Source: Cupriavidus pauculus (lineage in GTDB: Bacteria; Pseudomonadota; Gammaproteobacteria; Burkholderiales; Burkholderiaceae). From it: a DNA stretch of 64,000 nt. The notes under the pieces are model-generated. The model made no database searches, was not told the DNA's origin, and saw only the letters and a list, made by a program, of their open reading frames with translations. The stretch covers positions 1,116,001-1,180,000 of the forward strand of contig NZ_CP033970.1 of the NCBI RefSeq assembly GCF_003854935.1. The letters run 5' to 3'. Within the stretch, counting starts at the first letter, position 1, and every line of letters begins with the position of its first letter. Of the stretch, positions 1 through 64,000 are shown piece after piece. The position numbers and the translations under genes are program-made.

Positions 1-836
1 GCGACCTCTTCAAGGCCATCGACGACCTCGACATGACGCCCGACGAAATCTGGGCCGGCGTGCATTACTTCAACAAGCTCGGCCAGGACGGCGAAGCGGC
101 GCTGCTGGCCGCCGGGGTGGGGCTGGAGAAGTATCTCGACATCCGCATGGACGCCGCCGACCGCGAGGCCAACATCCACGGCGGCACGCCGCGCACGATC
201 GAAGGCCCGCTCTACGTCGCCGGCGCGCCGGTGCGCGACGGCGTCTCACGGATCGATATCAACCCCGACGCCGATGCCGGCCCGCTGGTCATCCGCGGCA
301 CGGTCACGGGGCTGGACGGCAAGCCGGTGGCCGGCGCGGTGGTGGAGTGCTGGCACGCCAACTCCAAGGGCTTCTACTCGCACTTCGACCCGACTGGCGC
401 GCAGGACGACTTCAACCTGCGCGGCGCCGTGAAGACCGGTGCCGACGGCCAGTACGAGTTCCGCACGCTGATGCCGGTGGGCTATGGCTGCCCGCCGCAG
501 GGCGCCACGCAGCAACTGCTCGACGCACTGGGCCGCCACGGCAACCGTCCCGCGCACGTGCACTTCTTCGTTACCAGCGACAAGACGCGCAAGCTGACCA
601 CGCAAATCAACATCGAAGGCGACCCGCTGATCTGGGACGACTTTGCCTACGCCACGCGCGAGGAACTGGTGCCGCACGTGGTGGAAAAGACCGGTGGCAC
701 CGCGCTGGGCCTGAAGGCCGACGCGTACAAGGAAATCCGGTTCGATATCGCGCTGACGCCGCTGGTGCAAGGCCAGGACAACCAGCGCGTGAACCGTCCG
801 CGCGCTGCCGCGACCACCGCCGCCGTGGCCGCCTGA
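1..836 (+). CDS. catA: Catechol 1,2-dioxygenase, 5' end outside window
   Basis: Intradiol ring-cleavage dioxygenase that opens catechol to cis,cis-muconate, the step after the benABCD products. The reading frame is already open at base 3, so the ATG at 33 is internal; the visible part is about 277 residues of a family that is usually near 305-310. The non-haem Fe(III) ligands expected of the family are visible: a Tyr in the GPLYVAGAP stretch, a Tyr in MPVGYGCP (around base 480) and the His pair of RPAHVHFF (around 555-563). It lies 111 bp upstream of benA on the same strand, separated by a hairpin, so it is probably co-transcribed with the benzoate genes. Missing N-terminus is only a window effect. 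Confidence 0.95.
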   Translation, partial: DLFKAIDDLDMTPDEIWAGVHYFNKLGQDGEAALLAAGVGLEKYLDIRMDAADREANIHGGTPRTIEGPLYVAGAPVRDGVSRIDINPDADAGPLVIRGTVTGLDGKPVAGAVVECWHANSKGFYSHFDPTGAQDDFNLRGAVKTGADGQYEFRTLMPVGYGCPPQGATQQLLDALGRHGNRPAHVHFFVTSDKTRKLTTQINIEGDPLIWDDFAYATREELVPHVVEKTGGTALGLKADAYKEIRFDIALTPLVQGQDNQRVNRPRAAATTAAVAA

Positions 837-856
837 GCCCACCCGGCGCCGTACCC

Positions 857-877
857 GCGGCCTGACTGCCAGGCCGC
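857..877 (+). other. Intercistronic hairpin between catA and benA
   Basis: Perfect 8-bp inverted repeat, GCGGCCTG and CAGGCCGC, around a 5-nt loop. There is no T-run after it, only a pyrimidine-rich CCTCCTTCCTC. It could protect the catA 3' end or weakly attenuate transcription into benA; it does not look like a full intrinsic terminator. Confidence 0.5.
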
Positions 878-947
878 CCTCCTTCCTCGCAAACCACATG
901 GACCGATGCCATGGGCGCCACGCCCGCCGGCATCGGGGAGACGACTC

Positions 948-2306
948 ATGCCCGCAAACCTCGACAAGGCACAACAGCTCGACGACCTGCTGCGCAACGC
1001 GGTCCAGGACGACCCGGAGAACGGCGTCTTCCGCTGCCGCCGCGACATCTTCACCAACGCCGACCTGTACGAGCTCGAAATGAAGCACATCTTCGAGCGC
1101 AACTGGGTCTACCTGGCGCACGAAAGCCAGGTGCCGAACAACAACGACTACTACACCACGTGGATCGGCCGCCAGCCGATCGTCATCACGCGCGACAAGA
1201 CCGGCGCCCTGCACGCCGTGATCAACGCCTGCGCGCACAAGGGCGCGATGCTGTGCCGCCGCAAGCATGGCAACAAGGGCAGCTTCACGTGCCCGTTCCA
1301 CGGCTGGACGTTTTCCAACGCCGGCAAGCTGCTGAAGGTGAAGGACGAGAAGACCACCGAGTATCCGGTGCAGTTCAACCAGCACGGCTCGCATGACCTG
1401 CGCAAGGTGGCGCGCTTCGAGAACTACCGTGGCTTCCTGTTTGGCAGCCTCAGCGACGACGTGATGCCGCTGGAAGACTACCTGGGCGAGACGCGCGTCA
1501 TCATCGACCAGATCGTGGCGCAGGCGCCCGAGGGGCTGGAAGTGCTGCGCGGCAATTCGTCCTACATCTACGACGGCAACTGGAAGATGCAGATGGAAAA
1601 CGGCTGCGACGGCTACCACGTCAGCACCGTGCACTGGAACTATGCCGCGACGATGGGCCGCCGCAAGGTGGAAGGCACCAAGGCCGTCGACGCCAACGGA
1701 TGGAGCAGGTCGACGGCCGGCGTCTACGGCTTCGAGCACGGCCACATCCTGCTCTGGACGCGGACGATGAACCCCGAGGTGCGCCCGGTGTACCAGCATC
1801 GCGACGAGATTGCGGCACGCGTCGGCCCCGAGCAGGCGAACTACATTGTCAACCAGACGCGCAATCTTTGCCTGTACCCCAACGTGTTCCTGATGGACCA
1901 GTTCAGCACCCAGATCCGCGTGGTGCGTCCGATCAGCGTCGACAAGACCGAAGTCAGCATCTTCTGCTTCGCGCCGAAGGGCGAAAGCGCCGAGAGCCGC
2001 GCCATTCGCATCCGCCAGTACGAGGACTTCTTTAACGTGTCCGGCATGGGCACCAGCGACGACCTCGAAGAATTCCGCGCCTGCCAGGCCGGCTACGCAG
2101 GCTCGACGTCAATGTGGAACGACATGTCGCGCGGCGCGCCGCTGTGGATCCACGGCCCCGATGCCAACGCGCAGGGCATGGGCCTGAAGCCGGTGATCTC
2201 GGGCGAGCGCAGCGAGGACGAAGGCTTGTTCGTGGTCCAGCACGAATACTGGCGGCAAGTCATGCGCGACGCGCTGCGCAAGGAACAGGCGGAGGCATTG
2301 GCATGA
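948..2306 (+). CDS. benA: Benzoate 1,2-dioxygenase, large (alpha) subunit
   Basis: Catalytic subunit of the ring-hydroxylating dioxygenase that converts benzoate to the cis-1,2-dihydrodiol. 452 residues, the usual BenA length. The Rieske [2Fe-2S] ligands are Cys95-x-His97 and Cys115-x2-His118, and the mononuclear iron histidines are His224 and His229 in the [12 protein letters not shown] stretch. The start at 948 is chosen over the in-frame ATG at 906 because the protein then begins [10 protein letters not shown] as BenA proteins do, and a GGGGAG ribosome site precedes it. It overlaps benB by ATGA, so translation is probably coupled. The same architecture fits anthranilate or toluate dioxygenases, but benD/benK context favours benzoate. 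Confidence 0.95.
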
Positions 2307-2791
2307 GCTTCGACCATCCATCCATCTGCCAGGCGCTCTACCGCGAGGCGCGTTTCCTGGATGACCGCCAGTGGGACGAATGGCTGGCCTGCTACGCCGA
2401 TGACGTCACCTACTGGATGCCGGCCTGGGACGACGACGACCAGCCCACCGAAGACCCGCAGCGCGAGATCTCCCTGATGTACTACGCTGATCGCGGCGGG
2501 CTGGAAGACCGCGTGTTCCGCATCCGGACCGACCGCAGCAGTGCGTCGATGCCCGAGCCGCGCACGAGCCACTACATCGCCAACGTCGAGGTACTGGCCG
2601 AACGCGACGACGAGGTGGACGTCCGCTACAACTTCCACACGCTCAGCCATCGCTACAAGGTGACCGACCAGTTTTTCGGCACGGTATTCCTCACGTTCCG
2701 CAAGGTGGAAGGCCGCCTGCTCATCGCGGCGAAGAAGATCTTGCTCAAGAACGACTACATCCGCCAGGTGCTCGACGTCTACCACGTCTGA
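2303..2791 (+). CDS. benB: Benzoate 1,2-dioxygenase, small (beta) subunit
   Basis: Structural beta subunit that assembles with BenA into the terminal oxygenase. 162 residues, typical for this NTF2-like fold; no metal-binding residues are expected. The ATG overlaps the benA stop by ATGA. An upstream in-frame ATG at 2114 lies wholly within benA and is not used. Ends VLDVYHV 38 bp before benC, with no terminator in between, so benABC are one transcription unit. Confidence 0.95.
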
Positions 2792-2829
2792 GGCCACGCA
2801 GCGGATTGCAAACGGACGCAGGAGGCAAC

Positions 2830-3852
2830 ATGTCCAGCTACAACATTGCATTGAACTTCGAAGACGGCGTGACTCGCTTTGTCGAGTGCCGGGCCGGTGA
2901 AAAGGTACTGGACGCCGCGTTCCGCGCCCGGATCAACCTGCCGATGGATTGCTCCGACGGCGTCTGCGGCACGTGCAAGTGCCGCGCCGAAAGCGGCCGT
3001 TACGACCTTGGCGACGACTACATCGAGGACGCGCTCAGTGACGACGAGAAGGCCAGCGGCCTCGTGCTGACCTGCCAGATGGTGCCCGAGAGCGACTGCG
3101 TGATCGCGGTGCCGGCGTCGTCGGCGGTGTGCAAGACCGAGCAGAGCCAGTTTGCCGCGACGGTGGCCAGCGTGGTGCCGCACAACGACGCCGCCGTGGT
3201 GCTCGAACTCGACGTCGACAGCATCCCGCCGGTCTTCCTGGCGGGCCAATACGTCAACATCGACGTGCCGGGCAGCGGCCAGCATCGCTCGTACTCGTTC
3301 TCGTCCGCGCCCGGTGCGTCGCGCATCAGCTTCCTGATCAAGAAGATTCCCGGCGGCGTCATGAGCACCTGGCTGGAGACCGCGCGGCCTGGGCACAAGG
3401 TCAACCTGACCGGCCCGCTCGGCAGCTTCTACCTGCGCGCCGTAGAGCGCCCGCTGCTGTTCCTGGCCGGCGGCACCGGGCTGGCGCCGTTCCTGTCGAT
3501 GCTCGAAGTGCTGGTGCGCGCGGCGTCCGACCAGAAGGTACACCTGATCTACGGCGTGACGCGCGATCTCGATCTGGTGCAGGTCGGCGCGATCGAAGCC
3601 TACGCCGCGCGGCTGCCGAACTTCACGTACACCACCGTGGTGGCCGACGACGCGTCGTGCCACCCGTGCAAGGGCTGGGTCACGCAGCACTTGCCGCCCG
3701 CCTGCCTGCACGACGGCAACGTGGACGTGTACCTGTGCGGGCCGCCGCCGATGGTGGACGCCGTGCGCAAGCATTTCGATGACAACGGCGTGAAGCCCAA
3801 CAGCTTCCACTACGAGAAGTTCACGCCCAACGCCGTGGCGGTGGCGGCATGA
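2830..3852 (+). CDS. benC: Benzoate 1,2-dioxygenase electron-transfer reductase
   Basis: NADH-dependent reductase that passes electrons to the BenAB Rieske centre. 340 residues. The N-terminal plant-type ferredoxin domain has Cys41, Cys46, Cys49 and Cys82 for the [2Fe-2S] cluster. It is followed by an FAD-binding barrel (RSYSFSSAPG) and an NAD-binding domain (GGTGLAPFLSM). The start at 2830 has an excellent AGGAGG site 7 bp upstream; an ATG eight codons earlier lacks one. The stop overlaps the benD start (ATGA). Confidence 0.95.
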   Translation: MSSYNIALNFEDGVTRFVECRAGEKVLDAAFRARINLPMDCSDGVCGTCKCRAESGRYDLGDDYIEDALSDDEKASGLVLTCQMVPESDCVIAVPASSAVCKTEQSQFAATVASVVPHNDAAVVLELDVDSIPPVFLAGQYVNIDVPGSGQHRSYSFSSAPGASRISFLIKKIPGGVMSTWLETARPGHKVNLTGPLGSFYLRAVERPLLFLAGGTGLAPFLSMLEVLVRAASDQKVHLIYGVTRDLDLVQVGAIEAYAARLPNFTYTTVVADDASCHPCKGWVTQHLPPACLHDGNVDVYLCGPPPMVDAVRKHFDDNGVKPNSFHYEKFTPNAVAVAA

Positions 3853-4619
3853 GTGCCGGACGCTTCGCGGGCAAGGTGATGGTCGTCACCGGGGCCGCGC
3901 AGGGCATCGGGCGCGGCGTGGCGCTGCGCGCTGCGGCCGAAGGCGCGCAAGTCCTGCTGGTGGATCGCGCCCAGTTTGTCGGCGAGGTCGCGGCCGAGGC
4001 ACACGGGGCCGCCGGCTTCGTCGCCGACATGGAGACCTACGCGGGCGCCGCCGCCGCAATGGCCTGCGCGGCCGAGACGTTCGGCCGCATCGACATTCTC
4101 GTCAACGGCGTCGGCGGTGCCATCCGCATGCGGCCGTTCGCCGAATTCGAACCGGCGCAGATCGACGCGGAGATCCGCCGTTCGCTGATGCCGACGCTGT
4201 ACGCCTGCCACGCCGTGCTGCCGCGCATGCTGGCGCAGGGGGGCGGCACCATCGTCAACATCTCGTCGAATGCCACGCGCGGCATCCGGCGCGTGCCGTA
4301 CTCGGCCGCCAAGGGCGGCGTCAATGCGATGACCCAGGCGCTGGCCATGGAGTACGGGCCGCACAACATCCGCGTGGTGGCCGCCGCGCCGGGCGGTACG
4401 CAGGCACCGCCGCGCCGCGTGCCGCGCAATGCGGCCGGCGACAGCGCGCAGGAACGCGCCTGGATGGCCGAGGCGGTGACGCAGGTCACCGGCTCCACGT
4501 TCCTCGGGCGCTACGGCACGCTGGACGAACAGGTCGCACCGATCCTGTTCCTGGCGTCCGACGAAGCCAGCTACATCACGGGCGCCGTGCTGCCCGTGGC
4601 CGGCGGCGACAACGGGTAG
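3849..4619 (+). CDS. benD: Benzoate cis-dihydrodiol (DHB) dehydrogenase
   Basis: Short-chain dehydrogenase that oxidises 1,2-dihydroxycyclohexa-3,5-diene-1-carboxylate with NAD and loss of CO2, giving catechol, the CatA substrate. 256 residues. Rossmann motif TGAAQGIG at residues 14-21; catalytic Tyr151 and Lys155 in VPYSAAKGG, with the Ser in NISS. Translationally coupled to benC by ATGA. Chemistry is assigned from operon position, since SDR sequence alone does not fix the substrate. Confidence 0.93.
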   Translation: MSAGRFAGKVMVVTGAAQGIGRGVALRAAAEGAQVLLVDRAQFVGEVAAEAHGAAGFVADMETYAGAAAAMACAAETFGRIDILVNGVGGAIRMRPFAEFEPAQIDAEIRRSLMPTLYACHAVLPRMLAQGGGTIVNISSNATRGIRRVPYSAAKGGVNAMTQALAMEYGPHNIRVVAAAPGGTQAPPRRVPRNAAGDSAQERAWMAEAVTQVTGSTFLGRYGTLDEQVAPILFLASDEASYITGAVLPVAGGDNG

Positions 4620-4668
4620 GACAACGCGGGGCATACCGCGCACCATTCCATCAACGAGGAGACAAGCC

Positions 4669-6045
4669 ATGCGTCATGTCGACGTTCACCAGCTCGCGGA
4701 CAACGCGCGCTTCAACCGCTTTCATGCCGGCGTGCTGTTCTGGTGCGCGCTGATCATCATCTTCGACGGCTACGATCTGGCCGTGGTCGGCATCGCGCTG
4801 CCATCGATCATGAAGGACATGGGCGTCGACGCCACGCGCGCCGGCTTCATGGTCAGCGCCGCGCTGTTCGGCATGATGTTCGGCGCGGTCATCATGGGCA
4901 CCGTGGCCGACCGCATTGGCCGGCCACGCGCCATTGCCATCTGCATTGCGCTGTTCAGCATCTTCACGGCCGCAGCGGGCATGACCCGCGACCCGGTCGC
5001 CTTCAGCGTGACGCGCTTTCTGGCCGGCCTGGGCATTGGCGGCGTGATGCCGAACGTGGTGGCGCAGATGACCGAGTTCTCGCCGCGCCGCCTGCGCGGC
5101 ACGATGGTCACGCTGATGTTCAGCGGCTACTCGGTGGGCGGCATGCTGGCCGCGCTGATGGGCAAGTCGCTGATCGAAACCTACGGCTGGCAGTCGGTCT
5201 TCCTGGCGGCGGGCGCGCCGGTGCTGATCATTCCGGCCGTGCTCAGGCGGATGCCGGAGTCGCTGCCGTTCCTGATCCGCCGCAACCGGCTCGATACGCT
5301 GCGCGCCGTGCTGGCCCGCATGGCGCCCACGTACCGCCCGCAGGCCACCGACCGCTTCGACCTGCCGCAGGCGGACGCCTCCAGCGCGCCCATCCGCATG
5401 CTGTTCCGCGACGGCCGCGGCTTCAGCACCGTGATGCTCTGGGTTGCGTTCTTCATGTGCCTGTTCATGGTCTATGCCTTGAGTTCGTGGCTGACCAAGC
5501 TGATGGCCGGCGCGGGCTACAGCCTGGGATCGGCGCTGACGTTCGTGCTGGTGCTGAACTTTGGCGCGATGGCCGGCGCGATTGGCGGCGGCTGGCTGGC
5601 CGACCGCTTCAACATCAAGCACGTGCTGGTGGGCATGTACGTGCTGGCGGCGGTTTCGATCACGCTGCTCGGCTATCGGATGCCGACCGGCGCCCTGTTC
5701 GTGGTGGTAGCGCTGGCCGGCGCCTCGACCATCGGCACGCAGATCGTGACCTATGCCTACGCGGGGCAGTTCTATCCGGCGGCCGTGCGTGGCACGGGCA
5801 TCGGCTGGGCGTCGGGCGTCGGCAGAAGCGGCGCGATCCTGGCGCCGATCGTGATCGGCGTCCTGGTGGGCATGTCGCTGTCACACCAGCAGAACTTCGC
5901 GGCGATGGCCGTGCCGGCCGTCATCGCCGTGGTCGCCGTGCTGCTGATCGACCACAAGCGCTCGGCGTCGGTCATCGGCAGCGCGTCGCCCCAGGCCGGC
6001 GCGGCGCAGCCGGTGGCCATGCAGGTCAGTCCCGGCGGATCCTGA
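4669..6045 (+). CDS. benK: Benzoate/H+ symporter, MFS AAHS family
   Basis: Inner-membrane transporter of the aromatic acid:H+ symporter group, expected to bring benzoate into the cell. 458 residues with about 12 hydrophobic segments. Diagnostic features are the acidic DGYD in TM1 (IIIFDGYDLAVVG) and the loop 2-3 motif GTVADRIGRPRA. A GAGGAGAC ribosome site precedes the ATG. It lies 49 bp after benD on the same strand and is the last gene of the operon. A related substrate such as 4-hydroxybenzoate is possible, but the neighbours argue for benzoate. Confidence 0.9.
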   Translation: MRHVDVHQLADNARFNRFHAGVLFWCALIIIFDGYDLAVVGIALPSIMKDMGVDATRAGFMVSAALFGMMFGAVIMGTVADRIGRPRAIAICIALFSIFTAAAGMTRDPVAFSVTRFLAGLGIGGVMPNVVAQMTEFSPRRLRGTMVTLMFSGYSVGGMLAALMGKSLIETYGWQSVFLAAGAPVLIIPAVLRRMPESLPFLIRRNRLDTLRAVLARMAPTYRPQATDRFDLPQADASSAPIRMLFRDGRGFSTVMLWVAFFMCLFMVYALSSWLTKLMAGAGYSLGSALTFVLVLNFGAMAGAIGGGWLADRFNIKHVLVGMYVLAAVSITLLGYRMPTGALFVVVALAGASTIGTQIVTYAYAGQFYPAAVRGTGIGWASGVGRSGAILAPIVIGVLVGMSLSHQQNFAAMAVPAVIAVVAVLLIDHKRSASVIGSASPQAGAAQPVAMQVSPGGS

Positions 6046-6104
6046 TCCCGCGGCGTCAGCAACGTATCGAGGGTTAACGCCAATACGGGCGCCAGGTGCT
6101 TCGC

Positions 6105-6317
6105 TCAGGAGCCCTTCAGCGTGCCGCCCAGCACTTCGCGCCGGGCCCGCAGCACGTAGATGGCCTGCCGAAGGCTGGCCAGCATCGGGTTGGCACGGTT
6201 GTCGTCGCCGCCCGGCTGGGCCCGGGCAGCCTGTTCCAGGCGCTGGAGTTCGGCCTCGCGCTCGGCGATATAGCGGTCCAGGATCACCACGTCCCGGAGC
6301 GTCTTTCCTTTTTGCAT
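6105..6317 (-). CDS. Small charged helical protein, unknown
   Basis: About 70 residues from the ATG at 6317; an in-frame TTG at 6347 would add ten residues (MTDPLLASKP). Neither start has a convincing ribosome site. The protein is rich in Arg, Glu and Leu and looks like one or two amphipathic helices (RYIAEREAELQRLEQAAR, then ASLRQAIYVLRARREVL). No domain is recognised. It converges with benK and is divergent from the candidate sRNA and the large hybrid kinase. The coding call rests on codon-position GC and helix periodicity, so it is moderate. Confidence 0.55.
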   Translation of the reverse strand: MQKGKTLRDVVILDRYIAEREAELQRLEQAARAQPGGDDNRANPMLASLRQAIYVLRARREVLGGTLKGS

Positions 6318-6480
6318 CGGTTTGCTTGCCAGTAATGGATCAGTCAACGGGTCGTTTCAATATATCCACTGGCCCGCGCGCCGTGGCCGCCCGTGCGCCG
6401 CGCGGGACACCCGGCAGGATGTCCATATAGCAAGCATTTGGGAACATCCGCAATGTCATGTCTGGACATATATTTCATGC

Positions 6481-6555
6481 GTCTCTTGCAACGATTCGCG
6501 CCGCGCAAGAGAACTAGTTCGACTTCCCGCCGCTCCTTCAGGAGCGGTTTTTTTT
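6481..6555 (+). ncRNA. Candidate small RNA with intrinsic terminator
   Basis: About 75 nt in a non-coding gap. It contains a first stem CTCTTGC/GCAAGAG (6483-6511, 15-nt loop), a linker with ACTAGT, then a strong terminator hairpin at 6530-6547 followed by eight T residues. No gene upstream on this strand needs that terminator: benK ends almost 500 bp earlier and the gene between is on the other strand. A TATATT at 6469-6474 could serve as a -10 box, but no good -35 is visible. Alternative: an attenuated leader of the kinase gene that begins at 6605. Confidence 0.45.
6530..6555 (+). terminator. Intrinsic terminator upstream of hybrid kinase
   Basis: CCGCTCC and GGAGCGG around a TTCA loop, immediately followed by T8. 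A textbook Rho-independent terminator on the + strand, 50 bp before the kinase start. Confidence 0.85.
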
Positions 6556-6604
6556 CGCCAATCGGCGGGGAATGGCTGGCCCGGGGCGAATCCTTGCGTA
6601 GAGT

Positions 6605-9600
6605 ATGATTGCGTCCTTCCCTCCAGCATTGGCGCATCCCACGGTCATGGCCCGAACCCCGGTGAAGTCCACTCCCAGCCAACTTCATTTCCCGGTTGTC
6701 GGGATCGGCGCGTCGGCCGGCGGAATCGAGGCGTTGAAGGCATTTTTCGAGGCCCTGCCCACGCGCACCGGCGCCGCCTACGTCATCGTCCTGCACCTGT
6801 CCCCCGACCACTCCAGTGTGCTGCCGGAAGTGCTGGCCAACGTCACGTCCATGCCGGTCCGGCAGGTCACGGACGCCGTCCCGATCGAAGCCAATTACGT
6901 CTACCTGATCCCGCCGTCGAAGGTGCTGGTCATGGAGGACAGCTACCTGCGCGTGCAGCCCCCGGCGTCCAACGCGGAACGCCGGATGGCGATCGACCTG
7001 TTCCTGCGCTCGCTGGCCGAGGCGCACCGCGACCGCGCCGTGGGCATCGTGCTGTCGGGCGCGGGGTCCGACGGTGCCGTCGGGCTGACGCGCGTGAAGG
7101 AACTAGGTGGCATCGTGCTGGCCCAGCAGCCCGAGGATGCGGCGTTCTCCAGCATGCCGCGCGCGGCCATCGCCACGGGCCAGGTGGACCTGACGCTGCC
7201 GGTGGCCGACATGCCGCAGCGGCTGATGGAGATGTGGTCCAGCGGCCGCCGGATCCGCGCCGTGACCGACGCACCCGCCGAGAGCGACGACGGGCTTGCC
7301 GGCGACCACGAGCGCGTGCTGCGCGAGATCATGGTCATCCTGCGCACCCGCACGGCGCACGATTTCCGGCAGTACAAGCGCGCGACGGTGCTGCGGCGCG
7401 TGGAGCGCCGCATGCAGGTCAACGGCCTGTCGGACCTGCAGGACTATCGCGATTTCCTGCACGACCATCCCGACGAGACGCCGCTGCTGCTGCAGGACAT
7501 GCTGATCAGCGTGACCAACTTCTTCCGCGACAAGGAAGCGTTCGACGTCCTGGAAAAGGAAGTGATGCCGCTGGTGGTGGAGAACCGCTTCGCCAACGAG
7601 CCGCTCCGCATCTGGTCGGCCGGCTGCGCCACGGGCGAAGAGGCGTACTCGATTGCGATGCTGCTGCAGGAGGCGTCGTCGCGCACCGCCGACGGCGTGC
7701 CCTACCAGGTGTTCGCCACCGACATCGACGAACGCGCCATCTCGTTCGCGCGGCTGGGCCTGTATCCCGAGTCGATCCTGGCCGACGTGGAACCGACCCG
7801 CGCGCGGCAGTTCCTGACCAAGGACGCCGCCCACTACCGCGTCAAGAAGGAATTGCGCGAGCACGTGCTGTTCGCGCTGCACAACCTGCTGCGCGATCCG
7901 CCGTTCTCGCGGCTGGACATGATCTGCTGCCGCAACCTGCTGATCTACCTGGACCGCGAGGCGCAGCTTGACGTGCTGCGCACGTTCCACTTCGCGCTGC
8001 GTCCGGGCGGCTATCTGTTCCTGGGCAGCTCCGAGGCGGCCGACAGCGTCAGCACGCTGTTCACCGTGGTGGACAAGAAGGCGCGCATCTACCGCGCCAA
8101 CGTGGCGGTCCGCGCCGATGCACCGGTGCCGATGTCGGCGTCGATGCAGAGCCTGCGCATGCCGGTCACCGTGATGCAGCCGCAGGGCCGCCGCAAGTTC
8201 TCTTTCGGCGACTTGCACCAGCGGCTGGTGGAGCAGCATGCGCCGCCGAGCGTGCTGGTCAGCCGCGAATCGGACATCGTGCACCTGTCGGACCGCGCCG
8301 GGCGCTTTCTCGAATACGCGGGCGGCGAGCCGTCCCACAACGTCATTGCGGCGGTACGGCCCGAGTTGCGGCTGGAACTGCGCACGGCCATCTTCCAGGC
8401 GCTGCAGACCAATCACAGCGTGGAGGCGCGGCGCGTGCAACTGACGCGCGATGGCCGCAATTTCTTCGTCAACATGGTGGCGCGGCCCGTGCATGACGCC
8501 GAGGCCAACGCCGATTTCGTGCTGATCCTGTTCCACGAGGTCGAGGACAGCATGGGCGAGGCGTCCGACACGCCGCAGAAGCGCCAGCCAGACCCGATCG
8601 TCAGCCAGCTCGAACGCGAGTTGCAGCGCACCAAGGAGCAGTTGCAGGCCACCATCGAGCAGTCCGAGACGTCGACCGAGGAACTGAAGGCGTCCAACGA
8701 GGAACTGCAGGCGATCAACGAGGAACTGCGCTCGGCCACCGAAGAGCTGGAAACCAGCAAGGAAGAGCTGCAGTCGATCAACGAGGAACTGGTCACCGTC
8801 AACGCCGAGCTGAAGTCGAAGGTCGAGGAAACCGGCAAGATCAACGACGACCTGCAGAACCTGATTACCGCCAACGACATCGGCACGATCTTCGTCGACC
8901 GCAATATCCGCATCAAGCGCTACACGCCGCGCGCGGTGGACGTGTTCAGCATCATCCCGTCCGATATCGGGCGCTCGCTGCTGGACATTACGCACCGGCT
9001 GGACTACCCGAACCTGGCCGACGACGCGGCCGAGGCGTTCGACTCGCTGCGGCTGATCGAGCGCGAGGTACCGAGCAACGACGGCCGCTGGTACCTGGCG
9101 CGCTTCCTGCCGTACCGCACGACCGAGGATCGCATTGATGGCGCCGTGCTGTCGTTCATCGACATCACGTCGCGCATGGCGGCCGAAGCCCGGCTGCGCG
9201 AGGGCGAGCGCCGCATGCGCATCGTGGCGGAGAGTACGCGCGATTACGCGATCATCACGTTCGACGACGACGGCCGCGTCACGAGCTGGAACCTGGGCGC
9301 CGAGCGCATCTTCGGGCATGCCGAGGCCGAGATGCTGGGCCAGCCGGCCGACGTGCTGTTCACGCCCGAAGACCGCGAGCACGGCGTGCCGGCCGAGGAA
9401 ATGTCCCGCGCGCGCAAGTTCGGGCGCGTGGAGGAAGACCGCTGGCACCTGCGCAAGGACGGCACGCGCTTTCGTTCCAGCGGCGTGCTGTCGCGGCTGG
9501 ACCAGTCCGGCATCAGCGGGTTTGCCAAGATCGCGCGCGACCTGGACGAGGTGCTGCCCCCCAGCGCGCCGCGCCGCGACCCCGGCTTCTGGAATGCGTC

Positions 9601-10714
9601 AGCGCACGACCAGCGCGACGAGTTCCTGGCCGTGGCGTCACACGAACTGAAGCACCCGCTGAACCTGATCAGCGCCAGTACCGAACTGATCGCGCGGGCG
9701 CCCGAGACGCGCGGCAACCCGCTGATCGCGCGCGCGGCCGAGACCATCCGCCGCACCGTGCAGGGCCAGGCGCAGATCATCGACGACCTGCTCGACATGT
9801 CGCGCGTGCGCACCGGCAAGCTGTCGGTCTCGCGCGCCACCATCGACCTCGTGGCGGTCGTCCGCCACGTCTGCGGCGCCGTGCGCGAGGAAGCCGCGCA
9901 GCACGACACCGCGCTGGAAGAACACCTGCCGGCCGAGCCGCTCTGGATCGAGGCCGACGTCACGCGCATCGAGCAGGTGGTGTGGAACCTGCTGCGCAAC
10001 GCGCTGAACTTCACGCCGGCGGGCGGCCGCATCACCGTGTCGCTGACGCAGGCCGATGGCAAGGCGCAGCTGACGGTGCGCGACACGGGGCAGGGGATCG
10101 AGCCCGAGGCGCTGCCCCATATCTTCGATATGTACCGGCAGGCCCACACGCCCAAGGGCCGCGCGCGCGGGCTGGGCATCGGGCTGAACCTCGTCAAGGA
10201 AATCGTCACGCTGCATGGCGGGGCCGTGCGGGCCGAATCCGCGGGGCGCGGACACGGCGCAACGTTCTCGGTGACGCTGCCGCTGGGCCGGTTGCGCCGC
10301 GATGCCGCGGCCGATGGCGACGGCACCGCCGCTTCGTCGATGTTGCGCGGCCTGCATGTGATGCTGGTGGACGACGACGAGGAAACCGTGGATACGTTCC
10401 GGCTGCTGCTGGAAACGGAAGGCGCGGTCGTCGACGTGGCGACCAGCGGCGAATCGGCGCTGGCGCGCATGGATGCCCGGCGGCCGGACCTGCTGCTGTC
10501 CGATATCGGCATGCCCGACATGGACGGCTACCAGCTGGTGCACCGCCTGCGCGAACACGTGGCGCTGAAGGACGTGCCGGCGATCGCGCTCAGCGGCTAC
10601 GGCCGCCACAGCGACGTGGAAGCGGCGCTGCGTGCCGGCTTCAACGCCCACCTGCCCAAGCCTGTCCTGCTCGACAACCTGCTCTCCACGCTCATGCGCC
10701 TTCGGCATCGCTGA
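6605..10714 (+). CDS. CheB-CheR-PAS-histidine kinase-receiver fusion
   Basis: 1369-residue cytoplasmic signalling protein. In order: a CheB-type methylesterase domain (about 25-205; Ser37 in GASAGG, His in HLSPDH, Asp in GAGSDG); a CheR-type methyltransferase (about 235-495; SAGCATGEE at 338-346, CRNLLIYLD); a long coiled coil (about 665-760, repeating EEL); two PAS domains (about 750-985); HisKA with His1013 in SHELKHP; HATPase with WNLLRNALNF near 1123; and a C-terminal receiver with Asp1300 in LLSDIGMPDMDG. CheB/CheR/PAS hybrids are known; here all catalytic residues look intact. No membrane segment and no chemotaxis genes nearby. The start may instead be the ATG at 6647. Its 3' end overlaps the convergent gene below by 23 bp. 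Confidence 0.92.
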   Translation: MIASFPPALAHPTVMARTPVKSTPSQLHFPVVGIGASAGGIEALKAFFEALPTRTGAAYVIVLHLSPDHSSVLPEVLANVTSMPVRQVTDAVPIEANYVYLIPPSKVLVMEDSYLRVQPPASNAERRMAIDLFLRSLAEAHRDRAVGIVLSGAGSDGAVGLTRVKELGGIVLAQQPEDAAFSSMPRAAIATGQVDLTLPVADMPQRLMEMWSSGRRIRAVTDAPAESDDGLAGDHERVLREIMVILRTRTAHDFRQYKRATVLRRVERRMQVNGLSDLQDYRDFLHDHPDETPLLLQDMLISVTNFFRDKEAFDVLEKEVMPLVVENRFANEPLRIWSAGCATGEEAYSIAMLLQEASSRTADGVPYQVFATDIDERAISFARLGLYPESILADVEPTRARQFLTKDAAHYRVKKELREHVLFALHNLLRDPPFSRLDMICCRNLLIYLDREAQLDVLRTFHFALRPGGYLFLGSSEAADSVSTLFTVVDKKARIYRANVAVRADAPVPMSASMQSLRMPVTVMQPQGRRKFSFGDLHQRLVEQHAPPSVLVSRESDIVHLSDRAGRFLEYAGGEPSHNVIAAVRPELRLELRTAIFQALQTNHSVEARRVQLTRDGRNFFVNMVARPVHDAEANADFVLILFHEVEDSMGEASDTPQKRQPDPIVSQLERELQRTKEQLQATIEQSETSTEELKASNEELQAINEELRSATEELETSKEELQSINEELVTVNAELKSKVEETGKINDDLQNLITANDIGTIFVDRNIRIKRYTPRAVDVFSIIPSDIGRSLLDITHRLDYPNLADDAAEAFDSLRLIEREVPSNDGRWYLARFLPYRTTEDRIDGAVLSFIDITSRMAAEARLREGERRMRIVAESTRDYAIITFDDDGRVTSWNLGAERIFGHAEAEMLGQPADVLFTPEDREHGVPAEEMSRARKFGRVEEDRWHLRKDGTRFRSSGVLSRLDQSGISGFAKIARDLDEVLPPSAPRRDPGFWNASAHDQRDEFLAVASHELKHPLNLISASTELIARAPETRGNPLIARAAETIRRTVQGQAQIIDDLLDMSRVRTGKLSVSRATIDLVAVVRHVCGAVREEAAQHDTALEEHLPAEPLWIEADVTRIEQVVWNLLRNALNFTPAGGRITVSLTQADGKAQLTVRDTGQGIEPEALPHIFDMYRQAHTPKGRARGLGIGLNLVKEIVTLHGGAVRAESAGRGHGATFSVTLPLGRLRRDAAADGDGTAASSMLRGLHVMLVDDDEETVDTFRLLLETEGAVVDVATSGESALARMDARRPDLLLSDIGMPDMDGYQLVHRLREHVALKDVPAIALSGYGRHSDVEAALRAGFNAHLPKPVLLDNLLSTLMRLRHR

Positions 10715-10958
10715 GCACGGCGTGCCCGTCGGCCTGCCCTACGCCGGCGCCGGGGCACTGGTTGCAGTCGATCCAGCGTTTGCCCCAGGCCAGCCCTTCG
10801 GCCATGGCGCGCTCCCGCGTGCGGAAGATGCCGATCTCGCATGACTGCACCAGCGCCGCTCCGCCTTGCGTCACGCGCGCGGTGGCCCGCCATTGTTCCT
10901 CGCCCACAAAGACGGCCGTGCCCTCGACGGTATGTCCGTAATACTGCTGTGTCGCCAT
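10692..10958 (-). CDS. Conserved-type small protein, unknown function
   Basis: 88 residues from the ATG at 10958, which has a good GGAGGG ribosome site; longer upstream frames lack one. It begins MATQQYYGHTVEGTAVFVGEEQW and has the look of a small soluble alpha/beta domain with two Cys (SCEIGIF, CNQCPG). No catalytic motif is visible. It converges on the hybrid kinase with a 23-bp overlap and is divergent from the recombinase-like gene at 11110. Function not recognised. Confidence 0.65.
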   Translation of the reverse strand: MATQQYYGHTVEGTAVFVGEEQWRATARVTQGGAALVQSCEIGIFRTRERAMAEGLAWGKRWIDCNQCPGAGVGQADGHAVLSDAEGA

Positions 10959-11109
10959 GGCACCCTCCTGTTTCCAGCGCAGGCACATCGCTTGCCTTCT
11001 GGAAAAATTGTATGGATGACTGCGGGCTTGGGTATCCATCGGCTCCTGTCCGGAATGTCGAGGTTGGGGACGTTTGCTATGCTTGCGCATCCCCTCGCCC
11101 CACGCCCCC

Positions 11110-11688
11110 ATGCCCTCGACCCACTTCTATACGAACCAGGCCGATTCCCTGCGGGATTTCGAGGCCGAGTGCCTGAGCCTGGACGCAGCCGGCTATGTGG
11201 TCGACCTGGGGCAGGCATGGTGGGAGCGCGTGCCGGCCGCCGTGGCCGCGCTGGACCGGCCCCGCATGCAACTGCTGCTGCGGCGGCTGCGCGCCGGCGA
11301 TACGGTCGTGACGCTCAGGCTGTGCAGCATCGGCAGCTCGGTGCGCGACGTGCGCGCGACGGTCGAACGGTTTCGCACGCTGGGCGTCAGGCTCTACTGC
11401 GTCGAAACCGGCGACAGTTCGCTGACCGAGGCCGGCTCGCCGATCTTCCGCACGCTGGTGGCCGTGGAAGGACTGGAACGCACCACGCGCAGCGCCCGCA
11501 TGAAGGCCAGCGCGGAACTGGCCGTGGAACGCGGCAGCCGGCTGGGCCGGCGCCCGGCGCTGGCCGCGACCGTGCACGACGAGATCCGCGCGGCGCTGCG
11601 GCAGGGCACGTCGGTCAGCGAGCTGGCGCGCATGTTCAAGGTGTCGCGCCAGACCATCATGCGCATCCGCGACGGCCGCGCCGAGTGA
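11110..11688 (+). CDS. Serine-recombinase-like protein, catalytically dead
   Basis: 192 residues that align along their whole length with resolvase/invertase proteins: an N-terminal catalytic-type fold, the long E helix (IFRTLVAVEGLERTTRS), an arm with GRRP, and a C-terminal helix-turn-helix (SELARMFKVSRQTIMRI). The expected nucleophile and arginines are gone. Where gamma-delta resolvase has Arg8-x-Ser10 this protein reads FYT, and where resolvase has DRLGR it reads CSIGS, removing both Arg68 and Arg71. It therefore probably binds DNA without recombining it. Start chosen at MPSTHFYT; an ATG 12 codons earlier is possible. No inverted repeats or mobile genes flank it. Confidence 0.75.
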   Translation: MPSTHFYTNQADSLRDFEAECLSLDAAGYVVDLGQAWWERVPAAVAALDRPRMQLLLRRLRAGDTVVTLRLCSIGSSVRDVRATVERFRTLGVRLYCVETGDSSLTEAGSPIFRTLVAVEGLERTTRSARMKASAELAVERGSRLGRRPALAATVHDEIRAALRQGTSVSELARMFKVSRQTIMRIRDGRAE

Positions 11689-11841
11689 CGCGGCGGCCAT
11701 CCTTTATTGCACGTTCGGTGTGAGCCGATGCAATTCCTGCCGCGTCGCAGCGGCGGGAACCACCGGGCGGGCGTCGGGCATGGACCTTGCGCCCCGCGAT
11801 ACCGTTGCCCACTCGATCCCCTGGATGCGGAGGCCGCACGC

Positions 11842-14610
11842 ATGCCACACACCGCGCCGCCGGTGTCGCGCCGGCGCATTGCCCGCGAACTCTGGACTGC
11901 CATCTGGCGCCACCGGCTGCGCGTCATGGCGGCCATCGCGCTGCTGCTGCTGGCCAAGGCCGCCACGGTGTCGGTGCCGCTGGTGCTGAAGCTGATCGTC
12001 GATGAGGCCGCCTCCACCCAGACGCTGATGAACCCGGCCGGCGCCGCACGCGCGGGGCCGCTGGTGCACCTGATCGTCACGGTTCCGGTCTTCCTGGTGC
12101 TGGCCTACGCCATCCTGCGGCTGTTGGGCAACGCGTTCAACGAGCTGCGCGACGTGGTGTTCGCGCACGTGGCGCAGAGCACGGTGGCTGGCTTCATGGG
12201 GCGCGCATTCGCGCACCTGCACGGGCTGGGCGCGCGCTTTCATTCGCAGCGCGAGACCGGCGCCATCATCCGGGACCTCGACAAGGGCACCGCCGCGATC
12301 GGCTTCCTGCTTGGCGTGGCCGTGTTCACCATCGTGCCGACGCTGCTGGAGATTGCCGCCGTGCTGGTGATCATGGTGGCGGCCTACGGCGGACAGTTCG
12401 CGGCCATCATCCTGCTGGTCTTTGCGCTGTACGCGGGCTGCACGGTGCTGCTGACGCGGCGCCGCATGAAGGTCCAGCGCCAGGTGAACGTCGTGGAGGC
12501 ACAGACCAACAGCAAGGTCGTGGACAGCCTGCTCAACTACGACACGGTCAAGTACTTTGCGCGCGAATCGTTCGAAGCGCGCCGGCTCGGCAGCCTGCTG
12601 GACCGCTGGGTGGTGACCAGCGTGCAGAACCAGCATGCGCTCTCGGCGCTGCATATCGCGCAGAGCGGCTGCATCGCGGTGGGCGTGGCGTGCGTGATGC
12701 TGCTGGGCGTGCAGCGCGTGGCGCAGGGCGCGCTCACCGTGGGCGACCTTGTGCTGATCAATGCCTACATCATCCAGGTGGTGCTGCCGCTCAACACGCT
12801 GGGCTTCATCTTCCGGGAGTCGAACGACGCGATGACCAACGTCGAGCGGCTGTTTGCGCTGCTCGATGCCAAGGGCCGGGCCGGCGAGGACGACGATGCC
12901 CCCGGCGCGCGGCCGCTGGCCGTGTCGCGGGGCGAGATCGCATTCGAGCACGTGAACTTCAGCTACGACCCCAGCCGCCAGACGCTGTGGGACGTGAGTT
13001 TTCGCGTCGGGGCCGGCCAGACCGTGGCCGTGGTCGGCGGCAGCGGCTCGGGCAAGTCCACGCTGGCGCGGCTGCTGTTCCGGCTCTACCAGCCCGATTC
13101 GGGCCGCGTGCTGATCGACGGGCAGGACCTGCGGCTCGTCACGCAGCGCAGCCTGCGCGAGGCGGTGGGCATCGTGCCGCAGGACACGATCCTGTTCAAC
13201 GACACCATTGCCTACAACATCGCCTATGGGCTTGAAGGCGCCTCGCGCGCCGACGTGGTGGCCGCGGCGCGGGCCGCCCAGCTCGACACCTTTGTCGACC
13301 GCCTACCCGACGGCTACGAGACCATGGTGGGCGAGCGCGGCGTGCGGCTCTCGGGCGGCGAACGCCAGCGCGTGGCCATTGCGCGCGCCATGCTCAAGCG
13401 GCCGCCGATCGTCGTGTTCGACGAAGCCACCTCGGCGCTGGACACGCGCACCGAACGCGCGATCCAGCAGGAACTGACGCGCGTGGCCAAGGGCCGCACG
13501 GCGTTCATCATCGCGCACCGGCTGTCCACGATTACCGACGCCGACCACATCCTGGTGATGGAGCACGGCCGCGTGGTCGAGGCCGGCACGCACCAGGCGC
13601 TGCTGGCGCGCGGCGGTGTCTACGCACAGATGTGGCGGCTGCAGCAGCAACAGCGCGAACTCGAACGCACCGAGGAACGGCTGGCGCTGCAGCCGATCCG
13701 GCTCGAAGCCATCGTGGCGGGCGTGGTCGATGGCCTGCGCGAGCGCATGGCCGAGCGCCATATCCACCTGTTCACGGTGGTCGGCGAGACCGAGCTGCGC
13801 GTGACCGGCGACCCCGGCGTGCTGCAGAAGGCCGTCTGGGAACTGTGCGACCACATCGTCGATGCCGTCGATGACGGCGGGCGCATCGAGCTGCGGCTGG
13901 AACGCAGCAATGGCGACGCCACGCTGACGCTGGCGGCGCTGGCGTCCGCACAGGGCCATCCGGTGCCCGCCGCCGAGATCCAGCGGCTGCAGGCCGAGCT
14001 GGCCGAAGCGGGCATCACGCTGATGGCCGACGCCGCGCAGCAGGTGTGGCGGCTGCGCATGCCGATGCGCCCGGTCAGCGAGCCGCTGGCGCCGGCGCAG
14101 TTGCCCGACGTGGCGGGCCCGCCATCGGTCATGGGGCCGCAGACGCTGCGTGGCAGCCATATCCTCGTGCTCGACGACGACGCACCCACGCGCGACGTGC
14201 TGGTCGAGGCGCTGGAAGACCTGGGCGCCGATGCCATCGCGTTCGCCCACGGGCGCGACCTGCTGCAGCACCTGTCCGACGCGGCGATTCAGGACTGGCC
14301 GCAGGTGCTGCTCTGCGATATCGCGCTGGACGAGGAAGACGGCTATACGGTGCTGCGCGATGTGCGCCGGCTGGAATCGCAGCGCGACGTGCCGCTGGTG
14401 CGGCGTTTCACCGCCATCGCGCTGTCCGGCCACGCGCAGCCGCAGGACCGCATCCGCGCGATGATGGCCGGCTTTCAGATGCACCTGTCCAAGCCCGTGC
14501 AGATGGCCGAACTGATTGCCGCCATCACCGCGCACCTGCACCAGGGGCAGGCCGGGGCCGCGCCGCTGGCACCGGCGCCCGACGACGCGCGGCTGTCGCG
14601 CGACCCGTGA
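11842..14610 (+). CDS. Atm1-type ABC exporter fused to receiver domain
   Basis: 922 residues. The first ~600 form a complete ABCB/Atm1-like half transporter: about six membrane helices (residues 20-330), Walker A GGSGSGKST at 399-407, signature LSGGERQ at 503-509, Walker B VVFDEATS with Asp527/Glu528, and the H-loop AHRLST. Then comes a helical linker (about 605-640) and a stretch like a degenerate histidine-kinase ATPase (GDPGVLQKAVWELCDHIVDA, near 655-675) that lacks the N-box Asn and G-boxes. A full receiver domain ends the protein: acidic DDD at 778-780, phospho-acceptor Asp826 in LLCDIALDEEDG, Lys884 in HLSKPV. No kinase or output domain is present. Start at 11842 has GGAGG eight bp upstream. 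Confidence 0.9.
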   Translation: MPHTAPPVSRRRIARELWTAIWRHRLRVMAAIALLLLAKAATVSVPLVLKLIVDEAASTQTLMNPAGAARAGPLVHLIVTVPVFLVLAYAILRLLGNAFNELRDVVFAHVAQSTVAGFMGRAFAHLHGLGARFHSQRETGAIIRDLDKGTAAIGFLLGVAVFTIVPTLLEIAAVLVIMVAAYGGQFAAIILLVFALYAGCTVLLTRRRMKVQRQVNVVEAQTNSKVVDSLLNYDTVKYFARESFEARRLGSLLDRWVVTSVQNQHALSALHIAQSGCIAVGVACVMLLGVQRVAQGALTVGDLVLINAYIIQVVLPLNTLGFIFRESNDAMTNVERLFALLDAKGRAGEDDDAPGARPLAVSRGEIAFEHVNFSYDPSRQTLWDVSFRVGAGQTVAVVGGSGSGKSTLARLLFRLYQPDSGRVLIDGQDLRLVTQRSLREAVGIVPQDTILFNDTIAYNIAYGLEGASRADVVAAARAAQLDTFVDRLPDGYETMVGERGVRLSGGERQRVAIARAMLKRPPIVVFDEATSALDTRTERAIQQELTRVAKGRTAFIIAHRLSTITDADHILVMEHGRVVEAGTHQALLARGGVYAQMWRLQQQQRELERTEERLALQPIRLEAIVAGVVDGLRERMAERHIHLFTVVGETELRVTGDPGVLQKAVWELCDHIVDAVDDGGRIELRLERSNGDATLTLAALASAQGHPVPAAEIQRLQAELAEAGITLMADAAQQVWRLRMPMRPVSEPLAPAQLPDVAGPPSVMGPQTLRGSHILVLDDDAPTRDVLVEALEDLGADAIAFAHGRDLLQHLSDAAIQDWPQVLLCDIALDEEDGYTVLRDVRRLESQRDVPLVRRFTAIALSGHAQPQDRIRAMMAGFQMHLSKPVQMAELIAAITAHLHQGQAGAAPLAPAPDDARLSRDP

Positions 14611-14634
14611 TGGCGTCACGGTGCCCGGCGCGGC

Positions 14635-15519
14635 TCAGCCCCGTTGCCGCGTGAGCCGCAGCGCGGCCACCACGCGGTCGTCGACCACGCGGCGTTCGCG
14701 CAGTACCCAGCGAATGCCGCGCGCCAGCTCGCGCCAGCCGGCCGCGTCCAGGTGCCGGGCCAGCGCCGGAATGGCGCGCACCGTATCGCCGATGGCCATC
14801 GGCGCCGGCAGGCACAGCCACGACGTCCACACCGCGTTGCGCGCCAGCAGGCTGCGGCGGCTGGCGGCGTCGCGCTGCGGGCTCGGGTGATGATGGACGA
14901 CCAGCTCGGGCACGTACACCATCAACCAGCCTTGCCCCGCCAGTTGCAGGGCTAGCGCCGCCTCCTCGCCACCGATGAAGAAGCGCGGATCGTAGCCGCC
15001 GGCGGCCAGGAACGCGCGGACGCGGAACACCGTGGCGCCCGCCATGAAGCCCAGGATGGCGCGCCCCGGCAGGTCCGCCGATGGCAGCGGGCTGCGCGCC
15101 ATATGGGTACTCGCAGGGTCTTCGCGGTTGTCGGCGCCGACCAGGATGCGGGCGGTCAGCGACACCACGCCGGCATTGGCATCGAGCAGCGCGCAGGCGC
15201 GCGCGAGCGATCCGTCGTGCCACCAGCAGTCGTCGTCGCAGAACGCCACGTAAGGCGTGCCGGCGACGTCCGACGCCCATTGCGCGCCCAGGTTGCGGCC
15301 CGCCGCGCCAAGGTTGATGTCGCTGCGCAGGCAGGCGACGCCGGGGAACGCCTGGTGCAGCATCGCCGCCGTGCCGTCGCCGGAGCCGTTGTCGACCACG
15401 GCGATGCGTGGCCGCTCGGGCAGCGTCAGCAGATGCTGCAGGGTGCGCCGCAGCGTATCGCGCCGATTGTGCGTCAGCACGACCACGCAGATGCCGGCGT
15501 GGCAGGGCGTGGACGCCAT
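14635..15519 (-). CDS. Family 2 glycosyltransferase
   Basis: 294 residues. GT-A fold with CVVVLTHNRRDTLRR at the N-terminus, the NGSGDGT nucleotide-sugar region and an acidic metal motif FCDDDCWW, followed by the GGEEAALALQL acceptor-side stretch. Likely transfers a sugar to a growing surface glycan at the cytoplasmic face; donor and acceptor cannot be told from sequence. The ATG at 15519 follows the PIG-L gene by 5 bp, so this is the last gene of a four-gene minus-strand operon. It converges on the ABC-receiver gene with a 24-bp gap. Confidence 0.88.
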   Translation of the reverse strand: MASTPCHAGICVVVLTHNRRDTLRRTLQHLLTLPERPRIAVVDNGSGDGTAAMLHQAFPGVACLRSDINLGAAGRNLGAQWASDVAGTPYVAFCDDDCWWHDGSLARACALLDANAGVVSLTARILVGADNREDPASTHMARSPLPSADLPGRAILGFMAGATVFRVRAFLAAGGYDPRFFIGGEEAALALQLAGQGWLMVYVPELVVHHHPSPQRDAASRRSLLARNAVWTSWLCLPAPMAIGDTVRAIPALARHLDAAGWRELARGIRWVLRERRVVDDRVVAALRLTRQRG

Positions 15520-15524
15520 GCGGA

Positions 15525-16298
15525 TCAGGTGCCCGGCGCCGGCGAGATGTCGAGCGACCAGTAGCGCTCGGGCGCGCCGATGTCGGCAAGCTGCCCGGCA
15601 TTGAACAGCGGTAGCTGGCTCTCGTACGCTTCCACCGCTGCCATCTTCGCGGCGTGCCACGGCGCTACCGGAAAGTGCACGGGCGACGCGACGAGCCCGG
15701 CCTGCCACCAGCCCAGCAGCCGGCTCTGCACCATGCCGGGCAGCCTGCGGTAGATCGCATCCTCATAGAACAGCCACTGCGTGGGCGGCACGGGCGCGCG
15801 ATCCTCAACGCCATCACCCGCATCATCGTCCGCGGTCTGCGTGGCGCGGGCCGTCTGCATGCCCATGACCGTCGTGCGCAGCAGCATGCACGCCTGGCTG
15901 ACCAGCACGTGGTCGCTGTGGAACAGGCCCATCGGCGCCACCAGCGTGCCACCGCGCTGCAGCGCCGGCGATGCGGCCAGGCCGGCCATGATGTCCTCGG
16001 CGCTCTGCGGCTTGCCGTACTGGCCGTCCAGGAATTTCAGCCATTCGGGCCGCGCACCCAGCATGTTCAGGCTGCGGGCGTCTTCCCGGCGGCGGTTGGC
16101 CACGGCCTGCGTCACGCTGGCAAAGCCGGCGGCGCGGTCCCAGTCGGTCAGGGCGGTATCGGCGTCGGGCATGCCGGCCAGCACCGTGACGACCACGGCA
16201 TCGCGGGCGGCCGCGATCAGCGCGCCGCAACTGAAGACGGCATCGTCGAGATGCGGCGAAATGACAGTCAGCGGTTCAGGTATCTGCAAGATCGGCAT
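15525..16298 (-). CDS. PIG-L/LmbE family N-deacetylase
   Basis: 257 residues. Zinc-dependent deacetylase family that removes acetyl from N-acetylated sugars or similar substrates. The metal site motif SPHLDDAVFSCG is near residue 12 and a second conserved stretch, GLFHSDH, lies further on. Start placed at MPILQIPEP so that the metal motif falls near the N-terminus as in the family; an in-frame ATG at 16355 is longer and overlaps the upstream gene. Ribosome site is weak. In this operon the likely substrate is an amino sugar of the glycan made by the neighbours. Confidence 0.85.
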   Translation of the reverse strand: MPILQIPEPLTVISPHLDDAVFSCGALIAAARDAVVVTVLAGMPDADTALTDWDRAAGFASVTQAVANRRREDARSLNMLGARPEWLKFLDGQYGKPQSAEDIMAGLAASPALQRGGTLVAPMGLFHSDHVLVSQACMLLRTTVMGMQTARATQTADDDAGDGVEDRAPVPPTQWLFYEDAIYRRLPGMVQSRLLGWWQAGLVASPVHFPVAPWHAAKMAAVEAYESQLPLFNAGQLADIGAPERYWSLDISPAPGT

Positions 16299-16314
16299 CG
16301 ATGGAAATCGGTGG

Positions 16315-17361
16315 TCAATGGGGCCGGGCAGCGTCCCGGGCGGCCTGTCCGGCATCGTCGAACGGGGCCGGCGGCGGCTGCCAGGCGCTGGCGCACGCGT
16401 GCAGGCGCTGCTGGGCGGCGCGCCGTGACACGAATGCGGCCACGGTCAATCGCAAGCCCTGTGCCAGCGCCACGGCCGGCTGCCATTGCAGCAGCGTGCG
16501 GGCCAGCGTGATGTCCGGGCATCGTTGGCGCGGATCGTCGGCGGGCAGGGGGCGGTGTTCGATTGGCGACGTGGAGCCGGTGGCGTGCAGGATCCCGGTG
16601 GCGATGTCGCGCATGGTCGTCTCGCACGGGTTGCCAAGATTGACTGGCGTGCCGGCGGCGTCGGCGGCCATCAGCCGGATCAGCCCTTCCACCAGGTCGT
16701 CCACATAGCAGAACGAGCGCGTCTGGGATCCGTCGCCGTAGAGCGTCAGCGGCTCGCCGGCCAGCGCCTGCGAGATGAAGTTGGACACCACGCGGCCGTC
16801 GGCCGGATGCATGCGCGGCCCGTAGGTATTGAAAATCCGCGCAATCCGCACGTCCACGCCGTGCTGGCGGTGGTAGTCCATGAACAGCGTCTCGGCGCAG
16901 CGCTTGCCCTCGTCGTAGCACGCGCGCCGGCCCACCGGGTTCACGTGGCCCCAGTAGCTTTCCTGCTGCGGATGGTTGTCGGGGTCGCCATAGACCTCGC
17001 TCGTCGACGCCTGGAGGATGCGCGCCTTGACGCGCTTGGCCAGCCCCAGCAGGTTGATCGCGCCATGCACGCTGGTCTTGGTGGTCTGCACCGGGTCGCT
17101 CTGGTAGTGCACCGGCGACGCCGGGCAGGCAAGGTTGTAGATCTCGTCGACTTCCACATAGAGCGGGAACGTCACGTCGTGGCGCAGCAGCTCGAAGTTG
17201 GGCCGGTGCAGCAGCTGGGCGATGTTTTCCTTGCTGCCCGTGTAGAAGTTATCGACGCAAAGTACATCATGGCCGGCTTCGACCAGCCGGTCGCACAGGT
17301 GCGAGCCCAGAAAGCCGGCGCCGCCGGTGACCAGGATGCGCTTGAGGGCGGGGTCCTTCAT
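16315..17361 (-). CDS. NAD-dependent epimerase, UDP-glucuronate decarboxylase-like
   Basis: 348 residues of the extended SDR family. Rossmann motif GGAGFLG at 13-19; catalytic Tyr149 and Lys153 in YDEGKR, the form typical of UDP-glucuronate decarboxylases (UXS), which make UDP-xylose; [11 protein letters not shown] also fits. The first ~315 residues cover the usual enzyme. The C-terminal tail ([13 protein letters not shown] onward) is Ala/Pro-rich and extra. 18 bp after the GT4 gene, so co-transcribed. An epimerase or dTDP-sugar dehydratase activity is the alternative. Confidence 0.85.
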
Positions 17362-17379
17362 GGCTGTCTCCCGGGCCGT

Positions 17380-18639
17380 TCAGGCCGCCACGCGGCCGGT
17401 GCCGGCGTGGGCCTGGGTCAGCCGCGCGTAGACCTGTTCCATCTGGCGCGCCACGCCGGCCCACGTGAAGTGCGTCTGGGCGCGCGCGCGGCCGGCCTGG
17501 CCCATGCGGTCGACCAGCGCCGGGTCCATCGCCAGCCGGGCCAGCCGCTCGGCCAGCGGCTGCGGCGCGTGCGGCGGCACCAGGAAGCCCGTCTCGCCAT
17601 CGACCACCGTGGAGCGGATGCCGCCCACGCTGGCGCCCACCACGGGCACGCCGCACGCCATCGCCTCCACCGGCGTGATGCCGAACGGCTCGTACCACGG
17701 CGTGGTCACGAACACGTCGGACGCGCCATAGAACTGGCGCAACTGGTCGCGGCCGCGCCGGCCCACGAACGTGACCATGTCGCTGACGCCGGCCTCGCCG
17801 GCCACCTGCCTGAGCCGGCCGATCTCGGGCGTGGCCGCCTCGCTGGGGGAATCGGCGTTGCCGCCCACCACGTAGAGCCGGGCGCGCACGCCGAGCGTGT
17901 GGCGCAGGTAACCCACCGCGCGGATCACGTTGTCGATGCCCTTGCGCGGCACCAGCCGGCCGAGCTGCAGCACCGTGAAGTCGTCGCGCTGCCAGCCAAG
18001 GTCGCGGCGCGCCTGCGCGCGATCCACCGGCGAGAACTCCTCGTCGTCAAAGCCGCACGGTACGGTTTCGATGCGGCTGCGTTCGGCGCCGCACAGACCG
18101 ACCAGGTCTTCCTCGTCCTGCGGGCATTCGGCGATCACGCAGTCGGCCTCGCGCGCCAGCGTGTCCTCGATGTCGAAGCGCGCGTCGGGAAAGCCGTCGG
18201 CGCTGCCCTGGTGCTGCCGGCGCACCTTGCCGAGCGCGTGGAAGGTCATGACCAGCGGAATGCCGAGTGACGCGCGGGCACGCAGCGCGGCCACGCCGGA
18301 CATGAAGAAGTTGGCGTGCAGCACGTCGTAGCCGATGGCGTCGCGCCGGATGAAGTCGACCATGAAGTCCCCGAACGCCGGCATGTACTGCAGCAGCGCT
18401 TCCTTCGGTACATGCACCGCCGGGCCGGCCGGCACGTGCACCACGCGCACATTGGGCGCAAAGCCGACCACGTCGGGCAGCAGCGCCTTGTCGCGGCGCG
18501 TGAACACGTCCACGGGATAGCCGCACTTGCCCAGTTGGCGGGCCAGGTGCGCCACGTAGACATTCTGGCCGCCGCTGTCGACGCTGCCAATGCTGGCAAG
18601 CGGCGACGCGTGTTCGCTGATCAGGGCAATTCTTCGCAT
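17380..18639 (-). CDS. Family 4 glycosyltransferase
   Basis: 419 residues with the two-domain GT-B fold. N-terminal SVDSGGQNVYV is the pattern of sucrose-synthase/MshA-like GT4 enzymes; the C-terminal donor site has LQLGRLVPRKGIDN and the EX7E region in YEPFGITPVEAMACG. First gene of the minus-strand operon GT4, UXS-like, PIG-L, GT2. A 328-bp gap with a dyad element lies upstream, shared with the divergent operon. Donor sugar not predictable. Confidence 0.9.
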   Translation of the reverse strand: MRRIALISEHASPLASIGSVDSGGQNVYVAHLARQLGKCGYPVDVFTRRDKALLPDVVGFAPNVRVVHVPAGPAVHVPKEALLQYMPAFGDFMVDFIRRDAIGYDVLHANFFMSGVAALRARASLGIPLVMTFHALGKVRRQHQGSADGFPDARFDIEDTLAREADCVIAECPQDEEDLVGLCGAERSRIETVPCGFDDEEFSPVDRAQARRDLGWQRDDFTVLQLGRLVPRKGIDNVIRAVGYLRHTLGVRARLYVVGGNADSPSEAATPEIGRLRQVAGEAGVSDMVTFVGRRGRDQLRQFYGASDVFVTTPWYEPFGITPVEAMACGVPVVGASVGGIRSTVVDGETGFLVPPHAPQPLAERLARLAMDPALVDRMGQAGRARAQTHFTWAGVARQMEQVYARLTQAHAGTGRVAA

Positions 18640-18967
18640 GGCTGGCTCCGCGTGTCGTGAGGGACTTCAGACCCGCCGTCTGCAGCATGCATGCCAATGC
18701 CGGCGGCCGTTGCGCCAGCGCGGGCGGCGAGAAGCGTTATAACGGTTCTCCCCGTCGCGCGCCGTTGCGGCCCGCGTTGCACGGCGTCGCGGCACCGTTT
18801 GCAGTTCGTGAGCGCCGTTTCTACTGCCTGCATGTAGAAGCGTTGGTCCAGCCGTGATACCGGCCATGCCACGCGGGCGGACGCACCGGTACATGGGCCA
18901 TCGCAGCGGTGCGCCGGGCGCAGACCTTGCGTGGATGCCGGTCCCACACGGACCACGGAGACCAGCG
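18640..18967. other. Divergent intergenic region of glycan cluster
   Basis: 328 bp between the GT4 operon (minus) and the HbpS-like/SDR operon (plus). It holds the dyad at 18816-18842 and a ribosome site (CGGAGACC) before 18968. No credible ORF and no clear -35/-10 pair; the rest shows nothing I can interpret. Confidence 0.6.
18816..18842. promoter_or_regulatory. Dyad element, possible operator
   Basis: Inverted repeat CGTTTCTAC and GTAGAAGCG (one mismatch) around a 9-nt centre that includes TGCAT. It lies 177 bp upstream of the GT4 start. A similar element, TTAC-n3-TGCATGTAA, lies 185 bp upstream of the acyl-CoA dehydrogenase-like gene of the same cluster. Protein bound is unknown. Confidence 0.4.
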
Positions 18968-19453
18968 ATGGGAGACCATGCGGAAACCGGCTGCCTGCCG
19001 CTTGCCAATGCCGACTGCGCGCGTCGCGCGCTGGAGCTTGCGCTGCCGATGCTCACCGCCAGCCTGGAGGACAAGGCCGTTGGCGAGAGCCACTGCATGC
19101 ACATCGTGATCATGGACCCGACACGGCCCTATGGCAGCGGCACGTTCGAGTCCGCCATCCTCCACGAACACTCGCTGCCGTCGCGCGATCGTTGGGATGC
19201 CGACTACGCGCACTACGCGCGCGAGAAAGCGCGGCTGACGTGGCGCACGCAGGTGGACAGCGGCCAGCTCATGGACCGTGCGCCGCACCTGCTGTGCGTG
19301 GGCGACACCGTGCTGGCCGGCGCCATCGTGCTGGACGGCATTGTCGTGGCCGTCAGCGGCGCCAACGGCTGGTACGACGAGGCGTTCGCGCGCTGCGTAG
19401 CCAGCCTGCTGCGCGCCGTCGTGCGCGAGCGCCTGCACGGCGTGCCGCGCTGA
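18968..19453 (+). CDS. GlcG/HbpS-like domain protein
   Basis: 161 residues. The pattern ANADCARRALELAL, a central variable part, then LCVGDTVLAGAIVLDGIVVAVSGANGWYDEAFAR resembles the HbpS/GlcG (PF03928-type) fold, whose C-terminal GVSGA-x-x-x-x-D-E stretch is characteristic. Members bind haem or small ligands, or have no known role. Start at the ATG with GGAG upstream. First gene of the plus-strand glycan operon, 72 bp before the SDR. Role in glycan synthesis is not evident; the family call is tentative. Confidence 0.6.
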   Translation: MGDHAETGCLPLANADCARRALELALPMLTASLEDKAVGESHCMHIVIMDPTRPYGSGTFESAILHEHSLPSRDRWDADYAHYAREKARLTWRTQVDSGQLMDRAPHLLCVGDTVLAGAIVLDGIVVAVSGANGWYDEAFARCVASLLRAVVRERLHGVPR

Positions 19454-19525
19454 AGCGCGTTGCCCGCTGGCATGCAATTCGCTGCTACGGGCCCTCATCG
19501 AACCACCACTACAGGGGAATGCGAC

Positions 19526-20275
19526 ATGCAGGACATCGACCAAGGCCGGCACCCGTTGCTGGAAGGAAAGCGGTACCTGGTGACGGGTGGCGGGCGCGGC
19601 CTGGGTGGCGAGATCAGCCGCATGCTCGCGGCCAGCGGCGCCCATGTGATCGTGGCGGACATCGACGAGGCGCTGGCCAGCCAGTGCGCGGCCACGCTGC
19701 GCGAAAGCGGCGCCGAGGCGACGGCCTGCGGTGCCGACGTCTCCGACCCCATGGCCGTGCAGCGGCTCTTTGCTGACATCGCGCGCGGCGGCGGCAGGCT
19801 CGACGGCCTGATCAACAACGCCGCCATCGACATCACGCTGCCGGTGGAGGAAGTCGACACCGAGCAATGGCGCCGCGTGCTGATGGTGAACCTGTACGGC
19901 CCGTACCTGCTGGCCCACGCGGCCGTGCCGCTGATGAAGGCGCAGGGAGGCGGGCATATCGTCAATATCGCGTCCACGGCGTCCAAGCGCGCCTGGCCCA
20001 ATGCGTCGGCCTATCACGCGACCAAATGGGGCGTGCTCGGCTTTTCGCACGCGCTGCACGCGGAGCTGCGGCCGCACCGCATCAAGGTGTCGGCCGTGGT
20101 GGCGGGCGGCATGCGCACGCCGTTCCTGCTCGACCGCTTCCCAGATATCGACACCTCGACGCTGCAGGACCCCGCCAACGTCGCGCGCGCCGTGCGCTTC
20201 GTGCTGACCCAGCCCGAGGAAACCGTGATTCCCGAAGTCATGGTGCTGCCGATGAAGGAGACGTCATGGCCCTAG
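19526..20275 (+). CDS. Short-chain dehydrogenase/reductase
   Basis: 249 residues, classical SDR. Cofactor motif TGGGRGLGGE near residues 20-29, NNAAI, and the catalytic Ser (NIAST) with Tyr-x3-Lys (YHATK). The AGGGGAA ribosome site precedes the ATG at 19526; the longer frame from 19460 has none. It overlaps the HAD gene by 10 bp. Likely reduces or oxidises a sugar or polyol intermediate in the same pathway; substrate unknown. Confidence 0.85.
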   Translation: MQDIDQGRHPLLEGKRYLVTGGGRGLGGEISRMLAASGAHVIVADIDEALASQCAATLRESGAEATACGADVSDPMAVQRLFADIARGGGRLDGLINNAAIDITLPVEEVDTEQWRRVLMVNLYGPYLLAHAAVPLMKAQGGGHIVNIASTASKRAWPNASAYHATKWGVLGFSHALHAELRPHRIKVSAVVAGGMRTPFLLDRFPDIDTSTLQDPANVARAVRFVLTQPEETVIPEVMVLPMKETSWP

Positions 20276-20883
20276 ACACATCGGCTGGCGGCGCGGTGCT
20301 GCTGGACAAGGACGGCACGCTGCTGCAGGACGTGCCCTACAACGTCGATCCGGGCCGGATCCGGCTGGCCGAGTCGGCTGGCGACGCGCTGCGCAGGCTG
20401 GCGCGGCTCGGCATGCCGCTCGCCGTGGTCAGCAACCAGCCCGGCGTGGCGCTGGGCCGCTTCGACGAACCCGCGCTGGAAGCCGTCCGCCACTGCCTGA
20501 GCGAATTGTTCGCGCGGCACGGGGCCAGGCTGTCCGGCTTCTTCTATTGCCCGCACCACCCGGCCGGGCAGGTCTCTGCCTACGCGATGCACTGCCTGTG
20601 CCGCAAGCCCGCGCCGGGCCTGTTGCGCCGGGCGTGCAGCGCGCTGGGCTGCGACCCGGCGCAGTCGTGGATGGTCGGCGACATCCTTGACGACGTGGAG
20701 GCGGGCCGGCGCGCCGGCTGCGGCACGGTGCTCGTCGATTGCGGCAACGAGACCGAATGGGTGGGCGGTGCGCTGCGCACACCGGACTTCATCGTGCCGA
20801 CGCTGGAGCGCGCCGCGCAGGTCATCGCGGCCGGGCTGCCGGTGTCGCCGTCGCCACCGCTGATGACGGAGCGGCCATGCTGA
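20266..20883 (+). CDS. HAD phosphatase, GmhB-like
   Basis: 205 residues. HAD motif I LLDKDGTLL (nucleophile Asp and acid Asp present), motif II SNQPG, motif III KP, and motif IV GDILDDVEAG. The Cys/His insert CPHH...HCLCRKPAPG is the zinc loop typical of D-glycero-D-manno-heptose-1,7-bisphosphate 7-phosphatase (GmhB) and histidinol-phosphatase relatives. Upstream of a heptosyltransferase-type GT9, a role in ADP- or GDP-heptose supply is reasonable. Coupled at both ends: overlaps the SDR by 10 bp and the GT9 start by 7 bp. Confidence 0.85.
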   Translation: MALDTSAGGAVLLDKDGTLLQDVPYNVDPGRIRLAESAGDALRRLARLGMPLAVVSNQPGVALGRFDEPALEAVRHCLSELFARHGARLSGFFYCPHHPAGQVSAYAMHCLCRKPAPGLLRRACSALGCDPAQSWMVGDILDDVEAGRRAGCGTVLVDCGNETEWVGGALRTPDFIVPTLERAAQVIAAGLPVSPSPPLMTERPC

Positions 20884-22076
20884 CGTGGCCGCAGGCGCGC
20901 CGCGTGCTCTGCGTGCGGCCCGACAACCTGGGCGACGTGCTGATGACCACGCCCGCCATGCAGGCGCTGGCCGACAGCGCGCCGCACCGCGCGCTGACGC
21001 TGCTGACCTCGCGCGCGTCGGCCGCGCTGGCGCCGCATCTGGACATGATCGACGACGTGATTGCCTGGGACGCACCGTGGGTGCGCCACGCGCATGACGT
21101 GGACGCTAGCGGGCTGTCGGCCGAGCTCGCCGGTTGCGCGGCCCGGCTCGCCGCGCGCAACTTCGACGCCGCCGTGATCTTCACCGTCTACAGCCAGAGT
21201 GCGCTGCCGGCCGCCACGCTGTGCAGCCTGGCCGGTATTCCGCTGCGGCTCGCGCACTGCCGCGAGAACCCGTATGCGCTGCTGACCGACTGGGTGCCCG
21301 ACCCCGAGCCGTCCAACCCGCCACGCCACGAAGTGCAGCGCCAGCTCGACCTTGTCGCCAGCATCGGCGCCACCACGCGCGATGCGCACCTGCGCTTCGC
21401 GCTGGCCGATACGGATCGCCACGCCGTGCAGCGGCTGCTCGCGCCGCTGTTGGCGCGCCACGGCCGCCGCGCCTGCATCGTGATCCATCCCGGCGCCACA
21501 GCGGCTTCGCGGCGCTGGCCGGCGGATCGGTTCGCGAGCGTGGCGCGCGAACTGGCCGCGCAGGCCGGCGCACTGGTGCTGGTGACCGGCTCGACCGCCG
21601 AGGCGCCGGTCGTCGACACGGTCTGCACGCTGGCCGCCCATCCGGCGGTCCTGCCGATGGCAGGCCGCTTCACGCTTGGCGAAATGGGTGCGCTGCTGGC
21701 GGCGGTGGACCTGCTCGTGTCGAACAACAGCGGCCCGGTGCACATGGCGGCCGCGCTGGGCACGCCGGTCGTCGACCTCTATGCGCTGACCAATCCGCAG
21801 CACACGCCGTGGATGGTGCCCAGCCGCGTGCTGTTCCAGGACGTGCCGTGCCGCTATTGCTACAAGAGCACCTGTCCGCAGGGTCATCACCGCTGCCTGG
21901 CCGACGTTCCCGCGCGCGACGTCGTGGCGGCGGCCGCGATGCTGCTCGATGGCGCGCCTGCCGTCGCGGCGCCGATGCCGTGGGTGTCGCCCGCGCCCCG
22001 TCCGGCGCTGCCGGTCGCCGTGGCGGCCGTACCGAACATCGTCAAGGAGGACGCGCATGTACACGCTCGGCATTAA
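20877..22076 (+). CDS. Family 9 glycosyltransferase (heptosyltransferase-like)
   Basis: 399 residues, GT-B fold. N-terminal RVLCVRPDNLGDVLMTTPAM and the C-terminal IHPGA and VSNNSGPVHMAAALGTP motifs are hallmarks of the ADP-heptose:LPS heptosyltransferase family. The last ~40 residues are Ala/Pro-rich and overlap the carbamoyltransferase start by 20 bp. A Cys-rich CRYCYKSTCPQGHHRC stretch near the C-terminus may bind metal or be structural; a similar one is present in the second GT9 at 24835. Confidence 0.88.
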   Translation: MLTWPQARRVLCVRPDNLGDVLMTTPAMQALADSAPHRALTLLTSRASAALAPHLDMIDDVIAWDAPWVRHAHDVDASGLSAELAGCAARLAARNFDAAVIFTVYSQSALPAATLCSLAGIPLRLAHCRENPYALLTDWVPDPEPSNPPRHEVQRQLDLVASIGATTRDAHLRFALADTDRHAVQRLLAPLLARHGRRACIVIHPGATAASRRWPADRFASVARELAAQAGALVLVTGSTAEAPVVDTVCTLAAHPAVLPMAGRFTLGEMGALLAAVDLLVSNNSGPVHMAAALGTPVVDLYALTNPQHTPWMVPSRVLFQDVPCRYCYKSTCPQGHHRCLADVPARDVVAAAAMLLDGAPAVAAPMPWVSPAPRPALPVAVAAVPNIVKEDAHVHARH

Positions 22077-23862
22077 CGCCGCCTATCACGATTCCGCCGC
22101 CTGCCTGGTGCATGACGGCGTGGTGGTGGCCGCGGCGGAGGACGAACGCTTCACGCACATCAAGCACGGCAAGCGCCCGGTGCCGTTCAGCGCGTGGGAG
22201 CTGCCCTGGCATGCGATCGACTATTGCCTGCAGGAAGCCGGCATCGGGCTGGCCCAGGTGGACCACGTGGCCTATTCGTACGATCCCGCGCTGCTGCTGG
22301 GCGAAATGGGCGGCGCAGAATCGGTCGTGCTGCCGCTGGAGCCGTCGCGTGGCGGCACGCCGGATGCGGTGTCGTCGCCGTGGGACTCGCTGTTCCTGTC
22401 GTACGTGGTCAACGCCCCCCGCCAGTTGGCTTCGGGCGCGCCGCACCACCTGTCCGCGCGCTTTCGGCAGGTGCGCCACGACGGGCCGTTCCGCTGGCAT
22501 TTCGTCGAGCACCACATGGCGCACGAGGCCAGCGCATTCCTGGCCGCGCCGTTCGCGCACTGCGCGGTGCTGACGATGGACGGGCGCGGCGAGCGCGCCA
22601 CCACCAGCTACGGCGTGTTCGACGGCCGCGCGTACCGCCGCATCAAGCAGATCGACCTGCCCGACTCGCTGGGCCTGCTCTACGAGCGCGTCACGCGGCA
22701 CCTGGGTTTCCTGCATTCGTCGGACGAGTACAAGGTCATGGCGCTGGCGTCGTACGGCAAGCCGGCCTGGCTCGACGCTTTCCGCCAGATGGTCAGCACC
22801 GACGCCGAGGGCGGCTACCACGTGGCCGATTCGGACCTCGAAGCGGTGCTGGGCCCGGCGCGCCAGCGTGGCGAGGCGTTCGAGGGCAAGCATTTCGATA
22901 TCGCGCGCTCGCTGCAGCAGGTGCTGGAGGAAACGGTGGTCGGCATGGCCACGTGGCTGGCGCAGGCCAGCGGCGAGCGGCAACTGGCGATGGCGGGCGG
23001 CGTGGCGCTGAACTGCGTGATGAACGCGCGCGTGCGTGACCAGGCGCCGTTCGATGCCGTCTGGGTGCAGCCGGCCGCTGGCGACGCCGGCACGGCGCTG
23101 GGCGCGGCGCTCTGGGTCGACTTCCAGGAACGCGGCACGTCCGGGCAATCCGGCAAGCATTGGCAGATGGACCACGCCTACCTGGGCCCGGCATTTGGCG
23201 ACGACGAGATTGCCGCATTCCTGGACTGGGCCAAGCTGCCGTATCGCCAGCTTGACGACGTTCCCGCGCAGACCGCCGCACTGCTGGCGCAGGGCCGCAT
23301 CATCGGCTGGTTCCAGGGGCGCATGGAGTTCGGCCCCCGGGCGCTTGGCGCGCGATCGATCCTGGCGTCGCCGATCGACCTCGGCATGCAGCAGCGGCTC
23401 AACGAGATCAAGGACCGCGAGGACTTCCGGCCCGTGGCGCCGGTGGTGATGCAGGAGCGCCTCGGTGACTGGTTCCGCGCGCGCAAGCCCGGCGAGGGCA
23501 TCGCGCCGTTCATGCTGTTTGTCTACGACGTGATCCCGGAGCAGGCCCGCCGCATTCCAGCGGTGACCCACGTCGACGGCACGGCCCGCGTGCAGACGAT
23601 CCGGCGCGACCAGAACGCGGCCTACTACGACGTGCTGGCCGCGTTCGAGAAGCTGACCGGCGTGCCGGTGCTGGTCAACACGTCGTTCAATACGCGCGGC
23701 GAGCCCATCGTCTGCACGCCGCGCGATGCCGTGGAGTGTTTCTGGACGTCGCCGCTCGACGCGCTGGTCATCGGCTCATTCCTGCTCGAAAAGCCCGGTG
23801 CGCGCGCGACGGCACGGTCCGCCGCGGCGCAGCGCAAGGAGACGGCCGATGCGGGCGCCTGA
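22057..23862 (+). CDS. Carbamoyltransferase, NodU/CmcH family
   Basis: 601 residues. The N-terminal half has the Kae1-like start [18 protein letters not shown] and [11 protein letters not shown]; the C-terminal half has the carbamoyl-AMP-forming YrdC-like core ([40 protein letters not shown]). The family moves carbamoyl from carbamoyl phosphate to hydroxyls of Nod factors, antibiotics or sugars. Here a surface sugar is the likely acceptor. AAGGAGG precedes the ATG, which sits inside the end of the GT9 gene. Confidence 0.92.
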
Positions 23863-24835
23863 GCCGCTGGTCTCGGTGGTGATCGCCACCTACCGCCGCC
23901 CGGCGCTGCTGCAGCGCTGCCTGGCGGCGCTGTGCGCGCAGCGGATGGACGCCAGCGCGTTCGAGATCATCGTTGCCGACGATGGCTGCGAGCGCCGCAT
24001 TGCTGCGCTGGTGGCCGCGCTGGCCGCCCGGCATCGCGACGTGGCGCTGCGCTATACGGCGGTGCCGCACACACAGGGCCCGGCCGGCGCGCGCAACGCG
24101 GGCGCACGGCTGGCGCGCGGCGAGATCCTGGCCTTTACCGACGACGACACGATTCCATCCCCCGAATGGGTATGGCAGGGCTACCTTGCGCTGGCCGCGC
24201 AGCGGACGTGGTGCGCTGCGGCTGGCCGTGTGGTGGTGCCCACGCCGGTGCGGCCCACCGACCATGAACGCGACACGGCCGGGCTGGCCAGCGCCGAGTT
24301 CGTCACGGCCAACTGCTTTGTGCGGCGGTCGGCGTTCCAGCGCGTGGGCGGCTTCGACGAGCGCTTCACGCGGGCGTGGCGCGAGGATTCGGACCTGCAG
24401 TTCCGGCTTGAGCAGCAGGCCGGCGTGGTGGGCCGCGCCGAAGCGGCCGTGGTCGAGCATCCGGTGCGGCCGGCGCAATGGGGTGCCAGCGCGCTGGCGC
24501 AGGCCAAGGTCTACTTCGACGCGCTGCTCTACAAGAAGCATCCGCGCCTGTACCGCACGCGCATCCGGCCGGTGCCGCCGTGGAGCTACTACGTGATCGT
24601 GGGCAGCGCCTGCGTGGCCGGGCTGGCGCTGCTGGCCGGCGCGCCGCGCGTGGCGGCCGGCGCGGGTGGCATCTGGCTGGCCATGACGGCGGTCTTCTGC
24701 ATGCGCCGGTTGCGCGGCGCGTCGTGGCGGCCCGCCCATGTGCTGGAGATGATCGCGACGTCGGTGGTAATTCCGCCGCTGTCGCTGTACTGGCGCCTGC
24801 GCGGCGCGCTGGCGTTCCGCACGGGTTTCCTGTGA
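23849..24835 (+). CDS. Family 2 glycosyltransferase, membrane-anchored
   Basis: 328 residues. GT-A motifs VSVVIATYRRPALLQR, VADDGC and the metal site FTDDDT; WREDSDLQFRL is the conserved ED acceptor motif. Two hydrophobic stretches near the C-terminus (YYVIVGSACVAGLALLAG, then IWLAMTAVFC) suggest a membrane anchor. The start overlaps the carbamoyltransferase gene by 14 bp and has AAGGAG upstream; the stop overlaps the next start (TGATG). Confidence 0.88.
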   Translation: MRAPEPLVSVVIATYRRPALLQRCLAALCAQRMDASAFEIIVADDGCERRIAALVAALAARHRDVALRYTAVPHTQGPAGARNAGARLARGEILAFTDDDTIPSPEWVWQGYLALAAQRTWCAAAGRVVVPTPVRPTDHERDTAGLASAEFVTANCFVRRSAFQRVGGFDERFTRAWREDSDLQFRLEQQAGVVGRAEAAVVEHPVRPAQWGASALAQAKVYFDALLYKKHPRLYRTRIRPVPPWSYYVIVGSACVAGLALLAGAPRVAAGAGGIWLAMTAVFCMRRLRGASWRPAHVLEMIATSVVIPPLSLYWRLRGALAFRTGFL

Positions 24836-25887
24836 TGGCCGCCGCCATGCGCAGCATCGCGGTGTTCAGGGCGCTGCAGTTGGGCGACATGCTGTGCGCG
24901 GTGCCAGCCCTGCGCGCGCTGCGCCAGGGCGAGCCGGACGCGCACATCACGCTGATCGGGCTGCCGTGGGCGCGAGACTTTGTCGACCGCTACGCCAGCC
25001 TGCTCGATGACTTTGTGCCGTTTCCGGGCGCGGCAGGCATGCCCGAGCAGCCGTGCGACGCCCCGGCGCTGCCCGGCTTCTTTGCGCAGGCGCGCGCGCG
25101 CCGGTTCGACCTTGCCATCCAGCTCCACGGCAGCGGCACGCTGACCAACCCGCTGGTCCGCCAGCTTGGCGCGCGCGCCATCGCCGGGTTCCATGACGAT
25201 CCCGCGCAGGCTGGTGACGGCCAGTGGCTGCGCTGGCCGGACGGCAACGAGATCGAGCGACTGCTGGCGCTGATGCAGCGGCTTGGTTATCCGTCGACCG
25301 ACGCCCACCTGTCGTTTCCGCTCCATCCCGCCGATCACGCGGCGTGGCAGGCATTGGCGCAGGCGCACGCGCTGCAACCGGGCGGGTATGTTTGCGTGCA
25401 TCCCGGCGCGCGGATGCTGTCGCGGCGCTGGCCGGTCGAGCGCTTTGCCGATGTGGCGCGCCAGCTGGGCGGCCCGTGGCAGGTGGTGGTCACCGGCGCG
25501 CCCGACGAAATGCCGCTGGCCGCGCGCTTCTGCGCGCTGGCGGGCCGGCCGGTGGTCAACCTTTGCGGCCAGACCACGCTCGGCGCCATGGCGGCGCTGA
25601 TCGGCCATGCGCGGCTGCTGATCTGCAACGACACCGGCGCCTCGCATATCGCCGCCGCGATGGGCACGCCCAGCGTGGTCGTCTCGTGCGGCAGCGACAG
25701 CGCGCGCTGGGCGCCGCTGGACCGCGCGCGGCACCGCGTGCTGGCCGACTACCCGCCGTGCCGGCCGTGCGCGTGGCACGCCTGCCCGTACGGCCACGAA
25801 TGCGCGCGCCATATCGACGTGGCGCAGGTCGTCGCGGCGGCGCGCCAGCTTGTGGATCTCTCCCCGATGGAAACGGCCCATGCCTGA
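24835..25887 (+). CDS. Family 9 glycosyltransferase
   Basis: 350 residues, second heptosyltransferase-type enzyme of the operon. N-terminal IAVFRALQLGDMLCAVPALRAL, HPGARMLSRRWP and the donor-site CNDTGASHIAAAMGTP. Near the C-terminus it has CRPCAWHACPYGHEC, a Cys cluster like that of the GT9 at 20877. Start overlaps the previous stop by one base; 8-bp overlap with the next gene. Confidence 0.88.
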   Translation: MAAAMRSIAVFRALQLGDMLCAVPALRALRQGEPDAHITLIGLPWARDFVDRYASLLDDFVPFPGAAGMPEQPCDAPALPGFFAQARARRFDLAIQLHGSGTLTNPLVRQLGARAIAGFHDDPAQAGDGQWLRWPDGNEIERLLALMQRLGYPSTDAHLSFPLHPADHAAWQALAQAHALQPGGYVCVHPGARMLSRRWPVERFADVARQLGGPWQVVVTGAPDEMPLAARFCALAGRPVVNLCGQTTLGAMAALIGHARLLICNDTGASHIAAAMGTPSVVVSCGSDSARWAPLDRARHRVLADYPPCRPCAWHACPYGHECARHIDVAQVVAAARQLVDLSPMETAHA

Positions 25888-26827
25888 GCGACTGCGCATC
25901 CTGACGTGGCATGTCCACGGCAATTACCTGTATTACTTGTCGCAGGTGCCGCACGACTTCCTGCTCGTCACGCGGCCCGGCTATCCGCCCGGCTACGCGG
26001 GCGTGGGCGGGCAACTGCCGTGGGGCGGCAACGTCCACGAGGTACCGTACGACCAGGTGCCCGGCACCGCGTTCGACTGCGTGCTCTACCAGCACCGCGA
26101 CCACTACGCCGGCGACCGGCTGACACTGCTGACCCCGGCGCAGCAGCGGCTGCCGGCGATCTACCTCGAACACGATCCGCCCCAGGAGCATCCGACCAAC
26201 ACGCGGCACCCGGTGCAGGACCCGGCCATGCTGCTGGTGCATGTGACGCCGTTCAACGCGCTGATGTGGGATAGCGGCGTGACGCCGACGCGCGTGATAG
26301 ACCATGGCGTGGTGGTGGACCCGCAGGTGCGCTACACCGGCCAGCTTGCGCGCGGTATCAGCGTGGTCAACCATCTGGCCCGGCGCGGCCGGCGCCTGGG
26401 CGCCGACGTGTTCGATGCCGTGCGCCAGCGCGTGGCGCTGGACCTCGTCGGCATGGACGCGCAGGCGGCCGGCGGACTGGGCGAGGTACCCAATCCGGAA
26501 CTGGCCGCGTTCATGGCGCGCTACCGGTTTTTCTTCCACCCCATCCGCTATACAAGCCTGGGGCTGGCCGTGGTCGAGGCCATGTCGATCGGCATGCCCG
26601 TGGTGGGGCTGGCCACGACGGAGCTGGCCACCGTGATCCGCAATGGCGTGAACGGGCACGTCGACACGCGGCTGGACAGCCTGGTTGACGTCATGCGGGC
26701 CCTGATGGAAGATCCGCGCATGGCCGCCGCATGGGGCCAGGCCGCCGCCCGGACGGCGCGCGAGCGCTTCGGCATCGGGCGTTTCGTCGCGGACTGGCAG
26801 GCGGCATTTGCCGATGTGACGTCGTAG
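25880..26827 (+). CDS. Glycosyltransferase, GT4-like (GT-B)
   Basis: 315 residues. A short N-terminal domain (LRILTWHVHGNYLYYLSQV) and a C-terminal donor domain with FHPIRYTSLGLAVVEAMSIGMPVVG, equivalent to the EX7E region of GT4. HGNYLYYL near the N-terminus is typical of a group found with carbamoyltransferase/GT9 clusters. Start chosen at MPERLRIL, overlapping the upstream gene by 8 bp; an in-frame ATG at 25850 is also possible. Confidence 0.8.
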   Translation: MPERLRILTWHVHGNYLYYLSQVPHDFLLVTRPGYPPGYAGVGGQLPWGGNVHEVPYDQVPGTAFDCVLYQHRDHYAGDRLTLLTPAQQRLPAIYLEHDPPQEHPTNTRHPVQDPAMLLVHVTPFNALMWDSGVTPTRVIDHGVVVDPQVRYTGQLARGISVVNHLARRGRRLGADVFDAVRQRVALDLVGMDAQAAGGLGEVPNPELAAFMARYRFFFHPIRYTSLGLAVVEAMSIGMPVVGLATTELATVIRNGVNGHVDTRLDSLVDVMRALMEDPRMAAAWGQAAARTARERFGIGRFVADWQAAFADVTS

Positions 26828-26836
26828 GAGCGCCTC

Positions 26837-27421
26837 ATGCAGGACGCCGTGCGCACGATTCTGATGTACGGCGTGGTCCCGCTGTGGATCCTCGCCGGCC
26901 TGGGGGACTGGTGGTGGCACCGCCGCACCGCCATCGAGCGCAATGCCGGCGTGCTCGAATCGGCCATGCACAGCCTGATGATGGTCCAGGTGGGCATACC
27001 GGTGCTGCTGGCCCTGTTCCTGGAAATCAACGCCATGCTGTTCGCGATCATGCTGGTGGCCGTGGTGGTCCACGCGGTCACCGCCTGGATCGACGTGGCC
27101 TACGCGTCGAAGTGGCGCGAGATCCGGCCCGGCGAGCAGCACATGCACAGCCTGCTGGAAATGCTGCCGGTCATGGCCGTGGCGCTGATTGCCAGCGCGT
27201 ACTGGGACCAGTTCCTGGCGCTGTTCGGCGCCGGCCCGGCGCAGGCCGACTTTGCGCTGCGGCTCAAGGACCAACCGCTGCCCGCGCGCTACCTGGCCGG
27301 GCTGTTCGTCACGCTGCTGTTTCTGGTGGTGGCGCCGTATGCAGAAGAGCTGCTTCGCTGTGCACGGGCGCGGGGGCAGGGGCGGGCAGCAATGCCGGCG
27401 GGGCATCGGCGCAAAGCGTAG
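26837..27421 (+). CDS. Integral membrane protein with conserved histidines
   Basis: 194 residues with four or five hydrophobic segments (around residues 8-25, 45-65, 66-85, 108-125 and 148-170). Several His lie at membrane edges (WWWHRRT, AMHSLM, VVHAVT, EQHMHSLLEML), which could bind haem or metal, but no family is recognised. Last gene of the plus-strand glycan operon, 9 bp after the GT4-like gene. Its last 113 bp are antisense to the end of the convergent GT2 gene. Confidence 0.7.
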   Translation: MQDAVRTILMYGVVPLWILAGLGDWWWHRRTAIERNAGVLESAMHSLMMVQVGIPVLLALFLEINAMLFAIMLVAVVVHAVTAWIDVAYASKWREIRPGEQHMHSLLEMLPVMAVALIASAYWDQFLALFGAGPAQADFALRLKDQPLPARYLAGLFVTLLFLVVAPYAEELLRCARARGQGRAAMPAGHRRKA

Positions 27422-28073
27422 CCAGCATGGCGAGATGGTCGGCAAAGCCGGCCGGGGCCCGGCCACGGGCCCGCGCGCTGGTCACCACGCGCGGCAGCGT
27501 GCTCCACGCGATCTGGGCTTCCAGCGCGATCAGGCGCTGCACCAGTGCCACGTCCTCGCTGCTGGCATGGGGCGGGAAGCCGCCGGCGCGGCGATAGGCG
27601 CGCGAGCAGACCCCCAGGTTGGCGCCGTGGATATGGCGATGGTTTTCCACGCGCTGGTAGCGCGCCGCGAAGCGCGCGGCCACGTGCGGCGGATGCTCGC
27701 CCCAGTCGTCGACCGTGACCAGCCCGCACACGGCATCGGCGCACAGCGCAAGCTGCGCCACGAGCCAGTCCGGCGCCACGCGGCTGTCGGCGTCGGTAAA
27801 GGCCAGCCAGCGCGCGTCGCGCGCCAGCAGGTGCTCGGCGCCGGTGTGGCGGGCCATGCCGACGTTGCGCGCGGCGATGGTCAGGCAGGTGACCTGGGCG
27901 GTGGCGTGGCGGCGTGCAATGGCCAGCGAGTTGTCGGTGCAATCGTCGAACACCAGCACCACCATCACCGGCTCCTGGCGCAGCCCCGGGTGCTGCGCAG
28001 CGGCGGCCAGCGCCAGCAGGCAACCTTCCAGGCAAGCCTCTTCGTTATGCACGGGAACGACGACGCCGATCAT
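27309..28073 (-). CDS. Family 2 glycosyltransferase
   Basis: 254 residues. IGVVVPVHNEEACLEGCL, VLVFDDCTDNS and the metal motif FTDADSRV, then a SSEDVALVQRL acceptor region. Start at 28073 overlaps the methyltransferase stop (ATGA). The final ~35 residues are Ala/Pro-rich and lie over the 3' end of the membrane gene on the other strand, so the tail may be a late extension. Third gene of a three-gene minus-strand unit. Confidence 0.85.
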   Translation of the reverse strand: MIGVVVPVHNEEACLEGCLLALAAAAQHPGLRQEPVMVVLVFDDCTDNSLAIARRHATAQVTCLTIAARNVGMARHTGAEHLLARDARWLAFTDADSRVAPDWLVAQLALCADAVCGLVTVDDWGEHPPHVAARFAARYQRVENHRHIHGANLGVCSRAYRRAGGFPPHASSEDVALVQRLIALEAQIAWSTLPRVVTSARARGRAPAGFADHLAMLATLCADAPPALLPAPAPAPVHSEAALLHTAPPPETAA

Positions 28074-28678
28074 CGGTAAGCCTCCCGCTGGCGCAGCGGC
28101 CGGGGGTTGCGCGACCAGACTTCCAGCAGGAAATCCGGCTCGATATGGCGCACGTGGCGATGCAGGCCCGCGTGGCGCGCGATGGCGGCATGCACCTGCC
28201 GCGTCGACAGGTTCCGCTCGGCGAACGGACGCAGGTAGTGGCAGGCCACGATCGTGCCGTCCGGGCCCAGCGCGTGGGTAGCGGCCGTGGCGGTGCGCGC
28301 CCAGTCGTCGGCCGTGAAGTAGTAGCCAAGCTCGCTCAGCACGATCAGGTCGAAGCGGCCGTCGGGCCAGTCCTGCGGCAGTTGCGCGACGCGCGCCTCG
28401 ACGTGGCGCTGGCCGGCCATCCGCGCCCGCGTCAGGTCGATGGCGCGCGGCACCAGGTCCACGGCCAGCAGCGTGTCGCAGCGCGCGGCCAGCCGTTCGG
28501 TCAGCAGGCCCGTGGCGCAGCCGGCTTCCAGCGCGCGGGCGTAGCGCGCCTCGGGCAGGGCGGCCATCACGATGTCGCGCTTGCGGGCCTCGTACCAGAG
28601 CGATTCGAAGCCCCACGGATCGTCCTGCTCGAAGATCGCGACAAAGTCTGTCTGGATCGCGTTTGCGCTGTCAGTCAT
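28070..28678 (-). CDS. NodS-like SAM-dependent methyltransferase
   Basis: 202 residues. SAM-binding motif ALEAGCATGLLTERLA, post-I acidic AVDLVPRAI and motif FDLIVLSELGYYF match the NodS N-methyltransferase family, with FWYEARKRD-type N-terminus (FESLWYEARKRD). NodS methylates the deacetylated amino sugar of rhizobial Nod factors; here the PIG-L enzyme could make the free amine. Lies between the acyl-CoA dehydrogenase-like gene (23-bp gap) and GT2 (ATGA overlap). Confidence 0.85.
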   Translation of the reverse strand: MTDSANAIQTDFVAIFEQDDPWGFESLWYEARKRDIVMAALPEARYARALEAGCATGLLTERLAARCDTLLAVDLVPRAIDLTRARMAGQRHVEARVAQLPQDWPDGRFDLIVLSELGYYFTADDWARTATAATHALGPDGTIVACHYLRPFAERNLSTRQVHAAIARHAGLHRHVRHIEPDFLLEVWSRNPRPLRQREAYR

Positions 28679-28701
28679 CGCTGTCAGTCATGGGTGATGG
28701 G

Positions 28702-29718
28702 TCAGGGGGCGTTGTCGTAGTCGTCGGCGTCGCGGCTCACGGCCGCGCCCAGCTTGGCCAGGTCGCGCTCGGCATGGCTCTGGCGCAGGAACACGGGCAG
28801 GTCCGCGAACAGCGCCGCCAGCCGCGCGTCGCGGCACAGCGGGCCGGCGCCCAGTACGCTGCCGGCGCGCTGCATCACGCGCTGCACCGTGGCTTCCACC
28901 GTGGTGCGCAGGCACATGGCCGGCACGTAGGCATCGGCCTGCGGCTGCGCGTCGATCCACGCGGCGGTCTCGCGCAGCAGCGCGGCCGCCGCGCGCAGGT
29001 CGCTGTCGATGGCACCCAGGTGCGCGCAGGCGTGCGGGTCGTTGTGCCGCCGCACGGTATCGCGCACGGCCCACGCAAACGGCAGCACGGCGCCGTACCA
29101 GCACGCGGCAATGCCGGCGCCGCCATGCCAGAAGCCGGGGCGCGCCACGTAGGCGCCGGCCGGGCCGATCTGCAGCGCCGGGCAGTTGTCGAGCAGCACG
29201 TCGCCGCTGCGCGTATCGGCCATGCCCACCGCATGCCAGCCGCCGTCGGTGACGGTCACGCCCGGGCCCTTGAGGTCGATGGCGGCGATCAGCGCGTCTT
29301 CGCCGTCGTGGCACGTCACCAGTGCGTGCGACACGCTGGCGGCGCCCGAGCACCACGCCTTGCGCCCGTTGAGCCGCAGCGGCTTGCCGTGGGCAATGCC
29401 GCTCTCGCGCGCAAGCGTGCGGGTATCGGCCTCCACGTCGGGCGTGGCGCGCACGCGCGCGTCGGGCGGCTCGGCGGCCCAGACGGCCCAGCTGGTCGAC
29501 GGCTGCGGCGCGGCGTCCGCCACTTCGGCCAGGATCGCCAGCGCATCGGCGTGTGCTTCGAACAGCTTGATGGCCACCGCGCCGTGCTCGGCCGCGATGG
29601 CGGCGAACAGTTTCCAGCGCGCCGCCGTGTGGCCGCCACCGGGCAGCGGGATGCCGTCCGGCCCGGCATGGCTGGCGATCAGGGCATCGAGCGTGGCGTC
29701 GGGGGCATCGGCTGACAT
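28702..29718 (-). CDS. Acyl-CoA dehydrogenase-like flavoprotein
   Basis: 338 residues with the layout of acyl-CoA dehydrogenases: helical N-domain, a beta middle domain (LRLNGRKAWCSGAASVSHALV) and a C-terminal helical domain. The N-terminal part is somewhat short and I could not place a confident catalytic Glu. In many genomes such proteins sit with PIG-L deacetylases and NodS-like methyltransferases, as here, where the real substrate is unknown. First gene of a three-gene unit; start at MSADAPDATL. Confidence 0.75.
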   Translation of the reverse strand: MSADAPDATLDALIASHAGPDGIPLPGGGHTAARWKLFAAIAAEHGAVAIKLFEAHADALAILAEVADAAPQPSTSWAVWAAEPPDARVRATPDVEADTRTLARESGIAHGKPLRLNGRKAWCSGAASVSHALVTCHDGEDALIAAIDLKGPGVTVTDGGWHAVGMADTRSGDVLLDNCPALQIGPAGAYVARPGFWHGGAGIAACWYGAVLPFAWAVRDTVRRHNDPHACAHLGAIDSDLRAAAALLRETAAWIDAQPQADAYVPAMCLRTTVEATVQRVMQRAGSVLGAGPLCRDARLAALFADLPVFLRQSHAERDLAKLGAAVSRDADDYDNAP

Positions 29719-29995
29719 GGCGGGGTCCAGGGCGTTCCAGTGCAGTCGGCTCCGCAAGTTCCCTGCCAGCCCGTTGGCGGCCCTGGGCGCGGGGGTTGCG
29801 CGCGCCGTGTGGCACGGGTTTCGCAGCAACTTGCGCCGATGCGCCGGCCGTGGCGCCGGCCGTCCCGCGTTCCGTCCGCCGCTAACCGCCGCGTGTGCAA
29901 TCCTTACCGGTGCATGTAAGCCGCGAACGCCCCTAGCTCCATGAATCTGCAATGCCAGCCGGACCGATCTCGCCGTGCCGCCCGTTCACGCCGGG
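29719..29995. other. Intergenic region upstream of ACAD-like operon
   Basis: 277 bp. It holds the dyad at 29903-29920 and a chance sigma-54-like sequence on the opposite strand. I see no ORF of note. Confidence 0.5.
29903..29920. promoter_or_regulatory. Dyad element resembling that at 18816
   Basis: CTTAC and GTAAG flanking CGGTGCAT. The core TAC-n-TGCATGTA is shared with the dyad upstream of the GT4 gene, and the distance to the start codon (185 bp versus 177 bp) is nearly the same. Possible common operator for the glycan cluster. Confidence 0.4.
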
Positions 29996-30271
29996 TTAGC
30001 GCTGGCGGCTAGTGTCGCCCATGATCGTCCGCACCATCGCCTTGCGGTAGGCGCGGTCTGCAGCCAGCGTGCGGCACAGCAGCACCAGCAGGCGGCGCGA
30101 GTGGTCCAGCGGGTAGCCTTTTTCCTTCAGCGCGCGCAGGTGATGCAGCCGCTTGCGGATGTCGGCGCGCAGGCGCTTGATGCGGTGGTCGATCGGAAAG
30201 ATGTCGCGGTCCAGCCGGGCTTGCCGGCGCTGCGCCGCCCAGTAGTCCGCCCGGTTGCGCGTGGGGTCCAT
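29996..30271 (-). CDS. Small basic protein, unknown
   Basis: 91 residues, very rich in Arg and Lys, with predicted helices (RIKRLRADIRKRLHHLRALKEKG and RRLLVLLCRTLAADR). No recognised domain. The ATG at 30271 begins MDPTRNRADYW; an ATG at 30340 would add 23 residues. Neither has a strong ribosome site. Downstream of mnmH on the same strand, 89 bp away, so possibly co-transcribed. Confidence 0.55.
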   Translation of the reverse strand: MDPTRNRADYWAAQRRQARLDRDIFPIDHRIKRLRADIRKRLHHLRALKEKGYPLDHSRRLLVLLCRTLAADRAYRKAMVRTIMGDTSRQR

Positions 30272-30360
30272 GGGCCGTCCGGCAGGTTGGGGGTGCCGGA
30301 CAGGCTTGCATCTTTCGTACCGGGTCGGCACGTCGATCATGGCGCACTTCGGCGCCGGCG

Positions 30361-31422
30361 CTACGCCGGCACCCACCCATGGCAATGCCCGGCGATGCGC
30401 TGCGCCAGCGCCGCGATGCCCTCGGGCGTCAGGCTGTCCGCCGCGATCACGGTCCGCGTCGCCCAGCGATGGAAGTGCCGCCGCTGCGAGCGTGCATAGG
30501 CCGGGTCGTAGTGCCGGGCGGCCAGCGCGGCGAACAGGTGCGGCAGGTCGCCGGTGCGCGCCATCGCCTGCCACGTCTCGATGGTGGCGCCGCCGTGCAG
30601 CGCCCGGAGCCGGCCGAGCTGTTCCACCAGCCAGTCGGGCCGGTCGCCCAGGTAGGCGTAGTCGTGCAGCAGATAGGTCAGCCGCGCTGGCATCGGCACG
30701 TCGATCTCCACGCATGGGCTGTCGCGCATCCGCGTCACCAGCGGCACCGGCAGGTTGAGCTGGCCGATGCGGGCGCCTTCGCCTTCCACATAGAGCGGGC
30801 GGCCCAGGTCGACGCGCTCGATCGCGTCGGCCAGCGCGGTCTCGAAGCCGGTCTGCGACGGCTGGGCGATGCCGGGCAGCGCGCCCAGCAGCGAGCCCTT
30901 GTGCCGCGCCAGCGCCTCGATGTCGAGCACCTGCTCGCCGCTGGCGGCCAGCGCCTGCAGCACGCGCGTCTTGCCGCTGCCGGTGGCGCCGCAGATGACC
31001 ACCAGCGGCAACCGGGGCGCCTGGGTCTCCAGCAGGTCGATCACGTGCCGGCGCCAGGACTTGTAGCCGCCGGCCAGTTGCTGGGCGTCCCAGCCCACCA
31101 TGCGCAGCCACGTGACCATCGACGCGCTGCGCAGCCCGCCGCGCCAGCAGTAGACCATCGGCCGCCAGCTTGCCGGCTGGTCCGCCAGCCGCTCGCGCAG
31201 GTGGCGCGCCAGGTTGGCCGCCACCATGGCGCCGCCCACGCGTCGGGCCTCGAACGCGCCGGACTGCTTGTAGAGCGTGCCGACGATGCGCCGCTCCTCG
31301 TCGTCGAGGACCGGGCAGTTGAGCGCCCCGGGGATATGGTCGATGGCGAATTCGGCCGGCGAGCGGACGTCGATCAGGGTGTCGAAGCCGTGCCGGTCAT
31401 CGACGCGAACGTAGGGTTTCAT
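30361..31422 (-). CDS. mnmH: tRNA 2-selenouridine synthase
   Basis: 353 residues. Replaces sulfur with selenium in 2-thiouridine of the tRNA wobble base (also called SelU/YbbB). N-terminal rhodanese domain with the catalytic Cys92 in VYCWRGGLRSASM; P-loop GATGSGKT at 145-152 in the C-terminal domain. Length and both motifs are standard. Its selenophosphate supplier SelD is not in the window. Confidence 0.93.
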   Translation of the reverse strand: MKPYVRVDDRHGFDTLIDVRSPAEFAIDHIPGALNCPVLDDEERRIVGTLYKQSGAFEARRVGGAMVAANLARHLRERLADQPASWRPMVYCWRGGLRSASMVTWLRMVGWDAQQLAGGYKSWRRHVIDLLETQAPRLPLVVICGATGSGKTRVLQALAASGEQVLDIEALARHKGSLLGALPGIAQPSQTGFETALADAIERVDLGRPLYVEGEGARIGQLNLPVPLVTRMRDSPCVEIDVPMPARLTYLLHDYAYLGDRPDWLVEQLGRLRALHGGATIETWQAMARTGDLPHLFAALAARHYDPAYARSQRRHFHRWATRTVIAADSLTPEGIAALAQRIAGHCHGWVPA

Positions 31423-31477
31423 GGCTGGAGCCGCCTTGTCGCCCGGCGGGGGCGTGCCGGTATTGTGCGATAACCGG

Positions 31478-31501
31478 CCCGGCGCCGAAAGGGGCGCCGG
31501 G
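31478..31501. repeat. GC hairpin before AraC gene
   Basis: CCCGGCGCC and GGCGCCGGG, 9 bp perfect, around GAAAGG, in the 169-bp gap between divergent mnmH and the AraC gene. No T-run, so not a classic terminator; it may be a structured leader or a regulator site. Confidence 0.4.
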
Positions 31502-31591
31502 GGCCCGTGCTATCGTGCGCCGGCCCCCGCTTCTGCAAGGATCCAGTAAGAAACGGGCGGCATCATCGGGAATCCTCGTGGAAGGCACAGC

Positions 31592-32506
31592 ATGTCGACA
31601 CTCAGCACCTCCTCCGCTCCGAAGGGTCCGAACGGTCTGGTCGACGCCTTCGGCTGTGCCGCCGACAAGCTGCACGCCAACCAGTCGCTGGCCGGCAGCG
31701 ACCTCCAGTTCCATCGCAAGACCTCGGGCCAGCAGGCCGGCCAGATCGCCATGGCGGCGGCCGAGCGCGGCTTCGTGGCGGGCGTGGCGCTGCGCGCCGG
31801 GCACCGCCGCCGCATCGTCCAGGGCCGCCACGCGCGCACGCACGACTTTGCCACCGGCGATATCTATATCCGCAGCCTGGCCGAGGACTACAAGGCCGAC
31901 TACCAGACCTGTTTCGACTTCGTGCTGATGGAGCTGCCGCGCAGCTTTATCGAGCGCACCAGCAGCGAACTGGGGCGCGGCCGGCTGCGCGGGCTGGACG
32001 AGACGGCCGGCCGCGCCGACCCGGTGCTGGCCCATCTGGCGCAGGCGCTGGTGCCGGCGCTGTGCTACCCCGAGCAGGCGTGCCGGCTGTATATCGACCA
32101 GTTGAGCGCCAGCATCGGCACGCACCTGGTGAGCCAGTACGGCGGCGACCCGGTGGCGTCGGCCAAGGCCAACCGGCTGCTGTCGCCGCGCAGCGTGGCG
32201 CGGGCCAAGGAGATGCTGGCGGCCAAGATCGACGGCGACCTGTCGATGGCCGACGTGGCCGATGCCTGCGGGCTGTCGCGCAGCCACTTCTCGCGGGCGT
32301 TCCACGACACCACGGGCCAGACGCCCTACCAGTGGCTGATGGCGCGCCGCATGGAACTGGCCTGCAGGCTGCTGCGCGACGCCAGCCTGCCGCTGGCCGA
32401 CGTGGCGATGGGCTGCGGGTTTGCCGACCAGAGCCATTTCACGCGCGTGTTCGCGCGGCAGATGGGCATGCCGCCGGGGCTCTGGCGCCGCCGCCAGCCC
32501 GCCTAG
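31592..32506 (+). CDS. AraC-family transcriptional regulator
   Basis: 304 residues. The C-terminal ~100 residues have the double helix-turn-helix of AraC proteins (DLSMADVADACGLSRSHFSRAFHDTTGQTPYQW, split here by convention, then LADVAMGCGFADQSHFTRVF). The N-terminal half is a divergent ligand/dimer domain with no clear match. Divergent from mnmH and 98 bp upstream of a sensor kinase gene. Target genes unknown. Confidence 0.85.
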   Translation: MSTLSTSSAPKGPNGLVDAFGCAADKLHANQSLAGSDLQFHRKTSGQQAGQIAMAAAERGFVAGVALRAGHRRRIVQGRHARTHDFATGDIYIRSLAEDYKADYQTCFDFVLMELPRSFIERTSSELGRGRLRGLDETAGRADPVLAHLAQALVPALCYPEQACRLYIDQLSASIGTHLVSQYGGDPVASAKANRLLSPRSVARAKEMLAAKIDGDLSMADVADACGLSRSHFSRAFHDTTGQTPYQWLMARRMELACRLLRDASLPLADVAMGCGFADQSHFTRVFARQMGMPPGLWRRRQPA

Positions 32507-32604
32507 GCCCCGCGCGGCACAAATCGACAAGGCAACGGCGCCGGCATCGCGTAGATTGGCGTGGACTGCCGCGCGAGCGGCGCTTCGTGACCGCAAAACT
32601 GGAG

Positions 32605-33492
32605 ATGCCGGCTGTGACATCGCAAAGCCCCCCGCCCCCCGGGTCGGCCTACGAGCAGGAGGCCATCCAGATGGTGCGCAACGTGGCGCTGGCCGTCGAG
32701 CGCCGCATCCACGAGAACCTGAGCGGCGCCCATCCCCACGCGGGGCCGTGCTACACCGAATCCACGATCATCCAGTGCCTGCAGGAGCAGGTGGTGCACC
32801 TGGCGCGCGTGGCCACGCTGGGCACGCTGGCCGCGTCCATCGCGCATGAAATCCGCCAGCCGCTGACCGCCATCCGCATCGAGGCGGGCGCCATCCAGCG
32901 CTGGATGGGCCGCCCCGTCCCGGCCACGGACGAAGTGACCGAGGGCATCGCCCGCATCCAGGAACAGTCCGAGCGCGCCGAGCGCGTGATCCGCAGCCTG
33001 CGCGCGCTGATGCGCCGCGAGCCGGCCACGCCCGAGCCGTTCCGGCTGGACCACGCCGTGCACGACGTGCTGCCGCTGGCCGATTGCCGCATCCACGACG
33101 CCAGCATCGACCTGCAGCTCGACCTCGACGCCACGCTGCCGCCAGTGCAGGGCGACCGCGTGCAGATCCAGCAGGTCATCCTGAACCTGCTGCTCAATGC
33201 CGTGGAAGCCCGCCGCGAAGGGCCGCCGGGCAGCGCCCGGGTGCTGCTGCGCGCGCGGCGCGGGCCGGCGGGCGCCGCCACGGCCGTGATCGAGGTTGTC
33301 GACAACGGCCGCGGCATCGCGCCGGACAAGCTCGCGCGCGTGTTCGAGCCCTTCTTCAGCACCAAGGACGACGGCATGGGCATCGGGCTGGCCATCTGCC
33401 GCTCGATCGTGGAAGTGCACGGCGGCACCATCGCGGTGGCGTCGGGCGATGGCCAGACCACCGTGACGGTGACGCTGCCGGTCCACTCATAG
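32605..33492 (+). CDS. Soluble sensor histidine kinase
   Basis: About 295 residues, no membrane segment. HisKA with His81 in ASIAHEIRQPLTAI, and an HATPase with NLLLNAVEA, DNGRGIAPDK, FFSTK and GMGIGLAICRSI. This is the NtrB/FixL-type kinase core with a short N-terminal region and no recognisable sensor domain. A GTG at 32614 has better GGAG spacing than the ATG at 32605, and a GTG at 32587 is also in frame, so the start is uncertain. No response regulator is adjacent; it converges on a TetR gene with a 6-bp overlap. Confidence 0.85.
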   Translation: MPAVTSQSPPPPGSAYEQEAIQMVRNVALAVERRIHENLSGAHPHAGPCYTESTIIQCLQEQVVHLARVATLGTLAASIAHEIRQPLTAIRIEAGAIQRWMGRPVPATDEVTEGIARIQEQSERAERVIRSLRALMRREPATPEPFRLDHAVHDVLPLADCRIHDASIDLQLDLDATLPPVQGDRVQIQQVILNLLLNAVEARREGPPGSARVLLRARRGPAGAATAVIEVVDNGRGIAPDKLARVFEPFFSTKDDGMGIGLAICRSIVEVHGGTIAVASGDGQTTVTVTLPVHS

Positions 33493-34059
33493 TCTCCGCT
33501 TGCCCACGCGCGCCAGGTAGCCGAACACGGCCGCGCGCAGTCGGTGTTCCAGAAACGGGATGTCGGTCTCGCCACGCCCGGCGGCGGCATCGACCATGCC
33601 CACGATCATCGCGAACAGGTCGGACGCCACCACGTCCACGCGCACGTGGTCCGGAAAGATGAGCTGGGTGACGATCTCGGTGAACAGCCGCCGCAGTTCG
33701 GCGTCGCTGACCTCGCCGCGCAGCGCCGGCCGCTCGTCGGCCGCGTCCAGCAGCCGCGCCAGCCCGGGCCGCTGCCACTGCAGCCGGACCGTCGCCGAGA
33801 TCACCAGTTCCAGCGTGGCCTTGGCGGTGCGCTGGTCCAGCGCGGCGGCCAGTTCGCGCCGGAAGCGCTGCGTTTCGCGCTGGATCAGCGCCACGGTCAG
33901 CGCGTCCCGATTCGGAAAATACTGATGGAGCGCGTCGATGTCGACGCCCGCCCGCGCCGCCACGGCTTCCACGGTGAAGCGGTCAGGCCCGTCGGCTGCG
34001 AGCACCTGCGCGGCCGCCTCGACGATGGCGGCCCTGGGATCGGGCGGGCAACTGGACAT
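33487..34059 (-). CDS. TetR-family transcriptional regulator
   Basis: 190 residues. N-terminal helix-turn-helix DRFTVEAVAARAGVDIDALHQYFPNRDAL is the TetR signature; the C-terminal domain is ligand-type. The first gene upstream on the same strand is the FMN oxidase, 16 bp away (34076), so they are likely co-transcribed and the regulator may control the oxidase/PiuC unit. Effector unknown. Confidence 0.85.
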   Translation of the reverse strand: MSSCPPDPRAAIVEAAAQVLAADGPDRFTVEAVAARAGVDIDALHQYFPNRDALTVALIQRETQRFRRELAAALDQRTAKATLELVISATVRLQWQRPGLARLLDAADERPALRGEVSDAELRRLFTEIVTQLIFPDHVRVDVVASDLFAMIVGMVDAAAGRGETDIPFLEHRLRAAVFGYLARVGKRRL

Positions 34060-34075
34060 GGCCGGGCCCTTGCCG

Positions 34076-35161
34076 CTAGCCGGCGCGCGGCAGCACCGTG
34101 CCGGGCAGCGCGGCCAGCCGGGCGCAGCCCAGCAGCGCCATCGCCACTTCCAGCTCGGTCTGCAGCACGGTCAGCATATGGGCCACGCCGGGCACGCCAC
34201 CCACGGCCAGCGCATGGAGCACGGGCTGGCCCACCATCACCGCGCGGGCGCCGAGCGCGATGGCCTTGACGATATCGGTGCCGCGCCGGATGCCTCCGTC
34301 CAGCAGCACCGGCACCGCGCCATCCACGGCGCGCACCACGGCTGGCAGCGCGTCGATGGTGGCCGGCACGCCGTCGAGCGTGCGGCCGCCATGGTTGGAG
34401 ACGACGATGCCGGACACGCCGGCGTCCAGCGCGGGCACGACATCGGCCGGATGCAGCAGCCCCTTGACCAGCACCGGCAGCACGGTCTGGCTGCACAGCC
34501 ACGCCACGTCGCGCCACGTCGGGGCATCGCGCAGCATCTGGCGGAATACCGGGCTGCCCTGGCTGGCATCGACCGGCGCCGGCGGCGCAAAGCCGGCGAG
34601 GTTGACCGCGCCGATGCCGTCCGGCAGCCGGAATCCCGCGCGCTGTTCCACGTTGCGGATGCCGCTGACCACCGCGTCGATGGTCAGCACGATGGCCTGG
34701 TAGCCGGCCTGCTCCGCGCGGCGCACCAGCGTCAGCGTGTCTTCGCGGCGCGGCTGCAGGTAGAGCTGGAACCAGAGCGTGGTGGCGGCGGCGCGCGCAA
34801 TGTCCTCCAGCGTGACGCTGGCCTGCGTGCTGACCGTCATCCACGTGCGCGCCAGCGACGCCGCATGGACCGTGGCCAGTTCCCCGTCGGCGTGCACCAG
34901 CCTGTGCCAGGCCGTGGGCGCGATCAGGATCGGGTAGTCGAGCGGCTGGCCGAACAGCTCCGTCCGCGCCGATGGCTGCGACAGGTCGGCCAGCGCCCGG
35001 GGCAGCAGCCGCAGCCGGTCGAATGCGACGCGGTTGTCGCGCTGGGTCAGGCCATCGGCGGCGTAGCCGGCCACGTAGGCGGCGATGGCGGGCGGCACGC
35101 GCTCGTGGAAGCGGCGTTCGTAGTCGCGCAGCGCGACCGTATCGGCGGGAATTGTCGTCAT
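34076..35161 (-). CDS. FMN-dependent alpha-hydroxy acid oxidase
   Basis: 361 residues, TIM barrel of the L-lactate/glycolate oxidase family. Phosphate and substrate-site motifs include VSTQASVTLEDIA, VLTIDA, PVLVKGLLHPADV, and the active-site VVSNHGGRTLDG with the catalytic His, then PVLLDGGIRRGTDIVKA. Substrate could be lactate, glycolate or mandelate. The start overlaps the stop of the PiuC-like gene (ATGA). Confidence 0.9.
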   Translation of the reverse strand: MTTIPADTVALRDYERRFHERVPPAIAAYVAGYAADGLTQRDNRVAFDRLRLLPRALADLSQPSARTELFGQPLDYPILIAPTAWHRLVHADGELATVHAASLARTWMTVSTQASVTLEDIARAAATTLWFQLYLQPRREDTLTLVRRAEQAGYQAIVLTIDAVVSGIRNVEQRAGFRLPDGIGAVNLAGFAPPAPVDASQGSPVFRQMLRDAPTWRDVAWLCSQTVLPVLVKGLLHPADVVPALDAGVSGIVVSNHGGRTLDGVPATIDALPAVVRAVDGAVPVLLDGGIRRGTDIVKAIALGARAVMVGQPVLHALAVGGVPGVAHMLTVLQTELEVAMALLGCARLAALPGTVLPRAG

Positions 35162-35844
35162 AGCTCCGCCCAGCGTCGCAGCAGGTTGTGATAGTGGTTC
35201 ACCAGCGCCGGCACGGCCGGGTCGCCGTCGCCCAGCCGCACGCGCAGGTCCAGGATCGTCTGGTCCAGCGCGTAGAGCGTGGTGCGCATGCCGTCGTCCT
35301 TGACCATCGACTGCGCCCAGAAGAACGACGCCCAGCGGCAGCCGCGCGTGACCGGCGTGACCCGGTGCAGCGACGCCGCCGGGTACACGACCATGTGGCC
35401 GGCCGGCAGCTTCACCGTGTGCGTGCCGTACAGGTCATCGACGACCAGTTCGCCGCCGTCGTACTCGTCGGGGTCCGACAGGAACAGCGTGGTCGAGACA
35501 TCGGCGCGCATGCGCAGGCCGCCGGTGCCCGGCATCGTGCGGATGGCGTTGTCGACGTGCGTGCCGAACGTCATGCCGGCCTCGTAGCGGTTGAACATCG
35601 GCGGCAGCACGCGCAGTGGCAGGGCGGCCGAGTGGTAGGCCGGGCAGCGCCCCAGCGCCTGCAGCACGGCGTCGCCCAGCGCCAGCGCCTCGCGGTCGTC
35701 CACGGGCAGTTGCAGGTTGGCCTTGCACTGGGCGGCCAGGTCGCCGGCCGTGGCGCGGCCGTTGATCCATGTCGCGGCTTGCAGCCGCTGGCGCAGGGCG
35801 CGGACTTCGTCCGGCGACAGGACATCGGGAATCTTTATCAGCAT
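35158..35844 (-). CDS. Fe(II)/2-oxoglutarate dioxygenase, PiuC/YbiX-like
   Basis: 228 residues. PKHD-type hydroxylase: the iron motif HVD in GTHVDNAIR, distal His in ASLHRVTPVTRG with the 2-oxoglutarate Arg, and the C-terminal HNLLRRWAEL. The family usually sits next to catecholate-siderophore TonB receptors (piuA/fiu), as here, and is iron-regulated in several species. Substrate unknown. 46 bp separate it from the receptor gene. Confidence 0.9.
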   Translation of the reverse strand: MLIKIPDVLSPDEVRALRQRLQAATWINGRATAGDLAAQCKANLQLPVDDREALALGDAVLQALGRCPAYHSAALPLRVLPPMFNRYEAGMTFGTHVDNAIRTMPGTGGLRMRADVSTTLFLSDPDEYDGGELVVDDLYGTHTVKLPAGHMVVYPAASLHRVTPVTRGCRWASFFWAQSMVKDDGMRTTLYALDQTILDLRVRLGDGDPAVPALVNHYHNLLRRWAEL

Positions 35845-35890
35845 GGTGGGACCCTTGTGGGGACGTTGTATGGGACGTCGTGGAGATCGG

Positions 35891-38131
35891 TCAGAACGTC
35901 ATGCCCACGTTGAGCAGGAACGTGCGGCCGGCCGTGGGCACCGCGCGGGACGCGTTGAACGCCGACAGGTAGTTCACGCGGCCGGTCAGGTTGTAGCCGT
36001 TCAGCGACGCGCGGAAGCGGCCCTGGCGGTACGACACCATCGCGTCCAGCGACAGGGTGTGCGGCACGCGGCCGTTGTTGGCCGAATCGGCCCAGTACGG
36101 CGACGCGTACTGCAGGCCGCCGCCGATGGTCAGCCGGCCCGGCAGCGGCACGATGGACTGCGGGATGTCGTAGGCGGTCCAGACCGTGACGTTGTGCTGC
36201 GGCGCGCCGGGCGCCTCCTTGCCGACCAGCGCCGGATTGGTGGCGGCCGTGACCTTGCCATCGAGGTAGGTGTACGCCACGTTGGCCGTCCAGTGGGGCG
36301 TGATGCGACCGGTCAGGCCCAGTTCCACGCCCCGGATGCGGCGGCCCTCGCCCGATTCCGAGAAGCCATTGACCACCTCGCCCGTCACCGGGTCCTCGGT
36401 GTAGGCGTTGTCCTTGTCGATCTGGAACAGCGCGCCGGTCACGCCGATCCGCTTGTCCAGGAAGTCGAGCTTGGCGCCCACTTCCAGCGTGTCGGAGCGC
36501 TCGGGCGTGTTGCTGGCCCCGGCGCGCGGCACCTCGGTCTGCACGCCGCCCACGGCCAGCGCGATGTCGGTGCCCACGGGCCGGTAGGCGCGCGAGAACG
36601 CCGCGTAGAACATCGTGTCGTCGGTCGGCTCCCAGATGGCGCTCAGGGCCGGGCTCAGCTTCTTCGCGTCGGCCGTGCCGCCGGTGGCAAACGCGCTGCT
36701 GGCGTACTCGCTGCGGAAGTAGTCCCAGCGCAGGCTGCCCAGCAGCGAGAACGACTGCGTCAGCCAGGCGCGGTCGCGCAGGAACACGCCGACGTCCGTG
36801 GCGTTGGCGTCGCGCCGCACGCCGCCGTAGCTGACGCTGGCGTTCTGGCTGGCATCGAATGCCGGGTTGACGATGGTCTGGTTGTTGAGCCGGCCCGTCC
36901 AGGTGCCGATGTCGCGGTGGTCGCGCTGATAGCTGGTGTCGAGCCCGGCCATGGCGCGGTGGCGGACGCTGCCGGTGTGGAATTCGCCCCTGGCCGTCAG
37001 CACGTTCTGCACGCCCCAGCCGCGTTGCAGGTAGGTGCTGCCGCCGCGCGCGCCGTAGCGCAGGCTGGCGTTGCCGCCGGCCAGCAGCTTGCGCAGCGTG
37101 GCGTTGTTGACGGCGGCCGGGTTCGTGCTGGAGAAATCGCGCTGGTAGAAGCTGAAGCGCGTGTCGTTGTGGAGCGTGATGCCGTTGCCGAGGCTGGTCT
37201 CCAGCGCCGATGTCACCACGTGGGCGTCGCCGAAGTCGCGGTCGGTGTTGCGCACGTAGGACGTGGACGACGACAGGCCCGGCACGCCGTATTCGGTGAT
37301 CGGCCGGTAGACGCCGTCGTCGCCCTCGGCCATCGGCATGCCAAAGTCGGGCGGCCCGCTGCGGTGCAGGTAGGCGTAGCTCAGGTGCCATTCGGTCGGG
37401 GTGCCCAGCCCGAGGCCCAGGTCCAGCGCGATGCCGCGCCGGTCGTCGTCCACGTGGTCGCGGCCCGGCTTGCTGCCGTCCTGGAACAGGCCGGTCACGC
37501 GCAGCGCCGACGTCTCGCCGAGCGCGTAGTTGCCGTCCACCGTGGTGCGAAATGTCGTACCGGAGCCGAAGCTCTGGTCGATGCTGGTGTGCGTGCCGGG
37601 GCCGGCGCGCCGCGAGGTCTGGTTGATGATGCCGCCCAGGCTGCCCACGCCGAAGCTCTCGCCGGACGGGCCCTTGATGACTTCGACGCTGTCGAGGTTG
37701 AAGCTGTCGCGCCGGTAGGCGCCGAAGTCGCGCAGGCCGTCCAGGTAGATATCGCCCTTGGCCGTCAGCCCCCGGATGCGGAACTGGTCGCCGTTCAGCC
37801 CGCCGTTGCCTTCGCCGGTGGAGATGGTGATGCCCGGCACGTTCTTGAGCGCCTGCTCCAGCGACGTGGTCTGCTGCTGGTCGAGCAGGTCGCGCGGGAT
37901 CACGAGGATGGTCTTGGGCGTTTCCCGGACCGTGTCGGGCAGCCGCGCGACGCCGGTGCCGGCATCGTTGGTATTGGCGGTGGACTGGCCCGTCACGGTG
38001 ACGGCCGGCAACTGCCTGAGCGGCTGCGCCTGGACGGCATGCGGCAACGCCGCGAGCGAGAGGACCGAGCCGGTGCCCGCGGCCCCGGACACCAGCGCGC
38101 GGATCGAGGAGGAAACGATTTTCTGCTGCAC
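35891..38131 (-). CDS. TonB-dependent siderophore receptor
   Basis: 746 residues. Signal peptide ending near AVQA, a TonB-box-like segment (PAVTVTGQ), plug domain with GLNGDQFRIRG and DSVEVIKGPSG, and a 22-strand barrel that ends in Phe. Resembles Fiu/PiuA catecholate receptors; the PiuC-like dioxygenase next to it supports that. Likely iron-regulated, but I see no clear Fur box in the 375 bp upstream. Confidence 0.92.
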   Translation of the reverse strand: MQQKIVSSSIRALVSGAAGTGSVLSLAALPHAVQAQPLRQLPAVTVTGQSTANTNDAGTGVARLPDTVRETPKTILVIPRDLLDQQQTTSLEQALKNVPGITISTGEGNGGLNGDQFRIRGLTAKGDIYLDGLRDFGAYRRDSFNLDSVEVIKGPSGESFGVGSLGGIINQTSRRAGPGTHTSIDQSFGSGTTFRTTVDGNYALGETSALRVTGLFQDGSKPGRDHVDDDRRGIALDLGLGLGTPTEWHLSYAYLHRSGPPDFGMPMAEGDDGVYRPITEYGVPGLSSSTSYVRNTDRDFGDAHVVTSALETSLGNGITLHNDTRFSFYQRDFSSTNPAAVNNATLRKLLAGGNASLRYGARGGSTYLQRGWGVQNVLTARGEFHTGSVRHRAMAGLDTSYQRDHRDIGTWTGRLNNQTIVNPAFDASQNASVSYGGVRRDANATDVGVFLRDRAWLTQSFSLLGSLRWDYFRSEYASSAFATGGTADAKKLSPALSAIWEPTDDTMFYAAFSRAYRPVGTDIALAVGGVQTEVPRAGASNTPERSDTLEVGAKLDFLDKRIGVTGALFQIDKDNAYTEDPVTGEVVNGFSESGEGRRIRGVELGLTGRITPHWTANVAYTYLDGKVTAATNPALVGKEAPGAPQHNVTVWTAYDIPQSIVPLPGRLTIGGGLQYASPYWADSANNGRVPHTLSLDAMVSYRQGRFRASLNGYNLTGRVNYLSAFNASRAVPTAGRTFLLNVGMTF

Positions 38132-38506
38132 AACTGAACTCCAGCATGGAAGACAACGATCGGACGGACGTGAACATCCGTTGCACCTGTCGCAGGACAG
38201 GCGCGCGAGGGCGGTCGAAGGGGGGCGGGAGTGTTGTGACGCGAAGGGCTTGCTGGTCGCCGTGCAGGACGATGGCTGGCTGGGGCGCGGTCAGTGCCGA
38301 TGCGTCTCGCACATCGTGCCGGACCGCGCCCCGCGCCTTGTGATCTTCAACAACGGGGGCAACCGTAAGGCATCGGCAATGGCCCGGTCAATCGAAGTCG
38401 GCCTGCGAGGAAAGAATTCAGGGAACTGCGAAGTGGGGGGATTGGGGGGAATTTCGGATGTTTCCGAGGATGGGGATGGCAGGCTCCGGCGCCCGACCCG
38501 AAGCGC
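38132..38506. other. Intergenic region upstream of TonB receptor
   Basis: 375 bp between the receptor start and the stop of the barrel protein on the same strand. It contains two G6 runs (38435-38449), a short TCGGA/TCCGA hairpin (38454-38467) and no convincing Fur box or ORF. The promoter of the receptor operon should be here. Confidence 0.5.
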
Positions 38507-39499
38507 CTAGAAGCTGGCCGCCAGCCCCAGCGAGATGCCCGACACGTTGTTGCCGAACACGTAGCGCACCACGGCGCGCACCCGGGTGACGAACACTTCA
38601 TGCGCGCTGGTGTCCAGTTCGAGCCCCATCCCCAGCGTGGTCAGGTAGTCGAAGCCCAGCGCGCCGGCCTGCGCCCCGAGGTAGTGGGAATGCGACAGTT
38701 CCAGCACATAGCGCACGGGCCGGTCCAACGCGTGCCAGCCGGTGGGAGCGCGCCAGCGCGCGTACAGGCTGGCGGTCTGGGCATTGGCCGACCCCTGCAC
38801 GGCCTCCGACGACCCGCCGAAGCTGCGCAGGTGGATATTGGTGTAGCGCAGTTCCAGGTCGATGTCGTGCTCGGGCCGGTAGTGTTCCCAGTCGATCATC
38901 ACCGATCCGCCCAGGCCGTAGGCGTTCAGCGATCCGCCGTCCAGGAAGTTGATGTCGCGGTCTGTCTTGCGGTCGACAAAGCCCTGCGCCAGCCGCAGGT
39001 CGCTGGACACATTGCCCAGCGACGCGTTGAAGATTGGCCGGAACACCAGTTCCTTGCTGGCCGTCAGCGGAAAGTCCCAGCCGATGCCGATGGTGCCGGC
39101 CACGGTGTTCCAGCGTGTGGGCAGCTCGCGCGATTCGGTGCCGTTCGATGCCACGAACGTGGGGTCGTAGCGGCTGTAGGCGATGGACCCCTCCATGTAC
39201 ACCGGCACCGACTTGCTGAGCGTGAACCCCCCGCCCAGCTGGGACATGACCATGCCTGGGTTGGCGGTCTGCGAGTCGGTGATCGACAGCGAACTGGACG
39301 CCAGGTCCGGCACGACGGAAAAGCTCATCAGCGTCAGCACCGCGTTGGCCTGGCGCTGCACGCCGGGGCCAAAGGCCACCCGCAGGTCCTGGCCGGGCTG
39401 GGCGTGCGCGGGCAAGCCGCCCAGCAGCAGCCAGGGCAGCAGTGCGGCCAGGCACCCCCGACGGACGACACCGGTTGCTGGTAACGGCAGGCGGCCCAT
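38507..39499 (-). CDS. Outer-membrane beta-barrel protein
   Basis: 330 residues. Signal peptide with GCLAALLPWLLLGGLPAHA before QPGQ, then alternating amphipathic strands and a C-terminal Phe (GLAASF), as in autotransporter-type or OmpW-like barrels. No passenger domain. Start chosen at MGRLPLP so that the signal peptide is at the N-terminus. A regulon motif lies 74 bp upstream, shared with the divergent DUF3300 gene. Confidence 0.75.
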   Translation of the reverse strand: MGRLPLPATGVVRRGCLAALLPWLLLGGLPAHAQPGQDLRVAFGPGVQRQANAVLTLMSFSVVPDLASSSLSITDSQTANPGMVMSQLGGGFTLSKSVPVYMEGSIAYSRYDPTFVASNGTESRELPTRWNTVAGTIGIGWDFPLTASKELVFRPIFNASLGNVSSDLRLAQGFVDRKTDRDINFLDGGSLNAYGLGGSVMIDWEHYRPEHDIDLELRYTNIHLRSFGGSSEAVQGSANAQTASLYARWRAPTGWHALDRPVRYVLELSHSHYLGAQAGALGFDYLTTLGMGLELDTSAHEVFVTRVRAVVRYVFGNNVSGISLGLAASF

Positions 39500-39572
39500 G
39501 CGGTCGGCCGGGGCGGCGCCCGGCGGGGTTCGGCGATGGGGGCCAGCGTAACCCGGCTGGCCGCGCCTGCGT

Positions 39573-39592
39573 ATTGGACCAAGGTTCCATTG
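39573..39592. promoter_or_regulatory. Shared regulon motif, site a
   Basis: ATTGGACCAAGGTTCCATTG, whose reverse complement reads GGAACCTTGGTCCAAT. It lies 74 bp from the start of the barrel gene and 80 bp from DUF3300. Near-palindromic, so it can face both divergent genes. See the sites at 44636, 45101 and 51738. Confidence 0.6.
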
Positions 39593-39671
39593 CCGCGCCG
39601 CGGCGCGCCATCTATATGTTGTGCTGAAAGCTGGAACGGGAGCAGGCGGCATCATTTGGGAGGGGGGTGCC

Positions 39672-41174
39672 ATGACGTTGGGCAGCGTGCGACGTACTGA
39701 GGATATGCGACGTATGCCACCCATGCGAGGCGGGCGTGGCATCGGCCGGTGGATGCTGGCGTGCCTGCTGGGGCTGGGCAGCGCCGTGGCGCCGGCTGCC
39801 CTGGCCCAATCGCCGCAAGCGGCGCAGTCGGCCCAGGCGCCCCAGTCGGCCCAGGCGCCGACCTTCAAGCCCGAAGAGCTGGAGGCGCTGGTGGCGCCCA
39901 TCGCGCTCTATCCCGATTCGGTGCTGTCCCAGGTGCTGATGGCGTCGACCTACCCGCTGGAAATCGTGCAGGCCGCCCGCTGGCAGAAGGCCAACGCGAG
40001 CCTCAAGGGCGACGCGGCGGTCAAGGCCGTGCAGGACCAGCCGTGGGATGTCAGCGTGAAGTCGCTGGTGGCGTTTCCGCAGGTGCTGGAGCCGCTGAAC
40101 GACAAGCTCGACTGGACGCAGAAGCTTGGCGACGCCTTCCTGGCGCAGGAAAAGGACGTGCTGGCGGCCGTCCAGCGGCTGCGCGCCAAGGCGCAGCAGT
40201 CGGGCAACCTCAAGTCGAACGAGCAGCAGAACGTGGTGGTGCAGCAGGCACCCCAGGGCGCGGCCACGCCGCAGACCATCGTCATCGAGCCCGCCAATCC
40301 GCAGGTCATCTACGTGCCGGCCTACAACCCGACCGTGGTCTACGGCAGCTGGGGGTACCCGAGCTACCCGCCGTACTACTGGCCGCCGTATCCGGCCTAC
40401 TACCCCGGCGCCGCGCTGATGACCGGGTTTGCCTGGGGCGTTGGGCTGGCCGCCGCCGGGGCCATCTTCGGCGACTGCAACTGGGGCGGCGGGGACGTGA
40501 ACATCGACGTGAACCGCGCCACCAACATCGACCGCAACTTCGACCGGACCAAGGTGGAGGGCGGCAACAAGTGGAAGCATGATTCCAGCCATCGCAAGGG
40601 CGTGGCCTACCGCGACAACGCCACGCGCGAGAAATTCGGCAACAACGTGGGCGGCGCGGATCGGCGCAACGACTTCCGGGGGCGCGAGGGGGCCGGTGAC
40701 CGGGGCGACCGGGCGGGCAATCGCGGGCAGGATCGCGCCGGCGACCGCATGGCGGACCGGGGCGGGGATCGGGCCGGCGACCGTGCCGGCGACCGGGCGG
40801 GCGACCGCGCCGGGGATCGCGCTGGGGGGGCCGGGGATCGCTCGGCAAATCGCGGGCAGGGGGCCGGAGGTGACCGGTTGTCCACGGCGGACCGGGGCGG
40901 CGGTGGCGGCGACCGAGGCGGCGGCTACGGCGGCGGCGGACGCGACAACGCATTCCAGGGCGTGGGCGGTGGTGGCGCGCAGCGCGATTTCGACCGCGGC
41001 AACGCCAGCGCCGGTGGGGGCTTTGGTGGCGGCAATACGGCGGCCAACCGGGGCGGTGGCGGCGGCGGCTTCAGCGGGGGCGGCGGAGGCCGGGGCGGTG
41101 GCGGCTTCAGCGGGGGCGGCGGCGGGCGTGGCGGTGGCTTTGGCGGCGGCGGTGGCCGCGGCGGCCGCCGGTGA
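39672..41174 (+). CDS. DUF3300 family protein with Gly-rich tail
   Basis: 500 residues. Signal peptide ends near AALAQ, so periplasmic or secreted. The DUF3300 core (LVAPIALYPDSVLSQVLMASTYPLEIV, then PQVIYVPAYNPTVVYG) covers about residues 60-290. A low-complexity tail of GDRA repeats and FSGGGGGRGGG repeats follows. The family is paired with DUF2950, as here (gap 35 bp); function unknown. GGAGGGGGG precedes the ATG at 39672. Confidence 0.85.
   Translation: MTLGSVRRTEDMRRMPPMRGGRGIGRWMLACLLGLGSAVAPAALAQSPQAAQSAQAPQSAQAPTFKPEELEALVAPIALYPDSVLSQVLMASTYPLEIVQAARWQKANASLKGDAAVKAVQDQPWDVSVKSLVAFPQVLEPLNDKLDWTQKLGDAFLAQEKDVLAAVQRLRAKAQQSGNLKSNEQQNVVVQQAPQGAATPQTIVIEPANPQVIYVPAYNPTVVYGSWGYPSYPPYYWPPYPAYYPGAALMTGFAWGVGLAAAGAIFGDCNWGGGDVNIDVNRATNIDRNFDRTKVEGGNKWKHDSSHRKGVAYRDNATREKFGNNVGGADRRNDFRGREGAGDRGDRAGNRGQDRAGDRMADRGGDRAGDRAGDRAGDRAGDRAGGAGDRSANRGQGAGGDRLSTADRGGGGGDRGGGYGGGGRDNAFQGVGGGGAQRDFDRGNASAGGGFGGGNTAANRGGGGGGFSGGGGGRGGGGFSGGGGGRGGGFGGGGGRGGRR
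40728..40845 (+). repeat. GDRA-coding tandem repeat
   Basis: About nine degenerate 12-bp units encoding GDRA inside the DUF3300 gene, near residues 353-391. A second set, two 36-bp copies encoding FSGGGGGRGGG, is at 41067-41138. Slippage-prone, so length may vary between strains. Confidence 0.75.
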
Positions 41175-41209
41175 CCGGGCATGGCGATGACGACCACAGG
41201 GTGGAACGC

Positions 41210-42175
41210 ATGCGGGCAATGACAGCAAACTCGCGGCTGCGCCTGGCGCGCGCGCTGGTCACGCTGGGGCTGGGGCTCGCGCTGGCGCTGCCGGCGCTGG
41301 CGCAGAAGGGCTTCGACACCCCGGAGGCCGCGATGAACGCCTTTGGCGACGCCGTGGCGACCAGCGACGATGCCGCGATGACGGCGCTGCTGGGCGCGTC
41401 GGCGCGGCGCATGATCCCGCCCGTGGGCGCGGACCTGCGCTACCGCTTCCTGTCGGCGTGGAGCCAGTCGCACAGCGTGGTGCGGGGCGAAGATGGCCGC
41501 GCGCGCATCGCCGTGGGCAACGACGGCTGGACGCTGCCCATTCCGCTGGTGTCGACCAACGGCCGCTGGCATTTCGACGCGCGGGCCGGCAGCGACGAGA
41601 TCCGGCTGCGGCGCATCGGCCGCAACGAGCTGTCGACCATCCAGACCATGCTGGCGATCTACGACGCCCAGCACGAGTACGCGCTGGGCCGGCACGACGG
41701 CGGCGGGCTGGTCGTCTACGCGCGCAAGCTCGTCAGTTCGCCGGGCAAGCAGGACGGGCTGTACTGGCCTACCCGGCCCGGCGAGCCCGAAAGCCCCCTG
41801 GGCCCCGCGTTCATCGACGCCGTGACCAGCCATCGCGGCGGGTCGGACGGCTACAACGGCTATCGCTACAAATTGCTGACCGGACAGGGACCAGCGGCGC
41901 CCGGCGGCCGGTACACGTACCTGGTCGACGGCAAGCTGTTCGGCGGGTTTGCGGTGCTGGCGTGGCCGGCCCGCTATGGCGACACGGGCATCAAGAGCTT
42001 CATGGTCAGCCACGACGGCCAGGTCTACGAACGCGACCTGGGCCGCGACACCCCGGCGCGCGCCGCCGCCATCGCCACGTTTGACCCCGGCAACGGGTGG
42101 AGCAAGGTGGCGCCCGAACTGCTGCAGCCGGTGCCGGCCATGCCGGCGGCGCAGCCCACCGCGGCCACGCGCTGA
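41210..42175 (+). CDS. DUF2950 family protein
   Basis: 321 residues. Signal peptide ends near ALAQK, then FDTPEAAMNAFGDAV and the conserved GGFAVLAWPARYGDTGIKSFMVSHDGQVYE (split here as family block). Exported, function unknown; always or mostly found next to DUF3300. A GTG at 41171 overlaps the previous stop and an ATG at 41219 is also possible; 41210 is preferred for its upstream GGTGGAA. Confidence 0.85.
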   Translation: MRAMTANSRLRLARALVTLGLGLALALPALAQKGFDTPEAAMNAFGDAVATSDDAAMTALLGASARRMIPPVGADLRYRFLSAWSQSHSVVRGEDGRARIAVGNDGWTLPIPLVSTNGRWHFDARAGSDEIRLRRIGRNELSTIQTMLAIYDAQHEYALGRHDGGGLVVYARKLVSSPGKQDGLYWPTRPGEPESPLGPAFIDAVTSHRGGSDGYNGYRYKLLTGQGPAAPGGRYTYLVDGKLFGGFAVLAWPARYGDTGIKSFMVSHDGQVYERDLGRDTPARAAAIATFDPGNGWSKVAPELLQPVPAMPAAQPTAATR

Positions 42176-42528
42176 GCCCGGCTTTTCTCCCGCCAATTTC
42201 CGCCTGGATTAACGGCCGCTTAATTAAGCGGCCGATGAAAATCGCCGCGCCTTAAGAAAGATTTTATTCACGCTCGAAAGCTCTTTACACGGAATGGCAA
42301 GTAGAGATTGCAATCGGCAGGGCGCCGACCTAACGTGATATGGCACAAACAAACGAGTCAGAAAAAGCAACAGGAATCGATCGTATTTGACGATCGCAAT
42401 TCGGCGTGGGGTAGGTCAACACAGGGACGTTTCATCGATCTGGCGGCGCCACGGCCTGGCCGTGCGCCGGTGGCAGTCCAATCATTCATGCCCCCTGACT
42501 GGCTCCCGCTCTCAACAGGGAGATCATC
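42176..42528. other. AT-richer intergenic region before YSC84 operon
   Basis: 353 bp, clearly AT-richer than its surroundings. It holds a 22-bp perfect palindrome (42213-42234), an inverted repeat of CGATCG (42378-42383 and 42391-42396), a TTGACG that might be a -35 at 42387 and a partial regulon half-site GTCCAAT at 42476-42482. No ORF supported. Confidence 0.55.
42213..42234. repeat. 22-bp perfect palindrome
   Basis: Two arms CGGCCGCTTAA and TTAAGCGGCCG with no spacer, centred on TTAATTAA. In RNA it would form a 9-bp stem with an AATT loop, but no T-run follows on either strand, so a protein site is at least as likely. Confidence 0.7.
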
Positions 42529-43095
42529 ATGAATCGACGGCTGTTCATCAGTCTGCCCGCCTTGAGCCTGGCGCCCGTGCTGGGCGCCTGCACCACCAAT
42601 ACGTCCGGCAGCGATGCGGCGGCCAAACGCCGGGAGATCGATGCCGGCGTGGATGGCACCATGAGCAAGCTGTTTGCGTCGGCCAGCTCCGCGCAGGCGC
42701 TGGCGCAGCAGGCCAAGGGCATCCTGGTGTTCCCGAAGATCCTGGCCGGCGGCTTCATCGTCGGCGCCGAGTACGGCGAGGGGGCGCTGCGCGTGAACAA
42801 TGCGTCGGTGGGCTACTACCGCACCACCAGCGCGCAGTTCGGCCTGCTGGCGGGCGCCCAGTCCAAGGCGCTGATCCTGATGTTCATGACCGACGACGCG
42901 CTGCGGGCGTTCCAGGCCAGCAAGGGGTGGACGGCCGGCGTGGACGGCTCCATCGCGCTGGCGACGATCGGCGCGAACGGGCAGATCGACACCAACACGG
43001 CGCGCGCCCCGATTGTCGGCTTCATGCTGACCAATGCCGGGCTGATGGCCAACCTCTCGCTAGAAGGCACCAAGATCAGCAAGCTCGATATCTGA
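42529..43095 (+). CDS. YSC84/SYLF-domain lipoprotein
   Basis: 188 residues. Lipoprotein signal with lipobox LGAC (Cys near residue 20), then the SYLF lipid-binding domain (AKGILVFPKILAGGFIVGAEYGEGAL, QFGLLAGAQSKALILMFMTDDAL). Such proteins bind phosphoinositide-like or other lipids and are common in envelope stress sets. First gene of the unit with the kinase (12-bp gap). Confidence 0.88.
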   Translation: MNRRLFISLPALSLAPVLGACTTNTSGSDAAAKRREIDAGVDGTMSKLFASASSAQALAQQAKGILVFPKILAGGFIVGAEYGEGALRVNNASVGYYRTTSAQFGLLAGAQSKALILMFMTDDALRAFQASKGWTAGVDGSIALATIGANGQIDTNTARAPIVGFMLTNAGLMANLSLEGTKISKLDI

Positions 43096-43107
43096 GCGGG
43101 TGCGGCC

Positions 43108-43992
43108 ATGAGATGGATTCCACTGCTGCTGGCGGGCGCGTCCATGGCCCTGGCGTTCGTGGCGCTGCCCCGCGCGGCAGCCCCGCGCCGCCCGGCCGAC
43201 CGCCTGCGCATGGTGGAAGGCAGCCCGCTCTGCGACACCGCCAGCCGGCCGGGGATGGTCGAGCTGGCGGGATCGCTCGCGCATGAGCTGAACCAGCCGC
43301 TGACGGCCATCACCAGCAATGCGCAGGCCGCGCGCGAGTACCTGATGTCGGGCGCGGCGGCGCAGGACGAAATCCGCGAGATCCTGGACGACATCGTCAC
43401 CGACGCCTCGCGCGCCAGCGACATCGTCAAGGGCGTGCGCGCGCTGATCCGTGGCGAGGCGCCCCGGCTGGTGGCGTTTCCGATTGCCGACGTGGTCGAC
43501 CGCGCGCTGGAGCTGGTGCGCGACGAAGCGCGGGCGCGTGGCGTGACGGTGCAGGGCGCGGCAGACCCGGCGCTGCCCCGTGCGATGGGCGACCCGATGG
43601 AAATCCAGCTCGTGCTGCTGAACCTGCTGGTCAACGCGCTGGACGCCGTGCAGGCCGCCCCGTCCGGCGTCGCACGGCAAGTCAACGTGTCGGCCGCCGC
43701 GCGCGACGGCCTGCTGCTGATAGCCGTGCGCGACAACGGCTGCGGCGTCAGCGAGGGCGACCTCGACAAGATCTTCCGGCCGTTCTTCTCGTCCAAGCCG
43801 CGCGGCATGGGGCTGGGCCTGTCGTTCAGCCGCGCGCTGATGGAGCGCAACGGCGGGCGCCTGCGCGCCATCCGCAACCGCGACATCGGCATGACCTTCG
43901 AATGCCTGCTGCGCACCGAGGCAGCCACCGCCCACCACGCCGCGCCCGCGACGATGGCATCCCGCCTGCGCACCGCCACCTCCAGGAGATAG
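43108..43992 (+). CDS. Sensor histidine kinase, membrane-tethered
   Basis: 294 residues. One N-terminal hydrophobic segment (residues 4-20), then HisKA with His59 in SLAHELNQPLTAI, and HATPase with NLLVNALDA, DNGCGVSEGD, FFSSK and GMGLGLSFSRAL. No periplasmic sensor domain is visible, so the signal may come from a partner or from inside. 12 bp after the SYLF gene and 7 bp before the FixJ-type regulator, which is its likely partner. Confidence 0.9.
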   Translation: MRWIPLLLAGASMALAFVALPRAAAPRRPADRLRMVEGSPLCDTASRPGMVELAGSLAHELNQPLTAITSNAQAAREYLMSGAAAQDEIREILDDIVTDASRASDIVKGVRALIRGEAPRLVAFPIADVVDRALELVRDEARARGVTVQGAADPALPRAMGDPMEIQLVLLNLLVNALDAVQAAPSGVARQVNVSAAARDGLLLIAVRDNGCGVSEGDLDKIFRPFFSSKPRGMGLGLSFSRALMERNGGRLRAIRNRDIGMTFECLLRTEAATAHHAAPATMASRLRTATSRR

Positions 43993-43999
43993 CACCGCC

Positions 44000-44623
44000 A
44001 TGCTTGCCACCAGGACCACCATCCATATCGTCGACGACGACGACAGCGTGCGCCGCGCGCTGGGCCGGGTGCTTGCGGCCCACGGCTATCTCACGGCGGG
44101 GTTTGCCTCGGCCAGCCAGTTCCTGGAAGAGGCGGACCTGGACAGCACGCCGGGCTGCGCGCTGCTGGACCTGCAGTTGCCCGACATCAGCGGCATCGAC
44201 CTGCAGCAGGCGCTGTGCAGCCGCATCCCGGTCATCATCCTGACCGGCCACGCCGACGTGGCCAGCGCGGTGCTGACGATGCAGGCCGGCGCCATCGACT
44301 TTCTGCAGAAGCCGGTGTCCGACGTGCAACTGCTGGCGTCGGTGGCGCGCGGCTGCGAATGCGCGGCGCGCCAGTTCACGCAGGCGCGCGAGTTGCGCGA
44401 GCTGCGCAAGAAGGTGGATCGCCTGACGCCGCGCGAGCGCGAGGTGCTGGCGTGGATCGTCACCGGGTTCCGCAACAAGCAGGTGGCCAACCGGCTGGGC
44501 ACGGTGGAGAAGACCATCAAGGTGCATCGCGCCCATGTGATGCAGAAGCTGGAGGTGGATTCGCTGCCCGCGCTGGTCCGCATTGCCGACCGCATGGGCA
44601 TGGTGGCCGACACGGCCGCCTGA
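44000..44623 (+). CDS. FixJ-type response regulator
   Basis: 207 residues. Receiver with acidic VDDDD, phospho-acceptor Asp57 in LLDLQLPDISG and Lys104 in LQKPV; C-terminal LuxR-type helix-turn-helix with LTPREREVLAWIVTG and KTIKVHRAHVMQKL. Probably activates genes after phosphorylation by the kinase 7 bp upstream. It is my leading candidate for the factor that reads the shared motif at 39573, 44636, 45101 and 51738; that link is inference. Confidence 0.92.
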   Translation: MLATRTTIHIVDDDDSVRRALGRVLAAHGYLTAGFASASQFLEEADLDSTPGCALLDLQLPDISGIDLQQALCSRIPVIILTGHADVASAVLTMQAGAIDFLQKPVSDVQLLASVARGCECAARQFTQARELRELRKKVDRLTPREREVLAWIVTGFRNKQVANRLGTVEKTIKVHRAHVMQKLEVDSLPALVRIADRMGMVADTAA

Positions 44624-44635
44624 GCGCGCCGCGGC

Positions 44636-44651
44636 TGGACCATGGGCCAAT
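44636..44651 (+). promoter_or_regulatory. Shared regulon motif, site d
   Basis: TGGACCATGGGCCAAT, 14 of 16 bases equal to site c. 68 bp upstream of the stand-alone receiver gene. Confidence 0.55.
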
Positions 44652-44718
44652 ATCGCGCGCCGCGCGGGTCTCGTAGCCTAGGCAGATACATGCTTACCAT
44701 CGGCTGCGCCGCTCGCAC

Positions 44719-45090
44719 ATGGGTCCTACCGGAAAATTCGTGGCGGTTGTCGACGACGATGCGTCCGTGGCGCGGTCCACGGCGCGGCTGTTGCACGCGG
44801 CCGGCATCGCGGCGGACACCTTTGCCAGCGGGGACGCCTTCCTGGCCCGGATGCACGGCCCGGCCGCGTACCGCCCGAGCTGCGTGATTCTGGACGTCTG
44901 CATGCCGGGCGTGGACGGGCTGGAAGTGCAGCAGCAGCTGGCCGGCCTGGGCCTGCCGCTGATCTTCATCACCGCCCACGAACTGCCCGAGGTGCGCGAC
45001 CGCGCGCTGGCGGCCGGCGCCGTGGGCTACCTGCGCAAGCCTTTCGACGCCAACCAGCTGATCCGGCTGGTGCGCAGCGTGATGCTGTAG
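44719..45090 (+). CDS. Stand-alone receiver-domain protein
   Basis: 123 residues, one receiver domain and nothing else. VDDDAS, phospho-acceptor Asp59 in ILDVCMPGVDG, Thr in ITAHE and Lys107 in LRKPF. Single receivers act as phosphate sinks, phosphorelay steps or CheY-like effectors. Own motif (site d) upstream suggests feedback within the same regulon. Confidence 0.88.
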   Translation: MGPTGKFVAVVDDDASVARSTARLLHAAGIAADTFASGDAFLARMHGPAAYRPSCVILDVCMPGVDGLEVQQQLAGLGLPLIFITAHELPEVRDRALAAGAVGYLRKPFDANQLIRLVRSVML

Positions 45091-45100
45091 CCCCATGCCT

Positions 45101-45120
45101 TTGGTCCTTGGTCCAATTGC
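45101..45120 (+). promoter_or_regulatory. Shared regulon motif, site b
   Basis: TTGGTCCTTGGTCCAATTGC, 68-88 bp upstream of the RRM-like gene that leads the RND pump operon. Two overlapping TTGGTCC units. Confidence 0.6.
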
Positions 45121-45187
45121 CAAGCAGCCGGCGGCGGGCGCACTCTTGTCAGGACGCGGCCCGCAGGCCAACCAGGGGGACTGGCAA

Positions 45188-45442
45188 ATGGCGATACTGA
45201 TGCTTTCCAACCTCCATCCCGACACCACCGAGGAACATGTGCGCGAATTCCTCGAACGCTATGGCTTTCCGCCGTTCGACGCGATCGAGCGGCAAGAGGG
45301 CGACGGCACGCGGCCGGGCATGACGCTGACGTTCAACACGGTGGACATGGCGGCCCTGCAGCACTTCGTGCCGCGCATCCACGGCGTGTTCTGGAACGGC
45401 CACAAGCTCAACGCGCTGCTGCTGCGGGAACGCTTCAACTAG
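45188..45442 (+). CDS. Small RRM-like RNA-binding protein
   Basis: 84 residues. ILMLSNLHPDTTEEHVREFLERYG matches the beta1-alpha1 part of an RRM (RNP2-like), and the rest (MTLTFNTVDMAALQHFV, GVFWNGHKLNALLL) follows the RRM order of beta strands; the aromatic RNP1 residues are weak. Single-RRM proteins occur in bacteria. AGGGGGA precedes the ATG at 45188. Leads the efflux operon with 31 bp to the adaptor gene. Confidence 0.7.
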   Translation: MAILMLSNLHPDTTEEHVREFLERYGFPPFDAIERQEGDGTRPGMTLTFNTVDMAALQHFVPRIHGVFWNGHKLNALLLRERFN

Positions 45443-45473
45443 TCGCGCGGGCCGCGCGCGGGGAGGGACGACG

Positions 45474-46718
45474 ATGGCAAGCGGTCTGCAATCCATGCGC
45501 GGCCTGGGGGTCTGGCTGGCGGCGGCCGGACTGGCCTTGGCCGCCTGCAACCGCCACGAGGCCAAGGCCCCGGCCGCGCCGCCGGTGACCGAGGTGGGCG
45601 TCGTCAAGGTGGCGCTGCGCGACGTGCCGCTCACGTACGAGTACGTCGGCGAGACGCAAAGCTCGCAGCAGGTGGAAATCCGCGCGCGCGTCAACGGCTT
45701 CCTGGAACAGCGGCTGTACACCGAGGGCGCGCTGGTCAAGGCCGGGCAGGTCATGTTCCGGATGGACCAGAAGCCGTTCAAGGCGGCGCTGGAGGCCGCG
45801 CAGGCCGAACTGGCCCAGCAGCAGGCGCGGCTTACCACCGCGCGCGCCAACCTGGCCAGGGTGCGTCCGCTGGCGGCGCGCAACGCGTTGAGCCAGAAGG
45901 ACCTGGACGACGCCACCGGCCAGGAGCAGGCGGCGGCCGCCGCTGTCGAGGCCGCCAAGGCCAATGTCACCAATGCCAAGCTGAACCTGGGCTACACCAC
46001 GATCATGTCGCCGGTGGACGGCCTGTCGAGCTACGCCAAGAAGCAGGTGGGCTCGTACATCGACGCCTCGAACAGCCTGCTGACCTACGTGGCCAAGCTC
46101 GATCCGATCTGGATCAACTTCAGCCTGTCGGAAAACGAGGTGCTGGGCTTCCAGTCGCAGTCGGCGGCCGGCACGCTGAAGCTGCCCGACCGGGGCGCGA
46201 TGGAGGTGGAGATCGTGCTGGCCGACGGCAGCGTCTATCCCAGGCGCGGGCATATCGCGTTTGCCGATGCGTCGTTCAATTCCGAGACCGGCACCTACCT
46301 GATCCGCGCCGAGATGCCGAACGGCCAGGGCATGCTGCGGCCCGGACAGTTCGTGCGCGTGCGGGTGATGGGCGCGCTGCGCACGCGGGCCATCACCGTG
46401 CCGCAGGAGGCCGTGGTGCAGGGCCAGCGCGGGCAGTCGGTATGGCTGGTGGGCAAGGACAACAAGGCCGAGTCGCGCGTGGTGGACGTGGGCGAGTGGT
46501 CGCACGGCAACTGGGTGATCCGCTCTGGCCTGCGCGAAGGCGACACGGTCATCGTCGACGGATCGGTGCGGCTGGCGCCCGGCGCGCCGGTCAAGCCCGT
46601 GGCGGCGGCTCCGCAGGCCACCGACGGGGCGCGGCCGCCCGCCGCGCCGCCCGGTCCGCCCGCCGCCGCGCCAACGGCCCCGGCCGGGGCCCAGCCGGCG
46701 AAGGGTGCCGCGTCATGA
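45474..46718 (+). CDS. RND efflux periplasmic adaptor (lipoprotein)
   Basis: 414 residues of the AcrA/MexA family. Lipobox LAAC (Cys near residue 25), a lipoyl-hairpin core (VEIRARVNGFLEQRLYTEGALVKAGQVMF), beta-barrel and membrane-proximal domains, and an Ala/Pro tail that reaches the RND gene. It couples the pump to an outer-membrane channel. ATGA overlap with the pump gene. Confidence 0.92.
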   Translation: MASGLQSMRGLGVWLAAAGLALAACNRHEAKAPAAPPVTEVGVVKVALRDVPLTYEYVGETQSSQQVEIRARVNGFLEQRLYTEGALVKAGQVMFRMDQKPFKAALEAAQAELAQQQARLTTARANLARVRPLAARNALSQKDLDDATGQEQAAAAAVEAAKANVTNAKLNLGYTTIMSPVDGLSSYAKKQVGSYIDASNSLLTYVAKLDPIWINFSLSENEVLGFQSQSAAGTLKLPDRGAMEVEIVLADGSVYPRRGHIAFADASFNSETGTYLIRAEMPNGQGMLRPGQFVRVRVMGALRTRAITVPQEAVVQGQRGQSVWLVGKDNKAESRVVDVGEWSHGNWVIRSGLREGDTVIVDGSVRLAPGAPVKPVAAAPQATDGARPPAAPPGPPAAAPTAPAGAQPAKGAAS

Positions 46719-49700
46719 AGCTGTCCCACTTCTTCATCGACCGGCCGATCTTTGCGTCGGTGCTGTCCATCATCATCGTGGTGGGCGGCATGGTGGCGCT
46801 GTTCAACCTGCCGATTGCCCAGTTTCCCGAGATCACGCCGCCCAGCATCACGGTGTCGACCACGTACCCCGGCGCCAGCTCGGAGGTGGTGGCCCAGAAC
46901 GTGGCCGCGCCGATCGAGCAGCAGGTGAACGGCGCGGACAACATGCTGTACATGTCGTCCACCAGCTCGTCCACGGGCAACATGACGCTGACCACGTTCT
47001 TCGAGATCGGCACCGACCCGTCGCTGGCGCAGGTGGACGTGCAGAACCGCGTGAACCTGGCGCTGCCGACGCTGCCGGACGCCGTGACGCGCCAGGGCGT
47101 GACCGTGGAAAAGCGCTCGCAGGCGTTCATGATGGTGATCGCGGTGTATTCCCCGGACAACAGCTACCCGCAAACCTTCGTCGACAACTACACGAGCATC
47201 TACATCCTGGACGCGCTCAAGCGCATTCCGGGCGCCAACCAGTCGTCGATCTTCGGCACGCCGGACTACGCCATGCGGATCTGGCTCAAGCCGGACCGCA
47301 TGGCCCAGCTCGGCATCACGGCCGAGGACGTCAAGAACGCCGTGGCCAACCAGAACGAGCAGTTCTCGGCGGGGCGGATCGGCCAGTCGCCCACGTCGGA
47401 GCCGGTCAAGCAGACGTTCCCGGTGACCACCAAGGGGCGCATGACCGAGCCGCAGGAGTTCGAGAACATCATCCTGCGCGCGGCCTCCGGCGACGCGGCG
47501 CTGGTGCGGCTCAAGGACATCGGCCGGGCCGAGCTGGGGTCGAAGGACTACTCGCTGCGCAGCCGCTACCAGGGCAAGACGGCCACGCTGCTGGCCGTGT
47601 ACCAGCAGCCCGGCGCCAACGCGCTGGCCGTGGCCGGCGAGGTGCGCAAGACGCTGGAGGCGGCCAAGAAGACGTTCCCGCCGGGGCTGGAATACGAGAT
47701 CGCGCTGGACACCACCGAGTTCGTGCACGAGTCGATCAACGAGGTGGTGCATACGCTGCGCGACGCGGTGATTCTGGTGATCCTGGTCGTCTACCTGTTC
47801 CTGCAGAGCTTCCGCGCCACGCTGGTGCCGATCCTGGCCGTGCCGGTGTCGATCATCGGCACGTTCACGGCCATGGCCGCGTTCGGCTTCTCGGTGAACA
47901 TGCTTACGCTGTTCGGGATGGTGCTGGCCATCGGCATCGTGGTGGACGACGCCATCGTGGTGATCGAGAACGTCGAGCGCAACATGATGGAGTTCCACAT
48001 GCCGCCCAAGGAGGCCGCCAAGGCCGCCATGGACGAGGTGGGCGGGCCGGTGATCGCCATCGTGCTGGTGCTGCTGGCCGTGTTCATCCCGGTGGCGTTC
48101 CTGTCCGGCATCACGGGCCAGCTCTACAAGCAGTTCGCCATCACGCTGGCGGTGTCGGTGCTGCTGTCCGGGGTGGTGGCGCTGACGCTGTCGCCCGCGC
48201 TGGCGGCCATCCTGCTCAAGCCCGGCACGCACGAGAAGAACCGCTTCTTCCGCTGGTTCAACCGCAGCTTCGACCGCGTGGTGGAAGGCTACGGCTCGGC
48301 GGTGCAGACCGTGATCCGGCGCACGGTGATCTCGCTGGCCATCGTGGTGGCGCTGGTCGTGGCGGCCGTGCTGATGTTCGTGCGCATTCCGTCGTCGTTC
48401 CTGCCGGTGGAGGACCAGGGCTACCTGCTGGGCGCCGTGATCCTGCCCGACGCGGCCAGCCTGGACCGCACCGGCGCCCTGTCCCGGCGCGCGGCGGAGT
48501 GGTTCGAGAAGCAGCCGGCGGTGAAATCGGTGGCCGTGCCGGACGGCTACAGCCTGATCGATTCGCAGAACAAGTCCAACGCCGGCACGCTGTTCATCAC
48601 GCTGAAGGGCTTTCACGAGCGCGGCAAGGGCGAGAGCGCGGCGGACCTGATCGCGCAGGCCACGCAGGAGTTCTCCACCTACCGCGATGGGCTGGTGATA
48701 CCGGTCAACCCGCCGTCGATCCCGGGGCTGGGCACCACGGGCGGCTTCGAATTCTGGCTGCAGAGCACCGGCGACGGCACCTACCAGCAGCTGGAGGAAC
48801 GCACGCGCGCGTTCATTGCCAAGGCGCGGCAGCGGCCGGAGCTGCGCGGCGTGAGCACGACGATCAACACGCGGTCGCGCCAGCTGCTGGTGGACCTGGA
48901 CCGCGAGCGCGCCGAGACGCAGGGCGTGCCCGTGGAGCAGGTGTACTCGGCGCTGCAGACGATGTTCGGCTCGCTGTACGTGAGCCAGTTTCCGAAGAAC
49001 AGCCGCCTGTTCCAGGTGATCCTGCAGGCCGAGCCTGAGTACCGGTCGCGGCCCGAGGACCTGGACAAGGTCTACGTGCGCAACGCCCGCAACGAGATGG
49101 TGCCGATCAAGGCCGTCACGACCGTGCGCTGGGTGGCCGGCGCGGACCTGGTCACCCGCTTCAACAACTTCCCGGCGGCCAAGATCACCGGCGATGCCGC
49201 GCCCGGCTACAGCTCGGGCCAGGCGCTGCAGGCCATGGAGGAGATTGCCGCCGAGGTGCTGGGCGAGGGCTACAGCTACGCGTGGAGCGGGCAGGCGTAC
49301 GAGGAAAAGAAGGCTGGCTCCACGGCCGCCATGGTGTTCGCGTTCGCGCTGCTGATGGTGTTCCTGATCCTGGCGGCGCAGTACGAGAAGTGGTCGCTGC
49401 CGCTGGGCGTGCTGCTGGCCGTGCCGTTCGCGCTGTTCGGCGCGCTGGTGGGCATCCTGTTGCGCGGCATGGAGAACGACGTGTACTTCCAGATCGGCCT
49501 GACGGTGCTGATCGCGCTGGCGGCCAAGAACGCGATCCTGATCTTCGAGTTCGCGGTGGAGATGCGCGTCAAGGAAGGGCTGAGCGCGTACGACGCGGCG
49601 GTCAAGGCGTCCAAGCTGCGGCTGCGGCCGATCATCATGACGTCGCTGGCGTTCATCCTGGGCTGCATTCCGCTGGCCATCGCCAGCGGCGCGTCGGCCG

Positions 49701-49876
49701 CCAGCCGCCAGTCGCTGGGTACCGGTGTGATCGGCGGCATGCTCGGCGCCACGATCATCGCCATCTTCTTCATCCCGATGTTCTTCTGGGGGCTGGAGCG
49801 CGAGAGCAAGAAGAAGCTGGCGCGGCAGGCCGCCCGCGACGCCGGCCCGGCCGAGCCCACCGGAGGCACCCTGTGA
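46715..49876 (+). CDS. RND efflux pump, HAE1 family
   Basis: 1053 residues, the usual AcrB/MexB length. N-terminal FFIDRPIFASVLSI, 12 membrane segments in two halves, proton-relay Asp pair in the TM4 stretch GIVVDDAIVVIENVER, and a C-terminal half with AAKNAILIFEFAVE. Proton-driven drug or solvent efflux. No outer-membrane channel follows directly; one is encoded at 53270. Confidence 0.93.
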   Translation: MKLSHFFIDRPIFASVLSIIIVVGGMVALFNLPIAQFPEITPPSITVSTTYPGASSEVVAQNVAAPIEQQVNGADNMLYMSSTSSSTGNMTLTTFFEIGTDPSLAQVDVQNRVNLALPTLPDAVTRQGVTVEKRSQAFMMVIAVYSPDNSYPQTFVDNYTSIYILDALKRIPGANQSSIFGTPDYAMRIWLKPDRMAQLGITAEDVKNAVANQNEQFSAGRIGQSPTSEPVKQTFPVTTKGRMTEPQEFENIILRAASGDAALVRLKDIGRAELGSKDYSLRSRYQGKTATLLAVYQQPGANALAVAGEVRKTLEAAKKTFPPGLEYEIALDTTEFVHESINEVVHTLRDAVILVILVVYLFLQSFRATLVPILAVPVSIIGTFTAMAAFGFSVNMLTLFGMVLAIGIVVDDAIVVIENVERNMMEFHMPPKEAAKAAMDEVGGPVIAIVLVLLAVFIPVAFLSGITGQLYKQFAITLAVSVLLSGVVALTLSPALAAILLKPGTHEKNRFFRWFNRSFDRVVEGYGSAVQTVIRRTVISLAIVVALVVAAVLMFVRIPSSFLPVEDQGYLLGAVILPDAASLDRTGALSRRAAEWFEKQPAVKSVAVPDGYSLIDSQNKSNAGTLFITLKGFHERGKGESAADLIAQATQEFSTYRDGLVIPVNPPSIPGLGTTGGFEFWLQSTGDGTYQQLEERTRAFIAKARQRPELRGVSTTINTRSRQLLVDLDRERAETQGVPVEQVYSALQTMFGSLYVSQFPKNSRLFQVILQAEPEYRSRPEDLDKVYVRNARNEMVPIKAVTTVRWVAGADLVTRFNNFPAAKITGDAAPGYSSGQALQAMEEIAAEVLGEGYSYAWSGQAYEEKKAGSTAAMVFAFALLMVFLILAAQYEKWSLPLGVLLAVPFALFGALVGILLRGMENDVYFQIGLTVLIALAAKNAILIFEFAVEMRVKEGLSAYDAAVKASKLRLRPIIMTSLAFILGCIPLAIASGASAASRQSLGTGVIGGMLGATIIAIFFIPMFFWGLERESKKKLARQAARDAGPAEPTGGTL

Positions 49877-49920
49877 ACCGGCCGGCGCCGAGCGCTGCCG
49901 GCCCCGAGAAGGAGCGAACC

Positions 49921-50400
49921 ATGTCCAGATCGAAGATTTCCGTGGCGCTGCTGTGCGCGGGGCTGGGCGCCGCGCTGAGCGTGCCGGCGCTGGCGCAGAA
50001 GCCCATCGCCTATCCGGCCAAGGGCCAGAGCCAGGCGCAGCAGCAACAGGACGACGGCTACTGCTATTCGTGGGCCAAGTCCAACACCGGCATCGACCCG
50101 GCCGCGGTGGCCGCCGCGCCGCCGCCCCAGCAGGGTGGCCCGGCCGTCGGCGGCGGCGAGCGCGTGGGCGGTGCCGCGCGCGGGGCGCTGGGCGGCGCGG
50201 TCATCGGCGGCATTGCCGGCGACGCGGGCAAGGGCGCCGCGGCCGGCGCGGCGGTCGGCACGATGGCGGGCGGCCATCGCGCGCGCCAGAACCAGCGCAA
50301 TGCGCAGGCCAACGCCCAGCAACAGCAGTCCGGCGCCATGAGCACCTACTACCGCGCCTATTCCGCCTGCATGCAGGGGCGCGGCTACACCATCCAGTGA
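49921..50400 (+). CDS. Exported glycine-zipper protein
   Basis: 159 residues. Signal peptide ending near PALAQ, a Gln-rich stretch, then the glycine-zipper GGALGGAVIGGIAGDAGKGAAAGAAVG, which can insert in or span the outer membrane. C-terminal YSACMQGRGYTI motif is common to this family. AAGGAGC precedes the ATG. Confidence 0.85.
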   Translation: MSRSKISVALLCAGLGAALSVPALAQKPIAYPAKGQSQAQQQQDDGYCYSWAKSNTGIDPAAVAAAPPPQQGGPAVGGGERVGGAARGALGGAVIGGIAGDAGKGAAAGAAVGTMAGGHRARQNQRNAQANAQQQQSGAMSTYYRAYSACMQGRGYTIQ

Positions 50401-50417
50401 CTGGCACCGGCATCCGC

Positions 50418-50819
50418 ATGGAGACAGCCTTGAAACCGATTCCGCGACGCCAGGCGCTGGCCCTGGCCGTACTGCTTGCCGCGGCCTGGCCGGCGCGGGC
50501 CTATTACGACCACTTCCTGAGCGGCACGATTATCGGCACGCTGAACAAGGACCAGACCGCCGAGCTGACCACGGCGTTCGGCAAGACGCTGTCCGAGTCC
50601 GACGATGGCAAGAGCGTGCCGTTCCACCTGGCGCCGAACGCCAAGGGCAAGCCCACCGATGGCACGTTCACGCCGCTCACGACTCGCACAGAGAACGGCC
50701 AGCGCTGCCGCAAGGTGCGCAGCGAGCTGCGCCAGCCGGGCCGCCAGCCCGAACGCTGGACGGGCTGGTACTGCCAGCAGCCGGACGGCGAGTGGAAGAA
50801 GACGCTGCTGAAGGACTAG
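50418..50819 (+). CDS. Exported 17-kDa-antigen-like protein
   Basis: 133 residues. Signal peptide ends at ARA, then YYDHFLSG and a domain resembling the RT0821/Lpp0805 surface-antigen family (TFTPLTTRTENGQRCRKVRSE, WYCQQPDGEWKKT). A TTG at 50430 has the better GGAG spacing, so the start may be four codons later. 17 bp after the glycine-zipper gene; last gene of the RRM-RND unit. Converges on ppk2 (28-bp gap). Confidence 0.7.
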   Translation: METALKPIPRRQALALAVLLAAAWPARAYYDHFLSGTIIGTLNKDQTAELTTAFGKTLSESDDGKSVPFHLAPNAKGKPTDGTFTPLTTRTENGQRCRKVRSELRQPGRQPERWTGWYCQQPDGEWKKTLLKD

Positions 50820-50847
50820 GGGCCGGCGTCGGCCGTCAGCCCGGCCG

Positions 50848-51666
50848 CTAGAAGCGCTCGGGGATGTAGCGGTAGGGGTAGTCGGGCGCCCGGTAGCCGC
50901 CGGCCTTCTGCCGCGCTGGCAGCGTGATCTTCTTGCGCGCGATGCGCTCGTAGGGCACGGTGTCCAGCAGGTGGCGGATGATGTTGAGCCGGGCGCGGCG
51001 CTTGTTGTCCGAGCGCACCACGTGCCAGGGCGCGAATTCGGTGTCGGACGCCTCGAACATCGCGTCGCGGGCGCGCGAGTAGTCGTACCAGCGGCTGTAC
51101 GACTTCAGGTCCATGTCGGTCAGCTTCCAGGTCTTGCGGCCGTCCTTGATGCGCTGCTCCAGCCGGCGCGTCTGTTCCTCGGGGCTGACTTCCAGCCAGT
51201 ATTTCAGCAGCCGGACGTTGGAGCCGACGATGGCGCGCTCGATCAGCGGCACCGCGCGCAGGAAGATGTCCACCTGGCTGTCGTCGGCAAAGCCCATCAC
51301 CCGTTCCACGCCGGCGCGGTTGTACCAGCTCCGGTCGAAGATCACCACCTCGCCGGCGGCCGGCAGGTAGGGGATGTAGCGCTGCATGTACATCTGGCTC
51401 TTTTCGCGCTCGGTGGGCGCGGGCAGCGCCACCACGCGGAACACGCGCGGGCTGACGCGCTCGGTCAGCGCCTTGATGGTGCCGCCCTTGCCAGCGCCGT
51501 CGCGCCCCTCGAAGACGATGCAGATCTTGGCGCCGGTGGCCTTGACCCAGTCCTGCAGGTGCACCAGTTCCACGTGCAGGTCGGCCAGCGCCGCCTCGTA
51601 TTCCTTGCGGCCGAGCGCGTTGCCGTCGCCGGCAGCGTCCGCGGCGCCCCCCTTCCGTTTTGCCAT
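50848..51666 (-). CDS. ppk2: Polyphosphate kinase 2
   Basis: 272 residues. Moves phosphate between polyphosphate and nucleotides. Walker A FEGRDGAGKGG (54-62), Walker B with Asp111-Arg112 in IFDRSWYNRAGVE, lid region SQMYMQRYIPYL. Class I length. Start at 51666 after GGGGGAT; longer upstream ATGs lie in the promoter. Motif sites c lie about 72-112 bp upstream. Confidence 0.92.
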   Translation of the reverse strand: MAKRKGGAADAAGDGNALGRKEYEAALADLHVELVHLQDWVKATGAKICIVFEGRDGAGKGGTIKALTERVSPRVFRVVALPAPTEREKSQMYMQRYIPYLPAAGEVVIFDRSWYNRAGVERVMGFADDSQVDIFLRAVPLIERAIVGSNVRLLKYWLEVSPEEQTRRLEQRIKDGRKTWKLTDMDLKSYSRWYDYSRARDAMFEASDTEFAPWHVVRSDNKRRARLNIIRHLLDTVPYERIARKKITLPARQKAGGYRAPDYPYRYIPERF

Positions 51667-51737
51667 GGCTGATCCCCCGCGTGCGATGCACGGACTTTGC
51701 AATGCCGTACCAATCTGGACACTGCGCCGCGCTTTGG

Positions 51738-51778
51738 CAATGGACCTTGGTCCAATGCTTGGCCCAAGGACCAATTGC
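51738..51778. promoter_or_regulatory. Shared regulon motif, double site c
   Basis: Two copies in opposite orientation. CAATGGACCTTGGTCCAATG at 51738-51757 faces the 51838 operon; the reverse complement of 51757-51778 reads GCAATTGGTCCTTGGGCC and faces ppk2. This is the strongest instance in the window. Confidence 0.65.
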
Positions 51779-51837
51779 ATTGCCCCGGCGATTGGCGGAC
51801 GCTTGCCGTCAGCGCCTTATTTTCCAGGGTGGCCGGC

Positions 51838-52110
51838 ATGCGCAAGAGCGGATTCCTGTTGATGGTGGGAGCGATGTGGCTGGCCGTGATCGGCATCTTC
51901 TGGAGCGATCCGAGCGGCCAGACGCCCGACAAGCTGAACCTGTTCCGGTTTGCGCTGCACGGCCTGGAGGTGCAGTTGTTCCGCACCGGCGGCGACCCGC
52001 CGCGCTACCTGGTGAACGTGCTGGCCCGCGACTGGCTGCTGGGCTGCCTGCTGCTGTTTGCCGCCGGGGCGGCGCTGGTGTTGGTTGCGCGCCGCCGCCA
52101 GCAGGTGTGA
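51838..52110 (+). CDS. Small two-helix membrane protein
   Basis: 90 residues with two hydrophobic segments (FLLMVGAMWLAVIGIFW and WLLGCLLLFAAGAALVLV) and a basic C-terminus (RRRQQV). Unknown function. AGGGTGG precedes the ATG; 38 bp before the AI-2E gene and so the first gene of the operon. Confidence 0.7.
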   Translation: MRKSGFLLMVGAMWLAVIGIFWSDPSGQTPDKLNLFRFALHGLEVQLFRTGGDPPRYLVNVLARDWLLGCLLLFAAGAALVLVARRRQQV

Positions 52111-52148
52111 AGCCCGGCCGCATGCCGGGCGGACAACGGAGTCATACG

Positions 52149-53267
52149 ATGCTGCAAGCGCCGTATTCCACCGCGACCGTGTCGCGCACGCTGATCGATT
52201 CGCTGATCCGGTTCGGCCTCGTGGCGCTGCTGGCCACGTTCTGCTTCCAGATCTTCCGGCCGTTCATGAACCTGCTGGTCTGGTCCGTGATCCTGGCCAT
52301 CACGCTCTATCCGCTGCAGGTGCGGCTGCGCGGCCGGGTGTTTGCCGGCGATGGCCGCACCGCCACGCTGATCATCGTGCTGGTCATCGCCATCGTGCTG
52401 GTGCCCACCTACCTGCTGGGTACGGCGCTGATCGAGTCGATGGAACAGGCGATGGCGATTGCCCGGCGCGGCGAATTCCATATCCCCCCGCCGCCGGAGG
52501 CGCTGGCCGGCTGGCCGCTGGTGGGGCGCCGGCTGCACGACGCCTGGGCCATGGCCGCCACCGACGCGGCCAGCCTGATGGAAAGGCTCGGCCCGCAGAT
52601 CAAGGCGGCCAGCCTGACGGTGCTGGGCGCCATCGGCGGCGTGGGCGTGGGGCTGCTGGTCTTTGTGGGCGCGCTGATCATCGCCGGCATCATCATGGCC
52701 TACGGCGAGCAGGGCACGCGCAGCGCCGTGCGCATCGCGACGCGCATCACGGGGCCAGAGCGGGGCCCGCGCCTCACGGCGCTCTGCACGGCCACGATCC
52801 GGGCCGTGGCGCAGGGCGTGGTGGGCATCGCGTTTATCCAGATGCTGCTGATTGGCGTGGCGTTCGTGCTCAAGGGCGTGCCCGGCGCGGGGCTGCTGGC
52901 GCTGGCGGTGCTGCTGCTGGGCATCATGCAGTTGCCGGCCACGCTGATCACGATTCCGGTGATCCTGCTGGTTTTTGCGTCCGAAGGCGCCAGCGCCACC
53001 AATATCGTCTTTGCCATCTACGTGTTCATCGCCGGGCTGGCCGACAACGTGCTCAAGCCGCTGATGCTGGGCCGGGGCGTGGATGTGCCGATGCCGGTGA
53101 TCCTGGTGGGCGCGCTGGGCGGCATGGTCACGGGCGGCGTGATCGGGCTGTTCATCGGGCCCATCGTGCTGGCGGTGGGCTACCAGTTGTTCTGGCAGTG
53201 GGTGGACGAGCCGCTGCCGCGCATCGAATTGGAGCCGCGCAGCAACGCCGACATCACCGGAGGCTAG
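52149..53267 (+). CDS. AI-2E family membrane protein
   Basis: 372 residues, about eight membrane segments. Pattern of the AI-2E/YdiK/PerM family: FRPFMNLLVWSVILAITLYPL near the start, then QGVVGIAFIQMLLIGVAFVLKG, ADNVLKPLMLGRGVDVPMPVIL and IGLFIGPIVLAVGYQLFWQW (family blocks). Substrates vary; a quorum role is not implied. Two bases separate its stop from the OMF gene. Confidence 0.85.
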   Translation: MLQAPYSTATVSRTLIDSLIRFGLVALLATFCFQIFRPFMNLLVWSVILAITLYPLQVRLRGRVFAGDGRTATLIIVLVIAIVLVPTYLLGTALIESMEQAMAIARRGEFHIPPPPEALAGWPLVGRRLHDAWAMAATDAASLMERLGPQIKAASLTVLGAIGGVGVGLLVFVGALIIAGIIMAYGEQGTRSAVRIATRITGPERGPRLTALCTATIRAVAQGVVGIAFIQMLLIGVAFVLKGVPGAGLLALAVLLLGIMQLPATLITIPVILLVFASEGASATNIVFAIYVFIAGLADNVLKPLMLGRGVDVPMPVILVGALGGMVTGGVIGLFIGPIVLAVGYQLFWQWVDEPLPRIELEPRSNADITGG

Positions 53268-53269
53268 CC

Positions 53270-54772
53270 GTGGCCGCGCGTGCCGGCGCCTGGCTGGCAA
53301 CCGCCGCGCTGCTGGGTGCCTGCGCCCGCGTGGGCCCCGACTTCCAGCCACAGCCCGAGGCGTGGAGCGCCGGCTGGCGCAGCGACGCCATCGAGCAGGT
53401 CAGCACGCAGCAGGCCGAGCCGGACCTGCGGCAGTGGTGGCAGGTGTTCGGCGATCCGGTGCTGGAGGCGCTGATGGCCGAGGCCGATGCCGGCAACGCC
53501 GACGTCAAGGTGGCCGGGCTGCGCGTGATGGAGGCGCGCGCCCAGCTGGGCATGGCGCTGGCGGGCCGCTATCCGCAGATGCAGCAGGCCAGCGCCGCCG
53601 CGCTGTACGTGAACAGCCGCCAGTCGGGGCCCACGGCGCAGACCAGCCGGCTCTGGGAGTACAGCGCGGGCGTCGACATCGGCTGGGAACTTGACTTCTG
53701 GGGCCGCTTTGCGCGGGCCATCGAGTCGGCGGACGCCGCGTACTTCGCGGCCCAGGCCAACCGCGAGGCGGTGCTGGTGCTGCTGCACGCGCAGGTGGCC
53801 AACACCTACTTTGCGCTGCGCACGGCCGAGGCGCGGCTGCGCATCGCGCGGGACAACGCACGGCTGCAGCACCGCAGCTTCGAGATCACCGAGCGGCTGT
53901 TCAAGGGCGGCGAGAGCGACGAGCTCGATTTCCAGCAGGCCCGCACGCAGTACCTGGGCACGCTGAGCAGCATTCCGGAGTTCGAGAACCAGATTGCGCA
54001 GGCCCGCAACGCGCTTGGCGTGCTGCTGGGCCGTCCGCCGGGGCCCATGCCGGAACTGGCCGATGCCGGCGCGCGCGAGGGCGTGCTGCCGCTGATCGAC
54101 CGCGCGGTGCTGCAGGACGTGCCGGCCAGCCTGCTGCTGCGCCGGCCCGACATCCGCGCCGCCGAATGGCGCGTGGCCGCGCAGTCAGCCCAGATTGGCG
54201 TGGCGCGGGCCGACCTGTATCCGTCGGTGTCGCTGATCGGCAGCATCGGCTGGTCGGCCACGTCGCTGCCCGGCACGCAGAACGGCCTGCTGCTGGTGGG
54301 CGGCCCCAGCGTGCGCTGGAACATCTTCGACTACGGCCGCATCGTCAACAACGTGCGCGTGCAGGACGCGCGGCTGCAGCAGTTGATCGTCGACTACCAG
54401 GCCGCAGTCCGGCAGGCGGCGCGCGAGGCCGACGACGCGGCCAGCGGGCTGATCCGGGCGCTGCAGCGCGAGCGGATACTGGGCGAGGCGGCGGTATCGG
54501 CCGAGCGTTCGCTGTCGCTGGCCAACACCGTGTTCCGCGAGGGCTATTCGGACTTCCAGCGCGTGCTGGACGCGCAGCGCGCGCTGTTCGCGCAGCAGGA
54601 TGGCTACCTGGTCAATCGCGGCAACGCCGTGAACTACCTGATCGCGCTGTACAAGTCCCTGGGCGGCGGCTGGGACACGCCGGTGCCGCTGGTGGATGCC
54701 GGCACGCGCGCGCAGATGCGCCAGCGCACCAACTGGGGCAACTTGCTGGACGAGGTGCCGTCGCCGCCATGA
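53270..54772 (+). CDS. Outer-membrane efflux channel, NodT family
   Basis: 500 residues from a GTG start with GGAGG 7 bp upstream. Lipobox LLGAC, then the TolC-like repeated helix/strand core (WELDFWGRFARAIESADA, LLLRRPDIRAAEWRVAAQ) and GPSVRWNIFDYGRI. It can serve the HlyD/DUF2955 unit that follows and perhaps also the RND pump at 46715, which lacks its own channel. Overlaps the adaptor start by ATGA. Confidence 0.9.
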   Translation: MAARAGAWLATAALLGACARVGPDFQPQPEAWSAGWRSDAIEQVSTQQAEPDLRQWWQVFGDPVLEALMAEADAGNADVKVAGLRVMEARAQLGMALAGRYPQMQQASAAALYVNSRQSGPTAQTSRLWEYSAGVDIGWELDFWGRFARAIESADAAYFAAQANREAVLVLLHAQVANTYFALRTAEARLRIARDNARLQHRSFEITERLFKGGESDELDFQQARTQYLGTLSSIPEFENQIAQARNALGVLLGRPPGPMPELADAGAREGVLPLIDRAVLQDVPASLLLRRPDIRAAEWRVAAQSAQIGVARADLYPSVSLIGSIGWSATSLPGTQNGLLLVGGPSVRWNIFDYGRIVNNVRVQDARLQQLIVDYQAAVRQAAREADDAASGLIRALQRERILGEAAVSAERSLSLANTVFREGYSDFQRVLDAQRALFAQQDGYLVNRGNAVNYLIALYKSLGGGWDTPVPLVDAGTRAQMRQRTNWGNLLDEVPSPP

Positions 54773-55914
54773 ACGATCGCGCCGATCCCGCCGCCGCGCC
54801 GCCGCAGGCAGCCCCTGCTCAGGACGCCCCGCCGCCCCCGCCGCGCGATCCGTCGCGCAAGGCCGTGCGCGGGATCGTCGCGCTGATCGTGCTGACCCTG
54901 GCGTGGTACCTGCTGGCCGACCGGCTGACGCCCTACACCCAGCAGGCGCGCGTGCAGGCGTTCGTGATTCCGGTGGCGTCCGAGGTATCGGGCCGCGTCA
55001 CGCGTGTGTACGTGCGCAACAACCAGAACGTGGCGGCCGGCACGGTGCTGTTCGACGTCGATCCGCAGCACTACCGGATCGCGCTGGACCGCGCCCGCGC
55101 GGACCTGGAATCGACGCGGCGGCAGATTGGCGCCAACACGGCCGGCATCGATGCGGCGCGGGCGTCGCTGCGCGCGGCGCAGGCCAACGAGCTCAAGGCG
55201 CGGCAGGACAGCGAGCGGCTGGAGCGGCTGTATCGCGAGGACCCCGGCACGGTGTCGGTGCGGCGGCTGGAGGTGGCGCGTGCCACGCATACGCAGGCCG
55301 TGAGCCAGGTGGCGGCGGCGCGTGCCGAGGTGGAACGCGCGCGCGAGCAGCAGGGCGGCGGCGACGACGACAACGCCAAGCTGCGCAGCGCCGCGGCGGC
55401 CGTGGAAAAAGCCGAGCTCGACATGGCCAACGCGCAGGTGCGCGCGCGCACGGCCGGGCTGGTCACCGACCTGCGCACCGAGGCCGGCCTGTACGCGGCG
55501 GCCGGCAGCCCGGTCATGACGCTGATCGCCATCCACGACGTGTGGATCAGCGCCGACATGACCGAAAACAACCTTGGCCACCTGGCGCCCGGTACGCCGG
55601 TCGGCATCGTGCTGGACGCGCTGCCCGGCCGGGTGCTGAGCGGCAAGGTGCGCAGCATCGGCTACGGCATCAGCGCCGGCCAGCCCGCGCCGCCGGGCGG
55701 GTTGCCCACCGTGCAGAACAGCCGCGACTGGCTGCGGCCCGCGCAGCGCTTTCCGGTCATCGTCGACATCGATCCCGGCCAGCTCGATACGCTGCGCGGC
55801 ATCCGCGTGGGCGGGCAGGCCGAGGTGATGGCGTTTCCGCGCGATGGCAACCCGCTGAACCTGCTGGGCCGCGCGTTTCTGCGCGTGATGAGCTGGATGT
55901 CCTATGTCTACTGA
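54769..55914 (+). CDS. HlyD/EmrA-type membrane-fusion protein
   Basis: 381 residues. One N-terminal membrane helix (AVRGIVALIVLTLAWYLLA), lipoyl halves around a coiled coil (residues ~110-240), then the beta domain with VWISADMTENNLGHLAPGT. Links the inner-membrane DUF2955 protein to the outer channel. Overlaps both neighbours (4 and 11 bp). Confidence 0.9.
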   Translation: MNDRADPAAAPPQAAPAQDAPPPPPRDPSRKAVRGIVALIVLTLAWYLLADRLTPYTQQARVQAFVIPVASEVSGRVTRVYVRNNQNVAAGTVLFDVDPQHYRIALDRARADLESTRRQIGANTAGIDAARASLRAAQANELKARQDSERLERLYREDPGTVSVRRLEVARATHTQAVSQVAAARAEVERAREQQGGGDDDNAKLRSAAAAVEKAELDMANAQVRARTAGLVTDLRTEAGLYAAAGSPVMTLIAIHDVWISADMTENNLGHLAPGTPVGIVLDALPGRVLSGKVRSIGYGISAGQPAPPGGLPTVQNSRDWLRPAQRFPVIVDIDPGQLDTLRGIRVGGQAEVMAFPRDGNPLNLLGRAFLRVMSWMSYVY

Positions 55915-56935
55915 CGCGGCCGCCGCGCCGGCCCTGCGCGCCGCCATGGCCCGCCGCGCGCTGCGGCTGGCGCTGGGCACGGCGGGCTGCCTGGCCGTCA
56001 GCTTCGGCCTGCAATGGCCGGTGCCAGTCATGGCGCCGGTGCTGGCCGTGTTCGTCTTTGCCGCGCTGGACCGGCCGCTGCCGCTCAAGGCCGGGCTGGG
56101 GCTGGCGCTGGTGGTGATGCTGGCCACCGGCAGCGGGCTGCTGCTGGTGCCGTTCCTGCGCCATGCGCCGGCCGCCGGCGTGCTGATGGCGGCCCTGTGC
56201 CTGTTCCTGGCGTTCCGCTATGGCCTGCGCGGTGGCAACGGGCTGGTGTCGACGTTCGTCGTGGCCGGGGTCACGCTGATTGCGGCGGCCGGCACGGCCA
56301 GCGGCGCGCTGGCGCTGACGGTGATCGGCGCGCTGACACAGGGGCTGACTGCGGCGGTGCTGGCGCTGGGCGCCTGCCATGCGCTGGTGCCCGAGCATGG
56401 CGCGCCGGCCCCGCGCCCGCCGCCGCGCGCCGTGCCGGACGCGGACCGTATCGCCTGGCGCGCCACGCTGGTGGTGATGCCGCCGTTCCTGCTGGCGCTG
56501 TCGGACCCGGTCGCCTATCTGCCGATCATCATGAAGGCTGTCAGCCTGGGCCGGCAGAGCTGCACCACGGCGCGCGGCGCGGCGCTGGAGCTGGTGGGCT
56601 CCACGCTGATGGGCGGCCTGCTGGCCATCGCGTGCTGGCTGGCGCTGGGGCTCTTCGTCCATCTGTGGATGTTCTTCCTGTGGATGGCGCTGTTTGCGCT
56701 GCTGGTGGCGCGCCGGCTGTTCCGCGTGGCGCCCACGGCGCTGTCGCCGGGATTCTGGCTCAACAGCCTCGTGACGATGATCATCCTGCTCGGGCAGTCC
56801 GTGGCCGACAGCGCGGCGGGCAAGGACGTCTACCAGGCGTTCATGGTGCGCATGGGCCTGTTCGTGGCCGTGTCGCTCTATGCCTGGCTGATGCTGGCGC
56901 TGCTGGACCGCCCGCGCGCCGTGGCCGCCGCATGA
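55904..56935 (+). CDS. DUF2955/FUSC-type inner-membrane protein
   Basis: 343 residues with about ten membrane segments in two sets (residues 20-160 and 180-335). Fits the DUF2955/FUSC group that pairs with HlyD adaptors (AaeAB-like) for export of aromatic acids or other weak acids. No long cytoplasmic domain as in true AaeB. Last gene of the operon, 10 bp from the convergent AraC gene. Confidence 0.8.
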   Translation: MSTDAAAAPALRAAMARRALRLALGTAGCLAVSFGLQWPVPVMAPVLAVFVFAALDRPLPLKAGLGLALVVMLATGSGLLLVPFLRHAPAAGVLMAALCLFLAFRYGLRGGNGLVSTFVVAGVTLIAAAGTASGALALTVIGALTQGLTAAVLALGACHALVPEHGAPAPRPPPRAVPDADRIAWRATLVVMPPFLLALSDPVAYLPIIMKAVSLGRQSCTTARGAALELVGSTLMGGLLAIACWLALGLFVHLWMFFLWMALFALLVARRLFRVAPTALSPGFWLNSLVTMIILLGQSVADSAAGKDVYQAFMVRMGLFVAVSLYAWLMLALLDRPRAVAAA

Positions 56936-56945
56936 CAGTGCGACG

Positions 56946-57947
56946 TCAGGGCCGTCCGCCATGGCGCCGGCGCCACGCAATCGGCGCCTCGCCGAACTGC
57001 GCGGAGAACCAGCGCGAGAACGACGCCGCCGAGCCGTAGCCCAGCAGCCCCGACACGCGCAGCAGCGAATAGTCGGGATTGGCGACGTAGCGCAGCGCCA
57101 GGTCGCGCCGCACCGTGTTGACGATGTCGGTGAACGACTCGCCCGACGCATCGAGCTGGCGCTGCATCGTGCGCAGGCTCAGTCCCAGGCCCTGCGCCAC
57201 GGCGTCGGCGGTGGCGCGGCCCATCGGCAGCATCAGGTAGACGGCATTGCGAACTTCGCGCCCGATGGAGGCATCGTTGACGCGCGGTAGCGTTTCCACC
57301 ACCCGCTCTGCGTGGCGCGCCATGGCCGGGTTGCCGGTGGGATTGGGCGCCGACAGGTCTTCCGCCGCGCAGACGATGCCGTTGAACTCGCTGCCGAACG
57401 CCAGCGGGCAGCCGAACAGCCGGCGATGCACCTGCGTGTCCGGCGGCGCCGTGTGCGTGAAGTGCACGCCGACCGGATGCCACTGCGGCCCCAGCAGCGC
57501 GCGGCAGAGCCGGAACACCACGCCGATGGCCAGTTCCGTGGCCTGCCGCGACGGCGTATCGAGCACCACTTCCTGGCGGATCACCGCCACCCGGCCGGTT
57601 GTCTCCAGCAGGATCGCCACCGACTCGTTGACCAGGTGACGGTAGCGGATGATCGTCTCCAGCGCGTCGCGCAGCGTGGCTTGCTGGCTGATCAGCAGGC
57701 TCATCACGCCGAAATCCGAAAGCTGCCGCGATTCCGCCATGCGCAGGCCGAAGGTGGGGCACGTGGCGGCCTGGGCGGCACTTTCCAGCAGCGCGGCGCA
57801 GGCTTCGGCGGGGATGCGCTGCTCCGGATCGGTCAGCAGCGCCTGGGTCAGGCGCGCGCCGCGCAGCAGCGGCAGCGGGTTGATGCCGAGGTCGCGCGCG
57901 ACGTCGAAGAAGTTGGTCAGCGCGGCCGCGCGCACCAGGGTTTTCAC
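56946..57947 (-). CDS. AraC-family regulator (arabinose-binding-like N-domain)
   Basis: 333 residues from a GTG start with GGAG six bp upstream. N-terminal AraC-binding-type domain (NFFDVARDLGINPLPLLRGARL) as in OruR/ArgR-type regulators, then HTH pair (ADAVAQGLGLSLRTMQRQL, RVSGLLGYGSAASFSRWFSAQFG). Divergent from the quinone reductase/dioxygenase/ligase operon, which it probably controls. 187-bp intergenic region. Confidence 0.88.
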   Translation of the reverse strand: MKTLVRAAALTNFFDVARDLGINPLPLLRGARLTQALLTDPEQRIPAEACAALLESAAQAATCPTFGLRMAESRQLSDFGVMSLLISQQATLRDALETIIRYRHLVNESVAILLETTGRVAVIRQEVVLDTPSRQATELAIGVVFRLCRALLGPQWHPVGVHFTHTAPPDTQVHRRLFGCPLAFGSEFNGIVCAAEDLSAPNPTGNPAMARHAERVVETLPRVNDASIGREVRNAVYLMLPMGRATADAVAQGLGLSLRTMQRQLDASGESFTDIVNTVRRDLALRYVANPDYSLLRVSGLLGYGSAASFSRWFSAQFGEAPIAWRRRHGGRP

Positions 57948-58134
57948 GGGGGTCTCCTGTTGGGACGTGCGCCGCATGCGTGGCCGCGGCGCATCGTTGC
58001 CGCGATGATAGGTGGCCGTGGCATGAAATGCAAAGTCGCTGGATGGCCGTGCAAAGCAGCGGGGGCCGCGCGCTTCTAGATTGTCGACATGGCGGCGCAG
58101 ATCGTGCCGCCAGCCGAATCTGGAGACGATCCCC

Positions 58135-59115
58135 ATGGCAAAGGCAGTGCGCATGTATGAAACCGGCGGGCCCGAGGTGCTTCGCTACGAAGACGCGGAA
58201 GTGGGCGAGCCGGGTGCCGGCCAGGTCCGTATCCGCCACGTGGCGGTGGGCCTCAACTACGCGGACACGTACTTCCGCAACGGTACCTATCCCGTGCCGC
58301 TGCCGGCCGGCATGGGCGTCGAGGCGGCAGGCGTGGTGCAGGCCATCGGCCCGGGCGTGACCAACGTGGCCGTGGGCGACCGCGTGACCTACACCGGCTT
58401 TGTCAACACGCTGGGCGCGTACAGCACCGAGCGCCTGGTGCCGGCCGCGCCGCTGATCCGGCTGCCGGAAAGCATCGGCTTCGAGACCGCCGCGGCCATG
58501 ACCATGCGCGGGCTGACGTCGGCCTACCTGATGCGCCGCATCCACACGTTCCGCAAGGGCGACACGATCCTGCTGCACGCGGCGGCCGGCGGCGTGGGGC
58601 TGATCGTGTCGCAGTGGGCGCGCCTGCTGGGGCTGAACGTGATCGGCACCGTTTCCACCGAGGAAAAGGGCGAGGTGGCGCGCGCCCATGGCTGCCAGCA
58701 CATCATCAACTACAGCCACGAGGACGTGGCGGCCCGCGTGCGCGAGATTACCGATGGCGTGGGCGCCAACGTGGTGTTCGACAGCGTGGGCAAGAGCACC
58801 TTCATGGCGTCGCTGGATTCGCTCAAGCGGCGCGGCCTGCTGGTGTGCGTGGGCACGGCGTCGGGCCCGGTGCCGCCGTTCGACCCGGTGCTGCTGGCGA
58901 TGAAGGGATCGGTATACGTGACCCGTCCCGCGCTGGCCGACTACATCGCCGATCCGGCCGAGAAGGCCGAGCTGGCCGGCGAGCTGTTCGACCACGTGGG
59001 CGCCGGCCGCATTCGCATCGAGATCCACCAGCGCTACGCGCTGCAGGACGCGGTGCAGGCCCACCGGGACCTGGAGTCGCGCAAGACCACGGGTTCGTCG
59101 ATCTTCGTCATCTAA
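58135..59115 (+). CDS. NADPH:quinone oxidoreductase, zinc-free MDR family
   Basis: 326 residues. MYETGGPEVLRYEDAEVG and VGLNYADTYFRNGTYP match the QOR group; Rossmann motif AAAGGVGLIVSQWA, no zinc ligands. Reduces quinones or enones with NADPH. The ATG at 58135 (MAKAVRMYE) is preferred to an ATG at 58081. First gene of the operon, 9 bp to the dioxygenase. Confidence 0.88.
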   Translation: MAKAVRMYETGGPEVLRYEDAEVGEPGAGQVRIRHVAVGLNYADTYFRNGTYPVPLPAGMGVEAAGVVQAIGPGVTNVAVGDRVTYTGFVNTLGAYSTERLVPAAPLIRLPESIGFETAAAMTMRGLTSAYLMRRIHTFRKGDTILLHAAAGGVGLIVSQWARLLGLNVIGTVSTEEKGEVARAHGCQHIINYSHEDVAARVREITDGVGANVVFDSVGKSTFMASLDSLKRRGLLVCVGTASGPVPPFDPVLLAMKGSVYVTRPALADYIADPAEKAELAGELFDHVGAGRIRIEIHQRYALQDAVQAHRDLESRKTTGSSIFVI

Positions 59116-59124
59116 GGAGCCGCC

Positions 59125-59973
59125 ATGCAAGTCCGACAACTGAGCTGTGCCCTGGGCGCCGAACTGCAGGGCGTGGACCTGGCCGATGCCGTCCGCAGCG
59201 ACGACCTGTTTGGCGAGTTCCGCGCGCTGCTGCTGAAGCACCGCGTGCTGTTCCTGCGCAACCAGCAGTTCAGCCGCGCCGAGCACGTAGCCTTTGCGCG
59301 CCGCTTTGGCGAGCTGGAGGACCACCCGGTGGCCGGCAGCGACCCCGAGCATCCGGGCCTGGTACGCATCTACAAGTCGCCCGACCAGCCGAACGACCGC
59401 TACGAGAACTGCTGGCATGCCGACACCACGTGGCGCGAGGCGCCGCAGTTTGGCGCGGTGCTGCGCTGCGTGGAATGCCCGCCCGTGGGCGGCGACACGA
59501 TGTGGGCCAACATGGCGCTGGCCTACGAGCGGCTGCCTGACACGGTGAAGGCCCAGATTGCCGACCTGCGCGCGCGCCACAGCATCGAGGCCAGCTTTGG
59601 CGCGGCCATGCCGATCGAGAAGCGGCTGGCGCTGAAGGCCCAGTACCCCGACGCCGAGCACCCTGTGGTGCGCACCCATCCCGACACCGGCGAGAAGGTG
59701 CTCTACGTGAACGGCTTCACCACGCATTTCACCAACTACCACACGCCCGGGCGCGTGCGGTTCGGCCAGGACGCCAACCCCGGCGCGGCCGACCTGCTGC
59801 GCTACCTGGTGTCGCAGGCGTACATCCCCGAGTTCCAGGTGCGCTGGCGCTGGGAACCGAACAGCGTGGCGATCTGGGACAACACGGCCACCCAGCACTA
59901 CGCGGTGATGGACTACGCGCCGTGCCACCGCAAGATGGAGCGCGCCGGCATCATCGGCAGCGTGCCTTACTGA
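59125..59973 (+). CDS. TauD/TfdA-family dioxygenase
   Basis: 282 residues. Fe(II)/2-oxoglutarate enzyme: iron motif WHADTTW (His-x-Asp), distal His and Arg in the C-terminal NTATQHYAVMDYAPCHRKMER. Members hydroxylate taurine, 2,4-D, alkyl sulfates or carnitine-like substrates. With an acyl-CoA ligase and reductase next door, a carboxylic acid substrate is likely. 21 bp before the ligase start. Confidence 0.9.
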   Translation: MQVRQLSCALGAELQGVDLADAVRSDDLFGEFRALLLKHRVLFLRNQQFSRAEHVAFARRFGELEDHPVAGSDPEHPGLVRIYKSPDQPNDRYENCWHADTTWREAPQFGAVLRCVECPPVGGDTMWANMALAYERLPDTVKAQIADLRARHSIEASFGAAMPIEKRLALKAQYPDAEHPVVRTHPDTGEKVLYVNGFTTHFTNYHTPGRVRFGQDANPGAADLLRYLVSQAYIPEFQVRWRWEPNSVAIWDNTATQHYAVMDYAPCHRKMERAGIIGSVPY

Positions 59974-59994
59974 AGTTTGAAAGGAAACACAGGC

Positions 59995-61647
59995 ATGAGA
60001 GACCAGAATCTCGTCGTGACGACCCCTTCGGCATACGCCTACCCGCTGCTGGTCAAGCAGCTGCTGACCAACGCGATGAGCCTGTATGGCGACCAGGAGA
60101 TCAGCTACCGGGGCGAGATGCGCTACACGTACCGCGACTTTCACGCGCGGCTGGGCCGGCTGGCCGGCGCGCTGGCGTCGCTGGGCGTGCGCCATGGCAG
60201 CACCGTGGCCGTGATGGACTGGGACAGCCATCGCTACCTGGAGTGCTACTTCGGCGTGCCGATGATGGGCGCCACGCTGTTCACGGTGAACGTGCGGCTG
60301 TCGCCGCAGCAGATCCTGTACACGCTCAACGACGCCGGCGCCGACGTGGTGCTGGTGCATCCGGACTTCCTGCCCGTGCTGGCGCAGATAAGCGACGGGC
60401 TGGTGCGCCAGCCGCGCCTGGTGCTGATGGCCGACGGGCAGGACGTGCCGCCGGGCCCGCTGGCGTTCGACGGCGAGTACGAGGCCATGCTGGCCGCCGC
60501 GCCGGACGGCTACGACTTTCCGGACTTCGACGAGCGCACCAAGGCCACCACGTTCTACACCACGGGCACCACGGGCGACCCCAAGGGCGTCTGCTACAGC
60601 CACCGCGACATCGTGCTGCACACGCTGACGGCGGCCACCAGCCTGTGCGCGCCGCGCGAAGGCCAGCGCATGCACCGGGAAGACGTGTACATGCCGATCA
60701 CGCCGATGTTCCACGTGATGGCGTGGGGCATGCCGTACGTGGCCATCATGCTCGGCCTGCGCACGGTGCTGCCGGGCCGCTACGTGCCGGCCGCGCTGCT
60801 GGCGCTGCGCGAAGCGGAGAAGGTGACGTTCTCGCACTGCGTGCCGACGATCCTGCAGATGCTGCTGCAGGCGGCCGGCGAGGGGCAGCACAACCTGTGG
60901 GGCTGGAAGATGATCATCGGCGGTTCGGCGCTGCCGCCGGTGCTGTGCGAGGCGGCGCTGGCGCGCGGCATCGACATCTTTGCCGGCTACGGCATGTCCG
61001 AGACCGGCCCGATCGTGGCGCTGGCGCAGTTGCCGCCGGGCTACGTGGCGGGCAGCCGCGAGGAAGAAGTGGCGCTGCGCTGCGCCACGGGCCGGCCGGT
61101 GCCGCTGGCGGACTTCCGCGTCGTCGGCCCCGACATGCGCGAGGTGCCGCACGACGGCAAGGCGCAGGGCGAGATCGTGCTGCGCGCGCCGTACCTGACG
61201 AAGTCGTACTTCCGCAAGCCGTCGGCGTCGGAGGAGCTGTGGGCCGATGGCTACCTGCACACGCAGGACGTGGCGGTGATGGGGCCGGACGGCTTCGTGC
61301 AGATCGTCGACCGGCTCAAGGACGTGATCAAGACGGGCGGCGAATGGGTGTCGTCGATCGAGATCGAGAACCTCGTGACGCAGGTGCCGGGCGTGCAGGA
61401 ATGCGCGGTGATCGGCGTGCCCGACGCGCGCTGGGGCGAGCGGCCGATGGCCTACGTGGTGCGGCAGGCGGGCGTGGAGGTAGACGCGCAGCAGATCCGC
61501 ACGGCGCTGCTGGACCATGTGGCAACGCAGCGGCTCAGCAAGTTCGCGGTGCCCGAATCGGACCGGATCGCCTTTGTGGCGGCGATTCCCAAGACCAGCG
61601 TCGGCAAGATTGACAAGAAGCTGCTGCGGGAACGCAAGGCAGCCTGA
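59995..61647 (+). CDS. AMP-dependent acyl-CoA synthetase/ligase
   Basis: 550 residues. P-loop TTGTTGDPKGV, adenylate motif GYGMSETGPI, and C-terminal DRLKDVIKTGGEWVSS and the catalytic Lys in KTSVGKIDKK. Resembles medium/long-chain fatty acid CoA ligases of the 3-(methylthio)propionyl-CoA ligase group. Start chosen at MRDQNLVV over a TTG at 59977. Followed by a strong terminator. Confidence 0.9.
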   Translation: MRDQNLVVTTPSAYAYPLLVKQLLTNAMSLYGDQEISYRGEMRYTYRDFHARLGRLAGALASLGVRHGSTVAVMDWDSHRYLECYFGVPMMGATLFTVNVRLSPQQILYTLNDAGADVVLVHPDFLPVLAQISDGLVRQPRLVLMADGQDVPPGPLAFDGEYEAMLAAAPDGYDFPDFDERTKATTFYTTGTTGDPKGVCYSHRDIVLHTLTAATSLCAPREGQRMHREDVYMPITPMFHVMAWGMPYVAIMLGLRTVLPGRYVPAALLALREAEKVTFSHCVPTILQMLLQAAGEGQHNLWGWKMIIGGSALPPVLCEAALARGIDIFAGYGMSETGPIVALAQLPPGYVAGSREEEVALRCATGRPVPLADFRVVGPDMREVPHDGKAQGEIVLRAPYLTKSYFRKPSASEELWADGYLHTQDVAVMGPDGFVQIVDRLKDVIKTGGEWVSSIEIENLVTQVPGVQECAVIGVPDARWGERPMAYVVRQAGVEVDAQQIRTALLDHVATQRLSKFAVPESDRIAFVAAIPKTSVGKIDKKLLRERKAA

Positions 61648-61674
61648 GGCGAGAAGGAAAGGGAAACTTGGATG

Positions 61675-61701
61675 CCGCCCGGCCAGCCGGGCGGTTTTTT
61701 T
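61675..61701 (+). terminator. Intrinsic terminator of the ligase operon
   Basis: CCGCCCGGC and GCCGGGCGG with a CA centre, followed by T7. It ends the plus-strand operon and lies 16 bp from the end of the convergent exporter gene. Confidence 0.9.
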
Positions 61702-61716
61702 CTTGGCGCGGGCCGG

Positions 61717-62379
61717 TCAGGCCAGCGTCCGGAACGCGCCCAGCGCGTGGTGGGCCAGCAGCGCGGCCAGCACCAGCATCGTGATGCCAATCAGCCGGTC
61801 CAGCACCTGCCACGCGCGCGGGCTGGCAAACCACGGCGCCAGCCAGCGCGCGCCAAAGCCCAGCGCGCCGAACCACAGCAGGCTGCCGCAACTGGCGCCG
61901 GCCACGAACCACGTGCGCATCGGCGCGGGATGCTGGGCGCCGATGCTGCCCACCAGCAGCACGGTGTCCAGGTAGACGTGGGGATTGAGCAGCGTGAAGG
62001 CCAGCGCCTGGGCCAGTACCGCGCCACGGCTGGCGTTGCCGGCGGCCTGCGCGGTCTGCATCGCGTGCTGCTGCCGCGCGCGGCGCCACGCGCGCCAGCC
62101 GTAGTACGCCAGGAAGACAGCGCCCGCGAGCGCCAGCGTGGCCGCCAGCGCGGGGCGGTCCCCCAGCGCCTGGGCCATGCCCATCACGCCGGCGGCGATC
62201 AGCAGCGCGTCGGCCAGCGCACACAGCAGCACCACGCTGCCCACGTGCTCGCGCCGCAGGCCCTGGCGCAGCACGAACGCATTCTGGGCGCCGATGGCGA
62301 CGATCAGGCCGAGGCTCAGTGCCAGGCCCTGGAACAGGACGGCGAGGCCGGGGGATGGGGTGGCGGTGATGGCTAGCAT
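61717..62379 (-). CDS. argO: LysE/ArgO-family amino-acid exporter
   Basis: 220 residues, six membrane segments. GLIVAIGAQNAFVLRQGLRREH near the N-terminus and LNPHVYLDTVLLVG are characteristic of ArgO/LysE exporters of arginine and lysine. Start at MLAITATPSPG; an ATG at 62424 would run into the regulator operator. Divergent from the argP-like gene, the usual arrangement. Confidence 0.88.
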   Translation of the reverse strand: MLAITATPSPGLAVLFQGLALSLGLIVAIGAQNAFVLRQGLRREHVGSVVLLCALADALLIAAGVMGMAQALGDRPALAATLALAGAVFLAYYGWRAWRRARQQHAMQTAQAAGNASRGAVLAQALAFTLLNPHVYLDTVLLVGSIGAQHPAPMRTWFVAGASCGSLLWFGALGFGARWLAPWFASPRAWQVLDRLIGITMLVLAALLAHHALGAFRTLA

Positions 62380-62436
62380 GGCGCGCAGCTTGCCATCGTG
62401 GCGCCGTGAAGACAAACTAAACAATCTTCATCCACA

Positions 62437-62449
62437 TTAGCCAGGCTAA
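62437..62449. promoter_or_regulatory. Palindrome at argO/argP divergent promoter
   Basis: TTAGCC-A-GGCTAA, 6-bp arms, ending 3 bp before the argP start and 58 bp from the argO start. LysR proteins bind T-n11-A-type dyads; this may be the ArgP site. It also covers the place where the argP ribosome site should be. Confidence 0.5.
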
Positions 62450-62452
62450 ATC

Positions 62453-63349
62453 ATGCTCGACTACGCCGCGCTGTCCGCGCTGGCCGCCGTGGTGCGCGAG
62501 GGCAGCTTCGAGCGCGCCGCCCGGGCGCTGCACGTGACCCCTTCGGCCATTTCGCAGCGCATCCGCATGCTGGAGGAACGCGTGGGCTGCGCGCTGGTGA
62601 TCCGCGACACGCCATGCCGCGCCACCGAGACCGGGCGCCGGCTGTGCCAGCACGTGGACCATGTGCGGCTGCTCGAACAGGAATTGCACGATGCGCTGCC
62701 CGCGCTGGCGCCCGACGGCACGTCGCGCGTGCCGCTGCCGGTGGCGGTCAATGCCGACAGCCTGGCGACGTGGCTGGCCGATCCGCTGGCCACGTTCGCG
62801 GCGCGGCACGCGGTGCTGATGGATGTGTCGGTCGACGACCAGGACCATACGACCGAGTGGCTGCGCAGCGGCGCGGTGCTGGCCGCCGTGACCGCCACGG
62901 CGCGGCCGGCGGCGGGCTGCAACAGCCGGCCGCTCGGGGCGATGCGCTACGTGGCGGCGGCCAGCCCGGCGTTCATGGCGCGCTATTTCCCGGATGGGGT
63001 GGGCGCCGGCAGCCTGGCCAGCGCGCCGAGCCTGGTCTTCAACGGCAAGGACGAATTGCAGGCGCGCTGGGCCAGCCGGCTGTGCCACCGGCCGGTGGCG
63101 CTGCCGCGGCATATGCTGCCGTCGTCGCACGCGTTCGTGACGGCGGCGCTGGCCGGCATGGGCTGGGGCATGCATCCCCAGTCGATGATCGCGCCGCACC
63201 TGAAGCGCGGCACGCTGGTGGAACTGGTGCCGGAGACGCCGCTGGACGTGGCGCTGCACTGGCAGCATGCGCGCGCAGCGTCGGCACTGCTCGAGGGGCT
63301 GGGCAACGAGGTGCTGGCCGCCGCCCGCCGCGCGCTGCTGCCGCTGTGA
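62453..63349 (+). CDS. argP: LysR-family regulator, ArgP-like
   Basis: 298 residues. Winged helix with GSFERAARALHVTPSAISQRIRMLEERVG, then the two-lobed effector domain; the SAISQRI start and length match ArgP/IciA. It should respond to lysine or arginine and activate argO. There is no clear ribosome site before the ATG, so leaderless or weak translation is possible. Confidence 0.88.
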   Translation: MLDYAALSALAAVVREGSFERAARALHVTPSAISQRIRMLEERVGCALVIRDTPCRATETGRRLCQHVDHVRLLEQELHDALPALAPDGTSRVPLPVAVNADSLATWLADPLATFAARHAVLMDVSVDDQDHTTEWLRSGAVLAAVTATARPAAGCNSRPLGAMRYVAAASPAFMARYFPDGVGAGSLASAPSLVFNGKDELQARWASRLCHRPVALPRHMLPSSHAFVTAALAGMGWGMHPQSMIAPHLKRGTLVELVPETPLDVALHWQHARAASALLEGLGNEVLAAARRALLPL

Positions 63350-63400
63350 CGGACGCCTGGCGCGGCGTGGCGAGCTGGGGCAATGGCCCCGGCGGCGCCG

Positions 63401-64000
63401 TTACGGCTTGATGTGGAAGGTCTTGACGATGCCGGCGTTGCGGTCGAACTCGGCGTGCAGCGACTGGTTCAGGTCCTGCAGCGACTGGGCCGGCATCGGC
63501 TCGTAGCCCAGCGCCTCCAGCCGCTGGCGGACCTTGGGATTGGCCGCCGCCTTGTAGACCGCGCCCTGGATTTTCTGCGCCACGTCGGCCGGCACCTGTG
63601 CCGACGCGATCACGCCCACCCAGTTGCTGAAGTCGATGTCGGGGTAGCCCTGCTCGGCGAAGGTCGGCACCTGTGGCAGCAGCGGCGAGCGGGTCTTCGA
63701 CGCCACCGCGTACGGCTGGAGCTTGCCCGCGCGGATCATTGGCAGCGACGTGACCATGCCGTCATACATCAGCGGGATCTGGCCGCCCATGACCTGCGTG
63801 AGCGCCGGGCCCGAACCGGGGAACGGCACGTGCTGCAGGTCCATGCCGGCCTCCTGGTTCAGGATCGCGCCGGCGTAGTGCGACGCCGTGCCGGCGCTGT
63901 ACGACGCGAAGCTGAGCTTGCCGGGATTGGCCTTGGCGTAGGCGATCAGGCTCTTGAGGTCCTTGGCCGGCAAGTTGGGCGTGCCCACCAGCACCATGCG
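63401..64000 (-). CDS. Bug-family (TctC) periplasmic receptor, partial
   Basis: The C-terminal 199 residues plus one codon; the rest is beyond 64000. GTPNLPAKDLKSLIAYAKANPGKLSFASYSAGT and GGQIPLMYDG are typical of Bordetella uptake gene (Bug) receptors of tripartite tricarboxylate transporters, greatly expanded in Cupriavidus and Bordetella. Ligand unknown. Codon at 63998-64000 is Arg, so the frame is open at the window end. Confidence 0.9.
   Translation of the reverse strand, partial: RMVLVGTPNLPAKDLKSLIAYAKANPGKLSFASYSAGTASHYAGAILNQEAGMDLQHVPFPGSGPALTQVMGGQIPLMYDGMVTSLPMIRAGKLQPYAVASKTRSPLLPQVPTFAEQGYPDIDFSNWVGVIASAQVPADVAQKIQGAVYKAAANPKVRQRLEALGYEPMPAQSLQDLNQSLHAEFDRNAGIVKTFHIKP

Follow-up and report, generated by a model that had tools for sequence, protein, structure and literature searches.

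The question raised by this locus is whether one inverted repeat, recurring in intergenic regions around a two-component system, is the operator through which the response regulator (RR) encoded there controls its neighbours. The locus was analysed within a window of 64,000 nucleotides, which is the whole stretch of DNA under study, and the features concerned are listed in Table 1.

The dyad and the genes around it

The motif core is an 18-bp palindrome, ATTGGNCCWWGGNCCAAT, and all five sites in the window are variants of TTGGNCCWWGGNCCAA. An earlier note had placed variants of the motif in four intergenic regions, and the five copies were all confirmed at those places. The 15-mer GGWCCWTGGKCCAAT matched each of them with 0 or 1 mismatch on either strand, and the dyad ATTGGNCCNNGGNCCAAT, allowing two mismatches, found exactly these five sites in 64 kb, the next best having four mismatches. 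When up to three mismatches were allowed, GGWCCWTGGKCCAAT matched the window 14 times where 5.3 matches were expected, and 0 of 100 shuffles got to 14. A loose scan with TTGGNCCNNGGNCCAA and two mismatches was uninformative (118 matches vs. 189 for the control).

The half-site GGNCCAAT is nearly invariant across the home-locus sites, and the opposite half is variable. Single copies had been described as pointing toward their gene; judged by the invariant half, this holds for b and d, and c2 likewise faces its downstream gene, while at a the half faces the barrel gene and at c1 it points away from ppk2. The pair at c, described as double and opposed, is indeed double, with two adjacent dyads 19 bp apart, and since each copy is itself palindromic, it consists of two adjoining dyads rather than an opposed pair. 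The gap to the start codon, which depends on the start codons chosen here, is 81 bases from a to DUF3300, 73 from a to the barrel gene, 67 for d, 70 for b, 62 for c2, and 72 for c1, so that the proposed range of 68-95 bp is replaced by 62-81 bp.

Table 1. Genes, dyads, and -10-like hexamers of the locus (window coordinates).
Feature	Position	Strand	Remarks
Outer-membrane barrel protein gene (predicted)	38598..39499	-	weak autotransporter-barrel match, E 0.0039, below Pfam cut-off
-10-like TACGCT	39545..39550	-	22 bp past site a toward barrel gene; TAnnnT at 22 in 5/6 loci used
Site a, ATTGGACCAAGGTTCCAT	39573..39590	.	in the gap separating the barrel and DUF3300 genes, which diverge; matrix score 28.0
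-10-like TATATG	39613..39618	+	22 bp past site a toward DUF3300; TATATG or TATAAG in 9/11 aligned loci
DUF3300 gene	39672..41174	+	E 4.6e-95
DUF2950 gene	41171..42175	+	E 4.4e-110
YSC84-domain gene	42529..43095	+	E 3.3e-13
Histidine kinase (HK), 294 aa	43108..43992	+	HisKA and HATPase
FixJ/StyR-type RR, proposed dyad binder	44000..44623	+	Response_reg E 4e-22, GerE E 1.2e-19
Site d, GCTGGACCATGGGCCAAT	44634..44651	+	precedes lone receiver gene
-10-like TAGCCT	44674..44679	+	22 bp past site d; TAnnnT at offset 22 in 13/13 aligned loci
Lone receiver-domain protein	44719..45090	+	E 1.1e-23
Site b, TTTGGTCCTTGGTCCAAT	45100..45117	+	precedes RRM-like/RND unit
RRM-like protein, 84 aa	45188..45442	+	weak RRM_1 match, E 0.018, below cut-off
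Efflux membrane-fusion protein	45474..46718	+	domain match
RND efflux permease	46715..49876	+	RND_permease_1, 1364 bits
Glycine-zipper protein, start approximate	49942..50397	+	domain match
PPK2 polyphosphate kinase	50848..51666	-	TIGR03707, 344 bits
Site c1, AATGGACCTTGGTCCAAT	51739..51756	.	one of two neighbouring dyads at c
Site c2, CTTGGCCCAAGGACCAAT	51758..51775	+	second dyad at c, before AI-2E/efflux operon
Small ORF	51838..52110	+	first gene 3' of site c2; the part labelled AI2E in one locus comparison
AI-2E-family transporter, start approximate	52149..53267	+	heads efflux operon; AI-2E_transport E 2.2e-23, frame 51660-53267

The RR combines an N-terminal receiver with a C-terminal GerE/LuxR-type helix-turn-helix, which is the NarL/FixJ-type architecture, and the HK gene ends 7 bp upstream of its start, an adjoining kinase being a further feature of this type. 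Its best structure matches are StyR (1yio, E 6.5e-40) and FixJ (5xso, E 1.3e-34), with DevR (3c3w) at E 1.8e-14. In the gene scan covering 38598 to 51666, Pfam and NCBIfam matched no DNA-binding protein other than the RR, and the domain search matched no sensor domain, including PAS, in the window kinase. In one ortholog comparison, the AI2E query was read in a stop-containing frame, and its rows serve as a rough guide.

Conservation of the dyad and its co-occurrence with the regulator

All 13 orthologous Cupriavidus loci (L033-L045) carry the motif, with at most two mismatches in the 16-bp core, at no fewer than two of the home positions, and site a is kept in those loci that extend that far. 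The location of site d is the same in Cupriavidus and 3' of some distant RRs. Exact TTGGNCCWWGGNCCAA was found in 16 of the 36 genomes taken from the genus and in none of the 24 taken from elsewhere in the order, the reversed control giving one match in all 60. Within the 36, the exact site is present in 15 of the 16 genomes with an RR of at least 54% identity, and in one of the remaining 20 (G024, RR 47%). With at most one mismatch, in a set of 60 genus genomes, the 20 RR+ genomes yielded 103 matches vs. 18 for the reversed control, each genome having at least two, whereas the 36 RR- genomes yielded 22 vs. 73, with at least two in five genomes; RR- genome G023 holds five near-matches vs. four for the control. 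The counts of RR+ and RR- genomes differ with a Mann-Whitney p of 5e-10 (kinship ignored), a value that is too strong because the RR+ genomes are related and not independent. Genomes with an intermediate RR (46-48% identity) gave 18 matches genome-wide vs. 10 for the control, and in three genomes, those holding L051, L059, and L094, near-match totals hardly exceeded the control (27 vs. 20, 33 vs. 26, and 30 vs. 28, respectively). L046 has the RR with no good site, and L059 a weak site alone.

The motif also accompanies diverged RRs. In four genomes whose RRs have 46-64% identity, the dyad lies directly 3' of the RR, namely in G074, in G018, and, in versions with mismatches, in G061 and G001; the motif occurs near RRs of 46-48% identity at different loci in G074, G081, G024, and G063, and in another betaproteobacterium (L094, L289), some dyads being placed between the RR and the receiver. 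Dyads cluster around the RR gene, with five in 12 kb here and further clusters in G081 and G024. PAS was matched in the HKs of two diverged loci, those of G074 and G063. The recognition-helix signature EKT[IV]K[VAI]HRA is accompanied by a site in 16 of 18 loci vs. 3 of 62 others, where 13 of the 16 had themselves supplied the matrix and the alignments of three of the 62 (L105, L110, L111) stop short of the helix. Helix and motif are both retained with RRs of 46-50% identity, at other loci and in another betaproteobacterium.

CRP/FNR-type activators also use dyads, near -41.5. Another DNA-binding protein of this or a similar kind, encoded elsewhere in RR+ genomes, might bind the dyads while the RR merely co-travels: any clade-specific regulator would give the same presence and absence, mimicking co-occurrence because the RR+ genomes are related, and in the window no dyad stands immediately before the HK-RR genes. 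We nevertheless consider such a binder quite improbable, as the motif accompanies RRs of 46-48% identity in different loci and in another betaproteobacterium, the recognition helix is conserved alongside it, and in G001 the RR is on one contig and the dyads, next to HK, receiver, and pump, are on another.

Distant sites and promoter geometry

Distant sites were found by pattern searches and in selected promoter stretches, and were scored with the home-locus matrix. For the aspartate decarboxylase/antiporter operon, the analysis covered 46 of the 52 copies listed, of which 15 were type A and 31 type B (L242 had no tblastn match, and five were left out). A score of at least 14.2 was reached by 12 of 13 RR+ copies of type A, three of them (14.2-14.6) barely exceeding 14.1, the highest background score, for which shorter stretches had been used; none of the 31 type-B paralogs examined scored above 6.6. 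For the nap operon, where the analysis covered 31 of the 36 copies listed (L240 and L241 without a match, three left out), 9 of 13 RR+ promoters scored at least 16.8, and 0 of 18 RR- promoters exceeded 7.9. The site is absent at four of the 13 RR+ nap promoters and at the G002 aspartate promoter.

The predicted target set is not confined to 12 kb, as the aspartate decarboxylase/antiporter operon and the nap operon lie at other places in the genome. In G001, the predicted targets include phosphotransacetylase/acetate kinase. Induction by hypoxia would fit the nap, aspartate decarboxylase, and G001 phosphotransacetylase/acetate kinase targets.

A fixed distance to the -10 element is typical of activators that replace the -35 contact, as at known class II promoters. 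TAnnnT lies 22 bp past the dyad for d, for a toward the barrel gene, and for the aspartate operon, and at 23-24 bp for two more promoters; at offset 22 it is absent for b, c2, c1, and nap. When the spacing was first tested, with TATAAT match counts and, for aspartate, the best-scoring site, p was 0.07. A revised test (gene-proximal aspartate site, TAnnnT) gave p 2e-4 with a criterion picked after seeing the data, and its site rule dropped two of 12 aspartate promoters (L169, L172) and one of nine nap promoters. Because this criterion was post hoc, a third test was made on loci outside the earlier two, in which TAnnnT stood exactly 22 bp past the dyad in 14 of 60 directions and at any other offset in at most three; this test was partly blind, as three G086 promoters had already been seen to fit and the G018 and G001 loci hold site-d orthologs. 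At several promoters, the spacing would fit an activator site near -43. A sigma-54 promoter, considered by sequence inspection, was rejected because the GG-GC spacing is unsuitable.

A dyad spanning about -52 to -35 could also obstruct RNA polymerase, and the lack of the -10 spacing at b, c2, c1, and nap would suit an RR acting mainly as a repressor or setter of basal level. This appears rather unlikely, since the 22-bp gap to TAnnnT recurs, activator-like, at several promoters and at the previously unused loci. As the copies are intergenic and each forms a nearly perfect inverted repeat, they might instead be a dispersed repeat or RNA hairpins, the chance of which is close to negligible: copies vary within one genome, yet each stays conserved across species, and dyads upstream of a -10-like hexamer, as at several promoters, would not be transcribed from it. 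Moreover, six of seven own-genome sites outside the window scoring >20 are intergenic (among the pattern matches and promoters inspected), and the window sites stand 62-81 bp before starts. In the own genome, two strong sites are placed otherwise, L245 inside a gene and L244 between convergent genes. The earlier note had made its proposal depend in part on conservation in relatives and on a preference for promoters over genes; neither of these two refuting outcomes was obtained, the sites being kept in orthologous Cupriavidus loci and lying in promoters rather than genes.

The proposed regulon and its known counterparts

The proposal that the FixJ-type regulator at 44000 controls the set, including the lone receiver, through the motif is supported by comparative sequence tests, namely the sites themselves, their conservation, their co-occurrence with the RR, their placement in promoters (at some of them with the -10 spacing), the sites before distant operons, and the conserved helix. 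Very probably, a single signal-responsive regulator docks at the dyad, and this regulator seems to turn on genes related to the envelope, drug pumps, and energy. We assign a probability of about 0.83 to the reading that the five sites are operators of the RR, activating the locus, the lone receiver, and distant operons.

From these comparisons we infer binding, phosphorylation, activation, feedback, and a physiological role as follows. The phosphorylated RR would most likely bind as a dimer, one to each 18-bp dyad, ~43 bp before the transcription start, and activate the gene or genes in front of it. Within the window, this would apply to the barrel gene and the DUF3300-DUF2950 genes divergent from it, to the lone receiver and the RRM-like/RND unit, and to both ppk2 and the AI-2E/efflux operon; outside it, the predicted targets include at least the aspartate 4-decarboxylase/aspartate-alanine antiporter operon and the operon for the nap nitrate reductase. 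Feedback on the kinase-regulator pair may come from read-through from site a and from the receiver, which could draw phosphate off the kinase. Judged by the targets, a role in energy or oxygen limitation would fit.

More tentatively, and with some doubt, the system may represent a previously undescribed betaproteobacterial stress/energy-limitation regulon, with gammaproteobacterial traces, that is a counterpart of the DevR/OsdR dormancy programme. In such a regulon, a kinase that is PAS- or membrane-linked would act with a StyR-like RR recognising an 18-bp operator of its own, and the lone receiver, controlling its own expression, would serve as phosphate-sink brake. The outputs would be the DUF3300/DUF2950/YSC84 envelope proteins and RND efflux, together with polyphosphate use through PPK2, nitrate reduction, and proton-motive aspartate decarboxylation.

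No description of this motif or regulon was found in the open-licence literature, and the system would be a new regulon of an already known kind. In root nodule bacteria, DUF3300 and DUF2950 genes are described as always adjacent and as induced in two RNA-seq studies, with function not known (PMC4653623). For the recurring DUF3300, DUF2950, YSC84, and RRM-like cluster, a regulator can now be proposed along with its operator and targets. With an operator this well defined and accompanied by its regulator, the regulon is predictable in other genomes, and the series of RRs and operators offers natural material on the evolution of FixJ-type specificity and of lone-receiver feedback.

Among known systems, the StyR/TodT/TmoT/TutB group of styrene and toluene catabolism contains the closest solved relative of the RR, StyR, which has the same receiver and helix-turn-helix layout. 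The box of the StyR/TodT group is given as the 16-bp dyad ATAAACN4GTTTAT, with Lys, Val, and His as the recognition residues of StyR (PMC5874301). Lys175-Val176 of StyR are shared as Lys and Val in the recognition helix, whereas His179 is replaced by Ala in the alignment, so that the residue set is incomplete. The half-site ATAAAC differs from TTGGNCC here, and the five window sites do not fit ATAAACN4GTTTAT. The targets of the StyR group belong to aromatic catabolism, unlike the envelope, efflux, and energy genes found here, and the window kinase differs in being short, with no PAS domain matched.

The RR is of FixJ type, as in FixLJ of rhizobia, whose sites are described as 16-18-bp imperfect palindromes with the sequence TAAGTAATTTCCCTTA and whose targets are few, chiefly fixK (PMC4999443). 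This site sequence is unlike the dyad here, and the PAS (haem) sensor of FixLJ has no matched equivalent in the window HK.

Finally, the DevR (DosR)/OsdR regulators of actinobacterial dormancy regulons, RRs of the same broad type, differ in consensus (AGGGCCGATCGGCCCT for OsdR, PMC5069765), DevR (3c3w) is distant from the RR in sequence, and no universal-stress-protein gene was recognised among the targets named here, a comparison covering the named ones rather than a search. According to the same study, 16-nt palindromes of OsdR/DevR cluster at their own gene and also precede distant stress genes, eight OsdR sites governing 20 of 22 neighbouring genes (PMC5069765). The organisation is the same as in the present locus, with palindromes around the own RR gene and before distant genes.

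Dyad sites at the regulator locus and in related genomes

The earlier note had proposed that five copies of one motif mark a regulon around a FixJ-type response regulator (RR), and the motif is real, since its 15-mer is present with zero or one mismatch at all five claimed copies in the window. An 18-bp palindrome form of the motif, ATTGGNCCNNGGNCCAAT, was matched with at most two mismatches at five sites in the 64 kb, which are precisely the five claimed copies; the next-best matches in the window carry four mismatches. A matrix was later built from sites of the home locus (the RR locus in the window and its orthologs) alone (56 sites, 17 distinct), and the five window sites score 22.8-32.2 with it, against a background maximum of 14.1 in 95 segments of the window, each 400 bp long. 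The sole other window position above 10 is a weak dyad-like site outside the cluster (23159-23176, score 14.1).

Genes of the locus and their positions in the window
Gene	Position	Remark
Barrel protein, predicted		weak match
DUF3300 gene		
DUF2950 gene		
YSC84 gene		
Histidine kinase		294 aa
FixJ-type RR	44000-44623 (+)	
Lone receiver		
RRM-like protein	45188-45442	84 aa; weak match
Membrane-fusion (MFP) and RND efflux proteins		
Glycine-zipper protein		
PPK2		
AI-2E/efflux operon		

Among named genomes, the closest RR relatives belong to Cupriavidus, plus one labelled Ralstonia. According to the gene maps of 13 orthologous stretches (L033-L045), the motif recurs, within reach of each stretch, at matching places, namely in the gap from the RR to the receiver, ahead of the RRM/RND unit, in the gap that separates ppk2 from the AI-2E operon, and between the barrel and DUF3300 genes, with individual sites absent or poorer in some of them. 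In the more distant L039-L045, the flanks are less conserved than the sites; L034 lacks RND genes at the locus and keeps sites b (before the RRM/RND unit), c (ppk2/AI-2E) and d (before the receiver); another stretch, L046, has the RR and only a poor site. L033 and L035-L038 also possess an additional half-conserved dyad, which lies upstream of, and closer to, the barrel gene, is followed by TAnnnT after 22-23 bp and is absent from the window. The RRM-like gene itself was found in three distinct neighbourhoods (the window, L154:2551-2805 and L275:2993-3247), in each case behind a dyad or sharing an operon with one.

Co-occurrence of the dyad and the regulator

Of 36 genomes of the genus, with own genome among them, 16 contain exact TTGGNCCWWGGNCCAA, vs none of 24 from elsewhere in the order, and its reversed control gave one match in total across these 60 genomes. 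Sixty genus genomes were then classed as RR+ (20, RR at least 54% identical), intermediate (G024, G063, G074 and G081, best RR 46-48%) and RR- (the other 36, in each of which a more distant paralog is the best match). With at most one mismatch, RR+ genomes gave 103 matches vs 18 reversed, at least two in every genome; intermediate genomes gave 18 vs 10, and RR- genomes 22 vs 73, five of them with at least two. The p-value for the association of motif and RR presence (5e-10) makes it look too strong, because the genomes are not independent.

Dyads also lie near diverged regulators. In G074, a perfect 16-bp core stands between the RR (46% identical) and the receiver, beyond which come a second dyad and then YSC84, MFP and RND, and several dyads surround the RRs of G081 and G024. 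Genome G001 has dyads on either side of its RR and before a phosphotransacetylase/acetate kinase/RRM-like operon, as well as at three places on a separate contig, which bears the genes for histidine kinase, receiver, pump, PPK2 and DUF3300. Genome G086 (locus L094), a MAG of a distant betaproteobacterium, carries perfect 18-bp dyads before a receiver, beside an RR of 48% identity and before another gene; in two Lysobacter loci the core lies, with one or two mismatches, between RR and receiver, in genomes with only a small motif excess. The RRs concerned share, with some variation, the recognition helix EKT[IV]K[VAI]HRA. Among 80 RR loci of the named collection, a site scoring at least 19 occurs at 16 of 18 loci with this signature and 3 of 62 without it, 13 of the 16 being matrix sources and the remaining five signature loci having a site in three.

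Different palindromes follow other FixJ-type RRs of different specificity: ATGGCACATGTTCCAT about 28-44 bp beyond the RR match in Bradyrhizobium (L050), with a receiver downstream, and ATTGACATGGGTCAAT about 12-28 bp beyond it in a Caulobacteraceae MAG (L067). These perhaps represent the same arrangement with another operator, or chance.

Distant sites and promoter geometry

Own genome (6.18 Mb) contains the exact 15-mer GGNCCWWGGNCCAAT seven times, four of them in the window, and 28 matches with at most one mismatch on both strands vs 4 for the control. Among the inspected sites beyond the window scoring above 20, six of seven are intergenic; the seventh lies within a gene which we take to be phage-like. 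One of the six, a strong site (C2:2782240, score 27.2), lies between convergent genes with no obvious target, near a catalase-peroxidase-like gene.

Of the 13 RR+ genomes that possess the type-A aspartate 4-decarboxylase gene, 12 have a site at its operon, which also encodes the aspartate-alanine antiporter. The scores range over 14.2-26.6, the three lowest being borderline because the background maximum is 14.1 and the stretches scanned (450 and 750 bp) exceed the 400-bp background segments. The matrix scan gave no site at the type-A promoter in G070 (RR-), G081 (intermediate) and G002 (RR+), nor at any of 31 type-B paralogs examined, 13 of these from RR+ genomes. A second aspartate decarboxylase paralog of own genome (C2:1538095-1539699), without a dyad, serves as a within-genome control. 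For the nitrate reductase operon (nap), a site is present in 9 of 13 RR+ vs 0 of 18 RR- genomes. In addition, G013 has a site near glutamate decarboxylase, and G027 has one ahead of a second RRM-like gene.

TAnnnT starts exactly 22 bp beyond site d in 13 of 13 loci, beyond site a toward the barrel gene in 5 of 6, and beyond the gene-proximal aspartate site in 8 of 10 (21 bp in the other two); two further promoter families have it at 23-24 bp, and sites b, c2, c1 and nap have none at 22 bp. A first test of the spacing, framed differently, gave p 0.07, and a second gave p 2e-4 after data-guided choice. At new loci (30 dyads, 60 directions), TAnnnT stood at 22 in 14 of 60 and at every other offset in at most three, homologous sites not being independent and three fits having been seen beforehand. 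With such spacing the dyad would be centred near -43 and would overlap the -35 region.

A putative two-component regulon

These results are most simply explained by a two-component regulon, in which the RR would bind the dyads and activate the genes behind them. The targets suggest energy or oxygen limitation, because they include nap, aspartate decarboxylation, PPK2 and, in G001, phosphotransacetylase/acetate kinase; since the lone receiver has its own operator, feedback through it is also suggested. A domain search found no sensor domain in the window kinase; at the G074 and G063 loci, the kinases do have PAS domains. No account of the motif or regulon was found in open-licence literature, and the regulon, as predicted from sequence, has a clearly defined operator and targets that are poorly understood. 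Known systems offer parallels: StyR-type RRs use a dyad of equal size (PMC5874301), FixJ recognizes a 16-18-bp palindrome (PMC4999443), and OsdR/DevR sites are likewise clustered round the regulator gene (PMC5069765).
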